Origin: Fontisphaera persica
GTDB taxonomy: Bacteria; Verrucomicrobiota; Verrucomicrobiia; Limisphaerales; Fontisphaeraceae
NCBI RefSeq assembly: GCF_024832785.1
Contig: NZ_CP116615.1
Coordinates: 186,001 to 250,000, forward strand
Direction of reading: 5' to 3'
Length of the DNA: 64,000 bases
In this document: piece after piece, positions 1 to 64,000 of the stretch
How the letters are laid out: the number at the start of each line of letters is the position of its first letter
How positions within the stretch are numbered: position 1 is the stretch's first letter
The notes under the pieces: generated by a model
What the model was told of the DNA's origin: nothing
The model's input: only the letters and a program-made list of their open reading frames with translations
Databases searched by the model: none
Made by a program: the position numbers and the translations under genes

Positions 1-841
1 ATTATTATAAAAACCTGAGAAAACAAAGCTTATGGTTCAAATATGCACAGAAAACTTTTGCTTATACGGAGACTGATCATCCGCCGCATTTTATGCACGG
101 AATATACAGTTCGGCGGAGAAATGGAGAAATGGAACAAACAGGTACGCAAGTTGTGGGTACTACATGCATCAGAAGTGTTACCCTAATCCGATGCCACAC
201 GGACCATTGGGTTATGAACGGGAAAAAAATATTTGTTCTCATTTTTAGGGAGAAACAGCCATAAGACACGCAAAAGGATATTTGAGTTGGGAAGGCAGTG
301 GAGGAATGCGTTAATACTTGATACTTCGGAATACAATCATTTTACCGACAGCAAAGAGCGAAAGGTGGAATATCAAATCAAGTACTGGAAGGCATCACTT
401 GAATCTAAGTATGCGCTTTGTCCCCGCGGTGCGGGAACGTCCAGTGTAAGACTCTTTGAAATGATGGAAGCAGGTGTGGCTCCAGTTATCATTTCGGATG
501 ATTGGATACCATGTTTTGGACCCAAGTGGGAAGACTTTGCAATATTCGTCTCGGAAAATGAAATTCAAAGCCTTCCAGAAATATTGCGAAAACATGAGAA
601 TGAATATCAGAAACGCGGTGAACTGGCGCGCAAGGCTTGGGAAATGCACTTCAGCCCTGAAAAATATGGAAGATTTCTTGTGGACAGTATTTTAAAAATA
701 ATGAGAGAACAAAAAGTGTCTGAACGATACTACCGTACAATATATCCAGTTCTTTTAGCCAGTGAAGTCTTGCGCTGCTTTGGCATCCGGATGTCAATAT
801 ATGCCAAAATACTAGTCAAACGTATGGCAGGTGCAATATGA
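1..841 (+). pseudogene. Exostosin-family (GT47) glycosyltransferase, frameshifted, 5' end outside window
   Basis: The reading frame is open from the left edge (codons in register with base 3) and continues one frame away from about base 233. The joint lies in a run of seven A at 223-229; one more A would restore a reading such as EREKKYLFSFLGRN, typical of exostosin domains. The C-terminal half carries the family hallmark around 415-500 (CPRGAGTSSVRLFEMMEAG, then PVIISDDW). Exostosin-like proteins transfer sugars during surface polysaccharide assembly. The downstream GT10 relic overlaps it by 4 nt, so the two were probably cotranscribed. The single-base lesion could be decay or a sequence error; many other glycosyltransferase genes in this locus are broken too. 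Confidence 0.75.
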
Positions 842-1766
842 AGAAAGTTCGCATTACATCAATCAATTACAAAGCTCATTTGTGGGAAGACTCTATTATT
901 GATGACATACTATATTCAGGAAAGCTATCACTCCAAGAGGCTGATGGATTGTTGGCAATCGTGGATCCAACCGAAGAACTGCTAATATTCAAGGGACCGA
1001 AATTATGGTACACATATGAGCCTTCATGGCATTATCACTATCGAGGACACCCGATTGGAAAGAAATTGGTAAGGATATTGAAACCTGATGAATGGGCGTA
1101 TTTTGCAAATAAAGACGAAAGATACAGAGTCCCACATTCCACCCACATTGGAGAATTATCATGTCCTAGAGAAAATAATCAAACAAAAAGCGTTGTAGCT
1201 GTTGTATCAAATTATGGAGGAAGGTTGTGGTTTCTAAGACCACACATTTGGCTAAGAAATATATTCATTCTAAATAAAAATGTAGAGTTGTTTGGAAAGA
1301 TGGAGAAATGGAGTCAGTTTAGGCATTTCCCTTTAATTTGGAAGAAAGGCTTGCCAAGCAATTATAAGGGACCTCCCAGTGCAGGACCCAATGCCGACGA
1401 ATATATATTATTTTGTCGAAATATAAAGTATGTGTATGTCTGGAAAACAGTTGTGAGAAATATTACTTCACAGAGAAGTTTGTTAATGCGGTTCGGGCTG
1501 GTTGTATTCCAATATATCATCCTCATTCATCTGTTAGAAATATATTTCTGAAAGGAGCCCGATGGGTGGACCCAAAAGATTTTAATTATTCACCCAAAAA
1601 AACCATTGCTTTTGCGTTGAGGCAGGATATTAATGAATATCGCAAATATAACGATGCGTGGTTGCGATCGGGCATGCTGGACAAACTTGACCATGCAAAA
1701 GTAATCCCACTATGGCTACATCCGATATTTAAGGAGAAATTTGCAAGAGATGAAAAAAAGAAATAG
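838..1766 (+). pseudogene. GT10 (alpha-1,3-fucosyltransferase-like) gene, frameshifted
   Basis: The ATG at 838 overlaps the previous stop (ATGA). The first frame runs to about 1412, then the GT10 motif continues in another frame: YKVCVCLENSCEKYYFTEKF followed by AGCIPIYHPHSSV, the conserved donor-binding block of fucosyltransferases (ENS...TEK...G.IP.Y). The shift falls at the T run 1411-1414, where one extra T would rejoin the frames. Read as one protein it would be about 309 residues, the expected size for a bacterial GT10. The frame ends at 1766, inside the start of rfbA. No GDP-fucose biosynthesis gene is in the window, so the donor is not shown. Confidence 0.78.
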
Positions 1767-2643
1767 TAGAAAAGGCATCATTCTTGCCGGTGGGGCGGGG
1801 ACGAGGTTGCATCCGGTGACGCTGGTATGCAGCAAGCAGTTGTTGCCGGTTTATGACAAACCGATGATCTATTATCCGCTGGCAGTCTTGATGCTGGCGG
1901 GAATCCGTGAGATATTGGTCATCAGCACGCCGCAGGATTTGCCCAGGTTCAAGGAATTGCTCAAAGCTGGGGAGCAATGGGGACTCCAATTTTCATATGC
2001 CGAGCAACCGCATCCGGGTGGGCTGGCGCAGGCGTTTATCATCGGCAGGGAGTTTGTAGGAAAGTCGGATTGCTGTTTGATATTAGGCGATAATATTTTT
2101 TACGGACATGGTTTGCAGGAGTTGTTGGCCCGAGCCGCTCAAAGAGCCAGCGGAGCGACGGTATTTGCCTACTATGTGGGAGATCCGGAGCGGTATGGAG
2201 TAGTGGAATTTGACGATAACGGAAAAGCGCTGAGCATCGTGGAAAAGCCCAAACAACCGAAGTCCAACTGGGCCGTGACGGGGTTGTATTTTTATGATAA
2301 CCAGGTGCTGGATATTGCGGCGAGGTTGAAGCCTTCGGCGCGTGGGGAATTGGAAATTACAGATGTCAATAACGCTTACTTGAAGCGTGGTCAATTGCAG
2401 GTGGAGCGGCTGGGGCGTGGCATTGCCTGGTTGGACACCGGGACGCATGAGGCATTGCTGGCGGCCAGCAATTTTGTGGCGGCCTTGGAGAATCGGCAGG
2501 GTTTACAGGTCTGCTGCCCGGAGGAGGTGGCTTTCCGGCAGGGCTGGATAGATGGGGCGCATCTACTCCGTCTGGCTCAACCACTGGCCAAAACAGAGTA
2601 TGGAAAATATTTAATCCGGCTGGCGGAAGGTAGAGGGATTTAG
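1750..2643 (+). CDS. rfbA: Glucose-1-phosphate thymidylyltransferase (RmlA/RfbA)
   Basis: It makes dTDP-glucose from dTTP and glucose-1-phosphate, the first step to dTDP-L-rhamnose and to other dTDP-deoxysugars. The N-terminal nucleotidyltransferase signature GGAGTRLHP lies at about residues 14-22, followed by [16 protein letters not shown], and the length of about 297 residues is right for the short RmlA form. I chose ATG 1750, which gives the usual short lead to [11 protein letters not shown] at 1741 lies only 4 nt after the AAGGAG at 1731-1736 and is also possible. It overlaps the dead GT10 gene and opens the rhamnose cluster that continues with rfbC and rfbD after two inserted genes. Confidence 0.95.
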
Positions 2644-2667
2644 GCATAATTGGGAGTGCACCCCTAA

Positions 2668-3216
2668 ATGAACAGAGAGGAAATCATTGAGTTATTTGAG
2701 AAGCTTGATCGTGAACTGAAAAGTTCCGCCAAACTCTATCTGTATGGCAGCGGCGTTTTTATTTTGCTGGGTGAAATAGGACGGGTGAGCGTGGATTTGG
2801 ACATCGCTGGCCCTTATTCCCAGGCCAACATGGCAGACGTTCGCCACGCTGCTGAAAAAGCCGGCATTCCAGTAAATCCAGACGAGTTTTATACCGGCAA
2901 CCATATCGAATGGGTTGGTCCTTTGCTATTATGCCTGCCAGAACCTCAAGCCGGCGCCAAGACAATGCTTTTGTGGCAGGGTGAGAAACTGGAAATCCTG
3001 GCCCCACCACCCGCAGACTTGGTGGCCAGCAAGTTAATCCGCTATGATGAATCTGACCGGGCGGACCTCCAGTATTTGTACTCTTTGTACCCATGGAGTT
3101 GGAAGGAGGTAAGCGACGCGGTGGGCCGGCTGCCGGGGCGTTTTCGGCAGGACCCAGTGGTGAAGGAAAATTTGCTCAATCTAAAAACTGACATGGAATT
3201 GTGGGCCGGGAGGTAG
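2668..3216 (+). CDS. DUF6036-type nucleotidyltransferase-like protein
   Basis: A 182-residue soluble protein. Near residues 25-45 it has YLYGSGVFILLGEIGRVSVD followed by LDIAG, the G-S...R.S.D.D pattern of minimal nucleotidyltransferase folds. Such proteins often form one half of two-gene, toxin-antitoxin-like modules. It sits between rfbA and rfbC, 24 nt after rfbA, with the next gene starting 1 nt after its stop, so the pair looks translationally coupled. It has no evident role in rhamnose synthesis. The family assignment rests on motif pattern and on the ASKLIRYDESDRADLQYLY stretch (about residues 113-131). Function is unknown. Confidence 0.6.
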   Translation: MNREEIIELFEKLDRELKSSAKLYLYGSGVFILLGEIGRVSVDLDIAGPYSQANMADVRHAAEKAGIPVNPDEFYTGNHIEWVGPLLLCLPEPQAGAKTMLLWQGEKLEILAPPPADLVASKLIRYDESDRADLQYLYSLYPWSWKEVSDAVGRLPGRFRQDPVVKENLLNLKTDMELWAGR

Positions 3217-3217
3217 A

Positions 3218-3583
3218 TTGACGCCAAGAGAGATATTGCAACTGGCGTATGAAATCGCGTTTTTTCCTCCGCGATTAAATGCGTTGTGGGTGGAATGGGA
3301 GCGGGGCAGGAAAATGCCCGCCGAGGAGCAGGGGCGCGCATTGGACATTGCGGAAATGCTTCACGAACGTTTGCCTGAAACGGGTTATGCTTCGCACCGG
3401 GCTTTGAAGCGTCTGGCCATGTATCAGGCCGATGCCCGCGTGTTTGGGATGCCAAGGTTTGTCCGCAACGTTCGCCGCCGACTCGGGCGCCCGCCCCTGA
3501 AGGTGAACGAGGTGCCATCTGAGTATGTTCGGGACATTGCATTGCCGCGTTTTTGCCGGCCACGGCATGAGTCGCAGGCTTAA
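3218..3583 (+). CDS. Hypothetical protein paired with the DUF6036-like gene
   Basis: A 121-residue basic protein that I do not recognise. It starts at TTG 3218, one base after the upstream stop, with GGGAGG about 7 bases ahead, so it is probably coupled to the DUF6036-like gene. The sequence is mostly helical in appearance with an arginine-rich stretch (FVRNVRRRLGR near residues 81-91) that could bind nucleic acid. No catalytic motif, signal peptide or membrane segment is visible. It and its partner look like a two-gene cassette placed inside the rhamnose operon. A toxin-antitoxin role is only an inference from that arrangement. Confidence 0.55.
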   Translation: MTPREILQLAYEIAFFPPRLNALWVEWERGRKMPAEEQGRALDIAEMLHERLPETGYASHRALKRLAMYQADARVFGMPRFVRNVRRRLGRPPLKVNEVPSEYVRDIALPRFCRPRHESQA

Positions 3584-3597
3584 GGGAAAGTGAATTT

Positions 3598-4149
3598 GTG
3601 AAAGTTGAGACGACGGAAATTCCCGGTTTATTGATCATAACCCCGGATGTTTTTGGGGATGCGCGTGGCTTTTTCATGGAGACATGGAATCGGCGGCGGT
3701 ATCAGGAAGCCGGCCTGCCAGACGTTGACTTTGTGCAGGATAACATTTCACTAAGCCGACGGGGGACGTTGCGCGGTTTGCATTTCCAAAACCCGCGCGC
3801 CCAGGGAAAGCTGGTCAGCGTGTTGCAGGGCGAGGTGTTCGATGTGGCGTTAGATTTGCGGCGCAGCTCACCGACGTTTGGGCGCTGGCATGGGGTGCGC
3901 CTGGACGCGGAATCGAAGACCCAATTTTACATACCGCCCGGTTTTGCGCATGGCTTTGCGGTCTTGAGCGAGACGGCGCTTTTTCATTATAAGTGCACGG
4001 ATTACTATTCGCCACAGGATGAATTGGCGGTTCGCTGGGATGATCCGAGCATTGGCATCCGATGGCCGGTGGAGAATCCCATTTTGTCTCGTCGTGATGC
4101 CCAAGCCCCGCTGCTGAAGGATGTGCCGTTGGAGAGGTTGTTTGAGTGA
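3598..4149 (+). CDS. rfbC: dTDP-4-dehydrorhamnose 3,5-epimerase (RmlC/RfbC)
   Basis: It epimerises dTDP-4-keto-6-deoxyglucose at C3 and C5 in the third step of dTDP-L-rhamnose synthesis. The cupin core shows VQDNISLSRRGTLRGLHFQ (about residues 46-64) with the catalytic histidine at 62, then VFDVALDLRRSSPTFG, and FYIPPGFAHGFAVLSE later in the chain, all RmlC hallmarks. The length of 183 residues is standard. The start is GTG 3598, after a GGGAAAG-type site. It is followed 37 nt later by rfbD. Confidence 0.96.
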   Translation: MKVETTEIPGLLIITPDVFGDARGFFMETWNRRRYQEAGLPDVDFVQDNISLSRRGTLRGLHFQNPRAQGKLVSVLQGEVFDVALDLRRSSPTFGRWHGVRLDAESKTQFYIPPGFAHGFAVLSETALFHYKCTDYYSPQDELAVRWDDPSIGIRWPVENPILSRRDAQAPLLKDVPLERLFE

Positions 4150-4186
4150 ACGGCCCGGGCTGGCAGGTATTGTTGGGGGGAAGTGC

Positions 4187-5044
4187 GTGAAAGTATTGAT
4201 CACAGGGGGAAAGGGCATGCTGGGGCGGACCTTGTGCCGACGGCTGGTGGCGCATGAGGTGTTGGTGGCGGATTTGCCGGAGGTGGACATCACCCATTTG
4301 CGGCAGTTGGAAGAGGCGGTGCGCGGTTTTGGCCCGGAGGTTATTATTCATTGCGCCGCGATGACCGCGGTGGATGCTTGCGAGTCCCAGGTGGAATTGG
4401 CGTACAAGGTCAACGCCTTGGGCAGTGCCAATGTGGCGGTGAGCGCGTTTCGGGCGCGGGCATGGTTGATTGCCATTTCGACGGATTATGTCTTTGATGG
4501 CAGGCTGGATCGGCCGTATCACGAATGGGATGTGCCTTTACCGGCTACCGTTTACGGCCAAAGCAAGCTGGCGGGGGAGCGAGCCGTGCAGATGCATTGT
4601 CCCGAGCACACGATTGTGCGAACGGCCTGGTTGTATGGGCCGGGTGGGCCGAGTTTTCTGCACACCATGCTAAAATTGGGCCACGAGGAGGGGCCGTCCC
4701 TCAAGGTGGTGAATGATCAGTTGGGCAATCCCACTTCAACGGATGCTTTGGCCGGGGCCCTTGCATGGCTAATGGAGCAGCGGGTGCCGGGCATTGTGCA
4801 CGCGACATGCGAGGGCGAAGCCACGTGGTATGAATTTGCGCGGGAGATATTTAAGTTATGGGGTTTGCGCCGTCCCTTGGAGCCATGCACCACACGCGAA
4901 TTCCCACGTCCTGCGCCTCGTCCGGCAAACAGCCGTTTGGAAAAACGGGTTCTAAGGCTGGCCGGTGGGCCGGAGATGCCAGAGTGGCGGGAGGCATTGA
5001 GTTCTTTTAGGAAATTCAATTTCGATGGGGAAATAAAAAATTAA
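4187..5044 (+). CDS. rfbD: dTDP-4-dehydrorhamnose reductase (RmlD/RfbD)
   Basis: It reduces the 4-keto group with NAD(P)H to give dTDP-L-rhamnose. The N-terminal Rossmann motif is TGGKGMLG (about residues 6-13). The SDR catalytic tyrosine and lysine are in YGQSK at 123-127, with STDYVFDG upstream and VRTAWLYG downstream as expected. An upstream in-frame codon at 4121 is open, but GTG 4187 is preceded by GGGGGGAAG and gives the canonical KVLITGG N-terminus, so I chose it. At 285 residues it is full length. rfbB, which makes the substrate of RfbC, is not in this window. Confidence 0.94.
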   Translation: MKVLITGGKGMLGRTLCRRLVAHEVLVADLPEVDITHLRQLEEAVRGFGPEVIIHCAAMTAVDACESQVELAYKVNALGSANVAVSAFRARAWLIAISTDYVFDGRLDRPYHEWDVPLPATVYGQSKLAGERAVQMHCPEHTIVRTAWLYGPGGPSFLHTMLKLGHEEGPSLKVVNDQLGNPTSTDALAGALAWLMEQRVPGIVHATCEGEATWYEFAREIFKLWGLRRPLEPCTTREFPRPAPRPANSRLEKRVLRLAGGPEMPEWREALSSFRKFNFDGEIKN

Positions 5045-5071
5045 GCGCTGGTATGAGAAGGGTATTAGAGC

Positions 5072-6607
5072 TTGAGCACAAACATTGAAAGGCAAGCTAA
5101 GGTTTTGCAAAGGATTATCCGTGTGCCTTATCTGGCGCCGTTTCTTGTGGGGATTGCGATTGTCGGGAATATAATAACATTGGTCAGGCCAAATTATGAC
5201 TGGCAGGAAGTTGGCATAGCCTTGGCGTTGGTGATGTCCATAACGGGAGTTGTAACATGGTTTTGCCATCGAATTTTTAAAAAGCCTGCCACTGCGGCAT
5301 TTGCTGCAGCATTAACCATTCTGGTTCTCGCCTATTTTAATACCATCGCGTCGGTGATTTTGGAGTGGTTGGTTCAGTCGCCTTTGCGTTTCATGGCGAG
5401 GGCTGCAGCGATTATTGTCATTGTGGGCGCCATCTACACCTTAATGTTATGGTATTTTGATAAAAAATTTGGCAAACGCCAGAACACCATGTTGTTTTGC
5501 AATTGGACACTGGTGATTCTAATCATAATAATAGCTAGCGATGGCTTGCTGCCGGGAATTTGGGAAAGGCGTTCCATTATAAATTGTGTAAAAAACAAGG
5601 AATTCGATTTGAAGAGCACTTATAAACCTGACGTGTTTTGGATAATCTTGGACGCTTACACCAGCAACGAAAGTTTGCAAAAATATTGGAATTACCAGAA
5701 CGAAGATTTTACCCGGAAGTTGGAGGAGCTTGGTTTCCATTTCATTCCCAACAGCCGCTCCATATCCCCAGCCACCCAGGAAAGCATCGCATCAACTTTG
5801 AATATGGGAATGTGCATTACAACGAATTCTGGCAAATTTGGTGAATACGGAAAGAATTCAAATTTTGCCAAAATAAGGTGGTCTTTGGTGAGCCAAATAT
5901 TTCATGAAATGGGTTATGATATTGTAAATTTAAGCCTTTTTCGAATTCAGAATACTAAAATGTTTTATACATATTCAGGCTATGGATTCAATATGACGGA
6001 CAGGTTGACTCATAATTCTCTTTTAGGTTACCTGTTTAATATAAGAGAGAAACATAAGAGGAAAGGCAAATCCCCGTGGGCTCTAAATGATGAGATATTG
6101 GACAAAATTAGTAATCATTTGAATGAGGCCCGAACCCGCCCTGTATTTGTTTACGCACATGTCATGTCACCTCACCCACCTTATGTATATAATTCAAGCA
6201 GTACTATAAACTCTTCCATTTCTTCATTTCCAGATAAATGGAAATACCTGGATCAACTTATATATACCAACAAAAGAGTGGTTGAAACATTGGAGGTATT
6301 AAAACGTAGAAAGGGCGCCCCTCCTGTCATTATTATTCAGGGAGACCACGGCAGCCGTGTGCTGGCCTTGAAAGACCAGAGTGAGGATGAAAACACAAGC
6401 ATTATCAATGCCATGTATTTTCCTAATGCCAGCCCTTCCTGGTTTTGGAATGGAATGCATGCTGCTGATACTTTTCGATTGGTTTTCAACAAGTGCTTCG
6501 GAGCCAATTACGCATATTTGAGTCGGCGGCCAAGTATAATTGAAACCAATCGAGTGGCGCGCGCAGGGGAAGCCTACACAAAAATCGAGGCGGAAAAGAA
6601 AAATTGA
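5072..6607 (+). CDS. Membrane alkaline-phosphatase/sulfatase-superfamily protein
   Basis: A 511-residue protein with about five N-terminal membrane segments (roughly 20-40, 49-67, 74-95, 106-125, 145-165) followed by an extracytoplasmic catalytic-type domain. Superfamily metal-ligand motifs are visible: PDVFWIILDAY (Asp about 194), AHVMSPHPPYVY, and IIQGDHGSR (Asp 425, His 426). This build resembles membrane transferases that move phospho-substituents onto glycans or lipids, but the substrate is not readable. The start TTG 5072 lies 27 nt after rfbD. It is followed by a tiny YVDPGSG protein and a kinase-like/methyltransferase fusion, which may act with it. The coding sequence is noticeably more AT-rich than rfbACD. 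Confidence 0.8.
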   Translation: MSTNIERQAKVLQRIIRVPYLAPFLVGIAIVGNIITLVRPNYDWQEVGIALALVMSITGVVTWFCHRIFKKPATAAFAAALTILVLAYFNTIASVILEWLVQSPLRFMARAAAIIVIVGAIYTLMLWYFDKKFGKRQNTMLFCNWTLVILIIIIASDGLLPGIWERRSIINCVKNKEFDLKSTYKPDVFWIILDAYTSNESLQKYWNYQNEDFTRKLEELGFHFIPNSRSISPATQESIASTLNMGMCITTNSGKFGEYGKNSNFAKIRWSLVSQIFHEMGYDIVNLSLFRIQNTKMFYTYSGYGFNMTDRLTHNSLLGYLFNIREKHKRKGKSPWALNDEILDKISNHLNEARTRPVFVYAHVMSPHPPYVYNSSSTINSSISSFPDKWKYLDQLIYTNKRVVETLEVLKRRKGAPPVIIIQGDHGSRVLALKDQSEDENTSIINAMYFPNASPSWFWNGMHAADTFRLVFNKCFGANYAYLSRRPSIIETNRVARAGEAYTKIEAEKKN

Positions 6608-6659
6608 ACTTGCATTTGACATCCACCAATGTTTAATTTAAAAATTATTGGCCAGTAAT

Positions 6660-6857
6660 ATGGAAATATTTGGCTATGTGGACCCCGGGTCCGGCGCGTT
6701 GATCTGGCAAATGTTGGCGGCGGCCGCTGTCGGAGTTTTGTTTTATTTCCGCAGTTTTTTTCGTGGAATTGGGCGCTTTTTCCAGCGTTTGTTCGGAAAA
6801 TCGGTTGGTGTTGCATCCGATGCCGCCGCCCCGGGAGAGGTGGATAAAAAGACATGA
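6660..6857 (+). CDS. Small YVDPGSG-motif membrane protein
   Basis: A 65-residue protein beginning at ATG 6660 (a TTG at 6648 is in frame). It has the motif GYVDPGSGALIWQ near the N-terminus, then one hydrophobic segment (LAAAAVGVLFYFR), an amphipathic basic stretch and a hydrophilic tail. I recall short proteins with a Y-[IV]-D-P-G-[ST]-G head beside polysaccharide genes in several phyla, but no function is established that I know of. Its position between the membrane alkaline-phosphatase-superfamily gene and the methyltransferase fusion suggests it serves as a small partner or anchor for one of them. Confidence 0.7.
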   Translation: MEIFGYVDPGSGALIWQMLAAAAVGVLFYFRSFFRGIGRFFQRLFGKSVGVASDAAAPGEVDKKT

Positions 6858-6989
6858 GGGATGGCTATAATCGGATGTGCAGAGATGGTTGCTCATTCCG
6901 CCGCAGTCATTCATCAACATAAGCGAAACTGATTTTCCTGCAGCGGCCCACAATCTATACGTGGGCACACTCCCCAAGGGTTGACTTTC

Positions 6990-8414
6990 ATGTCCCAGCT
7001 TTCCTTTCGTGATCCGGCTGGGTTTTGCCTCATCCACAATGGCCGGGTTTTGCGCGGTTTGGCCGCCGGCGATTTGCCCGTGCTGGAGCGTTTTTTGCAA
7101 TTACCTAGCGCAAAGCGGATGATGGATGAGGGCAGGCTCATCAGAAGCCGCCGATTGCGCACTGGAGAAACCGATGCGTTGCAGCGAGACGGAAGATGTG
7201 GGGCGGTGGTGGCCGAGCGTCGTCCGGCAGCGGTTTTTGAGCATCCGCGCATCGAGTTTCCTTCGTACCCGTACGAATGGCCGCCGGAGATGCTTCAGGC
7301 CGCTGCCGAGTTGACCTTGGACATGGCCCAAACAGCGCTTGCCGATGGTTTTAGTCTGAAGGACGCTACACCGTATAACGTGCTTTTCGACGGCCCACAA
7401 CCGGTTTTCATTGATTTGCTCTCTTTTGAGCCGCGCCGTCCCGGCGACCCCGTCTGGCTGCCCGCGGCTCAGTTTGAGCGCACGTTCCTGCTGCCGCTGC
7501 TGGCCAACAAATACTGGCGACTGCCGCTGGCGGATATTTTCCTCGCCCACCGCGATGGGCTGGAGCCGCAGGCGCTATTGCCCATGTGCGGACCCTTGCG
7601 CCGCTGGCTGCCACCGTTTTTGGGGCACATCACTCTGCCGGCCTTGTTAAGCCGAAAAAAGCCAATCAAAACAAATATTTATAAGCCGCGGCAGCTCGCC
7701 AACGCCGCTCAGGCTCGTTTCGTTTTGGATTCGCTGTTCAACCGGCTGCGCCGGGCCGTGCGGCGCCTGGGGCCGCCTGCCAACCGCCCCAGTGTCTGGT
7801 CAGATTACACGGATGCCAACAGCTACAACGAGCTCACGCTGCGGGCCAAAATGGATTTCGTGCGCAACGCCCTGGTGGCCGGTGGGGCCAGTCGCGTACT
7901 GGACATTGGCGCTAACACCGGGCAATTCAGCCTGCTGGCCGCGGAGGTCGGCGCACAGGTGGTGGCGGTGGATTATGATGCGGAATGCGTGGGCCGGATA
8001 TGGCGTCAGGCGCGCGAGCGCAAGCTGCCCATCTTGCCATTGGTGGTGGACGTATCGCGTCCCACCCCGGCCGTGGGTTGGCGCAATCGCGAATGCTCCA
8101 GTTTCCTGGAGCGCGCCTGCGGCGCTTTTGATACGGTGCTAATGCTCGCCGTCGTGCATCACCTGGCCATCACTGAACGGGTGCCATTGCCGGAGATTCT
8201 TGGTTTGGCGGCCTCGCTTGCCACCCGTAGCCTGGTGATTGAATGGGTGGGCCCCAAAGACCCCATGTTCCAAACCCTCTTGCGTGGCCGAGAGCACCTT
8301 TACACCCACCTAACCCAGGAGGCCTTTGAACACGCCTGCGGAAACCATTTTCAAATCGAACGTAAACAACCTCTGGAGGGATTGGACAGGTGCATGTATC
8401 TCCTGTTGAAATGA
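6990..8414 (+). CDS. Kinase-like domain fused to class I SAM methyltransferase (NoeA-like)
   Basis: A 474-residue protein starting at ATG 6990. The C-terminal half is a Rossmann methyltransferase: VLDIGANTGQFSLLA (Asp about 305) binds SAM, followed by VVAVDYD and LMLAVVHHL. The N-terminal half contains KDATPYNVLFDG (Asp 125, Asn 130) and PVFIDLLSFE (Asp 142). These match the spacing of the catalytic loop (D-x4-N) and the metal-binding Asp of kinase/aminoglycoside-phosphotransferase folds. Kinase plus methyltransferase in one chain recalls WbdD, which caps O-antigen chains with methyl phosphate, but with the domain order reversed. The methyltransferase is clear; the kinase reading is my inference. 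Confidence 0.78.
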   Translation: MSQLSFRDPAGFCLIHNGRVLRGLAAGDLPVLERFLQLPSAKRMMDEGRLIRSRRLRTGETDALQRDGRCGAVVAERRPAAVFEHPRIEFPSYPYEWPPEMLQAAAELTLDMAQTALADGFSLKDATPYNVLFDGPQPVFIDLLSFEPRRPGDPVWLPAAQFERTFLLPLLANKYWRLPLADIFLAHRDGLEPQALLPMCGPLRRWLPPFLGHITLPALLSRKKPIKTNIYKPRQLANAAQARFVLDSLFNRLRRAVRRLGPPANRPSVWSDYTDANSYNELTLRAKMDFVRNALVAGGASRVLDIGANTGQFSLLAAEVGAQVVAVDYDAECVGRIWRQARERKLPILPLVVDVSRPTPAVGWRNRECSSFLERACGAFDTVLMLAVVHHLAITERVPLPEILGLAASLATRSLVIEWVGPKDPMFQTLLRGREHLYTHLTQEAFEHACGNHFQIERKQPLEGLDRCMYLLLK

Positions 8415-8432
8415 AAAAAAGAATGGAATTTC

Positions 8433-9008
8433 ATGAACGTAACAACGTTTTGTCATCCTGACAGTTTGGTTGAGGAGGGAGCAGTCGTAGGAAAAAATAC
8501 GCGGGTATGGGCTTTTGCCCACGTCTGCAAAGGGGCCATAATTGGCGATTATTGCAATATTTGTGATCACACCTTTATTGAAAAGGGAGTTGTTATTGGA
8601 AACCGGGTCACGATTAAATCTGGGGTATATTTGTGGGACGGGATTGTTGTAGAGAATGACGTTTTTATTGGGCCATGTGCAGCATTCACCAATGACATGC
8701 GTCCCCGGAGCAAGCAGTATCCGCCAGAATATTTGAAAACTATTTTGCGGCAGGGTTGCTCCATTGGAGCCAATGCAACAATTCTTCCAGGTCTGGAAAT
8801 TGGCAGGTGGGCGATGGTGGGGGCCGGCGCCGTAGTCACAAAAAGTGTGCCTGATTTCGGTTTGGTTTATGGAAACCCGGCAAGGTTGCAGGGATATGTA
8901 TGTGAATGCGGATGCCGATTGCAATTTGAAAATCAAGTTGCCAGTTGCCAATGCGGCAAAGCCTATCAAATACGCAATAACATTGTCACCCATTCAAAAA
9001 ATCCATGA
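8433..9008 (+). CDS. Hexapeptide-repeat acyltransferase, FdtC/WlbB-like
   Basis: A 191-residue left-handed beta-helix acyltransferase with repeated hexapeptides from about residue 14 ([18 protein letters not shown]) to the end of the coil ([20 protein letters not shown]). The C-terminus has a small cysteine-rich tail (CECGCRL and CQCGKAY) that could hold a metal. In neighbours-of-FdtAB contexts such proteins acetylate the 3-amino group of a dTDP-3-amino-3,6-dideoxyhexose. Its stop overlaps the start of the ketoisomerase gene (ATGA), so the three genes 8433-10515 form one translational unit. Whether the product is dTDP-Fuc3NAc or dTDP-Qui3NAc cannot be decided by eye. Confidence 0.85.
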
Positions 9009-9418
9009 GCCTTGCTCGTTGCCGTATTATTGAACTCCCCAAAATCGCTGATCCGCGGGGTAATTTGACCTTCATTGAAGGCCAGCGGCATGTGCCTTTT
9101 GAAATCAGGAGGGTTTTCTATTTGTATGATGTGCCGGGTGGGGCAGAAAGAGGGGGGCATGCTCATAGAGAACTAGAGCAACTAATTATTGCCATGTCCG
9201 GCAGTTTTGATGTGATACTGGACGATGGGCGGGAGAACAAGCGGTTTCATTTGAATCGTTCGTACTACGGTCTGTATCTCTGTCCCATGATATGGGGGGA
9301 GCTGGATAATTTTTCGAGCGGTTCTGTATGCCTGGTGTTGGCGTCCAACTATTATGATCCCGATGATTACTACCGGGATTATCAGGAGTATCTGGCGGCG
9401 CTGGGGAGGGAGAAGTGA
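9005..9418 (+). CDS. fdtA: dTDP-4-keto-6-deoxyglucose 3,4-ketoisomerase (FdtA/QdtA-like, WxcM-like cupin)
   Basis: A 137-residue cupin of the WxcM-like/FdtA family. It has the family features [28 protein letters not shown] and GHAHRELEQ, then [13 protein letters not shown] and a C-terminal [14 protein letters not shown]. It would move the keto group from C4 to C3 of dTDP-4-keto-6-deoxyglucose, making the substrate for the adjacent aminotransferase. The start ATG 9005 overlaps the acyltransferase stop, and its own stop overlaps the next start (GTGA). FdtA and QdtA differ in C4 stereochemistry of their products; I cannot tell which this is. Confidence 0.88.
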
Positions 9419-10515
9419 GGGTTCCATTTCTAGAACTTAAACCGACTTACGAGGAGCTAAAGCCCGAGCTGGACGCTGCCTACCATCGGGTGATGGATTC
9501 CGGTTGGTACCTGCTCGGCCAGGAACTGGCTGCGTTAGAGGGCGAAATTGCGGATTACTGTGGCACGCGACACGCGGTAGTCGTGGGCAGTGGTCTGGAC
9601 GCCATGCACCTTGTATTGAGGGCTTGGGGCATCGGAACCGGTCACGAGGTCATTGTCCCCTCCAACACTTACATTGCCACTTGGCTGGCCGTAACGTATG
9701 CTGGGGCCAGGCCTGTGCCCGTGGAGCCGGATCTCCAAACTTATAACTTAGACCCCGATAAAATCCGCGGAGCCATTAGTCCCAGGACCCGCGCTATCTT
9801 GCCGGTGCATTTGTATGGTCAGCCGGCAGACATGGACCCCATTATGGAGATTGCCCGTGAGCATGGGTTGCTGGTGCTGGAAGATAACGCCCAGGCTTTT
9901 GGCGCGCGTTACAAGGGGCGGCGGACGGGCAGTTTAGGGGATGCGGCAGCGCACAGTTTTTACCCGGGCAAGAATCTAGGTGCTTTTGGAGATGGCGGCG
10001 CCGTGACCACCAATGATGCTGAACTGGCGCGCAAGGTGCGCATGCTGCGTAATTACGGCTCCGAGATCAAGTATCACCATGAGTATTGCGGCTTTAATTC
10101 TCGTTTGGACGAGTTGCAGGCGGCCTTTTTGCGGGTAAAGCTGAACAGGCTGGATGAATGGAATCAAAGGCGGCAACGGTTGGCGCAGATTTACCTGGAG
10201 AACTTGGCGGGGATTGACGGCCTGACTTTGCCCCGGATTGCAGAGGGGGCGGAAACTACCTGGCATTTGTTTGTGGTGAGGCATTCGCGGCGGGATGAGT
10301 TGCAAAAACGCCTGACGGCGGCAGGCATAGGTACGCTTATTCATTATCCTATTCCACCGCATTTGAGTGGTGCTTATGCGGGCTATGGCTGGAAACACAG
10401 TGACTTCCCCATTGCTGAGGAGCTCGCCAATACCGTGCTCAGCCTGCCCATGGGGCCGCATCTGAGCGAGGCGCAAGTGGGGTATGTGGTGCAGTGCCTT
10501 AAAAACTCCACCTAA
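9415..10515 (+). CDS. fdtB: DegT/DnrJ/EryC1 PLP-dependent sugar aminotransferase (FdtB/QdtB-like)
   Basis: A 366-residue aminotransferase that would aminate the 3-keto-6-deoxyhexose. The PLP lysine lies in [14 protein letters not shown] (Lys about 186), with [15 protein letters not shown] just before it and [20 protein letters not shown] after it, all standard for the family. Early residues [16 protein letters not shown] and [17 protein letters not shown] also match. The GTG start at 9415 overlaps the FdtA stop. Product and partner genes fit a dTDP-3-amino-3,6-dideoxyhexose. The precursor needs RfbA (present) and RfbB (absent here). Confidence 0.92.
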
Positions 10516-10581
10516 GGCTGGCAGTTGAGCAGGCCAGCCCATTCAGTGCAGTCGTAATCGCCTTCACATTTAGTTTTCATC

Positions 10582-12132
10582 TTGAGCACCTTGACCACAG
10601 AATCTGTGACAGAAGCCCCGCCAGGCGAAACCACTGCCCGTCCGGGCACTTATGGGCGAATCCTCAAAAGCTCAGCGCTGATTGGGGGATCGTCGGTGGT
10701 TAATGTGCTGGTGAGCATGATCCGCGTGAAATTCACCGCAGTTTATTTGGGGCCGTTGGGAGTGGGGTTGTTGGGAGCGTATCACTCGATCTTGGCCCCA
10801 ATAGGAACCGTTGCCAGCATGGGGCTGGGTGCGGGGGCTGTCCGCCAAATTGCCGAAGGTGTGGGGCAGGGGGACCAGGCCAAGGTTTCCCGCGCATTGC
10901 AGACCATCCGCCGGGCTTCATTTATCACCGGCACTTTGGGGGTAATTCTCACCTGCCTGTTGGCCTATCCTGCCAGCCTATATACCTTTGGCAATGCTGA
11001 CCACGTCTGGGCTTTGTGTGCCCTTTCGCTAACTTTACTGATGGGTTCCCTGGCCGGCGGGCTGGGGGCCATTATACAGGGCATGCGCCGCATTCGCGAT
11101 ATGGCTGCGCAGGGGATAATTGGCTCGGTGCTTGGTTTGGTCATTAGTGTCCCCCTGATGATCTGGCTGGGCGTAAAAAGCGTGGTGCCCATGATGTTGC
11201 TCAGCTCCTTGGCGGCATTAATTGTTACCTGGCTGTTTGCCCGGCGCATTCAAGTGCCCTGCGTGCCTTTGACATGGCGTCAGACATGGCTGGAGGCTCG
11301 GCCCATGTTGAAATTAGGCATCGTCATGACCGCTAGCGGCCTGATTGGCATGGGAGTGAATTATATTATTCGGCTCATCCTCATTCGCAAACTTGGCCTC
11401 GAAGCCAATGGTATTTATTCCGCCGCCTCAATGCTCTCCAGTTATTACGTGAATATCATTCTGGGAGCAATGGGAGCTGATTTTTATCCACGGCTTGCCG
11501 AGGTGAATAAGAACCACCCTGAGGTCAACCGGCTGGTCAATGAACAAACCGAGGTTGGGCTGCTGATTGCGTTGCCGGGAGTGATTGCCACCCTCACCAT
11601 GGCGCCGCTGGTCATCCATATTTTTTACACCAGCAAATTCCTGCCGGCAGTGGAAGTTCTGCAATGGATGGTGCTGGGGGTGGCCCTGCGTGTCGTCACC
11701 TGGCCCATGGGTTATATTTTGCTGGCCAAAGGCGCCAAGCGAATGTTTTTTTGGACTGAACTGGCTTCCAACATTGTCCTAGTGACTTTGACCGTCTTGG
11801 CGGTTTATATATGGGGACTTAAGGGCACCGGCATCGCGTTTTTTGGATTATACTTATTTTATCTGGCCTTGATGCTCGTTGTCACGAACCGCATGACCGG
11901 ATTTTCGTGGACACCATACAGCCGGCAATTGGTGTTATTATTTTCCGCGACCGCTGCCCTGGCTTTTGTCATCGCCTGGAAAATTCCATTTATCTGGGCT
12001 GCGGCAATCGGAGCCAGCCTCGCTACTGCCACCGGTCTCTGCGCCTTAAGCGAATTGACCCGCTTGATTGGGCGCAACCCCATTGCGGTTTTTTGGCAGA
12101 AACTACGCAACAACCTGCCCGGAATATCTTAG
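10582..12132 (+). CDS. wzx: Wzx-type polysaccharide flippase
   Basis: A 516-residue polytopic membrane protein of the MOP superfamily, with about 12-14 hydrophobic segments from residue 25 to 505. The opening region RILKSSALIGGSSVVNVLVS, then FTAVYLGPLGVGLLGAYHSI, and later GLEANGIYSAASMLSSYYVN resemble O-antigen translocases of the WzxE/RfbX kind. It would move undecaprenyl-linked oligosaccharide units across the inner membrane. The start is TTG 10582; no strong ribosome-binding site is seen. It is GC-rich like the rfb/fdt genes and precedes the glycosyltransferase block. The matching polymerase candidate is at 25900. Confidence 0.88.
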   Translation: MSTLTTESVTEAPPGETTARPGTYGRILKSSALIGGSSVVNVLVSMIRVKFTAVYLGPLGVGLLGAYHSILAPIGTVASMGLGAGAVRQIAEGVGQGDQAKVSRALQTIRRASFITGTLGVILTCLLAYPASLYTFGNADHVWALCALSLTLLMGSLAGGLGAIIQGMRRIRDMAAQGIIGSVLGLVISVPLMIWLGVKSVVPMMLLSSLAALIVTWLFARRIQVPCVPLTWRQTWLEARPMLKLGIVMTASGLIGMGVNYIIRLILIRKLGLEANGIYSAASMLSSYYVNIILGAMGADFYPRLAEVNKNHPEVNRLVNEQTEVGLLIALPGVIATLTMAPLVIHIFYTSKFLPAVEVLQWMVLGVALRVVTWPMGYILLAKGAKRMFFWTELASNIVLVTLTVLAVYIWGLKGTGIAFFGLYLFYLALMLVVTNRMTGFSWTPYSRQLVLLFSATAALAFVIAWKIPFIWAAAIGASLATATGLCALSELTRLIGRNPIAVFWQKLRNNLPGIS

Positions 12133-12148
12133 TTATGAGTATATTATA

Positions 12149-14299
12149 ATGGACAAAACAAATTCTACACCCCTGCAAACCACCCACGATCCATCTGCTG
12201 GAGACGCGGCCACTTCAACCTCGCGCCCGCTGGTGACCTTCATGCTGATTGCTTACAACCAGGAAAGGTACATACGCGAGGCGGTGGAAGGCGCCTTTGC
12301 CCAGACCTACAGCCCGCTTGAAATCATCCTTTCTGATGATTGCTCCACGGATCGCACCTTTGAAATCATGAAGGAAATGGCCGAGCAATACAAAGGCCCT
12401 CACAAAATCATCCTCAATCGCAACGAACGCAACCTCGGCATTTGCGGCCACGTCAACCGCTGCGTGGAGTTAACCCACGGAGAACTCATCGTTTGCGCAG
12501 CCGGGGATGATATTTCTTTGCCATTTAGAACTGAATATTGCGCCGATTTAATGTTTAGAGAGCCACGGGCAAGCTGTGTTTTTTCAAATGCAGTGTTAGT
12601 TGATGAGAACGGAGCTATAATATCAGAAAACTTGCTGTATCCTGAAACAGTATCTGACCAAATTATAAGGATTAAAATACACAAGTATTTGCCGGTAACA
12701 TTGGTCGTAATCAATGATATAAAAAATGTTGACTGCATAAATAATTGGATTTTTGGATGTACAGCATGCTATAAGCGGGAATTGTTTAAGATTTTTGGTG
12801 AATTAAATAATTCCTTGCAGAATGAGGATAATGTCATGGCATTTAGAGCATCACTAGTGGGGAAAATTGGTTTTATTAACACAAACACTGTTTTATACAG
12901 GCGGCACCGAAATACTTTAAGCAACTTAATAACGCAAACGACAAAGCAAAAGAGAATTGAGAATGATAGAGAGAATATATTACAAAAATATAAAGATTGC
13001 ATGGTGATGATTAATCATAGAATTGATAATAAGGCCTATAAAATATTAAGGAAAAAATTACTCGCAAGGTATTACGAAACATTCCTCGACCATGATGGCA
13101 TACGTTACCTTTTAGTTGCTAAGCCTGAACGTAATATTCTAACAACTGGTTATTGTCTAACTTGTGTGTTACACAAATACTATTTAAGAAAACTAAAATC
13201 TGCGTTAAAAAAGATAAAAATATTACTATGTAAATATTCAGAGAAATTTATTCGTACTTGGAAAATTATAGATAATTTAGAATATCAGGATTATGATTGG
13301 AAATTATTTTTATATAAAAATATAAAGAAAAGAGCAGATGATATATTAATTGGCAAACTGAATATGTTAGAACATATGAAGATTCACGGAAACGAGTATT
13401 TAGCAGATTCATTCGCATATAAAATAAGGAATGCCGAAATCAGAGGATGCAGTGGTTTAATTATATTAAATAAAAATAAAATATTATACTATAAACAATG
13501 GTACAAAAAATATATATTCGACGATAACTCATTATGGGCGCTAAATAAAACTAAAATTGAGAAACTTGGGGGAGTATGGCTCTGTCTTTTGCAAAGATGG
13601 GGCAAAGAATATTATCATTGGATTCACGATGTTATGCCAATGCTTTACTTGATAAAGGACAAAGTTAAGTACGATGGTATTATTTTAAATCATGATCTTC
13701 TTCCGTATCAGATTAGATCTCTCGAAATGCTAGGCATCGAAGAAAAAATATACCACTATAATGGGTCTTATAGATTGGAAGTGGAAAGTCTTATTATAAC
13801 CACTCCAGTCGGTTCCACCTTTTTTACTGATGGTAAATTGTTAAAAAATATGGCGATGTGCATTAAGAGTAAGGCAAAAAATCATACACCTTATAAGGCA
13901 AAAATATTATATATATCTAGAAATGATGCAAATACAAGGAGAGTCTTGAACGAATATAAGTATCGAAGAATATTAGAAGCAAACAATATTGAAGTACACA
14001 TGCTATCCAATTATAGTTTAGATGAACAAATGATGCTGTTTTCAAATGCAGAGGTAGTGATTGCTCCTCATGGAGCGGGTATAATAAATATAATATTTTC
14101 TGATAGAATAAAGTGTCTGATTGAAATTGACGAGGAAAAAAGTGATAGAAAAATGTACGAAGCGCTGGCTTTCGACTTGGATATACGTTATTATAAAGTG
14201 TGTGCACGAGCTGTAAACAAAAAAAATTATCAGCTCGATTATCTAATTGATGATTACAATATTGAACAAATTCTTGATATAGTCAGAAAATATAAATAA
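12149..14299 (+). CDS. GT2-GT61 fusion glycosyltransferase, compositionally mosaic
   Basis: A 716-residue protein. Residues 15-240 form a GT2 (GT-A) domain: VTFMLIAYNQERYIREAVEG, then EIILSDDCSTDRT and AAGDD. The last 300 residues resemble GT61/DUF563: WGKEYYHWIHDVMP, LYISRNDANTRRVLNE and VVIAPHGAGIINIIF (His about 641). ATG 12149 is 17 nt after wzx. About 360 bases at the 5' end are GC-rich like the upstream genes; from about 12510 (residue 121) the DNA becomes strongly AT-rich without loss of frame. That suggests a recombination joint inside the conserved GT2 region. The protein is intact although its AT-rich part is full of A and T runs. Confidence 0.85.
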   Translation: MDKTNSTPLQTTHDPSAGDAATSTSRPLVTFMLIAYNQERYIREAVEGAFAQTYSPLEIILSDDCSTDRTFEIMKEMAEQYKGPHKIILNRNERNLGICGHVNRCVELTHGELIVCAAGDDISLPFRTEYCADLMFREPRASCVFSNAVLVDENGAIISENLLYPETVSDQIIRIKIHKYLPVTLVVINDIKNVDCINNWIFGCTACYKRELFKIFGELNNSLQNEDNVMAFRASLVGKIGFINTNTVLYRRHRNTLSNLITQTTKQKRIENDRENILQKYKDCMVMINHRIDNKAYKILRKKLLARYYETFLDHDGIRYLLVAKPERNILTTGYCLTCVLHKYYLRKLKSALKKIKILLCKYSEKFIRTWKIIDNLEYQDYDWKLFLYKNIKKRADDILIGKLNMLEHMKIHGNEYLADSFAYKIRNAEIRGCSGLIILNKNKILYYKQWYKKYIFDDNSLWALNKTKIEKLGGVWLCLLQRWGKEYYHWIHDVMPMLYLIKDKVKYDGIILNHDLLPYQIRSLEMLGIEEKIYHYNGSYRLEVESLIITTPVGSTFFTDGKLLKNMAMCIKSKAKNHTPYKAKILYISRNDANTRRVLNEYKYRRILEANNIEVHMLSNYSLDEQMMLFSNAEVVIAPHGAGIINIIFSDRIKCLIEIDEEKSDRKMYEALAFDLDIRYYKVCARAVNKKNYQLDYLIDDYNIEQILDIVRKYK

Positions 14300-14405
14300 G
14301 TCGAAAAATAAAAGTTAATCTAACGATAAAAGGATAGACATTGGTATAAAAAATAGATAAACGCAATGATAAAGGTGTTGCATGACTTTTTCTTCGACCA
14401 ACATT

Positions 14406-14745
14406 GGGCTTGCCCCGGTTTGATGGACACCCAGGGGCTGGTTTGGTAGAAACATCGCGCACATTAGGAATGACAACCTCAGCCAAACGCAGGAAGACGC
14501 TCCGGGGGCGGCCAGATCCCATCCCAAGACAAGCGCTAGGACAACGCCTTCAAGCGGCAGGCCGTACAGGATTGCCTCTGCAGCGGCAACTTGGGAAACC
14601 AGGTCGCGGCAGAGATAGGCGTCAGCTAACCCACCATCAAGGGCTGGCGGTGTCAATACACCGGAGACGCTCTGCTCTCTGCGGCCGAGACCGCTAAGCG
14701 GGCGATTAGGCGCGGCCTGGCCAAGGCACGCACGCTGTTAAATAT
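14406..14745 (+). mobile_element. IS3-family relic A (left end and decayed orfA)
   Basis: It begins with an end sequence (GGGCTTGCCCCGGTTTGATG at 14406) shared with the elements at 17312 and, inverted, at 22454. It continues with a decayed orfA that aligns with relic B base by base up to about 14690 (for example CCTTCAAGCGGCAGGCCGT and GGGCTGGCGGTGTCAATACA). The right part, including all of orfB and the right inverted repeat, is missing; sequence similarity fades into AT-rich DNA by about 14745. Relic A is more diverged than relic B, so it is either an older insertion or a related subtype. The DNA from 14746 to 14957 is AT-rich with nothing recognisable. Confidence 0.75.
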
Positions 14746-14957
14746 TAATTATGCGCACTGCCTCATTAGGGTTTCCGCCAAACACGGGCAAGCCCACCAC
14801 AAAATTCGTCGGAAATGGGTAGTGCGCCAAGAATAAGCTCTCGAAAAATTCGCAACACAGGCTCAGATAGAGGTTTAGTCCAATAAAAATCATTTAAAAC
14901 TTGCTTCTCAGAGATTTCATAAATATTCATACCACAAATAATCATAATTTAAACTTC

Positions 14958-16137
14958 ATGGATATCCGGATATTGGTACTTTCCATCGCTCCACCCGAAA
15001 ACGATTGCGGTTGCAGGGTGGTTTTGTATCGCCATTTGGAGGAGCGGAAAGCATTTGATTATATTCTTGCAACCAGGGACAAATGGATTGTCCGGCGACA
15101 ACCGAGGTTGTTCTGCGTCTACCTTACCTATTGCGCAGGATTGAAAAGTCAAGATTTGGACCATCGTTTGCTAAATGGATACGTGATTATGAGAACCTGA
15201 TCTGGCCTTATTCAATTAAGCCTGAGCTGGAAAATGCAATAAAAGTTTCCGGCCCCACGCAATATTAAACTTGGCAGATCCCAGCTTGTCACCAATCGCC
15301 CTCCGTGCCGCCAGAAGGCACCGGCTCCCTTAATTGGAATGTTTAACGATTGGTTTCCCATAATGGCAGCCCATTATGGTCACCGCTGGACATGTGGCAT
15401 ACTATCAGAAAGATATCGTCAATTTTATCAGCAATGTGATCTTGCATTTTGCACCAGTGAAGGCATGCGAGAGATATTGGGGCCACATCCTAATAGTCAT
15501 GTATTGTATCCGATACCTGGGAACCATAAAATTCCTGAACTTGTATATCCGCCAAAAAGTAATAAATATAGAATAGTATATGTTGGCTCTGCAGAAGGGT
15601 TTTACGGCCGAATGTTATGTAAATTAATATGTGAATTGGAAAGTTATCAAGAATATGAACTTAAAGTTGTCACTCCCGCAAATGACTGGCCCAATGATGT
15701 TCTTCAAAAAGCAAAGGAAAAAGGAACATACCTGGGCTTCATGCCGCCTCCGGATGCAGCAAAAGTTATTGCTAGCGCGGATGCATTGCTTGTTATCATG
15801 AGTTTCGAAAAAGAACATAAACTGTTTATGCAAACAAGCTTTACCACTAAGTTTTTGGATTATACTGCATTTCAAAGGCCAATAATTGTTTGGGGGCCAG
15901 AATATTCTACGGTTTCAAAATTTGTAAAAATAACGGCGGTGCGTTTATAGTTAACTCCGATCACCCAACAAATGTCCTTGAAATAATACGCGAAATAAAA
16001 AATAATAGTAATAAAAAAGCGAATTAATAAAGCAGGCATATGATTTATATAACAACCAATTTAATCCTAAACAATTGCAAAATATATTTATATCTGAGAT
16101 TAAAAAAGTAGTCGAAAAAATCATGAAAAAATTGAAA
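14958..16137 (+). pseudogene. Glycosyltransferase (GT4-like) pseudogene I
   Basis: Fragments in several frames read as one protein. It starts at ATG 14958 (MDIRILVLSIAPPENDCGCR), shifts near 15080 (CPATTEVVLRLPYLLRR), near 15255 and 15328 (IGMFNDWFPIMAAHYG), then a long open stretch to 15920 (FCTSEGMREILGPHPNSHVL; PIIVWGPEYSTVSKF). It shifts again in the A run at about 15931 (NNGGAFIVNSDHPTNVLEII) and once more after 16025 (YNNQFNPKQLQNIFISEIKK). The C-terminal WGPEYS and VNSDHP blocks match the next pseudogene, so the two are tandem paralogues. At least five indels are needed to restore it. Function before decay: sugar transfer in polysaccharide synthesis. Confidence 0.72.
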
Positions 16138-16139
16138 CA

Positions 16140-17299
16140 ATGGTTATATCATCAGTTCGCCCTGAACCAACAACGGCTGGGCAAATTATTTTATACAGAT
16201 TATTAGTTGAGAATAACTTAATCACTTGCGAATCTTATGGCGAGGAGCCTAAGAAAATAAATATTAAAAATATATGGCGACGAATATTTGGCCGTCTATC
16301 CAAAACGCGTTATTATCGCATCGCAAATGATTATTTTGTTTGGAATCAAGGCCGTTGGTTAGACCCTTGCTTGCCTTCAAATGTAAGAAAAAGAAAATAG
16401 TAATTACCATGGCTCATGGAGATGCTTGTTATGCTGCGTTAAGATATTCAAAAAACATAATTTGCCTCTGGTTACATTATTTGATGATTGGTATCCAGAT
16501 ATGTTAGACGCCCATACTGCCTTTAAAAGTACCATGAAAATCTATTTCGGCAACTTTATTTCAAATCAAATGTTGCATTTTGTGTCTGCCCAGGAATGAG
16601 AGACGAGTTGGGCAAGCACAAGGCGTCATACATCTTAAATCGAGTACCTGGAGAATTTAATAAAAAATATAACATAAAAACAAAAACCAATAAATTTAAA
16701 GTTCTATATTTTGGAAATCTATGGGACTACGGTCCAATGTTGGAGGAACTAATAGTAGCAGCAAGAAATAATAAAACAATTCAGTTTGAGGTAAGAGGAA
16801 ATAATCCAAACTGGAATAAGGAATTCAAAGAAACTATGGAGAAAACAAATCAGTGGCTTCCTTTTGCGCCTCGCGAGGAATATGAAAAATGGATGTTTAC
16901 TGCTGAAGCATTTTTAATACCAATGTTATTTGAAGAAAAGTATAAGAGAAGAATGGTAACCAGCTTTCCATCAAAAATTGCCGAGTGTGTGCAAGTCGAA
17001 AACCAATAATAATATGGGGACCAGAATACTGCTCAGCAATACAATGGGCCAGACAGGGTAGTAAAGCACTTTGCGTGACAAGTTCTGATCCAAAAGAACT
17101 AATTAAGGAAATTGAAAGACTTATAAATGACAAAGAGGAAATAGAAAGATTAACTGAAAAAAGCAGGTACGCTGCGTTGAATGAATTCAACCGCAATAAA
17201 ATATTATGCCAATTTAACAATACGCTTAAGGAATTGCTTGAACGATATGAAAGTAATGAGAAGTCACAACAGATGTTATCAATATCTGAGAAACCATAA
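16140..17299 (+). pseudogene. Glycosyltransferase (GT4-like) pseudogene II, paralogue of I
   Basis: It starts at ATG 16140 (SSVRPEPTTAGQIILYRLL), and changes frame near 16385 (KKKKIVITMAHGDACYAALR), near 16455 (HNLPLVTLFDDWYPDMLDAH), and near 16545 (YFKSNVAFCVCPGMRDELGK). An open part follows to 16990 (FKVLYFGNLWDYGPMLEEL). The last frame holds ASRKPIIIWGPEYCSAIQW and ends at 17299. Domain order and the WGPEY block parallel pseudogene I. Most lesions are single-base losses in A or T runs. IS3 relic B begins 12 bases after the stop. Confidence 0.72.
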
Positions 17300-17311
17300 A
17301 ATAAAGTATAT

Positions 17312-18229
17312 GGGCTTGCCCCGTTTGATGGAAACCCGGGGGCTGGTGCGGTAGAAACACCGTGCACATGAAAAAGCCAACCTCAGCCAACCGCAGGAAG
17401 CCGCCCCAAGGGCGGCCCAAACACATCCCCAAGCCAAGCGCTACGACGACGCCTTCAAGCGGCAGGCCGTGGAGCATTGGCTCCGTAGTGGCAAGCCTGG
17501 CACTCAGGTCGCCGCCGAGCTCGGCGTCAGCTACCCCACCCTTAAGGGCTGGCGGCCCCAATACACCGGCGACGCGCTGCCCGCCGCCGCCGAACTGGCC
17601 GCCGAGAAACGGGCTCAAGGCCGAACTGGCCCGGGTGCGCGAACAGCGCGACATTCTATAAAAACCTTGGGCATCCTCTCCGAACCGCCGAAGAAGGCTA
17701 CCAACGGGTGCAAGCCATGAGCGGGCATCATTCAATCACGCAACTCTGCGCCGCCTTGGGGTCGGCCCCTCCGGTTATTATGCTTGGGCGTAGGCGGCTC
17801 CCAGCACCCGCGCCCGGGAGGACGCGGCTATCGCGGCGCTGGCCAAAACCGGCGAGCGCCCGCGCCCAAAAGACGCGGCCCTGCAGGAGCAGCTCATGGC
17901 GCTGCACGCCGCACATCGAGCCGCGCTGTCGGAAGCGGGAGCGCAACCGAGCATGAGCCGGTCCGGCAACTCTTATGACAACGCTGCCATGGAAAGCTTC
18001 CTGGCCACCTACAAGTGGGAATGCGTCGCCTTGGCCGAGGAACAGGGCGGGTACCCTACCCGTGCCGAAGCGCAGGTGGACGCCTTCGCCTACTTTGAAA
18101 CCTATGACAACACCACGCGGCTCCACCGCGCGCTCGATTACCTATCCCCTGTGGACTTTGAGAAAAAATTAACTAAATACAATCCATGCGTAGCACCGCT
18201 CCTAGGTACTATCAAACCTGGTTAAGCCT
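17312..18229 (+). mobile_element. IS3-family insertion sequence relic B with internal deletion
   Basis: Imperfect terminal inverted repeats of about 21 bp bound it: GGGCTTGCCCCGTTTGATGG at 17312 and the inverse of ATCAAACCTGGTTAAGCC at 18211-18228. orfA (about 17365-17720) reads FKRQAVEHWLRSGKPGTQVA and AAELGVSYPTLKGWR but needs two frame changes, and a TAA interrupts RDIL. orfB begins near 17717 (MSGHHSITQLCAALG), has a lost G and a TAG near GYYAWA, then jumps from ALQEQLMALHAAHR to AGAQPSMSRSGNSYDNAAME. The middle of the DDE integrase domain with its first two acidic residues is therefore deleted; the final E region and LDYLSPVDFE remain. No clear target duplication is seen. It cannot encode an active transposase. 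Confidence 0.85.
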
Positions 18230-18255
18230 GTAATTTCAGTCACAGAATCCAATTC

Positions 18256-19494
18256 ATGAGTATACAAAGTACGCAAATAATACACATTATAACTGAAACT
18301 CATGGTGGAGCTGGTGTTGCTGCGCGCAGGTTGCACCAGGGGTTGCTTGGATTGGGCGTTGATAGCCGCCTTGTATATCGCAGGGGTTATTGTGCGTTAC
18401 CGGCGCTACGCGGTGGGAGCCGGCGGCTAAATTGTTATGGCGCGTTAGAGAAAAATAGAGCGTTATTGGATGGAAAAAAGGGTGGCTCCGGGGGGCGGTC
18501 TGTTTACAGATTGCCGGATGCCTTTTCCAACAGCGGCCCAGGCATTAGGAGAACCGGGGAACATATACCATCTGCACTGGACAGCTTGGTTTATAGATTG
18601 GCCAAGTTTTTTTGCATCTCTCCCCGAAAACTCCCCTCTTTTTTTATCCCTTCATGACACAACATTTATAAGTGGCGGGTGTCATCAATTGGATGGTTGT
18701 GAGAAATATAGGAATGGTTGTGGTTGGTGTCCAAAGTTGCGAGGTCCGGGGAGCCACGATCCATCAGCGAAAATATTTGCATTAAAGAAAAAACTGTTGT
18801 CCAGGCGTAAACTATGCGTTGCCGCCAACAGTTCATACACGCTGACACTGGCGAAAAAGCCCTTTGTTGGCTTCAGCAGCCGCCATGGAAATTATTCATC
18901 CCGGCGTTGACACAACTATTTTCAAACCATTAGACAAAGAATTGTGCAGACAGATGCTCCAACTGCCGAAGGAAAAAGTCATTTTATGTTTTGGAGCTGC
19001 GAGCACGTCATACAAAAACAAAGGTCTGGATTTCTTAACGGAATGCATAAATCATTCATCCTTGCGTGAAAAAGTATTTTGTCTGGTTTTCGGATCAGGA
19101 GGAGAACGTTTGCACGAGCTAAAATGCGGCTGGCGGTTTGTCGGCTACAATGATTCTGAACATTTAATGGCGGCCGTGTATTCCGCTTCCGACATTTTCG
19201 TGATGCCATCACGGATGGAAACCTTTGGCTTGACTGCCCTAGAAGCCATGGCGTGCGGGGTACCCGTTATCGCATCAAAAGTTGGGGGTTTGGTGGATAT
19301 TATACTCGAAGAAAAACGGGCTTTTGGTTCCGGCCGATGATTATTCTTCCTGGGTCACTGCCATTGGTCGGCTGGCCAAAGCAAGCAGCTTGCGAGAAGA
19401 ATATGGCCATGTAGGTAGAGAGCGAGCGATGAAGTATTTTGATTTAAAATATGTTGTACAAAAACAGTGTGACATGTACAACAAATACGTTTAA
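18256..19494 (+). pseudogene. GT4 glycosyltransferase pseudogene (WcaC-like)
   Basis: It starts at ATG 18256: IIHIITETHGGAGVAARRLH is a typical GT4 opening. The frame changes near the six-G run at about 18489 (GNIYHLHWTAWFIDWPSFFA, then SLHDTTFISGGCHQLDGCEK with cysteines typical of the WcaC group). It changes again near 18870 (IIHPGVDTTIFKPLD; MPSRMETFGLTALEAMACGV) and once more in the A run near 19312 (KNGLLVPADDYSSWV). Each change is of the +1 kind, unlike the mostly -1 changes in its neighbours, so different lesions accumulated independently. It lies 26 nt after the IS3 relic. The stretch 19495-19749 holds only short decayed frames. Confidence 0.8.
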
Positions 19495-19749
19495 ATTAAA
19501 TTATTGATAGAAACATGAAAGTGGTTTGTTACGACCACCATAACCCCAAAGACAGAAGCCGTCCATAAATATTATAAACTTAAAGTCGGGCTGATGCTGC
19601 TGTTGTGGCGTGTGAAGGAAAAATGAAAAATCTTTTAAAAACATAGTTGATTCCAGCACAAGTAAACAACCCTTGCTCACTTTAGTATGAAATGCATTGA
19701 TGTAGGTGAGCAACATAACAGTAAAATTAAAAGTAACATATTTGAATAT

Positions 19750-20907
19750 ATGAAAAAGTTAAAAACATATTCAACTACATTTCTTTTATATTATCAAAAA
19801 TATCAAACAAGGTTGAATTTATTATTACAGGCCAGAAATATGTGAAAATATCGTGTTATGGGCCCAAGACCGTGGCTGGAATATTCAAAAATTCATGAAC
19901 CATTTATTATTGATTAACCGATTCCAACAGATATTGTAAACAATAAAAGACTAAACGCTTTGTTCCAGGTTGTCAATGGTTTGGGATTTCCAAGCCAGTT
20001 CGTTGTTACGATTCCTAATGCGAGCGTAATCGGAGATAAAGGTATGGTTGTTCTTCAAGAGGGAGCATTTCTTGCTGAAGGGCATTGGCGTGTTTGGAAT
20101 GTTATAAATTCAATCGAGTATAATAAGCTAGTATATTATAAACCACCAAAAATACTTGGCGGAGACTGGTTTTGTCTGATGGGTCATTGGCAACAGAATT
20201 ACCATCATTGGCTTTGGGACGAGATACCTAAAATATATACGTCATTAAAATATCTGCCTAATGGTGTTAGGTTTATTGCATCAAAATCATTAAGCAGTGT
20301 ACAGCTTGAAACTTTAAGATGTCTAGAAATAAAGGAAGAAAACATATATTACCAATCATATGATGAACAATGTCGTGTGGAAAAATTATGGTTTGCTACT
20401 CCGCTCGGACACTCAGAAAGCGCGCAACCTCACCTAGGGTTGCAAATATTTTAAGAGAGCTTTTTCATAAAAATATAATATAAAAAAGGAAATCATAATA
20501 AAAGACTATATATATCACGAAGGAATGCTAAGTATCGGAGGGTTATAAATGAGAATGAAATATACGGTATATTGAAAGAATATAATTTTGAGATAATAAC
20601 ACCAGAATGCTTAAGCTTTAAGGAACAAGTTGAATTATTTGCAAGTGCGAATGTGGTGGTAGCTCCGCATGGAGCTGGGCTTACAAACATGATGTTCATG
20701 TTTCCTGGAGGCGAAATAATTGAACTGCACGGTCCAAGTGTAACAAGATTTCATTATTGGATGATGGCAAACATATTGGGACATAAATATTATTGCTTTG
20801 TCGGGCATGAAAAGTTGAATCATAGGGATAAGATTATTGAAAGCGAGCCATCGTTTTATGTTGATTATGACAATTTAAAGCGCTTAATAAAGAAGGTAAT
20901 AAAATAA
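19750..20907 (+). pseudogene. GT61/DUF563 glycosyltransferase pseudogene
   Basis: The best open parts are 19960-20454 and 20572-20907. The first has GDWFCLMGHWQQNYHHWLWD and EIPKIYTSLKYL, the second ANVVVAPHGAGLTNMMFMFP and GGEIIELHGP, which are GT61 hallmarks. The linker 20455-20570 carries YISRRNAKYRRVINENEI only after frame changes and contains stops. The 5' portion from ATG 19750 is also broken. The arrangement resembles the C-terminal half of the intact GT2-GT61 protein at 12149-14299 (LYISRNDANTRRVLNE there), so the two are related. It would act in glycan assembly if intact. Confidence 0.78.
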
Positions 20908-20908
20908 T

Positions 20909-21636
20909 ATGATTAAAAAATACTCAGCGAAACATGTGCAGCAATATGCTGGAGATTGCTATACGTATTAAGAAATAAAAATTATGTCAAGCTTAAGAGG
21001 GAAGAATTTAGATGCATGAACATTTCATTTTCAGAACTTGGGAGGATCTTTTAATTGCTAGTTATTTTCAAAAATATCAGAAAAATAAAAACATTTATAC
21101 GTAGATGCCGGAGCGTATGATCCGGTGAAATTATCAACAACATTACTGTTTCATAAAATGGGCTGGGAAGGAATCAATATAGATGCCGATGAAAATAAAA
21201 TACAAAAATTTAAACATGAAAGACCTAATGCATTTAACTATAGGGCTGTATTGTCAGATAGAAGGCGCATAGTTAAATACGCCGAATACCCAATGTCAGC
21301 AACAAACAGAATTATAATGGAAGATGATATAAATAATATATCTCTATGTGGAGAAAAGCCCATAAGAACAACCGATGTCGAAACCATTACATTAAATGAC
21401 GTTATTGAAGAATCACCATTTAAGAATTGGCTAATAGATTATTTGAATATCGATTGCGAAGGACATGATTACCAAGTATTATGCGGTCTCGATATTAAAA
21501 ATATTCTCCTAGAGTAATTAGCATTGAAGCATGGACAAGAAATGATAAGAAGAAAATTATTGAATACCTCGAATTGCATGGGTATGAGATAGACGCTGTT
21601 ATGCGGCACACAATCATATTTGTTAAAAATATATAA
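20909..21636 (+). pseudogene. FkbM-family methyltransferase pseudogene
   Basis: It begins at ATG 20909, 1 nt after the GT61 relic. Fragments in several frames: EDLLIASYFQKYQKNKNIY, then VDAGAYDPVKLSTTLLFHK (the SAM-binding V-D-x-G-A motif), MGWEGINIDADENKIQKF, and WLIDYLNIDCEGHDYQVL (the conserved D-x-E-G block). After an apparent lost A near 21500 it continues with PRVISIEAWTRND and ends at 21636. FkbM enzymes O-methylate sugars or other substrates. The longest open frame (21125-21517) covers only the middle of the domain, so no functional enzyme is expected. Confidence 0.8.
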
Positions 21637-21689
21637 ATGAACCCTCTGCGAAACAAGTTTTTAATGAGTTGTTCATCATCTAAATTATC

Positions 21690-22454
21690 ATCTTGTATTC
21701 TAGGGCGAGCTATTCCATGGCGCTTTCAGGTCACCCGGCCCCTTGGCGGCCTGGCCGGTGGCCTCTGGCGGACCCTTCTTGGCCCGCCCAGGCACACCAC
21801 TTCAGCCCGCGGCTACTTTTACCAGCTTGTTTCATGTTCCAACAAAGACGCTTGAACTCCAATTCCAGCCGGTTGGGCTCCCGCCCCAGGTAGCGCACCC
21901 TCCGCTATCCGGCCCAGTGTTTCATCCTCCCAAGCACCCGCTCCACCCCGCTCAGCATCCGGCTCAGCACCCAGTTGAATGCCCGCTGCCCCGGCAGCAG
22001 CTTCTCCCTGCGCCTCGCTCGTTGGAGGATCCCGTTGGCCATCTGGTGTTTCACGCACCACTGTCTTTGCGATTCCCCCAGTACGCCTTGTCGGCTACCA
22101 CCATCTGTTCATCCCCCACCGCCACCCGCGCAAACTCCCGACTGTCATGCAAGTAGGCCCCCGTCAGGCTCACCCGGCGGATCACCAAGTGCGTCCGATC
22201 CACCCCCACATGCTCCTTTTAGCCGTAGTGCGGCTGGCCACGCTTGACCGTAAAACGGGCGTCCGGATCGCCCGTCGTCCCCGCTCTCCGGGAAGGCAGT
22301 ACCGCGTTGCCTGCACAAAGGTGGCGTCCACCAAAGTGCAGGTCTTCAAAATCAACCCCCGCTCTTCCTGCGGTTGGTTGCGGTTGGCTTTTTCATGTGC
22401 ACGGTGTTTCTACCGCACCCGCCCCCGGGTGTCCATCAAACCGGGGCAAGCCCA
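21690..22454 (-). mobile_element. IS5-family transposase relic C carrying an IS3-type end
   Basis: On the minus strand from about 22365 down to 21850 it reads DPDARFTVKRGQPHYG, stop, KEHVGVDRTHLVIRRVSLTG, YLHDSREFARVAVGDEQMVV and ADKAYWGNRKDSGA, stop. After a frame change it reads FNWVLSRMLSGVERVLGRMK, and YLGREPNRLELEFKRLCWN follows a stop. These are DDE blocks of IS5-type transposases; the N-terminal part is missing. Its outer end at 22454-22370 is not IS5-specific: about 90 bp match the left end of IS3 relics A and B (GGGCTTGCCCCGGTTTGATG inverted, then the GTAGAAACACCGTGCACATG segment). It is dead and appears chimeric. No gene is seen in 22455-22617. Confidence 0.78.
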
Positions 22455-22617
22455 TCTACAACTCCATTAAATTCGTTAAGTATGGTGTTGGTTCGCGAAG
22501 TGGAGGCCTCTTTTTTCGGTTAGTTGTCATTCGTATAAGCGACATGGAAACATATTTTCAAACTTTTGCTGAAGATTTTGCAGGGATTTCATAAAATTAA
22601 ATGGGCCACTGAAAAAT

Positions 22618-23719
22618 ATGCCTAAACGCGTATTAATCAGACCTTCGACTTGGAATTATAAGTTAAAGAATGCAATGTTTGAGCAAGGTACTTGTTATCA
22701 AGGTTTGTATAAGAATGCATTTGCCTTATGGAGAAAAAGGCAAACGAGTGCGGCTATACTATTGATACATGGGATGTACACCCTATTGAAAGTGCTCATG
22801 TTTTATGGTTTATTGATTTTCCGAGAGAGCGTAAAGAACTCACGAACGTTAAGAAAAGAAACCCAAAAGCTAAGTATATTCTACAAATATTGGAAAGCCC
22901 AACACTTGGACCGCATTTTTTGAAAATAAAAACTACGAGCATTTTGATGTTGTTTTGTCATATAATAGAAATATATCAAATGAAAAGCGAATATTCAGCT
23001 ATTGCCTGCCCAATACAATTATATTAAACGATGACTTCGTTCCTTTTAATAGACGAAAAATGAGCTGCATGATTAACACTAATCGCATTGAAGGTTATTT
23101 TGCCATACGACAAAAAGGAACTGGAGGATTACCAGGACTCGGGCCATTACTAGGGGATGGCATGTAACCTTGCGTTCTATGTTTTTTCCAGCACAAGGTG
23201 AGTTATATAGTTGGAGGCGTAAACTGGCAAGATGTGCTGAAGCAATGGATACAGAACTATTGCATGTCTATGGTCCTGGTTGGAATGGAGAACAGATATC
23301 GTGGTTTCCGTGGTACCTGAATAGGCCATATAAAAATTGTGTAAAGGGCAAGATTACGGAAAATAAGATGATAATCATAAAAACTATCGATTTTGCATTT
23401 CTGTTGAAAACTATCGTGGTAATAAATGTTATATATCCGAAAAATATTTGATGCGCTTTTTGCAGGAAGTGTTCCGGTATATTTAGGAGAAGAACGAATA
23501 ACAGATTATATTCCATCGGAATGCTTTGTAGATGTTCGTAAATATAAAAGCATTAAAGAGCTGTTACTGTACATAAAGTATTGTCCTGAGCATGAATGGC
23601 AGAGAATGTATGATGCTGGACAGGAATTTATAAGGAGTGAGAAAATAAGACCGTTCACGGATGAGGCGTTTGCGGAAAGGATGATGGAGGTATTAAAAAC
23701 TGTCGCACCTATTGAATAA
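22618..23719 (+). pseudogene. GT10 (fucosyltransferase-like) pseudogene, second in window
   Basis: It starts at ATG 22618 (PKRVLIRPSTWNYKLKN). The frame changes near 22730 (CGYTIDTWDVHPIESAHVLW), and there are further breaks between 22920 and 23400. The diagnostic donor-binding block comes at about 23385-23500 in two frames: FCISVENYRG, then KIFDALFAGSVPVYLGEERI, followed by TDYIPSECFVDVRKYKS and a GT10-like C-terminus ending at 23719. At least four lesions are needed to explain it. It is distinct from the GT10 relic at 838-1766 in motif details. The locus therefore once carried two fucosyltransferase-type genes, and both are now broken. Confidence 0.78.
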
Positions 23720-23725
23720 TCCAGC

Positions 23726-24647
23726 ATGGCTGAACAGGTGGATATATCCGTCATCATTCCAACATGGCGGAGATTAGACAAACTGAAAATATGCATTGAA
23801 AACATAGAGCAATGCAACCCATGTCCGCGAGAAATATTAATCCATGTTGATGCGAATGATGATTCTACAACAGAATATTTGAAGCAGTATAAGTCCACGT
23901 GGTTGCGGTGGAGTCAAAGCCAGGAGACACGCGGCCCTGGCGGCGGTCGAAATTGGTTAATAGCAAACGCAACATGTGAGCTGTTATGTGGACTGGATGA
24001 TGACTCCTGGCCAATTGATAACGATTTTTTGACAAAGCAGAAACCGTGATGAGAAAAATCCAAGCGCAGCGGTTATCACTATAAAGGAAATTCGGAGGGG
24101 AGACACTAAGATGCCTTGTGAAGGAGGCATGAAACGGGTATCGAGTTTTCAGAATTGCGCATGTTTAATACGCAAAAGTGCTTTCATGCAGATTCGGGGC
24201 TTTGTTCCCTTAAGGTATGCTTACGGAATGGAGGAGGCGGATGTTGCTCTTCAATTGATGGACAAGGGCTGGGAGATATGGCGATACGATGGATTGCGGG
24301 TCTTCCATGACACTGATTTGAAGCATCAGGCGTCGACAGAAATCAATGCCGCACATATTACAAATACTGCTCTGCTAGCCTTCCTGCGGTATCCGTTGGC
24401 TTTTTGGCCGCTTGGACTCATGCAGACATTTAACCGTGTGTGGTATGCAATAAGGCAACGAAGGTACTCGGGGATAATCAAAGGGTTGGGACAAATACCT
24501 TCTACATGTTGGAAATACCGGAAATACCGCCAAGTAGTGCAAGTTGCAACGATAAGGCTTAGCCGCAAATTGGCCAAAAGGCAACACCATGCTCCCGTAG
24601 GAAGTGGAGAAGTTGGTAGCACTTTCCAAAAAGAGTGCGAACCTTGA
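23726..24647 (+). pseudogene. GT2 family glycosyltransferase pseudogene
   Basis: It starts at ATG 23726: VDISVIIPTWRRLDKLKICI and LIHVDANDDSTTEYL are a standard GT2 N-terminus, with ETRGPGGGRNWLIANATCE and GLDDDSWP next. The frame fails at about 24030-24055 and resumes from about 24060 in another frame: SFQNCACLIRKSAFMQIRGF, AYGMEEADVALQLMDKGWEI (the acceptor-side E-D-x-D-like block), then HDTDLKHQ. The joined protein would be about 305 residues. It ends at 24647, overlapping the GTG start of the next, intact GT4 gene. With only about two lesions, it is the least damaged gene of the 14-24 kb graveyard. Confidence 0.8.
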
Positions 24648-25900
24648 ATAATACTTTTCGCGATTTAAGTGAAATGGATATGTATTCAGCGAGGAGCCCG
24701 AGAACATTATGCCATACCCGGGCATTGAAATCTGCCAACAGGCTGGAGTGTTTAATGACCGAGTTTTATGCCCACTGGTGTCTAGAAACGATAGGAGCAA
24801 ATGCCCCATGGGGCGTGATCAAACGTTTAGCAACACGGCGGAACAATCAATTGGATGATGCAAAAGTCATCTCTTGGAACGCCGGGGCATTGTGGAGGGA
24901 ATTGAACTGCCCCAAAAAAAACCGATACGAGCACTATTTAAGTGAAAATGCATGGTTTGGGACTCAGTGCCTTCGATGGTTGCAAAAGAACAAACCCCGT
25001 GTGTCAAAACACACGGTTATATTTTCATATAGCGGCACGGCAATAGAGGTGTTTAAATGGGCAAAGTTCCAAGGTGCTAGAACAGTGCTCGGGATGATTG
25101 ACCCGGGGCGGGTTGAACAGGAGATAGTGCGAGAGGAGGCAGCACGCTGGCCAGGATGGGAGAAAGAACGAGATGTAGCGCCTGAATTGTACAATCAACG
25201 GCGCATTGAGGAATGCAGAATTGCAGATGTCATTGTGGTCAATTCGAGGTGGTCTTTGGAATGCCTAGAAAAACAAGGCGTGCCCCCAAAAAAAATATTT
25301 GTTATTCCCTTATGTTACGAGTCTGCGAGGGAGGAAGCTGATTTTAGGAGGCATTACAAAGGTTCACTTTGGGATCAGGGAGTGCGCCCATTCACGGTAT
25401 TGTTCCTCGGTCAAGTCATCTTACGCAAAGGTATTCAATACCTGATACAGGCAGCGAAACATCCTGATTTGGCTGAAGTGGTTTTTGATGTGGTTGGTCC
25501 TGTGGGTATAACAGAAGCTGCCATCAGGAGCGCGCCATGCAACATGCGATTTCATGGGATTGCAAGTCGGACCGATGTATCTGAATGGTATAGGCGTGCC
25601 GACCTATTTGTTTTGCCGACAATATCAGATGGATTTGCCATAACGCAAATTGAGGCAATGGCTCATGGATTGCCGGTGATAGCTACTCCCAATTGTGGGG
25701 AGGTGGTACGTGATGGGGAGGATGGGCTGATAGTCCCAGTTAGAGATTCCAATGCATTAGTTGAGGCCATACTGCGTTTTGTTAAAGATCCGAGTTTTCA
25801 CAACAAATGCCGGGAGCAGGCCATGATTCGTAGCAGGGATTTCACCTTGCACGTATTGCAGAATAAGCTAATTGAATTGGAGAAAATGTTGGAAATTTAA
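24635..25900 (+). CDS. GT4 family glycosyltransferase
   Basis: A 421-residue GT-B enzyme. The C-terminal donor domain shows FTVLFLGQVILRKGIQYLIQ (about residues 250-269), FHGIASRTDVSEWYRRADLF, and ISDGFAITQIEAMAHGLPVI with the E-x7-E-like pair, then NCGEVVRDGEDGLIVP. The GTG start at 24635 overlaps the end of the broken GT2 gene. The stop TAA shares its last base with the ATG of the polymerase gene. It is the first fully intact gene after the graveyard. Donor and acceptor sugars cannot be read from the sequence. Confidence 0.88.
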   Translation: MRTLNNTFRDLSEMDMYSARSPRTLCHTRALKSANRLECLMTEFYAHWCLETIGANAPWGVIKRLATRRNNQLDDAKVISWNAGALWRELNCPKKNRYEHYLSENAWFGTQCLRWLQKNKPRVSKHTVIFSYSGTAIEVFKWAKFQGARTVLGMIDPGRVEQEIVREEAARWPGWEKERDVAPELYNQRRIEECRIADVIVVNSRWSLECLEKQGVPPKKIFVIPLCYESAREEADFRRHYKGSLWDQGVRPFTVLFLGQVILRKGIQYLIQAAKHPDLAEVVFDVVGPVGITEAAIRSAPCNMRFHGIASRTDVSEWYRRADLFVLPTISDGFAITQIEAMAHGLPVIATPNCGEVVRDGEDGLIVPVRDSNALVEAILRFVKDPSFHNKCREQAMIRSRDFTLHVLQNKLIELEKMLEI

Positions 25901-27324
25901 TGGATCCTTGGACAGCTAGCAGTGGGGATAATATAGCCCTTCCGACATCATTTTACGTCGCACTGGGATTGCTCGTAGTGTTGACTCTGGAGGCGGTGCG
26001 GAATTGGCGGCGATTGAGTGGGATGTTTGCATTGGTGTCCTATTTTACGGTGTTCTTGTGGTATATTGTGGATGTTCGCTATTCCGCAGAGCAATATGTG
26101 GGTATACCGATGGAGGATATTGAACTGGCCTTTTGGCAGGTATGTATTTTCCTGATAGGGTTTCGACTATTTTTACAAATAGCACGTCCATATGACAGAG
26201 AGGTGACCGGAATCACGGCAGAGATGTTGGCATCTCATTTACACGCCCGCAAGATGGCGGCAGCAATCGCTGTGTTGTGGGCGATATTATTTCTCTGGGG
26301 ATTGTTAAGGATGGAGGGAGATGTCATTGGAGCATTATATCCTGTGGGGGGAAGGTGGAGCCCTCATATGTGGGCGCGCGGGGCCATAGGCGGCACGTGG
26401 GATTGGCTTATTGCCGCAGGGGGTTACTTATATATATTTGTGTGTGGACTTATGGGGCTGTTATTTGTGCTTGTTAGAGACAGGGTTGTAAAGGGACAAA
26501 TGCTTGCCTTGATTGTAATATCCTGGCCCTATTTTTTCCTCCTTGGAACGAGAAATCAACTTTTAGCTGTCGTTTGCCCTGGCTTGTTTTCGTATCTGCT
26601 GCTCAGCAAGGCCAAGATGTGGAAAAAGTTAATAGGGTCAGCGGTAATGTTGGTGGTTTTAAATTTTTTAATGCTGGCAATGTTACAATTCAGACATTCA
26701 GGATTTCAGGAGTTTCTCAATGATCCCTTTGGATCATTGAAGCCTGATGTAAAGCATGAGGGGCTTAACATGATTCAAGAACTGGCCTTCATCAACGGAT
26801 TTTATCGGGTCGGACAGTTACAGCCAGAATATGGCCGGGAGTACATCGGGCAGGCCCTTAATTTTATCCCCAGGGCAATTTGGCCAGGAAAACCAACACT
26901 TAGCTTTGCCTACAGTGCATTAAGGGGACATGGCACATCAGAGGGGGGAGTGACAGCAACCATCAGCACGGGCTTGATTGGCCAGGGGGCTATTAACTTT
27001 GGAGAATTTCTTGGACCCATTGTCGCGGGTGCATTATTAGCAATATATGGTTATTTCCTGCTTAGGCAATGGCCACAACGAGGCCACCCTCTGCGGTTCT
27101 TCCTGTTTATCATGGGTCTGGCTTTGGTACCTAATATGGGACGGGAATTTACTCTGCTGGTGCTATGGCCGGTGGTGTTTGGTGCAATAACGCTGCGGGT
27201 ATTAGAAAATATTATACCTGCGATTATGTTTTCAAAAATTCCTGACACTAATACAGATCAAACGAAACCAGTGAAATGGCTACAGCCCCCAGCTTCGGGG
27301 TTTGCAAGGAAGGCAAAAATGTAA
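25900..27324 (+). CDS. wzy: Wzy-like O-antigen/oligosaccharide repeat-unit polymerase
   Basis: A 474-residue polytopic membrane protein with about ten hydrophobic segments (first at roughly 18-31, last at roughly 402-425) and a large loop around 250-330. Wzy proteins are poorly conserved, but the topology, size and position beside Wzx and glycosyltransferases fit, as do motifs such as RNWRRLSGMFALVSYFTVFL, FLLGTRNQLLAVVCPGLFSY and INFGEFLGPIVAGALLAIYG (a pattern common in oligosaccharide repeat unit polymerases). It would join lipid-linked repeat units on the periplasmic face. The start overlaps the preceding stop (TAATG). No signal peptide apart from the first membrane segment. Confidence 0.75.
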   Translation: MDPWTASSGDNIALPTSFYVALGLLVVLTLEAVRNWRRLSGMFALVSYFTVFLWYIVDVRYSAEQYVGIPMEDIELAFWQVCIFLIGFRLFLQIARPYDREVTGITAEMLASHLHARKMAAAIAVLWAILFLWGLLRMEGDVIGALYPVGGRWSPHMWARGAIGGTWDWLIAAGGYLYIFVCGLMGLLFVLVRDRVVKGQMLALIVISWPYFFLLGTRNQLLAVVCPGLFSYLLLSKAKMWKKLIGSAVMLVVLNFLMLAMLQFRHSGFQEFLNDPFGSLKPDVKHEGLNMIQELAFINGFYRVGQLQPEYGREYIGQALNFIPRAIWPGKPTLSFAYSALRGHGTSEGGVTATISTGLIGQGAINFGEFLGPIVAGALLAIYGYFLLRQWPQRGHPLRFFLFIMGLALVPNMGREFTLLVLWPVVFGAITLRVLENIIPAIMFSKIPDTNTDQTKPVKWLQPPASGFARKAKM

Positions 27325-27384
27325 GCTTGGCCGATTGACTTCGAGAATTATGACATAGAAGAAAGGCAACTTTTATTTGAGCCG

Positions 27385-28596
27385 ATGTCAAGTAAAGTAA
27401 TGAGCGGTAAATTAACAATAGCCATAATATTTCGCCGGTTTGGGCCATACCACATCGCCAGATTAGCAGCGGCCTCAAAATATTTCAATATTGCTGCGGT
27501 TGAATACGCCGTTGATGATAAAACTTATGACTGGGAGAGGGTTGACGACTGCAAAGGGATAACGTGTTATTATGTGACAACTGATTTGCCGAAAGGAATG
27601 CATAAAAAATATTTTGCCAGCCGCAGATTAAGCAAACTATTATCGGATATAAAACCTGCAGCCTGTGCCTTGCCCGGTTGGGCCATGGAAGAGTCGTTGA
27701 TGGGGCTAATATGGTGCAGAAGCAGGAATATCCCTGCCATTCTCATGTCGGAATCTACCGCAATAGATTACCATAGAACATGGTGGAAGGAATGGATAAA
27801 AAAACAGATAGCACGACAATTTTCCGCAGCATTAGTTGGGGGCACCCCTCATGCTGAATACGCACAAAAACTTGGCATTCCTCATGATAAAATATTTTTC
27901 GGATATGACGCAATTGATAATGAGTATTTTAAAGCCGAAGCTGTGACAATTCGAAAAATAAAAGATGAGTACCGAAGGCGGTATTCGTTGCCAGAAAATT
28001 ACTTTCTCGCGAGTGCCAGATTCATTGAAAAAAAAAATCTCATACGTTTAATTGATGCTTATGCTGGATATCATAGGCTTCAGAATGACGAAAAAAAGCA
28101 AGAGCGGTCACCCAATATAACAGAGAACAGCCATTGGCATTTAGTCGTACTTGGAGACGGGCCGATGCGGACTGAGCTGTTGGAAAAAACAAGGCAACAT
28201 GGTCTCGATCGTTATGTGATATTTCCAGGTTTCAGACAGTACCGAGATTTACCGGCATATTATGCATTGGCGAACGCATTTATTCATGCAAGCACCTCAG
28301 AACAATGGGGCCTCGTGGTCAACGAAGCGATGGCCTGCGGCCTGCCAGTGCTAGTATCCAACCGGTGCGGATGCGCTCGTGATTTGGTAGATGAAGGGAA
28401 AAATGGCTTATTATTTGATCCATATAAAACCGAGGAAATTACTCAATGCATGCAGTATATCGCCAGTCTCGACAACAATCTCCGTGCTGAGATGGGTGCA
28501 GCATCTCTTACCCTTATAGATAAATGGGGGGTTGATAGATTTGCGGATGGTCTAAAGGACGCAGTAGAATGTGCGCGAAACATATTAAAAGCATAG
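27385..28596 (+). CDS. GT4 family glycosyltransferase
   Basis: A 403-residue GT-B protein. The N-terminal domain opens IAIIFRRFGPYHIARLAAAS. The C-terminal domain has NYFLASARFIEKKNLIRLID, HLVVLGDGPMRTELLEKTRQ, ANAFIHASTSEQWGLVVNEA, and MACGLPVLVSNRCGCARDLV, which form the usual donor-nucleotide region of GT4 enzymes. The E-Q-W-G variant is seen in capsular glycosyltransferases. The start is ATG 27385 (an in-frame ATG at 27400 is possible). It follows the polymerase by 60 nt and is intact despite many A runs, in contrast to the pseudogenes upstream. Confidence 0.86.
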   Translation: MSSKVMSGKLTIAIIFRRFGPYHIARLAAASKYFNIAAVEYAVDDKTYDWERVDDCKGITCYYVTTDLPKGMHKKYFASRRLSKLLSDIKPAACALPGWAMEESLMGLIWCRSRNIPAILMSESTAIDYHRTWWKEWIKKQIARQFSAALVGGTPHAEYAQKLGIPHDKIFFGYDAIDNEYFKAEAVTIRKIKDEYRRRYSLPENYFLASARFIEKKNLIRLIDAYAGYHRLQNDEKKQERSPNITENSHWHLVVLGDGPMRTELLEKTRQHGLDRYVIFPGFRQYRDLPAYYALANAFIHASTSEQWGLVVNEAMACGLPVLVSNRCGCARDLVDEGKNGLLFDPYKTEEITQCMQYIASLDNNLRAEMGAASLTLIDKWGVDRFADGLKDAVECARNILKA

Positions 28597-28639
28597 TTAT
28601 TAATGAAAAACATATTATCTTAAGCATCCTGTGTCAGCT

Positions 28640-29899
28640 ATGAGGGTGGCAATTTTAACAAATTCAATATCAACTGCAGCGGGAGGAATGATGGATTGTG
28701 TTCGCATGTTATCTATTAAACTATGTGAAATGAATGGAATTGATGTCGAAGTATTGAGCATAGAGGATCAATTCTTTACGAAAAATAACATTCATTGGAG
28801 ACCTATACAACCCCGGCTTTTTAGTGCAATCGGGCCTTCATCCTTCAATTATTCTCCATCCTTGGCACGGTATTTAAGGAATAACAACTTTGATATATAT
28901 CATTCACACGGCTTATGGCAATATATTGGAGTAGCAACTTCAATGCAGGCAAAGCGAGCAAAAAAGCCACATGTGGTTACTCCTCAAGGCATGCTAGATC
29001 CGTGGGCATTAAAAAATTCAAATTGTAAAAAGCGTGTGGCTGAATTAATATATGAAAAAAGGAATATGAAGAATGCAAGCTGCCTTCATGCTGTATGTGA
29101 ATCCGAATATCAATCAATACGTAAATATGGATTAAAAAATGCTGTATGTATAATCCCCAATGGGGTTGAATTGATCAATGATGCAAATCATAATTCTCTG
29201 ATAACATCACTCGAAAAAATAATAAGAAAGAAAAAGTTGTTATTGTATCTGAGCAGAATTCATCCCAAAAAGGGTTTGGGAAATATTATAAAGGCATGGC
29301 ACACCGTTATCGGAGAAAAATGCAAAGAAGAAAAATGGTTATTAGGAATCGCTGGCTGGGATCAGGGAGGATACGAAGACGAAATCAAACGCCTTAGTGA
29401 AGATATGGGGATTCGATGGAGCGATGCGAAACCGTGGGGAACGGTCAAGCAATGGCAAGGAAATATTAATACGAGATTCAACCCTGATGGCGAAGGGACG
29501 AGTATTGTTTTTTTGGGACCTGCTTTTAATGAAAAGAAAGATGCATTATTTCGTTACAGCTCAGCCTTTATTCTACCATCCTACAGTGAGGGGATGCCAT
29601 TGGCGGTTTTGGAGGCCTGGTCATATGGTAAACCTGTCATCATGACTGAGGCGTGTAATTTGCCTGAGGGATTTACGGCAGGTGCGGCCATAAAGGTCGA
29701 GCCGGAGCCTGGAAGCATCGCAATGGGAATAAGGCAACTCATGGAAATGAGTGACAAAGAGAGGGAGATGATGGGCCAAAAAGGGCGGCGACTTGTAGAG
29801 CAGCGATTTACATGGCCTAAAATTGCCGAAGAAATGAAGTCTGTGTACGACTGGTTGTTAGGTGGTGGTCCACCGCCCAATTGCGTCATTTTATCTTGA
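28640..29899 (+). CDS. GT4 family glycosyltransferase
   Basis: A 419-residue GT-B protein beginning MRVAILTNSISTAAGGM; a GTG nine bases upstream (28631) is also in frame. N-terminal features include DIYHSHGLWQYIGVATSMQA and KPHVVTPQGMLDPWALKNS, typical of the colanic-acid/EpsF-like GT4 group. The donor domain has LLYLSRIHPKKGLGNIIKAW, VFLGPAFNEKKDALFRYSSA, and ILPSYSEGMPLAVLEAWSYG with KPVIMTEACNLPEGF. It is 43 nt after the preceding gene and 10 nt before the acetyltransferase. Specificity is unknown. Confidence 0.86.
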   Translation: MRVAILTNSISTAAGGMMDCVRMLSIKLCEMNGIDVEVLSIEDQFFTKNNIHWRPIQPRLFSAIGPSSFNYSPSLARYLRNNNFDIYHSHGLWQYIGVATSMQAKRAKKPHVVTPQGMLDPWALKNSNCKKRVAELIYEKRNMKNASCLHAVCESEYQSIRKYGLKNAVCIIPNGVELINDANHNSLITSLEKIIRKKKLLLYLSRIHPKKGLGNIIKAWHTVIGEKCKEEKWLLGIAGWDQGGYEDEIKRLSEDMGIRWSDAKPWGTVKQWQGNINTRFNPDGEGTSIVFLGPAFNEKKDALFRYSSAFILPSYSEGMPLAVLEAWSYGKPVIMTEACNLPEGFTAGAAIKVEPEPGSIAMGIRQLMEMSDKEREMMGQKGRRLVEQRFTWPKIAEEMKSVYDWLLGGGPPPNCVILS

Positions 29900-29909
29900 A
29901 TAATAAAAC

Positions 29910-30509
29910 GTGGCTTTAGAAAACGCTAATAAAAGCATTGTTGATGTGGCTGCTAACCGCGCCGCCATAAAATACAGCATTGGTGAGCAGATGCGGCGCG
30001 TAATATGGGGACTTATAGGAAAGCCGCTCATAAGATTTAGTCCGCGGCCGTTTTTTGGGTGGAGAAGGATGATATTAAGATGTTTCGGTGCTAAAATCGG
30101 AAAGGAAGTTCATGTCTATCCCAGTACTATTGTTTATTTTCCTTGGAATCTGAGTGTAGGTGATTGGAGTGCAATTGGTGAAGATGCCTTGATTTATAAC
30201 TTGGGGCCGGTCACTATTGGGGATCGGGTGACCATATCGCATCGCGCTCATTTATGTGCTGGCACTCATGATTATACAAAGCCTGATTTTCCCCTGCTCA
30301 AACCCCCGATTAAGATAGAGCGGCTAGCCTGGGTATGCAGCCAGGCGTTTGTTGGCCCGGGAGTAAAAGTGGGTGAGGGGGCTATTGTCGGGGCCGGGGC
30401 GGTGGTAACCAAGGATGTAGAGCCATGGACGATTGTGGCTGGTAATCCGGCAAAAAAGCTCAAGAATCGTCTCCAATCGTCAGGCAATGTCTCCAGCTCG
30501 GACTGCTGA
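29910..30509 (+). CDS. WcaF-like hexapeptide acetyltransferase
   Basis: A 199-residue left-handed beta-helix transferase of the WcaF/VatB type. The N-terminal region RRVIWGLIGKPLIRFSPRPF and FFGWRRMILRCFGAKIGK precedes hexapeptide coils (VHVYPSTIVYFPWNLSVGDW; GPVTIGDRVTISHRAHLCAG). THDYT (about residue 115) matches the catalytic-loop histidine region, and the coil closes with [20 protein letters not shown] and AGNPAKKL. It would O-acetylate a sugar of the repeat unit. The start is GTG 29910, 10 nt after the preceding GT4 gene, consistent with cotranscription. Confidence 0.88.
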   Translation: MALENANKSIVDVAANRAAIKYSIGEQMRRVIWGLIGKPLIRFSPRPFFGWRRMILRCFGAKIGKEVHVYPSTIVYFPWNLSVGDWSAIGEDALIYNLGPVTIGDRVTISHRAHLCAGTHDYTKPDFPLLKPPIKIERLAWVCSQAFVGPGVKVGEGAIVGAGAVVTKDVEPWTIVAGNPAKKLKNRLQSSGNVSSSDC

Positions 30510-30537
30510 CAAGAAATCAGGAGTAGCAAAGGAATAA

Positions 30538-31380
30538 ATGGTATCAGTACTAATACCCACGTTTAATGAGGAAAATAACATTGCCTTCTGTATTAATAGT
30601 GTCTCCTGGGCAGACGAGGTGGTGGTGGTTGATTCTGCGTCACAAGATGCGACCCGAGAGACGGCTAAAGCCATAGGTGCCACTGTTGTTGAGTTCAAGT
30701 GGAATGGCAAATATCCGAAAAAGAAAAATTGGGCATTGGAGAATATTCGTTGGCGTAATGAGTGGGTGCTTATTTTGGACGCTGATGAGCAAATAACGCC
30801 AGGTCTGGCTGCAGAAATCAAAGACGTGCTCAGGCAACCTGCATGTGATGGATATTATATCAACCGCAGGTTTATGTTTCTTGGAAAATGGATACGTCAT
30901 TGCGGTTATTATCCAAGCTGGAACCTGCGGCTGTTCAAACATCGGCTGGGAAGGTACGAGAAGATAGACGTGGGTGATATTGGAAGCGGAGATAACGAGG
31001 TTCACGAGCATGTTGTGCTGAAGGGCAAAGCTGGATATCTGCAAAATGACATGCTGCACTACGCATATCCCGACATTCATACATGGATCGAGAAGCACAA
31101 CCGCTATTCAAGCTGGGAGGCTGCGATTGAGGTTGGCGGTGCCAACCTAAGTGAGAAGGGAATAGGTAAATCGCAAGAGAGACGCCGCAAGCTCAGACTG
31201 TGGTCCAGGAAACTGCCATTTCGTCCAACACTACGTTTTATTTATAGCTACTTCATCCAAGGAGGCATCCTCGATGGGGCTGCAGGCTGGCGCTTCTGCA
31301 GATTGCTGGCCATGTACGAACGAATGATCGTCTTCAAAATCAAGGAGAAGAGAGATTCCAACAAAGCAGTCAATCAATAA
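30538..31380 (+). CDS. GT2 glycosyltransferase, WaaE/KdtX-like
   Basis: A 280-residue GT-A enzyme. Nucleotide-binding motifs are VSVLIPTFNEENNIAFCINS at the N-terminus, VVVVDSASQDATRETA, KKKNWALENI, and WVLILDADEQITPGLAAEI with the D-x-D (about residues 80-82). The centre reads NRRFMFLGKWIRHCGYYPSW and LRLFKHRLGRYEK, and EVHEHVVLKG carries the E-x-H element seen in WaaE-type beta-1,4-glucosyltransferases and relatives. The start is ATG 30538, 28 nt after the acetyltransferase. It probably adds a residue to the polysaccharide unit; acceptor unknown. Confidence 0.87.
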   Translation: MVSVLIPTFNEENNIAFCINSVSWADEVVVVDSASQDATRETAKAIGATVVEFKWNGKYPKKKNWALENIRWRNEWVLILDADEQITPGLAAEIKDVLRQPACDGYYINRRFMFLGKWIRHCGYYPSWNLRLFKHRLGRYEKIDVGDIGSGDNEVHEHVVLKGKAGYLQNDMLHYAYPDIHTWIEKHNRYSSWEAAIEVGGANLSEKGIGKSQERRRKLRLWSRKLPFRPTLRFIYSYFIQGGILDGAAGWRFCRLLAMYERMIVFKIKEKRDSNKAVNQ

Positions 31381-31438
31381 TTGACCTCAAAGAAGTCTTA
31401 CAAAGAAAAATCTGATATCAATAAACCTAGTTTATTCG

Positions 31439-32008
31439 TTGGCATTTAAGTCCGCAAAGCTTGTTTGCGTTACGCTGGTCGTCTCGGTGATTATTTTGTT
31501 TTGGCCAGCCTATGAAAATTCGATGGGTATCCTCATGGTTGATGATGCCGTTGCTCATGCCCAGGCGCTGGTGGTTTTGGGTGGAGGCACACCTGAAAGA
31601 CAGAATAGAGCCATAGAATTATATAAACAAGGCCTTGCACCACTGATTATCAGCACCGGTGATGGCGAGCGAGAAACCTCCCATTACATTTACTTGATAA
31701 ACAAAATTCCGAGGCACGCCGTGGTTATCGAGTCCAAATCACGCAGCACATGGGAGAATGCACGATACACCGTGCCCATCCTTAAGCAGCATGGAATCAC
31801 GAATGCAATTTTGGTAACCTCATGGTTTCACTCTAGGCGTGCACTGCAAACATTCCGTCATGCATCACCGGCGACATCCTTTTACTCCACTCCAACTTAT
31901 TGGGGAGCACGGCGTGATTTGTGGAAGCCGTGTGGGTTGCGCAGATATATCCTGTTGGAGTTTATTAAAACTCCATACTATTGGGTGAGATGTATCATTG
32001 GAGCCTGA
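31439..32008 (+). CDS. DUF218 (YdcF/SanA/ElyC-type) envelope protein
   Basis: A 189-residue protein with one N-terminal membrane segment (about residues 6-24). A DUF218 domain follows: AQALVVLGGGTPERQNRAIE, PLIISTGDGERE, ESKSRSTWENARYT, and AILVTSWFHSRRALQTFRHA. These motifs (G-G-G, S-x-s-T-x-E-N, and T-S-x-x-H-x-x-R) are the family's conserved core. DUF218 proteins are envelope-associated, with proposed roles in lipid-carrier or polysaccharide metabolism. The start is TTG 31439. It lies between two glycosyltransferase genes in the same direction. Confidence 0.85.
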   Translation: MAFKSAKLVCVTLVVSVIILFWPAYENSMGILMVDDAVAHAQALVVLGGGTPERQNRAIELYKQGLAPLIISTGDGERETSHYIYLINKIPRHAVVIESKSRSTWENARYTVPILKQHGITNAILVTSWFHSRRALQTFRHASPATSFYSTPTYWGARRDLWKPCGLRRYILLEFIKTPYYWVRCIIGA

Positions 32009-32035
32009 TTTTGGCCAGGATTCGTTAAACTTTGA

Positions 32036-33277
32036 ATGCGGATTCTGCTGTTAAATCAAACTTTTTATCCTGATGTTGCCGCAACCGCACAACAACTGGG
32101 CGATCTTGCCCGGGAACTACAATCGCACGGCCATGAAGTAACGGTGGTTGCAAGCCGCCGTGCTTATGACTCACCGGGCACACTTTTCCCCAAACAAGAA
32201 AACTGGCATGGCATCCAAATCTATCGAGTTGCCAGCACTGGTTTTGGCAAGGGCGCAAAGTGGAAGCGGGCGGTGGACTTTGCCTCCTTTCTTCTGACCT
32301 GTTTTTTTCGGCTTTTGTTTCTAAAGCGACAGGAGGTGGTCATTGCCTTGACCAGCCCGCCACTTATCTCCGTGCTCGGCGCCTTGATGACACGTATCTG
32401 GGGAGCGCGCTTCATTTATTGGGTGATGGACTTTAACCCCGATGAGGCAATAGCCGCTGGCTGGCTGAGGGCCGGTTCGCCTGCGGCAAAATTTCTCGAC
32501 AGGCTTTCTCGCTTCAGCCTCAACTCAGCTCATTATGTCGTTGCCTTGGATCGCTTCATGCGGGAGCGCATTTTGGCCAAGGGTATTGCGTCGGAGCGAG
32601 TGGTGGTCATTCCGCCGTGGTCGCATGATGATCAGGTGCGATTTGATTCGGTGGCGCGCGCTGAATTCCGCAAACAACACGGCTGGGAGGATAAGTTCGT
32701 GGTCATGTATTCGGGCAATCACAGCCCGTGTCATCCGTTGGACACTTTGTTGCAGGCTGCCCTGCGCCTGGGTGGGAACGCATCTCCCCCGGCGGCTTCA
32801 TCTGCCCCAAGCCAGCGCATCCATTTCGCCTTCATTGGCGGCGGCTCGGAATTCCGAAAAGTCCAGGCTTTTGCCCGCGAACACCGGCTCAAGAATATCA
32901 CCTGCCTGCCATACCAACCGCTGGATCACCTTTCCGGCAGCCTGTCCTCGGCGGATTTGCAGGTGGTGGTGATGGGCGATCCGTTTGTAGGTCTGGTGCA
33001 TCCTTGCAAGATTTACAATCTGTTGCGTTTGGGATTGCCCATCCTGTACTTGGGTCCAGCCGTTTCGCATATCACCGATTTGTATCAAAATCCTGCCGCT
33101 CACAGCCTGCCTCCGCTTCATCGGTTTGCTCATGGGGATGTGGAAGGTGTGCTGGCCTTGCTGGAGCGCCTGTCGGTTTCCACTTCTGCTGCCCGTACTG
33201 ACGGCGCCGGAGCCGGTTTGGCTGCCTTCCAATCTCAAGCTTCCTGCTTGCAGCGATTTCTGACGCTGCTTTCCTGA
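32036..33277 (+). CDS. GT4 glycosyltransferase, WcaI-like
   Basis: A 413-residue GT-B enzyme. The N-terminus MRILLLNQTFYPDVAATAQQ is the classical opening of WcaI-type transferases, followed by GDLARELQSHGHEVTVVASR, PPLISVLGALMTRIWGARFI and YWVMDFNPDEAIAAGWLR. The donor domain has KFVVMYSGNHSPCHPLDTLL, HFAFIGGGSEFRKVQAFARE, and LPYQPLDHLSGSLSSADLQV. The start is ATG 32036, 27 nt after the DUF218 gene. It is GC-richer than the preceding genes, like the backbone. It is the last gene of the polysaccharide cluster; a terminator overlaps its stop codon. Confidence 0.9.
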   Translation: MRILLLNQTFYPDVAATAQQLGDLARELQSHGHEVTVVASRRAYDSPGTLFPKQENWHGIQIYRVASTGFGKGAKWKRAVDFASFLLTCFFRLLFLKRQEVVIALTSPPLISVLGALMTRIWGARFIYWVMDFNPDEAIAAGWLRAGSPAAKFLDRLSRFSLNSAHYVVALDRFMRERILAKGIASERVVVIPPWSHDDQVRFDSVARAEFRKQHGWEDKFVVMYSGNHSPCHPLDTLLQAALRLGGNASPPAASSAPSQRIHFAFIGGGSEFRKVQAFAREHRLKNITCLPYQPLDHLSGSLSSADLQVVVMGDPFVGLVHPCKIYNLLRLGLPILYLGPAVSHITDLYQNPAAHSLPPLHRFAHGDVEGVLALLERLSVSTSAARTDGAGAGLAAFQSQASCLQRFLTLLS

Positions 33278-33301
33278 CGCGCTTCGCGTCTTCGGTTTTT
33301 T
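33276..33301 (+). terminator. Rho-independent terminator at end of polysaccharide cluster
   Basis: The stem GACGCG (33276-33281) pairs with CGCGTC (33285-33290) around a 3-nt loop. Four bases and GG later comes a run of T at about 33296-33301. It overlaps the stop codon of the WcaI-like gene, a compact way to end a long operon. Confidence 0.55.
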
Positions 33302-33403
33302 GCCGGCCTCCGCCGTCTTTCACCTGTTCGGGGCTGTTTTTACCCTGAATAACCTGACAAAAACGTTCGTCATTTCTGGCAGGCTGAATTACTTTTGCTA
33401 CGC

Positions 33404-34726
33404 ATGAAAAACGCTAATAATCTTCCCCTCCTCGCGGCTGGCGTGGTTGCGTTGGCCGTGCAACTCCAGGCGGCCAACTGGCCGCAATGGCGCGGGCCTG
33501 AATTTAATGGCAGCTCGCCGGAGCGCAATCTCCCTGCCCAGTGGAGCAAAACCGAGAACGTCAAATGGGTCGCCGATTTGCCCGGCGTTTCCGCGGCCAC
33601 CCCCGCCGTGTGGGATAACCATGTGTTTGTCACGGCGGCGGTGCGTGAACGGCAGGAACTGCTGGCCATCGCTGTGGACCGCCGCACGGGCAAGATATTA
33701 TGGCAGCAAAAAGTCAGCGACGGCTTTGGCCAGGACAATCGGAGCACGTACGCCTCGCCTTCGCCGGTCACCGACGGCAAGACGGTGTGGTTTTTCTTTG
33801 GCAATGGCGAGTTGGCGGCCTTTGATTTCAATGGCAAAAAACTTTGGGCACGCAACATCCAGCGGGATTACGGCGCTTTTGCGTTTTTGTGGACGTTCTC
33901 CAGCAGCCCGCTCTTGTACAATGGCCGGTTGTACCTGCAGGTATTGCAGCGCGATGTGCCCGTCAATGGCCGTGGCCGCCGGGATGGCCCCAATGAATCG
34001 TACCTCCTTGCCATGGACCCCGCGACGGGCAAGGAATTGTGGAGGCACATCCGCCCGAGTGATGCGCGGGAGGAATCCCGCGAGGCCTTCAGCACGCCGA
34101 TTCCCCATACCCATGCCGGGCGCGCGGAAATTCTCATCGCGGGCGGTGACTGCATCAGCGGCCACGACCCGGCCACTGGCAGGGAATTCTGGCGCTGGGG
34201 CACATGGAATCCACAACGCATCACGCATTGGCGGCTGGTGCCTTCGCCCGTAGCCGCCCAGGGGGTGGTGCTTGCTTGCGCCCCCAAAGGGGGGCCGGTG
34301 GTGGCCGTCAAGCTTGGTCGCAACGGCGTTTTGAGCGACAAGGAGGTGGCGTGGCAAAGCGAGGACCGGGCGGTGTCCACGGATGTTTCCACCCCGCTCT
34401 ATTACCAGGGCCGGTTTTACGTGCTCAACAGTGACCGCCGCACACTAAGCTGCCTGGAGCCGCTGAGTGGCAAGGTGCTTTGGACGGGTGAACTGAAGGG
34501 CCGCAGCAAAATTGAGGCTTCGCCGACGGGGGCCGACGGAAAAATCTACGTGATGAATCACAGCGGCGAGGTGTTTGTGGTGGCCGCAGGCGACACCTTC
34601 AACCTGCTGGCCACCATCCCGATGGGCGGCGAGGCTGAGGATCGAGACCTGCGCTCCACGATTGTGCCGGCCTACGGCAATCTTTTCATCCGCACCGGCG
34701 CCAAGCTCTATTGCATAGGCAAGTAG
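33404..34726 (+). CDS. PQQ-like beta-propeller repeat protein, exported
   Basis: A 440-residue protein with a cleavable-looking signal peptide (MKNANNLPLLAAGVVALAVQ, then QAANWPQWRG). The mature part carries repeated beta-propeller blades: NWPQWRGPEFNGSS at the start, LLAIAVDRRTGKILWQQKVS, LLAMDPATGKELWRHIRPSD, ISGHDPATGREFWRWGTW and LSCLEPLSGKVLWTGEL. The D-x-x-T-G-K-x-x-W pattern is that of PQQ_2 repeats. Such proteins are abundant in Verrucomicrobiota and Planctomycetes and lie in the periplasm; no enzyme activity can be inferred. I chose ATG 33404 over the upstream TTG 33395 because it gives a clean signal peptide. Confidence 0.88.
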   Translation: MKNANNLPLLAAGVVALAVQLQAANWPQWRGPEFNGSSPERNLPAQWSKTENVKWVADLPGVSAATPAVWDNHVFVTAAVRERQELLAIAVDRRTGKILWQQKVSDGFGQDNRSTYASPSPVTDGKTVWFFFGNGELAAFDFNGKKLWARNIQRDYGAFAFLWTFSSSPLLYNGRLYLQVLQRDVPVNGRGRRDGPNESYLLAMDPATGKELWRHIRPSDAREESREAFSTPIPHTHAGRAEILIAGGDCISGHDPATGREFWRWGTWNPQRITHWRLVPSPVAAQGVVLACAPKGGPVVAVKLGRNGVLSDKEVAWQSEDRAVSTDVSTPLYYQGRFYVLNSDRRTLSCLEPLSGKVLWTGELKGRSKIEASPTGADGKIYVMNHSGEVFVVAAGDTFNLLATIPMGGEAEDRDLRSTIVPAYGNLFIRTGAKLYCIGK

Positions 34727-34770
34727 TGCGGCAGCCCGGTTAAGGAGGCAAGTCATTCAAAAAAACAAAA

Positions 34771-34797
34771 GGCTCCGGAAAATTCCGGAGCCTTTTT
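34771..34797. terminator. Bidirectional rho-independent terminator
   Basis: The perfect stem GGCTCCGG (34771-34778) and CCGGAGCC (34785-34792) has AAAATT as loop. A T run (34793-34798) follows on the plus strand, and an A run (34767-34770 plus further As upstream) precedes it, giving a T run on the minus strand. It serves both the PQQ-type gene (plus) and infC (minus), whose 3' ends face each other here. Confidence 0.9.
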
Positions 34798-34830
34798 TGT
34801 TGCCGCCGAGAAGCGCTGGATGCGCCGGCA

Positions 34831-35592
34831 CTATGGTTTAATTTCCAGTTGCGAGAAGGGATTGTTGCCGAAGTTGCCGCCGGGCGCACTCCCCGGGGCG
34901 CTCGCTCCAGAGTCGCCGCGGACAATTTGCACGGCATTGCCCGAAGCCGCCGCCGCACGCTCGCCAGGCGGAGGTTTTTGCGTCGGGGCAGGTGGCGTGT
35001 TGGGGCCTTGGGCTTCGACTTCTTCCGGATGTTTGGCGCGCTTGTTTTTCGGCAGGGGACTGATGGTCACATGGATATTGCGGCCGGCCAGTTTGGGCGT
35101 GTAATCCGCCTGACCCCAGGGCCGCAACTCCTGCACAAATTTTTCCACCTGCTGCATGCCGATCTCCTGGTGGGCCATCTCGCGCCCGCGGAACCGCAGC
35201 GTGACCTTGACTTTCATGTCGTCGCACAAGAAATCAACGGCATGCCGCAGCTTCACCTTGAAATCATGGGGGTCAATGGTGGCGCTGAGCTGGACCTCCT
35301 TCATTTTGTTGGCGTGCTGGTGCTTCCGCTGCTCCTTCTCCTTCTTTTCCTGCTCGTAGCGGAATTTGCCATAGTCCACCAGCCGGCACACCGGCGGGTT
35401 GGCATTGGGGGAAATCTCCACCAGGTCCACCCCACGCTCGCGCGCCATACGGAGGGCATCGCCCAGGGGAAAGACACCCAACTGTTTATTGTCGTCGCCA
35501 ATCACCCGGACTTCACGGGCACGGATTTTGCCGTTAATCCTGATGAAGGAATGCGACGACCCGGAAGAATGATGAGGGCGTGGCTGGCTCAA
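34831..35592 (-). CDS. infC: Translation initiation factor IF-3 with long C-terminal extension
   Basis: It binds the 30S subunit and checks start codon selection. The N-domain has RINGKIRAREVRVIGDDNKQ and LGVFPLGDALRMARERGVDL followed by VEISPNANPPVCRLVDYGKF. The linker is lysine-rich (KKEKEQRKHQHANKMKE), and the C-domain has IDPHDFKVKLRHAVDFLCDD and VKVTLRFRGREMAHQEIGM. Normal IF-3 is about 170-180 residues; this one has 253, with an extra Pro/Gly/Ala-rich tail (from about residue 175) ending QLEIKP. The start is TTG 35592, preceded by GGTGAGGG; no ATG is in frame upstream. rpmI and rplT do not follow it; a terminator does. Unusual starts are a known way to autoregulate infC. Confidence 0.95.
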   Translation of the reverse strand: MSQPRPHHSSGSSHSFIRINGKIRAREVRVIGDDNKQLGVFPLGDALRMARERGVDLVEISPNANPPVCRLVDYGKFRYEQEKKEKEQRKHQHANKMKEVQLSATIDPHDFKVKLRHAVDFLCDDMKVKVTLRFRGREMAHQEIGMQQVEKFVQELRPWGQADYTPKLAGRNIHVTISPLPKNKRAKHPEEVEAQGPNTPPAPTQKPPPGERAAAASGNAVQIVRGDSGASAPGSAPGGNFGNNPFSQLEIKP

Positions 35593-35789
35593 GCGGCCCT
35601 CACCAAATAGAAGTTGTTCATAGTTTCTCTCAAGGCAGCATCACAATCTGCCGGCCGCCACCCGGCGGCCCTCATCACGCACCAAACTGCCATCCAGCTA
35701 CGTTGGAGGCAAGCAGAAAATGCAGTTCTTTATGCGGTGTGAACATTTAGGTTGCCCTTGTTTGTTGGACAATGGGGTAGGGATGAGAT

Positions 35790-36830
35790 ATGATGCAAAC
35801 CATGCACCACGATGAGCCATCGAGGCGGTGGGCCGTGACAGCGTTGCGCTTGGCGGTGTGGCTGTGGGGCTTGCTGTGTTTGGGCCTCGTTTTTGTCGGG
35901 AGCGGGGTGGTTTGGGCGCATGTGCCGCGGGAGGGGGCGGCTTCGGCTTCGAGGGGTTTTGAAACGGGGGTGGCGCATGTTATTAGTCTCGGGGAGCACA
36001 CGTCCCGCTGTAGCGGGATGTCCCTTTGGCGTCCCGTCCCGCAAAGCGGGATAAGGCTTGCGTCCCGAAGGCCAAACGCGGCCACGGAGCCATCGGCGGC
36101 GGAGTATGAGTATGGGCCGTTTGGGGAGCCGATTCGCGCCACCGGGCCGGTGGCGTTAGTGAATCCGTTCCGGTTTTCGACGAAGTTTTGCGACGACGAA
36201 ACGGGCCTGTATTACTACGGCCACCGTTACTACCATCCCCACACTGGCAGGTGGCTCAGCCGCGACCCAATTGGAGAAGGAGGTGGACTGAACTTGTATG
36301 GGCTGGTAAACAACCAACCGGTCCACTTCGTGGACCCGCACGGGCTTTGGGGCATCAAGATTGGCCGTGTGCACCTTGGTTGGGGCGAGCCCACGTATGT
36401 GTTCGACCGGGAGGTATGGCAGGAAATCAAGGAGCGGTGGCACACCGGCTTGGATGCGATAGGGGTCATTGAGCCGACCCCGTTGGCCGACGGTTTGAAC
36501 GCCCTTCTTTATGCCATGGAAGGGGGATGGGGCAATGCGGGAATCAGCGCGGTGGGCATGGTGCCTTTCCTGGGTGACGGGGCCAAGCTGTGCAAGTATA
36601 TTGGCAAATATGGTGCTAAAGCCGCAAAGGAGGCAGGCGACCTCGCAAAGCTTGGGCGTTCAGGAAAGCAAGCGAGACTGCGCGAACTTGCGACTGACCC
36701 AAGTGTATCCTCCGCTGACCGTGGATGGATTCGCCAAGAGATGAACTCGATTGAGCGAGGGCAGAGGACAAGTATCCGCGTGCCACCGGGCAAGAACCTT
36801 GCGCATAGGCGTGGATTTGAGGCAAAGTAG
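35790..36830 (+). CDS. Miniature RHS polymorphic toxin, truncated by an amber codon
   Basis: A 346-residue frame. An N-terminal hydrophobic segment (about 20-43) and a repeat-derived insert (about residues 69-98) precede the RHS core: EYEYGPFGEPI, GLYYYGHRYYHPHTGRWLSR (Gly 153 in GRWLSRDP), and NLYGLVNNQPVHFVDPHGLW. The long array of YD repeats normal in RHS proteins is absent. The variable C-terminus ends RVPPGKNLAHRRGFEAK, then TAG (36828-36830). The same frame runs on for 24 sense codons (GYGYEHSDLQHIDLHKLQHK at its heart) to TGA 36903-36905. That tail looks like the end of a polymorphic toxin type 8-like domain, so the amber probably disables the toxin. A DUF2750 gene starts inside the TGA. 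Confidence 0.8.
   Translation: MMQTMHHDEPSRRWAVTALRLAVWLWGLLCLGLVFVGSGVVWAHVPREGAASASRGFETGVAHVISLGEHTSRCSGMSLWRPVPQSGIRLASRRPNAATEPSAAEYEYGPFGEPIRATGPVALVNPFRFSTKFCDDETGLYYYGHRYYHPHTGRWLSRDPIGEGGGLNLYGLVNNQPVHFVDPHGLWGIKIGRVHLGWGEPTYVFDREVWQEIKERWHTGLDAIGVIEPTPLADGLNALLYAMEGGWGNAGISAVGMVPFLGDGAKLCKYIGKYGAKAAKEAGDLAKLGRSGKQARLRELATDPSVSSADRGWIRQEMNSIERGQRTSIRVPPGKNLAHRRGFEAK
35995..36085 (+). repeat. REP-like palindromic repeat inside the RHS reading frame
   Basis: GTCCCGCTGTAGCGGGATG and GTCCCGCAAAGCGGGATAAG are two small hairpins with CGGGAC-type arms. They are followed by GCGTCCCGAAGGCCAAACGC. The block is translated as part of the RHS protein (VPQSGIRLASRRPNAA). An inverted relative occurs at about 38040-38110 in the downstream intergenic region (VPQSGIMTASRRPKA on the minus strand). 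A mobile palindromic repeat has thus been accommodated in frame. Confidence 0.7.
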
Positions 36831-36904
36831 GGTTACGGATACGAGCACAGCGACTTGCAGCACATCGACCTGCACAAGCTTCAACACAAATACGAAGGCT
36901 ACTG

Positions 36905-37300
36905 ATGAGTTGGACACCGAACGAAAAAGAAATCGAGGCTGTGTTGTCCTTGGACGCCTCGAAGCGATACGAACACTGGATAAAGAAAGTCGCAGACCAG
37001 GAAGAAGTCTGGAGTCTGTGGCAGGAGGGCGGTTGGGCTTTGGCTGGAGATGACACAGGACGCCAGCTCGTTCCAGTCTGGCCGCATTCGAGATATGCTG
37101 CTTTGTGTGCGGAGGGTGTGTGGGCGAGCTATCAGCCAAAGGCGATTGCTCTTGAAGTTTGGCTCGACCGCTGGATACCTGGGATGGAGCGAGACCAGCG
37201 GCTTGTCGCTGTTTTCCCAACGCCGAAAGACAAGGGAGTGCCTATTGAGCCAAGGCGACTTGAAAAGGATTTGCGCCAGGAACTGAGGAACTACGAGTGA
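36905..37300 (+). CDS. DUF2750 protein, putative immunity protein for the RHS toxin
   Basis: A 131-residue soluble protein. The DUF2750 pattern is clear: KRYEHWIKKVADQEEVWSLW, GGWALAGDDTGRQLVPVWPH, RYAALCAEGVWASYQPKAIA, then VFPTPKDKG and an acidic end. Its ATG (36905-36907) overlaps the TGA at the end of the extended RHS frame (TGATG), so translation was coupled to the full-length toxin. Small proteins directly after RHS toxin tips are usually their immunity partners. The immunity role is therefore inferred from position; I know of no defined mechanism for this family. The gene is intact although the toxin is truncated. Confidence 0.82.
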   Translation: MSWTPNEKEIEAVLSLDASKRYEHWIKKVADQEEVWSLWQEGGWALAGDDTGRQLVPVWPHSRYAALCAEGVWASYQPKAIALEVWLDRWIPGMERDQRLVAVFPTPKDKGVPIEPRRLEKDLRQELRNYE

Positions 37301-37763
37301 TTCGGCTGTGGCGTTTCCGCCTCCGCCGAGGCTGCGGCAAGAGAGCGGTAGCAGGCATGATCCTGGACGCCTCCGTGATGGTGGACGCCGCCGCTTTCTT
37401 GCTGGACGCCACTTGAGCTGGCCATGAGAGACAAAGTCCAGGAATCGCCTCTTGCTCAAGTGACAAGACGAGATTAGGCCGGGGTCATCGTGGACGCTGG
37501 CTCTTGACGGCCCGTCAAGAGGTTCGGTTGCCAGAGCCGCCTGACCAGGATGCCGCGATTACGCTCACCGGGATGATGGGGATGATGCTCCTTTAGCCGC
37601 AGTCGCTGCCGCCGTTTGGTGGGCCACGGCGGCGACGAGGGGAGGGAGGCATGAAGGCTTGATTTAGGGCGTGGGAATAGAGGGCGAGAGCGGGGTTGGA
37701 GTTGACATCGGCGGGACGCTCCCGCTTTGCAGGACGAGGCGCAGGCGCTGCGCGTCCGCTTGA

Positions 37764-37831
37764 CCTTGGCAACTCAGCAGTCACGGAGCCGGGAGGCTCC
37801 GTGAACCCGCAGGCGGGACGCCTGCGCTACA
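37764..37831 (+). repeat. R1 palindromic repeat, copy 1
   Basis: It contains two adjacent hairpins: ACGGAGCCGGGAGGCTCCGT (8-bp arms) and GCAGGCGGGACGCCTGC (7-bp arms), then GCTACA. It is nearly identical to the copies at 38172 and 38291. Confidence 0.85.
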
Positions 37832-37915
37832 GACCCTCACCTTGGCCCTCTACGACGATGGGGTGGAGGGAAAAGGGGGCAGAGAGCGTCAAATGGAAAA
37901 CACAGACCACGAATG

Positions 37916-38010
37916 AACACGAATGGACACGGATTTTGAACAGAAGGAAACGAGGGGAACGAAGGGGGAAAACGCCCCCTCTCCCTGGCCCTCTCCCAGA
38001 GGGAGAGGGA
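37916..38010 (+). repeat. R2 repeat, copy 1
   Basis: It reads ATGGACACGGATTTTGAACA, then GAACGAAGGGGGAAAACGCC and CCCTCTCCC...GAGAGGG. GGGGG..AAAA..CCCCC and CCCTCTCCC/GGGAGAGGG can form hairpins. The relative at 38394 differs by only a few bases. Confidence 0.82.
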
Positions 38011-38035
38011 AATAGTTACCGTGCGTCGGATTATT

Positions 38036-38110
38036 CTGCCGACGGTCTCTTGGCCAGCCTTTGGTCTGCGGGACGCAGTCATTATTCCGCTCTGCGGGAC
38101 GTGGACGCCA
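38036..38110 (-). repeat. Inverted relative of the repeat found in the RHS gene
   Basis: Read on the minus strand it gives GTCCCGCAGAGCGGAATAAT, then GCGTCCCGCAGACCAAAGGC. This parallels the block at 36030-36085 inside the RHS frame, showing that the same repeat family occurs in coding and non-coding settings. Confidence 0.65.
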
Positions 38111-38130
38111 TACATTACGGTAAATCAAAG

Positions 38131-38239
38131 ATTGACGGGCGGATTGGTGCTTATAGGGGCGTCTGTTTGACGTTGGCAATTCAGCAATCACGGAGCCGGG
38201 AGGCTCCGTGAACCCGCAGGCGGGACGCCTGCGCTACAC
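38131..38239 (+). repeat. R1 palindromic repeat, copy 2, within a ~108-bp tandem unit
   Basis: The R1 core is at 38172-38239. It is preceded by TGACGGGCGGATTGGTGCTT, which also precedes copy 3, so copies 2 and 3 are tandem repeats of a roughly 108-bp unit. Confidence 0.85.
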
Positions 38240-38249
38240 GCAGGAAAAT

Positions 38250-38358
38250 TTGACGGGCGGATTGGTGCTTACAGGGGGGTCTTTTTGAGGACGGCAATTC
38301 AGCAATCACGGAGCCGGGAGGCTCCGTGAACTCGCAGGCGGGACGCCTGCGCTACACA
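38250..38358 (+). repeat. R1 palindromic repeat, copy 3, second tandem unit
   Basis: The R1 core is at 38291-38358, with one difference in the spacer between its hairpins (CTCGCAGG versus CCCGCAGG). It is followed by a linker containing ACGATGGGGT, as is copy 1, and then by R2. Confidence 0.85.
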
Positions 38359-38393
38359 CCTTCACAATAGTCCCTTCCCACGATGGGGTAAAG

Positions 38394-38490
38394 GAACACG
38401 GATGGACACGGATTTTGAACAGAAGGGAACGAAGGGAACGAAGGGGGAAAACGCCCCCTCACCCTGGCCCTCTTCCTGAGGGAGAGGGTG
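38394..38490 (+). repeat. R2 repeat, copy 2
   Basis: It matches copy 1 from GAACACGGATGGACACGG through GGAACGAAGGGGGAAAACG and the CCCTGGCCCTCTTCC...GAGGGAGAGGG hairpin. It follows R1 copy 3 through a linker related to the one after R1 copy 1. Confidence 0.82.
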
Positions 38491-38784
38491 CGGAGACGCA
38501 AACGCAAAATCATTCCGGTGATGATTTGGTTTTTATGGAACTTGCTCTCCCGCCCGCAGCGCTCCCGCTTCTGGCCAGCACTTCCTGTTGGGTTGATTGA
38601 CTCATGTCGGTGTCCATGTCCGGTAACACCGATTTTTGGCGCAACGACCGGTTTCCGCCAACCGATCATCCCCGCCCGGGTAACAATCTTTTTGGCGCAA
38701 ATTGTGGCCGAAAATTATCGGGTTTCGGGTTTGCCAAAAGGGCGTATATAGGTTAAACTTCCGCTAAAATAACCATAAAATAAT

Positions 38785-39714
38785 ATGACCTCGCACGAGA
38801 CATTTGCGACTCGAAATGGAAGTTCCCGCAGGGAGTTTCTCCGGACGGCAGTAGTGGGCGCAGGTTTGGCAGCCAGTGCGCCCCTGTGGGTCAAGGGCGC
38901 TGAGGCCAAGCCGGTCACGGTGAAATCCCATGCGGATTTGGTGACCATCGGAAACACGGGCGTCAAAGTGTCCTTTCTGGCTCAGGGTACCGGATACAAT
39001 GGAGGGGCGCGGATGTCGGATCACACCCGGATGGGGAAAGAGGCCTTTGACCGGCTTCTGCGTTATGATTTGGACCACGGCATCTCGTTCATTGACACCG
39101 CGGACTTGTACGGCACGCACACCTACATTCGCGACACCATTCGCGGATTGCCGCGGGATAAATACGCCCTGCTGACCAAAATCTGGCCGCGCACCGAGTA
39201 TTGGAACATGGCCAGCGGCGGAGCGGTGCAGGAGGTCAACCGCTATCGCAAGGAATTGGGCACGGATTATCTGGATGTGTGCCTGATTCATTGTCTGTTG
39301 AATGACAAATGGGTGCAGGAATATGCCCGCATCCGCGATGAACTGTCGGAACTGAAGCAAAAGAAGGTGGTGCGCGCCGTGGGGGTGTCGTGCCATCACT
39401 TTGGGGCTTTGAAGATTGCAGCCAATGATCCTTGGGTGGATGTCATTTTCGCGCGCATCAATCACAAGGGCCGGGTCATGGACGCCTCCGTGGACGAGGT
39501 GGCGCCCGTGCTGAAACAAGCACGCGCCAACGGCAAGTTCGTCGTGGGCATGAAGATTTTTGGCGCAGGTGAGCTTACCAAGCCTGAGGACAAGGACGCC
39601 TCGTTGCAGTATGTGATCAAAAACGCGCTGGTGGACGCGATGACCATCGGCATGCGGAAGATTGAGGAAACCGAAGACTCCATCGCTCGATTGAACGCGG
39701 CTTTGCGCAGTTAA
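38785..39714 (+). CDS. Aldo/keto reductase with twin-arginine signal
   Basis: A 309-residue protein. The N-terminus has a Tat signal (SRREFLRTAVVGAGLAASAP, about residues 13-32), so it is exported folded, probably with its cofactor. The reductase part shows FLAQGTGYNGGAR, GISFIDTADLYGTHTYIRDT with the catalytic Asp and Tyr, YALLTKIWPRTE with the Lys, DYLDVCLIHCL with the His, and VRAVGVSCHHFGALKIA. Such Tat-exported AKR-fold proteins are common in Planctomycetes and Verrucomicrobiota. The substrate is unknown. It is expressed alone: the repeat region precedes it and a terminator follows. Confidence 0.88.
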   Translation: MTSHETFATRNGSSRREFLRTAVVGAGLAASAPLWVKGAEAKPVTVKSHADLVTIGNTGVKVSFLAQGTGYNGGARMSDHTRMGKEAFDRLLRYDLDHGISFIDTADLYGTHTYIRDTIRGLPRDKYALLTKIWPRTEYWNMASGGAVQEVNRYRKELGTDYLDVCLIHCLLNDKWVQEYARIRDELSELKQKKVVRAVGVSCHHFGALKIAANDPWVDVIFARINHKGRVMDASVDEVAPVLKQARANGKFVVGMKIFGAGELTKPEDKDASLQYVIKNALVDAMTIGMRKIEETEDSIARLNAALRS

Positions 39715-39736
39715 GCAGGCGTGGGAGCGTGCGTGG

Positions 39737-39772
39737 CGGGCGGACTCCGCAAAGGGGGCCGCCCGTTTTTTT
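39737..39772 (+). terminator. Rho-independent terminator after the aldo/keto reductase
   Basis: CGGGCGG (39737-39743) pairs with CCGCCCG (39759-39765) across a 15-nt loop and is followed by seven T (39766-39772). Confidence 0.75.
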
Positions 39773-39845
39773 GCACAAACCACTGGCCAGCCACCGGCCC
39801 CGGAAGGCATATTAACGACGCCGAAGGGCGCAAGGGCAAAGGGTT

Positions 39846-41447
39846 ATGAGTCAAACCACAGTCATTCAAAATGCCGTGGCGTCGCCGGAGGAGTTCCGGC
39901 GGCAGATGGAGGACATGTTGCGGCGGGCGTTTGCCGGCGGCGACCAGGCTGCCCGGGCGCCCGGCGCCCACACAGAGGAGAGTGGCCAGGGGGACGCCGA
40001 GACGGCGGCGCAGTCATTTCAATTCTCGCTGAAACCGCGCGACGTGAAGGCCTACCTGGATCGTTTTGTGATCAAGCAGGACGAAGCCAAAAAGGTGCTC
40101 AGCGTGGCGTTGTGCGACCACTACAACCACGTGCGGCTCGCTTTGCAGGGGAGGGCGCACCCGAATTACACCAAGCAGAACATCATTCTGCTGGGGCCGA
40201 CGGGTGTGGGCAAAACCTACCTCATACGCTGCGCGGCGGAGCTTATCGGCGTGCCATTCGTCAAGGCCGATGCCACCAAGTTTTCCGAGACCGGCTACGT
40301 GGGCGGAGATGTGGAGGACATGGTGCGGGAGCTGCTCCGGCGGGCGGATGGCGACGTGCGCCGCGCCCAGTACGGCATCATTTACATTGATGAAATTGAC
40401 AAGATTGCCAGCGTGCCCACCGCCACGGGCCGCGATGTGAGCGGGCGCGGCGTGCAGACCAACCTGCTCAAGTTGATGGAGGAAACCGAAGTGCCGGCGC
40501 GCTCGCCGCAGGACATTGCCGGGCAGATTCAGGCGATGATGGAATTCACGCGGCAGGGCCGGCGGATGGCGAGCACCATCAACACCAAACACATCTTGTT
40601 CATCGTCAGTGGTGCCTTTCCGGGACTGGACAAAATCATTCAGCGACGCCTGCGCGAGGCCACCATCGGTTTTGCGGCCGGCCTGCCCGCAGGCGAGGAG
40701 GACCCGTATGCCCAGGTGACCACGCGGGATTTCATCGAGTACGGCTTTGAGCCGGAATTTATCGGGCGGCTGCCGGTGCGGGTGGTCTGCCAGCCCCTGG
40801 ACGTGGAGGATTTGTTTAACATCCTGAAAAGCTCCGAAGGGAGCATCATCCGGCAGTATGAACAGGATTTTGGCGCGTATGGCATCGAGATTTTATTCCA
40901 GGAGGATGGATTGCGCCGCATTGCCGAGCTGGCTGCCGAGGAAAAGACCGGGGCGCGCGGTTTGATGACCGTGTGCGAGCGGACCTTCCGCAATTTCAAA
41001 TTTGAGCTGCCGTCGTTACCCATCAAGCGGCTGGTGGTCACGCGCGAGCTGGTGGATCACCCGGTGGTGGACCCGGAAGTGCTGGCGCGGGCGCAGAGCG
41101 AGCGCGAGCAGGAAATGCTGCGGCAGGTGGTGCAGGAGTTTGCGCAGCGTTTCCGCGAAAGCCACAAAATGGCGCTGGAATTTACGCCGGCCGCCGTGGA
41201 GGCGTTGTTGAACGAAGCGCAGTCCAAAAACGTGCCCGTGCGCGATTTGTGCGCGGCCAAGTTCAAGGATTTTCAGTTTGGCCTGCGACTGATTGCTGCC
41301 AACACCGGCCAGACTTCCTTTACGCTGGATGCGGCGGATGTGGCTGATCCCCAGAAGACCCTCAGCGAATGGGTAGTGGCCAGCTACCGCCAGAAGCCGC
41401 CCGGTGGGGAAGAGGCTGGCGCTGCTGAAACGACACCCACTCCATGA
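39846..41447 (+). CDS. ClpX-like AAA+ unfoldase without zinc-binding domain
   Basis: A 533-residue AAA+ protein. Walker A is GPTGVGKT (Lys about 123) and Walker B is IIYIDEIDKIA (Asp about 182). ClpX-type motifs follow: KFSETGYVGGDVEDMVRELL, GRGVQTNLLKLMEETEV, FPGLDKIIQRRL, YGFEPEFIGRLPV, and AAEEKTGARGLMTVCERTF with the sensor-2 region. Classical ClpX has about 420 residues and an N-terminal four-cysteine zinc finger. Here the N-terminus lacks cysteines, and an extra domain of about 130 residues follows the C-terminal small domain. No clpP is adjacent. It may be a specialised unfoldase; protease pairing is unknown. The next gene overlaps by 4 nt. Confidence 0.88.
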   Translation: MSQTTVIQNAVASPEEFRRQMEDMLRRAFAGGDQAARAPGAHTEESGQGDAETAAQSFQFSLKPRDVKAYLDRFVIKQDEAKKVLSVALCDHYNHVRLALQGRAHPNYTKQNIILLGPTGVGKTYLIRCAAELIGVPFVKADATKFSETGYVGGDVEDMVRELLRRADGDVRRAQYGIIYIDEIDKIASVPTATGRDVSGRGVQTNLLKLMEETEVPARSPQDIAGQIQAMMEFTRQGRRMASTINTKHILFIVSGAFPGLDKIIQRRLREATIGFAAGLPAGEEDPYAQVTTRDFIEYGFEPEFIGRLPVRVVCQPLDVEDLFNILKSSEGSIIRQYEQDFGAYGIEILFQEDGLRRIAELAAEEKTGARGLMTVCERTFRNFKFELPSLPIKRLVVTRELVDHPVVDPEVLARAQSEREQEMLRQVVQEFAQRFRESHKMALEFTPAAVEALLNEAQSKNVPVRDLCAAKFKDFQFGLRLIAANTGQTSFTLDAADVADPQKTLSEWVVASYRQKPPGGEEAGAAETTPTP

Positions 41448-41659
41448 CCATGGATTTAAAGACCCTGGCTCAAGCCCTGGAGCGGATGGGTTGTCCGCCG
41501 GAGAAGTCCGCGGAAATGGCGGCGCAGTTGGACCGCCGCGCCGCTCAACTGGCCGCGCAAACCGGCCGCAGCCAGGCTGAAGCCCTGGCCCATTTGCTGG
41601 CCTTGATGCAACAAGGCTGGGCGGCCCAGTCACAAGGTTCACCTCCTGCAAGATCATGA
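41444..41659 (+). CDS. Small hypothetical protein coupled to the ClpX-like gene
   Basis: A 71-residue protein whose ATG overlaps the stop of the ClpX-like gene (ATGA) and whose own stop overlaps the start of the Nudix gene (ATGATC at 41656). The sequence is largely helical and Ala/Gln-rich (DLKTLAQALERMGCPPEKSA, then AQLAAQTGRSQAEALAHLLA). It has no membrane segment and I do not recognise a family. Tight coupling suggests it could be a small partner of the unfoldase, but this is only positional inference. Confidence 0.6.
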   Translation: MTMDLKTLAQALERMGCPPEKSAEMAAQLDRRAAQLAAQTGRSQAEALAHLLALMQQGWAAQSQGSPPARS

Positions 41660-42216
41660 TCCAGCCCTGGCCCGTTCAATACTCCAAGTTTCTCGGCAAC
41701 TTCCGCGTGTTCAACCTGCACGCGGAGACCAAGACCTCGCCCTTGGACGGACGCGCGCATGAATTCATAGTCCTCCAATGCCCGGATTGGGTGAATGTGG
41801 TGGCGGTGACGCCGGATGAGCGGGTCATCCTGGTGGAGCAGTTCCGGCATGGCTCCAAAACAATTGAGCTGGAAATTCCCGGCGGTGTCACGGATGCATC
41901 GGATGCTTCACCCGTGGCAGCGGGGTTGCGTGAGCTGCAGGAGGAGACCGGTTACGGAGGGGATCATGCGCGCGTCATTGGGCGCGTGTATCCCAACCCC
42001 GCCATCATGACCAACACCTGCCACACGGTGCTGGTGGAGAATTGTGTGCGGCGATTTGAGACGCGGTTTGATCCATGCGAAGACTTGCGCACGCACCTGG
42101 TGCCGGTCGCGGAAATTCCGGCTTTGGTGGCGGCGGGGCGCATCCGGCATTCGCTGGTGGTGGCGGCGTTGTATCACTATGAATTGCACCGCCGCGGGCT
42201 GTCATCGGCCCCTTGA
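41656..42216 (+). CDS. Nudix hydrolase (ADP-sugar pyrophosphatase type)
   Basis: A 186-residue protein. The Nudix helix is EIPGGVTDASDASPVAAGLR followed by ELQEETGY (Glu 96 and 97 are metal ligands). The first Glu of the strict consensus is replaced by Asp, and there is one extra residue in the loop. Flanking strands VNVVAVTPDERVILVEQFRH and ELEIPGG fit the ADP-ribose/GDP-mannose pyrophosphatase group. It would cleave a nucleoside diphosphate linked to another moiety. Its start overlaps the upstream small gene and it is 126 nt upstream of the beta-CASP hydrolase start. Confidence 0.86.
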   Translation: MIQPWPVQYSKFLGNFRVFNLHAETKTSPLDGRAHEFIVLQCPDWVNVVAVTPDERVILVEQFRHGSKTIELEIPGGVTDASDASPVAAGLRELQEETGYGGDHARVIGRVYPNPAIMTNTCHTVLVENCVRRFETRFDPCEDLRTHLVPVAEIPALVAAGRIRHSLVVAALYHYELHRRGLSSAP

Positions 42217-42342
42217 ACCGCTGGGAATTATTTGGCGCTGCCAGAGCGTTTCAACGCATTAGAATCCGGCTCGCCGCAGGAGGAGGCGAGGGAGCGCGAT
42301 TTTTTACTGGGCATCTCGCAGACTCCCCGTCATCTTGAAACC

Positions 42343-43719
42343 ATGCGAGTGACCAACTTGAATCCCGACACCGCCATTGGCGCCAGCGCGTGGCTGGTGG
42401 AGGTGGACGGCCACCGGCTCTTGATGGATGCCGGCATTCACCCCAAACGTGACGGGCGCGAGGCGCTGCCGTTGTTTGACCGGGTCAAAGACCTGGAAGT
42501 GGACGCGATTGCCGTCAGTCATTGTCATCACGACCACGTGGGGGCGCTGCCGGTGGCCTTGCGGTATTGGCCCAAGGCGCATGTGCTGCTGACCGAGTTG
42601 AGTTATTTTCTGGCCGAGCGCGTGCTACACAACTCGGTCAACGTGATGAAACGCCAGCGCGACGAGCTGGGGATCAAGGATTATCCATTGTACTCGCATG
42701 ATGAAGTGGACGAAATCGAGCCGCTGTTTCAGGGGTTTCGTTACAATCGGGAAATCGAATGGGCCGCCTTTCACAAGATGCGCAGCGGTTTTACCTCGCC
42801 CACGGTGGAGTTTTTTGACGCGGGGCATGCCCTGGGCGCGGCGGGCATGCTGGTGCGTGGAAAAAAGGAAAGCCTGTTTTACACGGGGGACGTGGCCTTT
42901 CATGATCAGACCATCCTGCGCGGCGCGCGGTTTGAAGATGTGCAGGCCGAGGTGCTGATTTTGGAGACCACCCGCGGGGGGCGCCAGGTGCCGGCGGGTT
43001 ACAGCCGGGCGGCGGAAATCGAACGTTTCAGTCAGGCGCTCGTGGAGGCGCTGAAACGGAAGGCGGCCATCCTGATTCCCACCTTTGCCCTGGGGCGCAC
43101 GCAGGAAATGCTGGCCCTGCTGGCGCTGCTCATGCGCAGCGGCCGGATCAAATCGCAGCCGGTTTATATTGGGGGATTGGGACGGGTCTTCACCGAGATT
43201 TACGATTTGCAGGCCCGGCGCACCCATCGCCAGCACGCGAATCTGCTGCTGCATGAAGCGCTGAACCTGGTGGTGTTGGATAGCCAACAGGCGCGTGAAA
43301 TGCGGCTGAGCGGCGGGCGGCTTTTCGTGCTGACCTCGGGCATGATGAACGAAGGCACGGCGTCCCACGACCTGGCGCTGCGCATGATTGGCGATGAGCG
43401 CCAGGCCATTTTCTTCGTGGGCTATGCCGACCCTGACACGCCCGCCGGCCGGCTGAAGGCCTCGCGCCCGGGCGACAAATTTCTATTCAGCGCCAGCGGC
43501 GGAGAGGTGACCCACCGGTGCCAGGTCATGGATTTTGACCTCACCGCCCACGCGGAACGGGAGGATTTGGTGGAGTTTGTGGGCCAAGTCGGGCCGCGGG
43601 TGGTCATTCTGGCGCATGGCGACGAAGTTGCCCGCCAGTGGTTTGCGGCCCAAATCGCCCGCCGTTACCCCAAGACCAAGGTCCTGCAACCTGGCCCCGG
43701 CGAGACGGTGGAAGTTTGA
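42343..43719 (+). CDS. Metallo-beta-lactamase/beta-CASP fold hydrolase (CPSF/RNase J-like)
   Basis: A 458-residue protein from ATG 42343; the frame is open back to a TTG at 42232, but this start gives the normal N-terminus (MRVTNLNPDTAIGASAWLVE). The zinc site is SHCHHDHVGALP (His 60, His 62, Asp 64, His 65), with FDAGHALGAAGMLVRG and YTGDVAFHDQTILRG later. The beta-CASP insert shows LIPTFALGRTQEMLALLALL, FVLTSGMMNEGTASHDLALR, and VMDFDLTAHAEREDLVEFV, and the chain ends with ILAHGDEVARQWFA. This domain set is found in RNA 3'-processing endonucleases and exonucleases; an RNA substrate is likely. Confidence 0.87.
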   Translation: MRVTNLNPDTAIGASAWLVEVDGHRLLMDAGIHPKRDGREALPLFDRVKDLEVDAIAVSHCHHDHVGALPVALRYWPKAHVLLTELSYFLAERVLHNSVNVMKRQRDELGIKDYPLYSHDEVDEIEPLFQGFRYNREIEWAAFHKMRSGFTSPTVEFFDAGHALGAAGMLVRGKKESLFYTGDVAFHDQTILRGARFEDVQAEVLILETTRGGRQVPAGYSRAAEIERFSQALVEALKRKAAILIPTFALGRTQEMLALLALLMRSGRIKSQPVYIGGLGRVFTEIYDLQARRTHRQHANLLLHEALNLVVLDSQQAREMRLSGGRLFVLTSGMMNEGTASHDLALRMIGDERQAIFFVGYADPDTPAGRLKASRPGDKFLFSASGGEVTHRCQVMDFDLTAHAEREDLVEFVGQVGPRVVILAHGDEVARQWFAAQIARRYPKTKVLQPGPGETVEV

Positions 43720-43733
43720 CCGTCTGGCGGCTC

Positions 43734-44237
43734 TCAGGCCTTGCCCGGAATTTGGTTTGCCGCGCCTTTTTCCGTCTGTTGGCGGCGGAATTGTTCGTAA
43801 GCAGCCCGGAATTCGGGGTACTTGTTGCCCAGGATGGCGGTGGCCAAAAGGGCGGCATTGATGGCGCCCGGCTTGCCAATGGCAAGGGTCCCCACCGGCA
43901 CACCGCCGGGCATTTGCACCATGCTCAGCAGCGAGTCCAAGCCCTTGAGCGAAGCGGATTCCATCGGCACTCCCAGGACGGGGAGGGACGTCTTGGCGGC
44001 GGTCACGCCAGCGAGGTGCGCGGCGCCGCCGGCGGCGGCAATGATGATTTCCAACCCGCGGGCCGCGGCGGTGGAGGCGTATTCAAACAAAACATCGGGG
44101 GTACGGTGCGCACTAATCACCCGCGCTTCGCATGGCACGCCCAGCGCCTCAAGCTGTTTGACGGTATGCTGCATCACCTCCCAGTCGGAGTGACTGCCCA
44201 TAATCACGCCTACCAACGGTTTTCGCGGCTCGCTCAT
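43734..44237 (-). CDS. purE: N5-carboxyaminoimidazole ribonucleotide mutase (PurE)
   Basis: It converts N5-CAIR to CAIR in purine biosynthesis. The 167-residue protein carries [20 protein letters not shown] at the N-terminus, [55 protein letters not shown] and [20 protein letters not shown]. These are the substrate-binding loops of class I PurE. The start ATG is at 44237 on the minus strand. It is convergent with the beta-CASP hydrolase gene. purK is not adjacent. Confidence 0.96.
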
Positions 44238-44399
44238 AGAGTTAGATGTTTAATTATGTCTTTTATTGTGCCTTGCACAGCGCTGGAGAATTAAGCGCGT
44301 GCCCTGCTTTTTGGCAACCAAATCCCGCAAGGATTTCGAGGGGAAAAATCCGGCCGCCACCGCGCCTGCTACAGGATTGCGCCAGCCGCCACGGGCCGG

Positions 44400-44873
44400 T
44401 CAGGAGCCATGGGGAATGACCAGCACCGGGCAGCGGGCTTTGCGCACAATTTTTTCCGCGGTGCGCCCAAACAACGCCTGCGTCAGGCGCCCGCCGCCCT
44501 CGCGTCCCACCACGATCAAATCCACGCCGCGCTCCTGGGCCAGCGCCAGCACTTTTTCGGCGGCCTGACCAATGCGCAGCTCAATCTTCATGTGCCGGCC
44601 TGCGGGCAGGCGCGAGAGGTAGGCCGACTTGATTTTGGCATGGATGTCATGCTGAGCCTTCGCGTCCACATGGTCCACTTCGTAAATGTAGGATTTCCAG
44701 AATTGCGCCTCGGTTTCGGGAATGACGTGGAGCAGGGTCAATTGCGTGTCCGGCGACAACAGCGCCAGGCGCAGGGCGGTGTCGAAGGCGTGGTCGGCGC
44801 CGGGGGAGAAGTCCGTGCAAAATAAAATATGGCGAAAGCCGATGGGCGTTGCGGGGGTGGGGGTGCTGGGCAT
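44400..44873 (-). CDS. Universal stress protein (UspA family)
   Basis: A 157-residue UspA-fold protein. The N-terminal strand is FRHILFCTDFSPGADHAFDT, then LLSPDTQLTLLHVIPETEAQ. The C-terminal ATP-binding motif is VDLIVVGREGGGRLTQALFG followed by RTAEKIVRKARCPVLVI, close to the G-x2-G-x9-G-S/T pattern of ATP-binding Usps. I chose ATG 44873; the frame is open further upstream into the TRAP gene. It lies just downstream of the TRAP permease genes in the same direction and is probably in their transcript. Usps paired with TRAP transporters (TeaD in ectoine uptake) regulate transport. Confidence 0.86.
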   Translation of the reverse strand: MPSTPTPATPIGFRHILFCTDFSPGADHAFDTALRLALLSPDTQLTLLHVIPETEAQFWKSYIYEVDHVDAKAQHDIHAKIKSAYLSRLPAGRHMKIELRIGQAAEKVLALAQERGVDLIVVGREGGGRLTQALFGRTAEKIVRKARCPVLVIPHGS

Positions 44874-44893
44874 AGGCCGGTCGGGGGTTGGGA

Positions 44894-46195
44894 TTATTCG
44901 AGCAAAGACGGCAGGAAAAGCACCCCTTGGGGGAATATAACCATGAGGGCCGCCACCACCAGGAGGCAGACCAGGAAGGGCAGGGCGCCCCGAAAAATGA
45001 GCGGCAGGGGGACATCGCGCGCCATGCCGCTGACCACATAAGCGTTCACGCCGACGGGCGGGGTGATGACTCCCATTTGCGTGACCAGCACAATAATCAC
45101 GCCAAACCAAATCAGGTCAAAGTGGAGCGCCACCACCACCGGATAGAAAATGGGGATGGTCAGCAGGTTGAGCGCCAGGGCATCCACAAAGCAGCCGGCC
45201 ACGAGGTAAAAGAGGATGATGGCTGCCATGATGCCCCACGGCGGCAGTGGCAGATGTCCGATCCATTCGGCCAGGGCTGCCGGGGTATGGGTCACGGCGA
45301 GAAACCGGCCGAAAATCAGCGCGCCAGCCACAATCACGATGACCATGCAGGAGGTGCGGATGGTTTCCCAGAGACATTGTTTGAGGGCCGCCCAGGTCAG
45401 GCGCTTTTTGAACCAGCCCACCCCCAGGGTGGCCGCGGCTCCGATGGCTGCGGCCTCGGTGGCGGTGCAATACCCGGCAAACATGGAGCCCATGACGGCA
45501 ACGAAGATCACCAGGATTTCAATGATGTCCTTCAGTGAAATCAATCGCTCGCGCCAGGAAGAGGTTTCACCTGCCGGACCCATTTCCGGACGATGCCGGC
45601 ATACCAGGGCAATGGCCAGGCAAAAAAGAATGGCGGTGAAGATGCCCGGCGCCACCCCGGCAATAAACAATTTGCCAATGGATTGTTGGGTCAGGATGGC
45701 ATAAACGATGAACACAATGCTGGGCGGTATCATCATGCCCAGGGACCCCCCGGCGGCCACGCAGCCGGTGGCCAGTTCCATGCTGTATTTGTATCGCCGC
45801 ATTTCCGGCAGAGCCACGGCGGCCATGGTGGCGGCCGTGGCGGGGCCGCTGCCGCAGATGGCGCCAAAAGCGGCGCACGCGCCCACAGTGGACATGGCCA
45901 GTCCGCCGCGCCAGTGGCCCAGCCAGCGATAGGCGGCGTGAAACAAACCTTGTGAAATCCCGGTATGAAAGGCCACCTGACCCATTAAAATAAAGAGGGG
46001 AATGGTGGAGAGGTCATATTTGGAGAAGGTCCCAAAAAATTCCGCCGCCGCCATGTTCAGGGCGGCTTCCGGACTGGTCATCACGGCAAAACCCACGATG
46101 CCGGCCACTGCCATGGCCAGGCCTACGGGCATGCTGGAGACCAGCAAGAACAGCAGCAACCCTATGCCCAACAAGCTGATTTCTGTAGGACTCAT
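44894..46195 (-). CDS. dctM: TRAP transporter large permease (DctM)
   Basis: A 433-residue membrane protein with about 12 hydrophobic segments, the usual DctM size. Family motifs: LSTIPLFILMGQVAFHTGIS, STVGACAAFGAICGSGPATA, GSLGMMIPPSIVFIVYAILT, YCTATEAAAIGAAATLGVGW, and QMGVITPPVGVNAYVVSG. It is the Na+-coupled translocation subunit. It overlaps dctQ by 4 nt, and dctQ overlaps dctP by 4 nt, so the three form a tight operon. The substrate is probably a carboxylate or similar small anion but cannot be read here. Confidence 0.94.
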   Translation of the reverse strand: MSPTEISLLGIGLLLFLLVSSMPVGLAMAVAGIVGFAVMTSPEAALNMAAAEFFGTFSKYDLSTIPLFILMGQVAFHTGISQGLFHAAYRWLGHWRGGLAMSTVGACAAFGAICGSGPATAATMAAVALPEMRRYKYSMELATGCVAAGGSLGMMIPPSIVFIVYAILTQQSIGKLFIAGVAPGIFTAILFCLAIALVCRHRPEMGPAGETSSWRERLISLKDIIEILVIFVAVMGSMFAGYCTATEAAAIGAAATLGVGWFKKRLTWAALKQCLWETIRTSCMVIVIVAGALIFGRFLAVTHTPAALAEWIGHLPLPPWGIMAAIILFYLVAGCFVDALALNLLTIPIFYPVVVALHFDLIWFGVIIVLVTQMGVITPPVGVNAYVVSGMARDVPLPLIFRGALPFLVCLLVVAALMVIFPQGVLFLPSLLE

Positions 46196-46740
46196 GGTTT
46201 GAGCAAGGACTGGCCGGGATGGAAGATGTGATAAAATTTGATGGCCACCATGACCCAGCAGCAGAAGGCCATGACATAAGGCAGCCAGAACAGCGGGAGT
46301 TGCACGGTCTGGCTGACTTGGCCGGTGGTATAAAGGTCATGCCCATAACGTGCCAGGTACACTCCCAGCAGCACGAAGAAAGCCGCCAGAATCAGGCGGG
46401 TACAGGTGTCCGTGATGATGCGGCCCCGGCGGCCGAGTTTGAGGAAGAAATACTCGACCGCCACGTGTCCCTTGATGGCGGAGGTGTAAGGGAGGGCGCA
46501 GGCCATGGCCAGGGCGCAGAGCAAGCCGATGATGTCCACCGAGCCTTTGATGGGAGCATTGAAGGCGGTGCGCAGGATGACTTCTGCGCAGGTGAGGGCC
46601 ACCATGAGCATCAGGCTAAGGCCGGAAATGGCGGCCAGCGCCAACACTACTCCGCGCAAAAGCTGCGTCAGCCATCGTCCCACTTGCTGGGATGCGGTCG
46701 GGCGATGGCGCGGGGCCGCTTGATGCTCGCCGCCTTTCAC
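46192..46740 (-). CDS. dctQ: TRAP transporter small permease (DctQ)
   Basis: A 182-residue protein with four hydrophobic segments, the expected topology of DctQ. Motifs: [40 protein letters not shown] (the conserved E-x2-x-R...F region), [20 protein letters not shown] and [20 protein letters not shown]. It forms the membrane complex with DctM. The hydrophilic N-terminus is about 25 residues longer than usual. Overlaps with both neighbours indicate coupled translation. Confidence 0.92.
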
Positions 46741-47780
46741 TGGCTCAGCCGTTTCTGCAGCTCGGCTACCAACTGGTCGCCGGGCAGATTTTTGCTTTTG
46801 GCGCGCTGGATATAGTCATTCAGCACTTTCTGCACGGCCTCGCGCATGCGCTGGATTTCAGCGGGGGGCAACTCGATGAATTCCTTTTTCAAGCCCGCCA
46901 CAAATTCACGCCCTTCGCGGTCTGCGGCGTCCCAGGCCGCCCCATGTTTGGCAATGTATTCCTGGCTGACGTCGGCAAAAATTTTCTGCACGTCGGGCGG
47001 GAGTTTTTGCCATTTGCTCTGATTCATCACCACAAACATGGCGGTGGTGTAGCCAATCTTGGAGGTATCCACCACGTATTGAATGACCTCGCCCTGCTTC
47101 CATCCCTTCAAGGTTTCCAGGGGGCAAAGCGTGGCGTCCACCACTCCTTTTTGCAGCGCCTCATAGGTTTCTGGTTGCGGCAAGGCCACCGGCGTGCCGC
47201 CCAGGCTTTCCACAATCATCGCCGACAATCCCGTGGCGCGCACTTTCAAGCCCTTAAAGTCCTCGAGCCGGCGCACGGGTTTCTTGGAGGCCAGGATGCC
47301 CGGCCCGTGGGCATGGATATACAAAACTTTCACGCCGGAGATTTCCCCCGGGTTGAATTTGGCCACCATGTCATTAGCCAGACGCGTAGCGGTGGCGCCG
47401 CTGGGGTAACCGAGGGGCAGGTCCAGGGCTTCGAGGAGGGGGAAACGCCCGCGGGTATAGGCAAAACAGCTCATGCCAATGTCGGAAATGCCTTTTTCCA
47501 CGCCTTCGTAGCATTGGGCGGCAGGGGTCAGGGCGCCCCCGGGGACCACGTTAATTTTGACCCGCCCGCCGCTGCGCTTTTCAATTTCCGCCGCCCAGGC
47601 CACCGCGGTTTGGGCCTGCACGTGGGTGGGCGGGAAGAAGACGCTGTAACTCAGCGTAATGACTTCGCCTTTGGCCGGCGGCGCTTCGGTTTCCGTTTTC
47701 TTGTTGCAACCGGGGGTGAAGATTCCCACCACTACTGCCAAGAACAACCCGCCACCTTGCCGCCAATTAAGGGTTTTCAT
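46737..47780 (-). CDS. dctP: TRAP transporter substrate-binding lipoprotein (DctP)
   Basis: A 347-residue periplasmic binding protein. The signal peptide ends in a lipobox-like FTPGC (Cys about 25), so it is likely lipid-anchored. DctP features: [60 protein letters not shown] with the carboxylate-binding Arg, and [20 protein letters not shown]. It captures the ligand and delivers it to DctQM. The start ATG is at 47780 on the minus strand. The 340 nt upstream contain the short inverted repeat CACCAT-n5-ATGGTG near 47801-47817, a possible but unproven operator. Confidence 0.93.
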
Positions 47781-48120
47781 AGGATTTATGTTTGCTTATG
47801 CCACCATCGCGCATGGTGAATGGACACGTGTTGCGCAGTCATGGATTTTTCTAATCATAAATGTGAGACTGGCAAGGCAAATCCCCACGGGCGCAGCAGC
47901 AATTAACTCAGCGAAGTTAAATAATAAACACAACTAATCTAGGGACAACTGAGGCAGGTCCTTGACCCATACGTACCGGGCGAGGAATACGTCCCCCAAG
48001 ACCACCCCTGTCGTGGGAAACTTCCGCTGGAATGGTTCAAGTTATATCCCAACTCCCTCATTGCATTTGGGACGCGCAAGGCATAGTCTGGGGCCGCTCT
48101 AATCCAAGCAGCAAACCTTT
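47781..48120. other. Intergenic region between dctP and the GYF-domain gene
   Basis: It is a divergent promoter region. I see one small inverted repeat, CACCATCGCGCATGGTG, close to the dctP start. Otherwise I see no gene, no clear sigma-70 boxes and no RNA structure that I can defend. Confidence 0.5.
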
Positions 48121-48987
48121 ATGTATAAAATCATTGGCGCTGACGGCAGGGAGTACGGCCCCGTTTCCGCTGAGGAAATCAAGCAGTGGATTCGTGAGGG
48201 TCGCGCAGTAACCAACACCAAGGCTCAAGCGGTCGGGACCGTGGAATGGAGGGATTTGCGTGACTTTCCGGAGTTCGCCGGCTGTTTTGGGGCGTCCCCC
48301 CCCCCGCCGCCAACCGCTACAGCCGCGCCCCCCGGGGGTGCCATGCCCCCCGTCGGCGTGGTCACAGTGGACCCCAGGCAGGAGGCCGAAGCGATTATTG
48401 CGCGGGGCATTCATTTTTCCATTGGCGATTGTTTAAGCCGCGGCTGGCAACTGGTGATGTCCGATTTCTGGCCGGTGGTGGGGGTGTCGGCGCTTATTCT
48501 TGTCATCCTCGCCGGCACCAATGCGGCCTATGTGGGGCTGCTGATTAATGGTCCTTTGCTCGGCGGCCTTTATTATTATTTCCTGAAAAAAATTCGTGGC
48601 CAGTCGGCGGCGTTGGGTGACGCGTTTGCCGGTTTTTCACTGGCTTTTTTACAGTTGTTTTTACTGAATTTAATCTCCGGTATCTTTATTTCGCTGGGTT
48701 TGGTGCTGTGCCTCATCCCCGGCATCTATCTGGCGGTGGCATATTACTTTATCTATCCTTTGTTAATAGACCGCAGGCTTGAATTTTGGCCGACGATGGA
48801 GATTTGCCGGCGGGTGGTGACCTCGATATGGTGGCAAGCATTGGTCTTTGTGCTGGTCATGGCGTTGGTGAACCTGGCCGGGGCGCTCGCCTTATGCGTG
48901 GGCATTTTTATCAGTTTCCCGGTGACGATTGCCGCCACCTGCTATGCCTATGAGTCTATTTTCAACGGACGACAACCCACCACCTGA
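48121..48987 (+). CDS. GYF_2-domain membrane protein
   Basis: A 288-residue protein. Residues 1-55 form a GYF_2 domain (YKIIGADGREYGPVSAEEIK, QWIREGRAVTN, WRDLRDFPEF), usually a protein-interaction module. A proline-rich linker (SPPPPPTATAAPPGGAMPPV) leads to a hydrophobic C-terminal part with about five membrane segments (roughly 120-135, 140-153, 175-215, 240-262, 265-280). The linker itself could be a GYF ligand. Such proteins are widespread in Verrucomicrobiota and of unknown function. The following gene overlaps its 3' end by 38 nt. Confidence 0.82.
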   Translation: MYKIIGADGREYGPVSAEEIKQWIREGRAVTNTKAQAVGTVEWRDLRDFPEFAGCFGASPPPPPTATAAPPGGAMPPVGVVTVDPRQEAEAIIARGIHFSIGDCLSRGWQLVMSDFWPVVGVSALILVILAGTNAAYVGLLINGPLLGGLYYYFLKKIRGQSAALGDAFAGFSLAFLQLFLLNLISGIFISLGLVLCLIPGIYLAVAYYFIYPLLIDRRLEFWPTMEICRRVVTSIWWQALVFVLVMALVNLAGALALCVGIFISFPVTIAATCYAYESIFNGRQPTT

Positions 48988-49339
48988 GCCAGCCCATGCC
49001 TGGGGCATGGTGGCGGCCAATCTGCTGTTGTGGCCGGGCCTGGGCACGGCCTTGGCGCGCCGCAAAAGCGGCTTGGTGCAAATGGGGTTATCCGGCGGCG
49101 GGCTTATCATGGCGTTGGTGGGGATGGTGGGTTTTTATTTTCGGTGGGTGACTACCACCGAATTTCCCGGCTGGCGTGATCGTTATGTGATGGCGTTTGT
49201 GGCGGGGCTGGGATTGTTTGCGCTGGCCTGGTTTTGGGCGCTGGGAAGCAGTATTCAAATCATTCGCTCGTCCCGTTCGCGAGCGCCAGCGCAAGCAGCG
49301 GCGGAGCGCCCTGCGCCGCCCCCAATGGGAAAGGCCTAG
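48950..49339 (+). CDS. Small membrane protein, hypothetical
   Basis: A 129-residue protein from ATG 48950, overlapping the GYF-domain gene. It has about three hydrophobic stretches (WGMVAANLLLWPGLGTALAR; MGLSGGGLIMALVGMVGFYF; FVAGLGLFALAWFWALGSSI) and a basic, Pro/Ala-rich end. The first stretch resembles the short segment of TM2-like or DUF5683-like membrane proteins, but I cannot assign a family. Coupled with the preceding GYF-domain gene, it may be part of the same membrane assembly. Confidence 0.65.
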   Translation: MSLFSTDDNPPPEPAHAWGMVAANLLLWPGLGTALARRKSGLVQMGLSGGGLIMALVGMVGFYFRWVTTTEFPGWRDRYVMAFVAGLGLFALAWFWALGSSIQIIRSSRSRAPAQAAAERPAPPPMGKA

Positions 49340-49387
49340 CAGGATGGGGGATTTCGCGGTGGGCGTCGCCTGGGCTAAGTTAAGCGC

Positions 49388-49699
49388 ATGAACGAACTGA
49401 CACCGCAAGAAGTAGCTCAATCGCTGGCCACATTAAAGGATTGGCAGAAGCGCGCTGCGGTCTTGGAGCGCCAGTATGTTTTTCAGGACTTTCCCACCGC
49501 CATCACGTTTGTGAACCGGGTGGCCGAAGCTGCGGAGAAGGCGTGGCATCATCCGGATATAGACATTCGCTGGAACAAGGTGGTATTGACGCTGACCACC
49601 CATGATGCCGGTGGTTTGACCCGCAAAGATTTCGAACTGGCCGCCGTCTGCGATGCCCTGGCCCGCGATTTGCCCGGGCCGCGCGCTGCCGGGACGTGA
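49388..49699 (+). CDS. Pterin-4a-carbinolamine dehydratase
   Basis: A 103-residue PCD/DCoH-fold enzyme that recycles the 4a-hydroxy pterin cofactor of aromatic amino acid hydroxylases. The active-site signature EKAWHHPDIDIRW (His 54, His 55, Pro 56) is intact, followed by VVLTLTTHDAGGLTRKDFEL with the third His. In bacteria lacking aromatic hydroxylases the enzyme has a role in molybdopterin or folate-related chemistry. Its stop overlaps the GTG start of the galactokinase-like gene. Confidence 0.93.
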   Translation: MNELTPQEVAQSLATLKDWQKRAAVLERQYVFQDFPTAITFVNRVAEAAEKAWHHPDIDIRWNKVVLTLTTHDAGGLTRKDFELAAVCDALARDLPGPRAAGT

Positions 49700-50919
49700 A
49701 ACGCCGATTGCCACCCCGCGCCACCCTGGAAGCCCAACAGGCTTTCAAGCAAGCTTTTGGGTACCGGGCCGCGTTCACTGTTTCTGCGCCAGCGGTCGTC
49801 GAGTTGCTGGGGCATCATGCGGAAGCGCACGAGGGGCTGGCTTTGATGGCGGCCATTGGGCGGTTTGTCCAAATGGCGGCGTCGCCGCGGCCTGACGGCA
49901 AAATTGAACTGGCGTGCGCCGGGCATTCCGGCACGGAATGTTTCTGGCTCAGCGAGCTCAAGTTTAATCCAGCGGCCTCGTGGGCTGACCCCATCAAGGC
50001 GGTGTTGATGGAATTGCGGCGGCATGGGGTGCCTTTTCGCGGGTTTAATCTGGCGGTGCATGACGGCATTCCCGCCCAGGCCGGCCTGGGCGAAGTGGCC
50101 GCGTGGCAGGCGGCGGCCGCCCTTTTGGTGCGCAAGTTATATCCCTTTCGTTTAACGGACACGGGTTGCCTGAACCGTCCGCCTGCGCGGGACCGTTATG
50201 GGCAGGTGCCGCCGCCGGCCCAGCCCGAGCGCCTGGCGCTGGCGCGCATGACCCACCGCGCCAGCCGGTCTTTGAGCGGCGTGCGTTCGAGTTTGGTTGA
50301 GCATCTGACGGTCTTTTGCGGGCGGGCCTATCATGCGCTGACGGTGGACTGCCGGCATCACTCGGTGGAAACGCTGCCTTTGCTGGGGCAGGCGGCGCTG
50401 GTGATCTGTCCCTCGGGCGTCCAGGGAGAAGACAGCGCGGCCCAGGTGCAGGTCCGCGAGCGGGCTGGTCATTCTGCCGCGCAAAAGTTGCGTGCGCGCA
50501 GCCTGCGGGCGGTGAATTGGGCCGTGCTCAAGGAGGGCCGGATGCACTTGAATGATCTGGAATTTGCCTGCGCGTACCACCAGGTCGGCGAGACGGCGCG
50601 AGTGGTCTTCGCCGAGCGGGCTTTGCGCGAGGGAGATTTCTTGCAGTTTGGCCAGTATCTGACCCAAAGCCACGAGAGCGCACGGGATTTCCTGCAAATC
50701 TCGTGTCCAGAAGTGGATTGGCTGGTGGAGCAGGCCCTGGCACAGCCGGGATGCCTGGGGGCGCGGCTGGCCGGGCCGGGTTTTGGGGGGGCCACCGTGA
50801 ATCTGGTGACTTGGAATCAGTACGAGGCCTTTGTCAAAAAAATGGCGGCGCTCTACGAGCGCTACACCGGGCGGCGCATTCAGCCTCTGGCCTGTCCGGT
50901 GGTGGATGGGGTGGAGTGA
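49696..50919 (+). CDS. Galactokinase homologue lacking catalytic motifs
   Basis: A 407-residue GHMP-family protein aligned with galactokinase from end to end. The GalK signature (P-G-R-V-N-L-I-G-E-H-T-D-Y) reads here APAVVELLGHHAEA (residues 31-44), so the Arg, Asn, Glu and Asp are changed. The ATP loop G-L-S-S-S is AGLGEVAAW. The M-D-Q block with the catalytic Asp is replaced in the stretch SGVRSSLVEHLTVFCGRAYH, while the neighbouring ALTVDCRHHSVETLPL and the C-terminal ARLAGPGFGGATVNLV are kept. It is therefore unlikely to phosphorylate galactose and may act as a binding or regulatory protein. The GTG start overlaps the dehydratase stop. Confidence 0.8.
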   Translation: MKRRLPPRATLEAQQAFKQAFGYRAAFTVSAPAVVELLGHHAEAHEGLALMAAIGRFVQMAASPRPDGKIELACAGHSGTECFWLSELKFNPAASWADPIKAVLMELRRHGVPFRGFNLAVHDGIPAQAGLGEVAAWQAAAALLVRKLYPFRLTDTGCLNRPPARDRYGQVPPPAQPERLALARMTHRASRSLSGVRSSLVEHLTVFCGRAYHALTVDCRHHSVETLPLLGQAALVICPSGVQGEDSAAQVQVRERAGHSAAQKLRARSLRAVNWAVLKEGRMHLNDLEFACAYHQVGETARVVFAERALREGDFLQFGQYLTQSHESARDFLQISCPEVDWLVEQALAQPGCLGARLAGPGFGGATVNLVTWNQYEAFVKKMAALYERYTGRRIQPLACPVVDGVE

Positions 50920-50943
50920 GAGCGGTGGCAGAATGGCCGCGTT

Positions 50944-51852
50944 TTAGTTTTCCAGCGCTGCTTTGGAAAGGGGAACGCGGCGGCGCTCGGGCCATTCGAC
51001 GAGGCCCAGGACCAACCCGGCGCCGATGACCAGCACACCCCAAAGCTGGCCCCAATGGAGGGATTCGCCCAGCCAATAAGCGGCCATGGGCACTCCGGCG
51101 AGGGGCTGCACAAAAATCGTCAACACCACCAGGCTGACGGGGGTTTCCTTGATGACCCACAACCACGCAGTGTAGCCCAGAACGGTGCACACCAGGGCCA
51201 TGAAGGCGAGTCCGGCCCACGCCTGCCACGGCAGTTTGTGCGCGGCCTGCCACGTGCTGCCGCCGTCATACAGCACGTTGGCCAGCGTGCCGGCAACCAG
51301 GGCGGTGGCCAGAATGCGCGCGCTGCCGGCGCGTTGCGCCACCGGCTTGCCCAGGATGGAATAGCCGCTTTCGCAGACGAAACTGGAGATGAAAATGAGG
51401 TTGGCGGTGAGGCTGGTCCACTGAAACTCCGGACGCCAGACACCGTTCAAGAGGGCCACCCCGGTGATGCCCAGCACGAAACCGGCCCAGCGGCGCCAAG
51501 GTATATGTTCTTTGAGCAGCAGGGCTGCAAGCAGCGAAGTAATCAGCGGTTCGAGAGCCATCAACACGGCGCTGTTGCCGGCTCCGCCCAGGGCATTGCC
51601 GAGGACTTGCAGACGCTGGCCAACGCAGAAGACCAGCATGCCCATGACGGCGGCGCGCAGCCAGTCCCTGCCTTGCAGGGGCGGGCCGGGCAGCCAGCGC
51701 CATAGAGGAGCCAGCGCGAGCGTGGCGAGCAGGAAGCGAAGCGTCACGATGCCGCCCGGCTCCAGCCAGTTGCCCAACGCCTTGTTGATGGGCAGCGTGG
51801 CCGCCCAGCAGACGTTGAACACCACCATGATAAACAGATGCGTCAGCCGCAT
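50944..51852 (-). CDS. EamA/DMT-family transporter
   Basis: A 302-residue membrane protein with ten hydrophobic segments in two EamA repeats. The first is FIMVVFNVCWAATLPINKAL to AGFVLGITGVALLNGV, the second is LTANLIFISSFVCESGYSIL to LWGVLVIGAGLVLGLVEWPE. The usual duplicated pattern is visible (LRFLLATLALAPLW; GNSAVLMALEPLITSLLAAL; SLVVLTIFVQPLAGVPMAAY). It would export or import a small metabolite; specificity is not predictable. The frame is open upstream to 52074, but ATG 51852 gives a start right at the first membrane segment. Confidence 0.86.
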   Translation of the reverse strand: MRLTHLFIMVVFNVCWAATLPINKALGNWLEPGGIVTLRFLLATLALAPLWRWLPGPPLQGRDWLRAAVMGMLVFCVGQRLQVLGNALGGAGNSAVLMALEPLITSLLAALLLKEHIPWRRWAGFVLGITGVALLNGVWRPEFQWTSLTANLIFISSFVCESGYSILGKPVAQRAGSARILATALVAGTLANVLYDGGSTWQAAHKLPWQAWAGLAFMALVCTVLGYTAWLWVIKETPVSLVVLTIFVQPLAGVPMAAYWLGESLHWGQLWGVLVIGAGLVLGLVEWPERRRVPLSKAALEN

Positions 51853-52076
51853 AATCCGCCGCGCGCAAACTTGCCGTGGCGGCATGATTTGGCAAGGCAA
51901 ATGCAAGGGCAGGCCATGCCCACGAGGCGGGGAATGGGCGGGACAATTAACTGGGTGGATTGGGCCATTGACGCATCCGAAGGGGACGAGGTGCTGTGCG
52001 GCTTGCGCGCGGGAGAGGCTTGAGTTATGGTAAAACCGACACCCGCGCCAAGAGGGGCGGGGTGTGAACGACACCT

Positions 52077-52784
52077 ATGGCGAAAGATTATTACGTCATT
52101 TTGGGCGTCGGACCAGACGCGGGACAGGAGGAAATTCGCAGCGCTTTCCGGCGGCGCGCGCTGGAGACGCACCCGGATCGTTTCGGCGCAGACCCTGAGC
52201 CGTTCATCGAACTACAGGAGGCCTACCGCATTTTGAGCAATGAGCGATTGCGGGCGGCCTATGATGCCGAGCGCCGCCGGCGTCGGCAGCAACGACAGGC
52301 CACGGCTGAACCCTTGCGTCGGGCGCGGCAGGCGGAGCCTTTGCGGGCGGCGGCGGAGGAAGGCATAGATTTGAGTGAAGCTTCGCTGACGCAATCCTTC
52401 CGCACTTACCAGCCGTCCTTCGAGGATATCATGGGGCGGTTGTGGCGGAATTTTTACGGGGCGGAACACCCCAAGGCGGAGCAGGTGGAGCAACTGGTGG
52501 TGGACATACCCATCACTCCTGCGCAGGCGCGTTGGGGCGGGCAGGTGCGCATCATGATACCGGCCCAGCACGTCTGCCCGACCTGCGAAGGGGAACGGCA
52601 CATTGGGGGGTACCCCTGTTTCCGTTGCGGAGGGGTGGGGGTGATTGTCAAGGAAACGCCCGTTTATGCGTCCTATCCGCCGCAGGTGGTGAATCACTAC
52701 CTCGCGCACATCCCGCTGGAATCGTTGGGGATAAGCAATCTGTACCTTACGGTGCGCTTTTGTGTGACCGAGCAGGCGGAGTGA
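52077..52784 (+). CDS. J-domain protein with a two-CxxC zinc-like motif
   Basis: A 235-residue protein. The N-terminal J domain (DYYVILGVGPDAGQEEIRSA, THPDRFG with HPD at 32-34, AYRILSNERLRAAYD) should stimulate an Hsp70 ATPase. A basic Arg/Gln-rich linker follows. The C-terminal part has IPITPAQARWGGQVRIMIPA, then CPTCEGERHIGGYPCFRCGG, i.e. only two CxxC motifs instead of the four of DnaJ. It ends with a beta-rich segment. It is smaller than DnaJ or CbpA, so it is probably a specialised co-chaperone; its client is unknown. Confidence 0.84.
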   Translation: MAKDYYVILGVGPDAGQEEIRSAFRRRALETHPDRFGADPEPFIELQEAYRILSNERLRAAYDAERRRRRQQRQATAEPLRRARQAEPLRAAAEEGIDLSEASLTQSFRTYQPSFEDIMGRLWRNFYGAEHPKAEQVEQLVVDIPITPAQARWGGQVRIMIPAQHVCPTCEGERHIGGYPCFRCGGVGVIVKETPVYASYPPQVVNHYLAHIPLESLGISNLYLTVRFCVTEQAE

Positions 52785-52849
52785 TTTTCCCCCGCCTTCC
52801 TTTCAGGCGGAAGTGAAAGGTGATGGCTGGGCCCGGCGGCGCAGTGGAA

Positions 52850-54055
52850 TCACTGTTTGACGCGCTGCTCCAGGCGTTGGATGGCCTGGCTGACCCAGCG
52901 ATTATCATTGGTGTTTTGGATGGAGCGGTAACTCTTGAGAGCGGCGGCAAGATTGCCTTCCTGCTCGTAAATGCGGGCAATTTGCAGGTGGGCCCAATCG
53001 GCGCGCTGCGGATTGATGCGCATCAATAATTCGTAGCTTTGCATCACCTTTTCCGGCTCGTTGTTGGCGCGAAAGGCGCCCACACAGGTGTTGATGATCA
53101 TGTCCACACTCAGGGGGGAGCGGCGGTCATCTTCAGCCACGTCCAGGTGGGGCCACAAATAACCTTCGGCCAGCCGGGCCGCGAGCCAATTGTTTTGGGC
53201 GTCGTTCCAACAGTACTGCATGGCTTGCAGGACCATGCTCACGCCAGCGCGTTGATGGCGCAGGTTGGCGCTGGCCAGCAGGCGCTTGGCTACATAGAGT
53301 GTCTCCCCAATCACCTGATACATGGCGGAGTAACTTTTGGCTTCATTGAGCCGTTTGCGATGCTCAGTGGCCAGGGCCATTTGGGCTTTCTGCAAATCAT
53401 TGTTCACCATGGCGGGATTGGCGGCGGCCATGGCGGCAAAGGCGCGTTGAAAATCCCACAGGTCCGCGGTAATGGGCGCCAATTCTTTTTCCATGTCAGG
53501 GATTTTTTTGAGCTCCTGCCGCCAGGCGGGCAGGTTTTCCTGGACATAGGCAATGCGCCGGACTTGGTTGGATAGATTTTCCGCGAGCCGATTGGCATTG
53601 GTGGCTGCGGAGGTGAGAGCGTCTTTCACCTGTTTCTCCAAGTTTTCGACCAGGTTGCTGCGCATGACCAGCTCCTGTTCCGCCTCGGTGACCCGGTTTT
53701 CCAGGCGCAACATGCTGGACTTCAGCTTGAGGTATTCATCGCGCAGGGTGTCAAAGTCTTTGCCTGTGCGTTTGCCTTTTTGCGGGCCTGTATTCTTGTC
53801 CTCTTTGGGTTCAACCTTGGCCATCTCGGCTTTGGAGGGGAAGGGGAATTCCACGGTGAAACTGCTGCGGCCGGTTTGTTGTTTAAGGTAGCGGTCCACG
53901 GCCCAGCGCGCTTTCCAAGAAGCCAGAGATTGGGCCAACAGGAAATACCCTCCCAAGAGGATGGCGAGGAGCGCGGCAACGGCGCCCAGCCCCAGCCAGA
54001 GGCGTTTTTTGCGATTTCCGGCGCCAGCGGTGGTTGTGGCATTCATTTTCTGCAT
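52850..54055 (-). CDS. Coiled-coil membrane-anchored protein with TPR-like C-terminus
   Basis: A 401-residue protein from ATG 54055 (upstream in-frame TTG possible). One membrane segment (about residues 17-38, LWLGLGAVAALLAILLGGYF) is followed by a charged linker. A long predicted coiled coil follows (about 100-200; DTLRDEYLKLKSSMLRLENR, EAEQELVMRSNLVENLEKQV). The C-terminus holds one clear TPR-like helix pair (YELLMRINPQRADWAHLQIA; RIYEQEGNLAAALKSYRSIQ). It resembles envelope tethering or assembly proteins by architecture only. I recognise no specific family. Confidence 0.7.
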   Translation of the reverse strand: MQKMNATTTAGAGNRKKRLWLGLGAVAALLAILLGGYFLLAQSLASWKARWAVDRYLKQQTGRSSFTVEFPFPSKAEMAKVEPKEDKNTGPQKGKRTGKDFDTLRDEYLKLKSSMLRLENRVTEAEQELVMRSNLVENLEKQVKDALTSAATNANRLAENLSNQVRRIAYVQENLPAWRQELKKIPDMEKELAPITADLWDFQRAFAAMAAANPAMVNNDLQKAQMALATEHRKRLNEAKSYSAMYQVIGETLYVAKRLLASANLRHQRAGVSMVLQAMQYCWNDAQNNWLAARLAEGYLWPHLDVAEDDRRSPLSVDMIINTCVGAFRANNEPEKVMQSYELLMRINPQRADWAHLQIARIYEQEGNLAAALKSYRSIQNTNDNRWVSQAIQRLEQRVKQ

Positions 54056-54277
54056 GGTAAGTGCGCGGTCCAGTGTGTCACCCAAAAATCCAACCATCGG
54101 TTTAGACGAGAAAGCAGAGGCAAAAGTTACAAAATACCCCTGCCATGGGACGGGGTTGAAGGAGGCATGCGGCAGGGTAAAGGCATTCCTTGCCGTGGGG
54201 GTTCAGGGGCAAGCTGAGAGAGCATTCGTGCCAATCCATGGTTTGCCAACCGGCGGGCTTTAGGTCACTCTATTCTC

Positions 54278-55213
54278 ATGAATATGACCTTTCCTCGTCT
54301 TTCGAGGGCACGTCTTGGCGGCATGATGGGGGCCAGCCTGCTGGCGTGCCTGCTTCTCTGGGGCACAGTGGCGGCTGAGGCGCAAAATCCGGCCAACTAC
54401 CGGCGCATTGAGGACATTATCTATGGGCGCAAACACGGGGTGGCTTTGACGCTGGATGTGTTTGAGCCGGCGCGCACCAATGGTTACGGCGTCCTGTTCA
54501 TGGTGAGCGGGGGGTTCTTTTCTTCCAAGTCCGCCATCAACCCGGCGCATTACCGGCCGTTTTTGGACAGGGGCTATACAGTCTTTGCCGTGGTACATGG
54601 TTCCCAGCCCAAATACACCATTCCTGAAATTGTGGAGGATGTGCATCGGGCGGTGCGTTTTGTACGTTACCATGCGGCCAAGTGGGGCATCCGTCCCGAT
54701 AAACTGGGGGTGTGCGGCGCCAGTGCGGGAGGGCATCTATCCTTGACCTTGGGTACTCAGGGAGGCCCCGGCCGCCCGGAGGCTGCCGATGCGGTGGACC
54801 GGGCGAGCAGCGCGGTGCAGGCGGTGGCATGTTTCTTTCCCCCCACGGATTTTCTTAATTACGGCAAAACCGGGGAGGTGGCGGTGGGGATTGGCATTTT
54901 AAGGGAGTTTCGGCCTGCCTTTGGTCCCCGTTCCGACCAGCCGCAGGAACGGCTGAAGTACGGGCGGGAGATTTCCCCGATCTATTTTATTACTTCCAAC
55001 CTGCCCCCCACTTTGATCATTCATGGCGATGCCGACAAGTTGGTGCCCATTCAACAAGCGGAGAGCTTTGTGGAGAAGGCGCGCGAGGCGGGGGCCAAAG
55101 CCAAATTGATCGTCAGGCCCGGTCGAGGTCATGGCTGGGTGGACATGTTGCAGGACGTGCAACTGCTGGCGGACTGGTTTGACGAGCATTTGCGCGGCCT
55201 AAAAACGCCATAA
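54278..55213 (+). CDS. Exported alpha/beta hydrolase (BD-FAE-like esterase)
   Basis: A 311-residue protein with a signal peptide (hydrophobic core GMMGASLLACLLLWGTVAA, cleavage near AEA-QN). The hydrolase fold shows GVALTLDVFEPARTNGYGVL, an oxyanion segment FMVSGGFFSSKS, and the nucleophile elbow GASAGGHLS (Ser 149). The acid is probably in LIIHGDADKLVPIQQAESFV and the histidine in VRPGRGHGWVDM. This layout matches carboxylesterases of the BD-FAE/lipase group that act on polysaccharide esters or xenobiotics. Cell location is probably periplasmic. Confidence 0.86.
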   Translation: MNMTFPRLSRARLGGMMGASLLACLLLWGTVAAEAQNPANYRRIEDIIYGRKHGVALTLDVFEPARTNGYGVLFMVSGGFFSSKSAINPAHYRPFLDRGYTVFAVVHGSQPKYTIPEIVEDVHRAVRFVRYHAAKWGIRPDKLGVCGASAGGHLSLTLGTQGGPGRPEAADAVDRASSAVQAVACFFPPTDFLNYGKTGEVAVGIGILREFRPAFGPRSDQPQERLKYGREISPIYFITSNLPPTLIIHGDADKLVPIQQAESFVEKAREAGAKAKLIVRPGRGHGWVDMLQDVQLLADWFDEHLRGLKTP

Positions 55214-55266
55214 GACGGTTTAATCCAGAGCGTGACAAGCGGCGGCGGGTGGCCTAAGATGCGCCC

Positions 55267-55884
55267 ATGGACGCAGTCCATGTCAACATCCGGCGCGCCA
55301 CGGTGGATGATTTGCCGCAGCTCATCGAGTTGTGGAAACAGGAGCAACTCCCATGGCAAACCCTGGAAAAGCGCTTCACCGAATTCCAGGTGGCCGTGGA
55401 TGGGGAGGGGAAGATTTGGGGGGCGATTGGCATTCGGATTGCGCGGCACCAGGGGCAATTGCACAGCGAGGTTTTCCGGCAGTGGGATTTGGCCGATACT
55501 TTGCGCGAGCGTTTTTGGGAGCGCATTGAAACCCTGTCGCACAACCATTCCCTGACCATGCTGTGGACGCAGATGACCGCGCCTTTCTGGCATGGTTATG
55601 GATTTCATCCCCCCACGGCGGAGACGTTGGAGCGCTTTCCGCCTGAATTTGGGGACCAGGGGGGGACGTGGACTGTGTTGTCCCTGCGTCCGGAACTGCT
55701 GCAGACGGTGGACCTGGAGATGGAATTTGACCGGTTTGCTCACGCCGAGCGGCAACGCACGGAAGCCGCCATGGAACAGGCGCGCTGGCTGAAGCGGCTG
55801 GCCACCATTCTGGCGGTGTTGTTGTTTTTGGGCGTGCTGGTGGGGATGAGCTACCTGCTCATGCGCTCTTCCGGCGGGCGATAG
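55267..55884 (+). CDS. GNAT-like domain protein with C-terminal membrane anchor
   Basis: A 205-residue protein. The N-terminal part (VNIRRATVDDLPQLIELWKQ, EFQVAVDGEGKIWGAIGIRI) resembles the start of GNAT acyltransferases, but the acetyl-CoA-binding R/Q-x2-G-x-G/A loop is not obvious. YGFHPPTAETLERFPPEF resembles the late GNAT strand (YGF motif). A single hydrophobic segment at about 180-200 (LATILAVLLFLGVLVGMSYL) anchors it, leaving almost nothing outside. Tail-anchored GNAT-like proteins are unusual. Enzyme activity is uncertain. Confidence 0.68.
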   Translation: MDAVHVNIRRATVDDLPQLIELWKQEQLPWQTLEKRFTEFQVAVDGEGKIWGAIGIRIARHQGQLHSEVFRQWDLADTLRERFWERIETLSHNHSLTMLWTQMTAPFWHGYGFHPPTAETLERFPPEFGDQGGTWTVLSLRPELLQTVDLEMEFDRFAHAERQRTEAAMEQARWLKRLATILAVLLFLGVLVGMSYLLMRSSGGR

Positions 55885-55896
55885 GCCCGGCGGGGG

Positions 55897-56427
55897 TCAG
55901 GTATTGGGCGAGGTCAGCGTGCCGGCTTTCATGAAGACGTAAACCAGCAATGCGGCCACCAACAAGCCGAGGACCACCCCCACAATAATAAAGATGAGGT
56001 TGGCGCGGTTTTTCTTTTTCCCAAACTGGGTGTCATCAGCAAAGTTGGAGGGTTTGGGGCCGGCCGTTTCCAATTCGTTCAGCTTGACTCCCTGGGGGAG
56101 GATGACGGTCTGGTCCAAAGCTTTTTTGGCGGGGGGCGGTTGGTCGCCCTCCAGGCGCATTTGCAGGTTGCCCAGCCGCAGAATCTGGCCGGGTTTCAGC
56201 ACGGCTTCGGTGATTTGCTGCCCGCCGATGAAGGTGCCGTTGGTGGAGTTGAGGTCGCGCACGACGACCTCCGCGCCCTTGAGCAGGATTTCGCAGTGGT
56301 GACTGGAGACAGACGGCTCCGGCACGCAGAAGGCGTTGTCGTCCAGGCGTCCCACGGTGGTGCGCTCCGTTTTCAGCTCGTACGTGCGCCCCGTGAACCC
56401 CTCGCTGAGCACGACTAGTTTGGGCAT
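55897..56427 (-). CDS. FHA-domain membrane protein
   Basis: A 176-residue protein. The FHA domain (residues 1-95) has the phosphothreonine-binding core: TVGRLDDNAF, PEPSVSSHHCEILLKGAEVV and VRDLNSTNGTFIGGQQI, with the usual Gly-Arg, Ser-x-x-His and Asn-Gly. A charged linker leads to one membrane segment near the C-terminus (LIFIIVGVVLGLLVAALLVY). It probably recruits a phosphorylated partner to the membrane; no Ser/Thr kinase is encoded nearby. It is convergent with the GNAT-like gene. Confidence 0.87.
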   Translation of the reverse strand: MPKLVVLSEGFTGRTYELKTERTTVGRLDDNAFCVPEPSVSSHHCEILLKGAEVVVRDLNSTNGTFIGGQQITEAVLKPGQILRLGNLQMRLEGDQPPPAKKALDQTVILPQGVKLNELETAGPKPSNFADDTQFGKKKNRANLIFIIVGVVLGLLVAALLVYVFMKAGTLTSPNT

Positions 56428-56663
56428 AAAATGCTTTCCTGGGGATTATTGGCTTCGTCCTTCTGCAAGTCAAACCGATTTGCTTCCTGATTTTCTCACC
56501 GGTGGGAGTTGTTAAGCGCGGACGGCGAGAAAGGCCGCCCGATGCCGGCAGACTGCGGCGGAAGCGGAGGCCGGCGATGGTGGGGAAGGCATCGTATTTG
56601 CCTGCGGCGGCCTGGAAATCCGGCGTGACTTTGCGGCCGTCATGAGACAGACTGCACGGGCAC

Positions 56664-58091
56664 ATGCAACGCAAGGGAACATCTGCAAGTGGCCCGGCGC
56701 CGGTGGCTCGCAGCGGGCGTTTTGCCACGGGACCGGCCAAGGCCGTGGCGCAATTTACCGAGTCCATCAGTTTCGACTGGCGATTGTGGCGGCAGGACAT
56801 TGCCGGCAGCCGGGCGCATGCCCGCATGTTGCAGCGGGTGGGTTTGCTGACCCGGCTGGAGTTGCGCGAGATTGAGCGCGGCCTGGCGGAAATCGAGCGC
56901 GAAATCGAGCAGGGCAAGTTCACGTGGCGTCCCGAGTTGGAAGATGTTCACATGAACATTGAGGCGGCACTGACGCAGCGCACGCCCGCCGGCGCCAAGC
57001 TGCACACGGCCCGCTCGCGCAATGACCAGGTGGCGTTGGACATGCGGTTATGGCTGCGGGATCATCTGGACCAACTGGACGCGGCCCTGCGGCGGCTGCA
57101 ACGGGCATTGGTGGAGTTGGGGGCGGCCAATGCCGATGTGGTCATACCCGGTTACACTCATTTGCAGCGGGCGCAGCCGGTGTTTCTGGCGCATCATCTG
57201 CTGGCCTATGTGGAGATGGTGGAGCGTGACCGGGGGCGTTTTGCCGATTGCCGGCAGCGGGCCAATGTATGTCCCCTGGGCAGCGGTGCGCTGGCGGGTT
57301 CCACTTTGCCCCTGGACCGGGAGGCGGTGGCCCGGGAGCTGGGTTTCGTGGACGAGCGCGGGCGGCCGCGCATCTCCCAGAATTCGATGGATGCAGTCAG
57401 TGACCGGGACTTTGTGGTGGAATACAATGCCGCGGCTGCGCTGCTGGCGGTGCATTTGTCGCGGTTGGCTGAGGATTTGGTGCTGTGGAGCGGGGCAGAG
57501 TTTAATTTTATTCAGATAGGGGACGCCTACACCACGGGCTCTTCCTTGATGCCGCAGAAGAAGAATCCGGACGTCGCCGAGCTGGCACGGGGCAAGAGCG
57601 GGCGGGTCATTGGCAACCTCATGGCCTTGCTGGCGCTGCTCAAAGGGCTGCCGATGACGTACAACCGCGATTTGCAGGAGGACAAGGAGCGGATGTTTGA
57701 CACCGCCGACACCGTGCTGGCCACGGTGAACATCATGGCCGACATGCTGGGGCAGGTGACGGTGCGGCAGGGAAGCTGCGCCGGGGCGGCGGCCGATCCT
57801 CAACTGCTGGCGACGGACCTGGCGGATTACCTGGTGCGGCAGGGGGTGCCGTTTCGGGAGGCGCATCACCTGGTGGGGACGGTGGTGGCCCTGGCCGAAA
57901 AGATGGGCAAGCCCTTGGACCAATGGACTTCCGAGGAATTTCAGCAGGTGGACCGCCGGTTTGGCGCGGATGCTCCCGAGGTCTTTGATTTGCGCCAGGC
58001 GATGGAACGCCGGAATCTGGCGGGGGCGCCCGGCCGGCGCGAGGTGCAGAAACAACTGGCACGTTGGAAGAAGACCTTGGCAGGGCACTAG
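56664..58091 (+). CDS. argH: Argininosuccinate lyase
   Basis: It cleaves argininosuccinate to arginine and fumarate in the last step of arginine synthesis. The 475-residue protein shows HMNIEAALTQRTPAGAKLHT, ARSRNDQVALDMRLWLRDHL, PGYTHLQRAQPVFLAHHLLA and the superfamily signature GSSLMPQKKNPDVAELARGK (Ser 293/294, catalytic loop), then KGLPMTYNRDLQEDKE. It has a slightly long N-terminus before FTESISFDW. ATG 56664 is used. The squalene/phytoene synthase gene follows 24 nt later. The 236 nt before it show nothing definite. Confidence 0.96.
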   Translation: MQRKGTSASGPAPVARSGRFATGPAKAVAQFTESISFDWRLWRQDIAGSRAHARMLQRVGLLTRLELREIERGLAEIEREIEQGKFTWRPELEDVHMNIEAALTQRTPAGAKLHTARSRNDQVALDMRLWLRDHLDQLDAALRRLQRALVELGAANADVVIPGYTHLQRAQPVFLAHHLLAYVEMVERDRGRFADCRQRANVCPLGSGALAGSTLPLDREAVARELGFVDERGRPRISQNSMDAVSDRDFVVEYNAAAALLAVHLSRLAEDLVLWSGAEFNFIQIGDAYTTGSSLMPQKKNPDVAELARGKSGRVIGNLMALLALLKGLPMTYNRDLQEDKERMFDTADTVLATVNIMADMLGQVTVRQGSCAGAAADPQLLATDLADYLVRQGVPFREAHHLVGTVVALAEKMGKPLDQWTSEEFQQVDRRFGADAPEVFDLRQAMERRNLAGAPGRREVQKQLARWKKTLAGH

Positions 58092-58115
58092 CGGCGCGGC
58101 CATGCCCAGGAAATT

Positions 58116-59135
58116 ATGAATGCCTGCGGTTCCATACCGTGGCCATTGCTCCAGCAGGTTTCGCGGTCGTTTTATCTTTCCCTGCGCTGGTTGCCGGCGG
58201 CGGTGCGTCCGCAACTTGCGCTGGCCTACCTGCTGGCGCGGGCCACGGATACTGTGGCGGATACGGACATTGTGCCCTGGGAGCGGCGGCTGGAGTCCTT
58301 GGAGCGTTTGCGGGCCTGCATCATGCGGGAAGCCAGCAGTCCACCAGATTGGAAGGGGCTGGCGGGCCAGCAAAATTTGCCGGCGGAGCGTGAGTTGCTG
58401 GAGAAGGCTGGGGAGTTGATGGGCATGTTGGAGCGGATGGCGGAAGAGGATCAGGCGCTCATTCGCGGGGTGCTGTCCACCATCACCAGCGGCCAGATGC
58501 TGGACCTGCAGCGGTTTGGACTGGCACGTTCTCCTGACCAAGTGCGGGCGCTGGCCCACAAGGAAGAGCTGGTGGACTACACTTACCGGGTGGCCGGATG
58601 TGTGGGGGATTTTTGGACGCGATTGTGCTGCGCGCATTTGCGGCCGGCGCCGGCCATGGCAGTGGAGGAATTGGCGGCGTTGGGGGTGAAGTTTGGGCAG
58701 GGGTTGCAATTGGTCAACATTCTGCGGGATTTGCCGCGCGACCTCCGCCAGGGCCGGTGTTATTTGCCCGCCGAGGAATTGCGCGCAGCGGGTTTGCTGC
58801 CAGCGGATTTATTGGACCCGCGTTGCGAGGGACGATTGCGGCCGGTGTATGACCGATGGCTGGCGCAGGCCCGGCAATGGCTGGCGGACGGCTGGCATTA
58901 CACCCTGGCCTTACCCGCCTCGTGGCATCGCCTCCGGCTGGCTTGCGCCCTGCCCAATTTATTGGGCATAAAAACGCTGGCCATGCTCAGGGAAAATGCT
59001 ATACTAAATCCCGAATTGCGTCTTAAGGTGACTCGTGCCGAGCTGCGGGGCATTTTGTGGCGCATGATTTTATGCTACCCTTGGCCAAACAAATGGAAGC
59101 AGTTGCCCGACGGACCTTTTTTTCTAAATCCTTGA
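58116..59135 (+). CDS. Squalene/phytoene synthase family protein
   Basis: A 339-residue head-to-head prenyl synthase. The two Mg-diphosphate Asp motifs are present: ARATDTVADTD (about residues 47-57) and LVNILRDLPRDLRQGRCYLP (about 198-217). VSRSFYLSLRWLPAAVRPQL at the N-terminus and YTYRVAGCVGDFWTRL in the middle are also typical. It would join two farnesyl or geranylgeranyl diphosphates to squalene or phytoene, for hopanoids, sterols or carotenoids. Squalene is the likelier product given the small bacterial SQS-like build, but this is not certain. No desaturase or cyclase gene is adjacent. Expression is probably with argH. Confidence 0.87.
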   Translation: MNACGSIPWPLLQQVSRSFYLSLRWLPAAVRPQLALAYLLARATDTVADTDIVPWERRLESLERLRACIMREASSPPDWKGLAGQQNLPAERELLEKAGELMGMLERMAEEDQALIRGVLSTITSGQMLDLQRFGLARSPDQVRALAHKEELVDYTYRVAGCVGDFWTRLCCAHLRPAPAMAVEELAALGVKFGQGLQLVNILRDLPRDLRQGRCYLPAEELRAAGLLPADLLDPRCEGRLRPVYDRWLAQARQWLADGWHYTLALPASWHRLRLACALPNLLGIKTLAMLRENAILNPELRLKVTRAELRGILWRMILCYPWPNKWKQLPDGPFFLNP

Positions 59136-59178
59136 TTTGTATTGCATTTTGAGTGTAAAAAAGCCTAATCATACTGCT

Positions 59179-61017
59179 ATGAAACTAACCCAAACCATCA
59201 CTCTGGCGCTGGTCGCAGGCTTTTGTGTCGTGGCAGTAGCCGCGGACACCAGCGCGGAAAAAGCCGCCAAGGCCAAGGCGGCCGCCGAGGCCAAGGCCAA
59301 AGCTGATGCCGAGAAAAAAGCGCAGGAAGCGGCCAAAAAGGCGGCTGCCGAACAGTTGAAGGCCCAAAAGGAAGCCGAGGCCAAGGCGAAACGGGCCGCA
59401 GAGGAGCGCGCCCGGGCGGAAGCCAAGGCGCAGGCCGAGGCCAAGCGCCAGGCCGAACTGCAGGCCAAAGCGCAAGCTGAAGCCGCCAAGAAAGCGCAGG
59501 CAGAGGCCAAACGTCAGGCTGAATTACAGGCCAAAGCCCAGGCCGAAGCGGCCAAAAAAGCCCAGGAGGCAGAGAAGGCTCGCGCCGCCGCCGAGGCCAA
59601 AGCCAAGAAAGAAGCCGAAGCACGCGCCAAAGCCGAGGCGGAAAAAGCCGCCAAGGCCAAGGCCGAAGCGGAGCGGCAGGCCAAAGCTGAAGCCGAACGC
59701 AAGGCCGCCGAGCAGGCTGCCGCCAACAAGCTGAGAGAAGAGCAGCGCAAGAAAGAAGAGGCGGCCCGCCGCAAACAGGAGGCGGAGATGCGCAAGAAAC
59801 AGGCGCAGCAAACCGCGGCTGCCAAACCTAAGACGCAAACTTCCACCGCCAAGCCCGCCACCACCAAAACGCAAACTACGCGCACCTCCACGGCCAAAAC
59901 CACCAAGCCCAAGGCCAACATCATGACCCCTGAGGAGGCCAACGCGGAGTTGCTGCGCAACCGTGATGCCGCCCGGCGCGCGGCGGAAATCGGGGCCGCG
60001 GCGGCCCGTGCGCGGGCGGAACAGGTGACCCGCCAGGAGGCCGATGCCAAGCTTCAAATTTTGCAGCGCATTCGCGCCACCGATACCGCAGCCCCGGCTC
60101 CGCCGCCGCCGTCTGCCAAGCCTGCGGCTCCGGCCCCGGCGGCCAAGCCTGGCACCAAGCCCGCCACGAAACCTGCGGCCAAACCGGCGCCGCCCAAACG
60201 CACCGCAGATGACGCCAAGCGGCTGGCGGAGGAAAAACGTCGGGCTGAGGAACAGCAAAAAGCGGCCGCCAAGGCCAAGGCCGAGGCGGAAAAACGGGCC
60301 AAGGAAGAAGCGGCTGCGCGTGCGGCGGCCCAAAAGAAGGCCGAACAGGAAGCGGCCGCGCGAGCGGAAGCCGAGCGCAAGGCGAAGGCCGAAGCGGAGC
60401 GCAAAGCCAAATTGGAAGCCGAGAAGCGGGCCAGGGAAGAAGCGGCCGCCAAGGCTGCCGCGGAAAAGAAAGCGCGTGAGGAAGCGGCCAAGGCCGCCAA
60501 GCCGCCCGTGGTGGAGAGCAAGCCGGTGAAGGTGGAACCATCCGCCGCGGAAAAAGAGGCGGCCCGCCTGAAGGCGCAACAGGAAGTGGAAGCAAAGAAG
60601 GCCCGCAAGGCTTATGAGGAAGCTCAGGCCAAGGAACAGGCGCGGTTGCGCGCCGAGGCCAAGGCCCGCGAGGAAGCGGAAGCCAAGCTGCGCCGCGAGC
60701 AACAGGCCCGCCTGCGCGCTGAAATGAAGGCTCAGGAAGAGGCCCGCGCCCGTGAACAAGCCCGATTGCGCGCCGAGGAAAAGCGCAAAGCCGAATTGGA
60801 ATTGAAGGCTCGCAAGGAGGCCGAGGCGCAGGCCAAGGCTGCTGCCAAGGCGGCGGAGGCCAAAACGACCAGCGCGAAAGTTTCCGCTCCGGCGGCCGCC
60901 GCCACCGGCGGCAGCAAAGAACAACGGCTGGCCGAGTTGCTGGAGCTGTACAAGGCCGATAAAATCACGCCGGCCGAGTACCACCAGCGCCGTCAGCAAA
61001 TCTTGAGCGGCAAATAA
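59179..61017 (+). CDS. Exported Ala/Lys/Glu-rich coiled-coil protein with C-terminal SHOCT domain
   Basis: A 612-residue protein from ATG 59179 (42 nt after the first in-frame codon), which gives a signal peptide (MKLTQTITLALVAGFCVVAV, then AADTS). Almost all the rest is a TolA-like helix of AEAKAK-type repeats, including two close copies of a unit near residues 94-138 (AEAKRQAELQAKAQAEAAKK). Pro/Ala-rich breaks occur at about 215-255 and 305-345. The end (EQRLAELLELYKADKITPAE, YHQRRQQIL) is a SHOCT domain, a short oligomerisation or interaction module. It could span the periplasm or scaffold a complex. The low-complexity sequence defeats homology by eye. Confidence 0.82.
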   Translation: MKLTQTITLALVAGFCVVAVAADTSAEKAAKAKAAAEAKAKADAEKKAQEAAKKAAAEQLKAQKEAEAKAKRAAEERARAEAKAQAEAKRQAELQAKAQAEAAKKAQAEAKRQAELQAKAQAEAAKKAQEAEKARAAAEAKAKKEAEARAKAEAEKAAKAKAEAERQAKAEAERKAAEQAAANKLREEQRKKEEAARRKQEAEMRKKQAQQTAAAKPKTQTSTAKPATTKTQTTRTSTAKTTKPKANIMTPEEANAELLRNRDAARRAAEIGAAAARARAEQVTRQEADAKLQILQRIRATDTAAPAPPPPSAKPAAPAPAAKPGTKPATKPAAKPAPPKRTADDAKRLAEEKRRAEEQQKAAAKAKAEAEKRAKEEAAARAAAQKKAEQEAAARAEAERKAKAEAERKAKLEAEKRAREEAAAKAAAEKKAREEAAKAAKPPVVESKPVKVEPSAAEKEAARLKAQQEVEAKKARKAYEEAQAKEQARLRAEAKAREEAEAKLRREQQARLRAEMKAQEEARAREQARLRAEEKRKAELELKARKEAEAQAKAAAKAAEAKTTSAKVSAPAAAATGGSKEQRLAELLELYKADKITPAEYHQRRQQILSGK

Positions 61018-61035
61018 ATGGTTTTGATTCAGCCC

Positions 61036-61067
61036 AAACCCGTCGGGCCAGCCTGACGGGTTTTTTT
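61036..61067 (+). terminator. Rho-independent terminator after the SHOCT protein
   Basis: AAACCCGTC (61036-61044) pairs with GACGGGTTT (61055-61063), followed by a T-rich run to 61067. Confidence 0.88.
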
Positions 61068-61087
61068 ATTGGGGCCTGGGCTTAGCC

Positions 61088-61888
61088 ATGCAATTGCAGC
61101 TTCAGGGGCTGACACGCAAATTTCCCGGCATGTCCCGTCCGGCGGTGCAGGAGGTCTCGTTGGAGATTCCGGCGGGCACGTTGCTGGCCCTGGCCGGGCC
61201 TTCCGGTTGCGGCAAGACCACCCTGCTGCGGCTCATTGCCGGGCTGGAGACGCCTGATGCAGGCAGCATCATGGGCAACGGCCAATCATGGAGGGGATTG
61301 CCGCCGGAGCAACGGCCGGTGGGCATGGTTTTTCAAAACGGCGCCCTGTTTCCCCACTTGACCGTGCGGGAAAATCTCACGCTGGGGCTGCGACTGCGCA
61401 AGCTGCCCGCGGTGGAGATGGCCGAGCGGTTGGAGGCGGTGGCTGGCATGTTGGGGCTGCTGTCGTTGCTGGAGCGGCGGCCCGAGAGCCTTTCGGGCGG
61501 AGAACGTCAGCGCGTGGCGGTGGGGCGGGCCTTGATGCGGCGGCCCCAGGTATTGTTGCTGGATGAGCCACTGTCCAGCCTGGATGCGCCGCAGCGGCGG
61601 GAATTGCGCGGGGAAATTGTGCGGTGGTGCCGGCCATGGGTGCCCACGCTGGTGTGGGTGACGCATGACCAGGAGGAGGCGCTGGAAGTGGCGGATTGGC
61701 TGGGCATCATGCACGAGGGACGACTGGAGCAATGCGGGCCGCCTGCCGACGTGTGCCAGCGGCCGGCTACCGCGTTTGTCTCGCGTTTTTTGGCGCCGGT
61801 TTTAACTCCGCGAAGATGGCCGTGGCTGGCCGCTTCCGGCCCGGGTGCGCTGCCGGCGCAGGGTGAAAGCGGTGAACGCGCGGGCTAA
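61088..61888 (+). CDS. ABC transporter ATP-binding protein
   Basis: A 266-residue ATPase. Walker A is GPSGCGKTT (about residues 38-46), the Q-loop is VGMVFQNGALFPHLTVRENL, the signature is ESLSGGERQRVAVGRALMRR, and Walker B with D-loop is VLLLDEPLSSLDAPQ. The H-loop is VWVTHDQEEALEVADWLGIM. It resembles the MalK/PotA/FbpC group but lacks their full C-terminal regulatory domain (usual length about 350). No permease or binding protein gene is beside it, so the substrate is unknown. The 3' end overlaps the convergent PfkB-family gene by 4 nt. Confidence 0.9.
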   Translation: MQLQLQGLTRKFPGMSRPAVQEVSLEIPAGTLLALAGPSGCGKTTLLRLIAGLETPDAGSIMGNGQSWRGLPPEQRPVGMVFQNGALFPHLTVRENLTLGLRLRKLPAVEMAERLEAVAGMLGLLSLLERRPESLSGGERQRVAVGRALMRRPQVLLLDEPLSSLDAPQRRELRGEIVRWCRPWVPTLVWVTHDQEEALEVADWLGIMHEGRLEQCGPPADVCQRPATAFVSRFLAPVLTPRRWPWLAASGPGALPAQGESGERAG

Positions 61889-62784
61889 AACCGGCACATT
61901 TGCTCCAATTCCGCCAGCCGCTGCTCAATTTCCGACAGTTGCAAACGGTCGGTGCGTTGCAGCCCAAAGCCTTCACAGCAAAAACTGGCGACCACCGTCC
62001 CCACCATCACCGCCCGCCGGAGGTTGCGCTTGATGCCTCCTTCACTGGAAGCCAGATAGCCTGTCAAACCGCCCACGAAAGAATCGCCGGCGCCGGTGGG
62101 GTCCACCACCTTGCGCAAGGGATAGGCGGGAGCCAGGAAAAAACCATCCGGGCCGGAAAGCATGGCGCCATGTGAGCCTTTTTTGATGATGACCCAGGCC
62201 GGTCCCAGGCGATGGATGCGTTCAGCCGCAAGCCGCAGGTTGTCGGTTTTGGTCAGTTGTTGCGCCTCGCTTTCATTCAAGACAAGGGCGTCCACGCGCT
62301 TCAGCAACTTCATCAAATCTGGCAGGGCGATGTTCAGCCACAAGTCCATGGTGTCGGCCACCACAAAGCGGGGGCGGCGCATCTGAGCGAGCACCTGCAA
62401 TTGCAGCGCGGGAGCGATGTTGGCGAGCAGCACGTAGGGCGAGTCCCGGTAGGCACGGGGCAGGGTGGGGGTGAATTGCTCCAACACGCCCAGTTCTGTT
62501 TTCAAGGTACGCCGCTGGTTCATGTCAGCCAGGTATTCACCGCTCCAATGAAAAGTTTTGCCTTCTGCGCGCTGCAATCCCTGCAGGTCAATGCCATGCC
62601 GCTCGTAAAGCCGCCAGTAAGCCGCGGGAAAATCGCTGCCCACCACCCCCACCAGACGCACGGGGGCGAAAAAACTCGCCGCGACGGCTGCGTGGCTGGC
62701 GGAGCCACCCAGCAATCGTGGATTTTCGCGGTGGGGCGTCTTGATGGAATCCAGCGCCGTGGTGCCGACAATGAGTACGCTCAT
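61885..62784 (-). CDS. PfkB-family carbohydrate/nucleoside kinase
   Basis: A 299-residue ribokinase-fold kinase. The N-terminus has LLGGSASHAAVAASFFAPVR and LVGVVGSDFPAAYW, the first PfkB signature region. The C-terminal signature VVDPTGAGDSFVGGLTGYLA has the catalytic Asp and anion hole (GAGDS), with PAWVIIKKGSHGAML before it. It phosphorylates a sugar or nucleoside; VVADTMDLWLNIALPDLMKL and LVLNESEAQQL match a subgroup seen in many anaerobes and PVC bacteria. The start ATG is at 62784 on the minus strand. Confidence 0.9.
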   Translation of the reverse strand: MSVLIVGTTALDSIKTPHRENPRLLGGSASHAAVAASFFAPVRLVGVVGSDFPAAYWRLYERHGIDLQGLQRAEGKTFHWSGEYLADMNQRRTLKTELGVLEQFTPTLPRAYRDSPYVLLANIAPALQLQVLAQMRRPRFVVADTMDLWLNIALPDLMKLLKRVDALVLNESEAQQLTKTDNLRLAAERIHRLGPAWVIIKKGSHGAMLSGPDGFFLAPAYPLRKVVDPTGAGDSFVGGLTGYLASSEGGIKRNLRRAVMVGTVVASFCCEGFGLQRTDRLQLSEIEQRLAELEQMCRF

Positions 62785-62896
62785 GCTTTGTTGTATAATT
62801 TAATGCGGGAAAGGTAAAAGACGCCCTGCCGTTACGGCAAGCATTTCCCGGTGGGGCGGGCGGCAATGAGGGGTGAGGGGCCGTGACTGGCGTGGC

Positions 62897-63364
62897 TTAA
62901 TCCGCAAACAAATCGCGAATGGTCACGCCCAGTTTGGGCAGCAAGGCTTCAGTCAGGCGTTCGCGTCCGGCCAGGATGCCCCGCAGGGCCATGCCGTAGG
63001 GGCTGCCGTGATACACTTCCACGTTGTCGTAGCGGGGGTCCACCATCCACAAACGAGGCAGGCGGGTTTCTTCGTAAAGGCTTTTCTTCACCACCGTATC
63101 CGCGCGATGGTCTTCCGAATCCACCACTTCCGCAATCAGCCAGGCCTTGCCAGTGGCGGTAGCGATAAGGGTGATGTCCGGCCGCACAATGGTGCCGGGG
63201 CGCAGTTCGATGGGCGCACGCACCTCCAGCAGCCGGCTGGTGGTGACGCCCACCAGCGCATCGGCCACGAGGGCATGAAGCCGTTCACAAATCAATTCGT
63301 GGCGAGGCCCCGGCGGATACCGCAAGAGGGTTTCGCCGTCCACCACTTCTTCATAATAGTTCAT
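62897..63364 (-). CDS. Uma2-family (DUF820) putative endonuclease
   Basis: A 155-residue protein of the PD-(D/E)xK-like Uma2 family. The core reads IVRPDITLI, then WLIAEVVDSEDHRADTVVKK and SLYEETRLPRLWMVDPRYDN, with the Asp, Glu and Lys spacing of the restriction-endonuclease fold. The biological role of this family is not established; it is widely multiplied in Cyanobacteria and PVC bacteria. Its start ATG (62-64 of the 63300 block) overlaps the stop of uvrA, so the two are coupled. Confidence 0.86.
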   Translation of the reverse strand: MNYYEEVVDGETLLRYPPGPRHELICERLHALVADALVGVTTSRLLEVRAPIELRPGTIVRPDITLIATATGKAWLIAEVVDSEDHRADTVVKKSLYEETRLPRLWMVDPRYDNVEVYHGSPYGMALRGILAGRERLTEALLPKLGVTIRDLFAD

Positions 63365-64000
63365 GGATGCAGGGCGGTGGCCTGTTTCAGGGTCGCGCGG
63401 AGGTACTGGCCGGTGTGAGAGGTGGGGCAGGCGGCGACGGTTTCCGGCGTGCCTTCCACGACGAGGCGTCCGCCTCCCGCGCCGCCCTCCGGCCCCAGGT
63501 CAATGACCCAGTCGGCCTCGGCAATCAAGTCCAGGTTGTGCTCGATGACAATCACTGTGTGCCCGGCATCCACCAGCCGGTGCAGCACGTCCACCAGCCG
63601 CTGCACGTCGGCCATGTGCAGGCCGATGGTGGGCTCCTCGAGGATGAACACGTCTCCTTGGGCGGCCTTTTTCCGGGGCGCGCGGTTTTCTTTGGCGGTC
63701 GTCAAGCCGCCGAGCAGATGGGTCACCAGTTTGACACGCTGAGCCTCGCCCCCGCTCAGGGTGGGGCTGGTTTGGCCGAGCTTGAGGTAGTCCAGGCCGG
63801 TGTCATGCAATGCCTCCAGGGCACGGCGCACGCGTGGCACGGCCGCAAAGAACTCGAGGGCTTCGGCCACGCTCAGGTCCAGCACTTGGGCGATGTTCTT
63901 CCCGCCGTAGGTGACTTCCAGGGTTTCGGCGTTGAAGCGCAGCCCCTGGCAACGGCTGCATTTGACCAGGGCGGGCGGCATGAAACTCATTTCCAGTTTG
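63361..64000 (-). CDS. uvrA: UvrA excinuclease ATPase subunit, C-terminal part (runs off the window)
   Basis: It recognises DNA lesions in nucleotide excision repair. Only the last 212 residues are here; the frame is open to base 64000. It begins with the insertion after the second zinc module (EMSFMPPALVKCSRCQGLRF, NAETLEVTYGGKNIAQVLDL), then LGQTSPTLSGGEAQRVKLVT (ABC signature), DVFILEEPTIGLHMADVQRL (Walker B) and VIVIEHNLDLIAEADWVIDL (H-loop). The segment TTAKENRAPRKKAAQ before Walker B is a small insert. UvrA elsewhere often has D-E-P; here it reads E-E-P. Confidence 0.95.
   Translation of the reverse strand, partial: KLEMSFMPPALVKCSRCQGLRFNAETLEVTYGGKNIAQVLDLSVAEALEFFAAVPRVRRALEALHDTGLDYLKLGQTSPTLSGGEAQRVKLVTHLLGGLTTAKENRAPRKKAAQGDVFILEEPTIGLHMADVQRLVDVLHRLVDAGHTVIVIEHNLDLIAEADWVIDLGPEGGAGGGRLVVEGTPETVAACPTSHTGQYLRATLKQATALHP

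Follow-up and report, generated by a model that had tools for sequence, protein, structure and literature searches.

What does an enzyme that joins a kinase-like domain to a methyltransferase do in a bacterial surface-glycan locus, and with which partners does it act? The question is raised by the gene at 6990-8414 of the window, by which is meant the whole 64,000-nucleotide stretch of the Fontisphaera persica genome analysed here, for which a sequence-only reading had suggested a WbdD-like role in capping glycan chains. Homology, conservation and a structural model point to a cytosolic enzyme in which a RIO/protein-kinase-like domain is followed by a class I methyltransferase. The new part is its genomic setting, a three-gene unit in which the genes for a NoeB-like membrane protein (B), a small membrane protein (S) and the kinase-methyltransferase follow one another (Table 1).

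Table 1. Features of the three-gene unit and of the glycan locus around it, in window coordinates.
Feature	Position	Strand	Basis or remark
RmlA-like nucleotidyltransferase	1741-2643		
RmlC-like and RmlD-like genes (dTDP-rhamnose)	3598-5044	+	
NoeB-like alkaline-phosphatase-superfamily membrane protein B, 511 aa	5072-6607	+	PF00884; start codon uncertain
Small membrane protein S, 65 aa	6660-6857	+	YxDPGxGx4Q motif, one predicted TM segment, basic C-terminal tail
NoeA-family kinase-methyltransferase, 474 aa	6990-8414	+	ATG start at 6990
Predicted protein-kinase-like domain, residues 1-232	6990-7685	+	AlphaFold2 model, fold searches, conservation, RIO3 register
R22 codon	7053-7055	+	Invariant; ATP-site Lys position by analogy with Lani_1194 R38 (PMC9758233, available text)
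Catalytic-loop D125 codon	7362-7364	+	
N130 codon	7377-7379	+	
Metal-site D142 codon	7413-7415	+	
Class I SAM methyltransferase domain, residues ~266-474	7785-8411	+	PF13489, VIA-align, conservation
Hexapeptide acyltransferase	8433-9008	+	
DegT aminotransferase	9415-10515	+	
Wzx-like flippase	10582-12132	+	Passes Pfam cut-offs
GT2 plus GT61 glycosyltransferase	12068-14299	+	

The locus had been described as being of the Wzx/Wzy type, of which the Wzx part stands with the flippase listed in Table 1 and the Wzy part was not confirmed, the Wzy_C match at 25900-27324 lying under its cut-off (22.3 vs. 31.7). Between 14300 and 24100 only short ORFs occur. They include fragments that resemble glycosyltransferases and one, recognisable by eye at 17896-18225, that resembles an IS3 transposase. 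Some peptide stretches are repeated near 17.2 and 22.4 kb, and this part looks like a decaying, insertion-rich portion of the glycan locus. The GC content, taken in 2 kb steps, is 0.37-0.54 over the glycan locus (1-32000) and 0.57-0.66 at 32-64 kb, the low values of the former being as in horizontally acquired islands.

Membership of the 6990-8414 product in the NoeA / Lani_1194 family is firm, with full-length kinship to annotated noeA in tblastn (30.5-30.7% identity over residues 5-472) and an E-value of 8e-63 against NoeA in BLASTP. The accessible text of PMC9758233 predicted the Lani_1194 family in 2022 to be a kinase-methyltransferase homologous to NoeA, with R38 in place of the PKA Lys, conserved Asp/Asn/Asp, an ion-pair Glu that could not be identified, and a methyltransferase in 94% of about two thousand kinase-domain homologues. 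The idea of a kinase-methyltransferase put forward by the sequence-only reading is therefore correct yet not new, having already been printed for this family. The available part of PMC9758233 cites Ardourel et al. (1995), in whose title noeA and noeB are named as host-range genes, and the accessible portions of PMC4053727, PMC9048898, PMC3899959 and PMC10945364 present NoeA/NoeB solely as host-specific nodulation genes or hypothesised modifiers of Nod factors. A search of the accessible literature for a biochemical role of noeA/NoeB, or for a substrate, product or activity of any family member, found none, and a search on Lani_1194 returned nothing beyond PMC9758233.

Relatives are widespread. 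Besides the gene itself, 97 related genomes held five full-length relatives (36-54% identity) and three further matches to the methyltransferase part only, and a 387-genome sample of the phylum gave 32 genomes with a match, the source genome included. In GTDB species genomes, relatives are encoded by at least 589 stretches; the 80 best loci were taken, and the groups named in their titles include Acidobacteria, Alpha- and Gammaproteobacteria, Bacteroidales, Chloroflexi, Planctomycete groups, Verrucomicrobia and chlamydiae. Among plasmid records there were 65 matches, and Sinorhizobium accounts for 57. Of the 20 matches listed, the three rhizobial ones carrying a gene name are noeA and many others are unannotated, the annotation in other genera being SAM-dependent methyltransferase, hypothetical or none at all. 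No relative was found in viral contigs, nor did tblastn with the protein yield a match in phages. Two alignments were made from these relatives. The first (A1) has 34 rows, the window protein and 33 relatives out of 38 loci picked by E-value and not by motif, near-duplicates such as L029/L030, L035/L038 and L019/L021 being included; five loci were left out, namely L001 (the window itself), L007-L009 (methyltransferase match only) and L025 (late start). The second (A2) has 73 rows, the window protein and 72 of those 80 loci, and is unbiased only for R22 and D142, since its loci had been searched with peptide patterns containing E96-W97, D125 and N130.

Structure prediction supports the kinase fold that had been proposed for the N-terminal half. 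The AlphaFold2 model of residues 1-232 (pLDDT 93.4) retrieved kinase or kinase-like domains as all of the best 50 matches listed by VIA-align (Z 9.8 to 9.1), led by PKR (Z 9.8, rmsd 4.1 over 183 residues). Foldseek likewise listed kinases as its best 50 matches, with Rio2 on top (E 1.8e-4, 12% identity), followed by CK2 (E 3.6e-4), and 21 matches at E 0.001 or better; WbdD is absent from the best 50 listed in each search, which excludes nothing. The modelled N-lobe is reduced, with strands at residues 5-8, 11-16 and 19-24. By sequence, the kinase half alone has a single match in the PDB, a weak one to RIO3 (E 0.4), in which a profile-to-sequence alignment sets D125, N130 and D142 on the RIO3 Asp, Asn and Asp. 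The half by itself has no NCBIfam match and, in Pfam, only a stretch at residues 97-143 resembling APH (PF01636) at 14.2 bits against a cut-off of 23.2, and APH membership was rejected on that score. As the Z values are moderate, the case for residues 1-232 as a protein-kinase-like fold rests on fold, register and invariance together, and on these grounds the model-based assignment is firm.

The motif residues on which the sequence-only reading had relied are indeed present in the translation, as K124-D125-A-T-P-Y-N130 and P138-V-F-I-D142, and the conservation check it had proposed for Asp125, Asn130 and Asp142 came out positive: these three, together with R22, E96, W97 and S145, are invariant in A1 (34/34). 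R22, E96, W97, D125, N130 and D142 are invariant in A2 as well (73/73), where E96-W97, D125 and N130 are pattern-biased, and alignments read by eye show all six kept in four distant members of 23-29% identity, one of which matched in two pieces. NoeA of S. meliloti keeps the D, the N and the second D and has Ser in place of K124. The invariance of D125, N130 and D142 disfavours the suggestion that the domain is a dead, non-catalytic remnant, and the kinase would be active despite having Arg for Lys.

SelO combines a kinase fold with AMP transfer. A comparable departure from phosphate transfer, in which the domain would transfer AMP or exert nucleotide-gated control and the methyltransferase alone would modify a glycan or lipid, is the first alternative to be weighed here, and it draws on the reduced N-lobe and on the Arg that is invariant in A1 at what is, from the accessible text of PMC9758233, the ATP-site Lys position. 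Against it, D125, N130 and D142 are fully kept in kinase register, and we regard this alternative as unlikely while granting it a real share of the probability.

The C-terminal methyltransferase, which the sequence-only reading had considered certain, was borne out by PF13489, which matches residues 250-393 with 33.3 bits (cut-off 27), and this half carries a DIGANTG motif and an invariant H390-H391. With the full-length AlphaFold2 model (pLDDT 94.5), the matches listed by VIA-align span residues 266-474 and include WbdD (Z 17.6) and the methylphosphate capping enzyme (Z 16.8), many other methyltransferases scoring equal to or above these two; that search is uninformative on the kinase half, methyltransferases filling the listed matches. 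In the same way, all PDB matches listed for the full-length sequence lie in the methyltransferase half, and NCBIfam matches are confined to it, none of them at its cut-off.

The small protein S precedes the NoeA gene by 132 nt, a gap above that of most relatives. The window S has no Pfam match (scanned from 6663), and none of five scanned S proteins reached a Pfam cut-off. In 51 S proteins (the window and 50 of 59 pattern-bearing loci, nearly all near NoeA), the Tyr, Asp, Pro, both Gly and Gln of the motif are invariant, the search pattern having demanded Asp-Pro-Gly-x-Gly, allowed Tyr as one of six permitted residues and left Gln free. Lys and Arg are absent from the 24 residues starting at the motif Tyr in 51/51 proteins and average 5.6 over the next 20, so that the tail probably lies in the cytosol, with the motif on the outer side. 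The tail has no residue at 90% conservation; ahead of the Tyr, 36 of the 51 carry a small-x-[A/G] triplet that may resemble a signal-peptidase site. A literature search with short peptide strings of the motif returned no paper. Searched against plasmids by tblastn, the window S gave no match at E 0.01, though an S. meliloti plasmid has S by profile, and a single-sequence search is thus too weak for a protein this short. According to the available text of PMC9758233, Lani_1193 adjoins Lani_1194 in 65% of 816 neighbourhoods and Lani_1195, which is NoeB-like with an alkaline-phosphatase fold, in 38%; S is likely to be Lani_1193. An unnamed 72-aa ORF ahead of S. meliloti noeA (L119, 7745-7960) carries the S motif, the order there being nodL, this ORF, noeA and noeB, and the nodL-noeA-noeB operon thus seems to hold a fourth gene. 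Elsewhere, locus L139 has two S genes (6645-6989 and 8975-9187), each followed by an ORF of ~500 aa without a Pfam match that is possibly another type of S partner.

The third protein, B, matches PF00884 at 41.6 bits against a cut-off of 25 and has five TM segments predicted from hydropathy. Over 43 rows, D194 and D425 never vary, and T235, H363, H368 and H426 are kept in 90% or more; these residues may be the Thr nucleophile and metal ligands. Five TM segments followed by an alkaline-phosphatase-superfamily domain is the layout of membrane phosphotransferases, for which reason B is read as handling a phosphodiester on the outside; it is probably an outward-facing, Thr-nucleophile enzyme of the LtaS/EptA type. 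Its profile matches sulfatase chains best, with LtaS and EptA chains also matching. A formylglycine sulfatase was considered and rejected, the translation holding no CxPxR by eye. NoeB of S. meliloti passes PF00884, as does the window B, and the B profile is common to both, their pairwise alignment being poor (28.5 bits); single-sequence search with the window B found it in just 23 of 84 loci. The genome from which the window comes has a single NoeA and a single S, and two of its B matches are strong (315 and 277 bits), none of the 19 remaining places exceeding 46 bits. The second strong NoeB-like gene lies at 6286-7968 of locus L148 (C1:502372-503784), and the surrounding 16 kb yielded neither NoeA nor S. 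Locus L111 has four NoeB-like genes in succession (838-7874), upstream of a NoeA relative.

The association of NoeA, S and B shows in gene neighbourhoods that recur, in joint presence across genomes and in a small number of fusions. The five full-length relatives from the same taxonomic order as the window have S beside NoeA in 5/5 and B in 4/5, NoeA of the fifth (L149) lying at a contig start. In the 80 loci, the best among at least 589 stretches, S lies within 500 nt of the NoeA relative in 70/80 and B in 66/80, both lie within 1200 nt of NoeA in 60/80, and no B was found in 11/80 and no S in 7/80, some but not all of these at contig ends; the S and B counts are not independent, the two profiles having been built partly on the same loci. 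A fairer test of the link between S and NoeA comes from samples of 387, 172 and 169 genomes, in each of which the genomes are related, so that Fisher values overrate their independence. The 387-genome sample, not chosen for S, holds NoeA in 33 genomes, S in 33 and both in 29 at an S limit of E ≤ 1e-6 that was set after viewing the list (at 0.01, 42 S genomes, 29 with NoeA); counted by genus, NoeA occurs in 24, S in 24 and both in 21 of 198. The two class samples were centred by choice on genomes with both genes: around G482 (L107, Nitratireductor), 9 of 172 genomes have NoeA, 10 have S and 7 have both, adjacent in 7/7, and around G484 (L117, Flavihumibacter), the figures are 15, 14 and 13 of 169, adjacent in 13/13, on opposite strands in G681, with the fourteenth S genome (G783) having a NoeA start at a contig end. 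S lies at most 500 nt from NoeA at 24 of the 38 NoeA places of the 387-genome sample (39 rows, two pieces of G467 being merged); of the other 14, five belong to a distant subfamily or match in the methyltransferase only, two lie at contig starts, six have their S solely on a different contig, and the last has it at a distance of 1555 nt.

Fifteen loci with S away from NoeA were examined (L139-L147, L157-L162). B stands beside or is fused to S in seven (L142, L145, L146, L147, L157, L158 and L160, the last with an S variant without DPGxG), and no B was seen in seven others (L139, L140, L141, L143, L144, L161 and L162); the S hit of L159, weak and in a frame overlapping longer ORFs, was not counted. 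In L157, the sole S-B fusion, the S module forms the N-terminus of a B protein of 518 aa from the first Met, with six predicted TM segments (1 + 5) and a NoeA gene start downstream at the contig end; its B part matches the B profile at E 1.6e-72, and the fusion protein has no Pfam match at E 0.01. S also stands at the N-terminus of a PF04464 protein, a CDP-glycerol:poly(glycerophosphate) glycerophosphotransferase, in L146 (profile E 9e-7), L147 (5e-8) and L158 (2e-11), and a large B-profile protein adjoins the fusion in all three. Few as they are, these fusions link S on one side with the protein read as facing outward and on the other with an enzyme of the cytosol that works in phosphodiester chemistry. 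The two large B proteins that were scanned (L158, 1083-4151; L146, 3702-6419) both contain a YidC/Oxa1-like domain (PF02096), alongside which PF00884 was reported in L158 and not in L146, where the alkaline-phosphatase-superfamily domain was identified by the B profile only.

The conserved partners S and B, both predicted to lie in the membrane, suggest that the kinase-methyltransferase belongs to a membrane-coupled modification system. The best explanation, which we hold with about even confidence, is that it works with S and B in a three-protein membrane unit that decorates surface glycans. Briefly, S would span the inner membrane with its YxDPGxG end outside, beside B, and its basic tail inside, where the tail would hold NoeA at the membrane. 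NoeA would then phosphorylate a membrane-bound acceptor, either a lipid-linked sugar or a lipid, and the methyltransferase half would methylate what results. In the simplest case this would yield, as WbdD does, a methyl phosphodiester, which the outward-facing B would move to, or process on, the surface glycan. The chemistry of this scheme, with a methyl phosphodiester product, a lipid-linked acceptor, S as coupler and B as the outside transferase, is inferred, as is physical contact among the three proteins.

The chain-capping role proposed at the outset has a narrower meaning, namely that NoeA adds phosphate and methyl to a growing polyprenol-linked glycan at its non-reducing end and so halts its extension, S and B having separate roles in the same locus. 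The same two predicted activities, the glycan locus and the closeness of the methyltransferase fold to WbdD and the methylphosphate capping enzyme, which many others equal or better, are consistent with it, and a precedent is given in the accessible text of PMC11231755 by ORF6 of K. pneumoniae O7, an unrelated methyltransferase-kinase terminator shown biochemically to phosphorylate and then methylate the glycan. WbdD, as described in the available part of PMC3482155, consists of a methyltransferase (1-210), a kinase (211-459) and a coiled coil. The order in the window protein is reversed, as the sequence-only reading had recognised, and in the model its chain ends inside the methyltransferase domain, leaving no C-terminal coiled coil; WbdD membership was rejected on these two grounds. 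S and B, moreover, often accompany NoeA relatives in distant phyla and do so in a nodulation operon as well. Capping as first stated, with no coiled-coil ruler in the model and partners that suggest membrane-coupled modification, is not supported; it is an unlikely reading and not the best fit, and we rate it a little below the departure from phosphotransfer considered above. Least probable is a regulatory kinase that phosphorylates a protein (the S tail, B or a glycan enzyme) next to a methyltransferase making an ordinary O-methyl sugar, to which the protein kinases among the listed fold neighbours and the basic, probably cytosolic S tail lend some colour, and against which stand the lack of a 90% conserved residue in that tail and the joining of S to CDP-glycerol-transferase-like enzymes, which are not kinases.

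The three-protein membrane unit may in turn be one case of something broader. We put forward tentatively, and with clearly less confidence than the unit itself, a general envelope system in which S couples a cytosolic phosphodiester-making enzyme, either NoeA or, in a sister form, a CDP-glycerol transferase, to an outward LtaS-like transferase, and in which methyl phosphate built inside on a lipid carrier would reach surface glycans or signals outside, the rhizobial noeA/noeB, together with the small gene ahead of noeA, being one case. Such a three-part system would have been overlooked owing to the ~60 aa of its key part. Placed in a unit that includes a tiny membrane protein and recurs across many bacterial phyla, its genes as a rule adjacent, NoeA/NoeB have a role that becomes testable and that, if the proposal is true, would give surface-glycan biology a further route of decoration, one of phosphodiester type.

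A comparison with known systems places the unit more closely. The kinase domain resembles RIO kinases, with Rio2 at the top in Foldseek and the RIO3 catalytic segment aligning with D125/N130/D142, and differs from them in its fused methyltransferase and in the 12% identity of the Rio2 alignment. B shares with LtaS and EptA the predicted five TM segments, the alkaline-phosphatase-superfamily domain and a profile that matches their chains, whereas sulfatase chains match that profile more strongly. Assays on K. pneumoniae O7 ORF6 demonstrate phosphorylation of a glycan by a divergent kinase domain, with methylation following; ORF6 differs in being a large multi-domain protein, methyltransferase first, with a coiled coil and glycosyltransferases (accessible text of PMC11231755). 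As in WbdD of E. coli O9a, a kinase and a class I methyltransferase are united in a single chain in a surface-glycan locus; unlike that methyltransferase-kinase-coiled coil protein, the window protein runs from kinase to methyltransferase, has no coiled coil in its model and is accompanied by S and B. With NoeA / Lani_1194 it shares full-length homology, the same kinase-then-methyltransferase order, conserved Asp/Asn/Asp, Arg for Lys, an adjacent NoeB-like gene and a small ORF ahead of noeA. Where Sinorhizobium has the order S-NoeA-B within a nod operon, the window has B-S-NoeA within a rhamnose/Wzx glycan locus of the Verrucomicrobiota.
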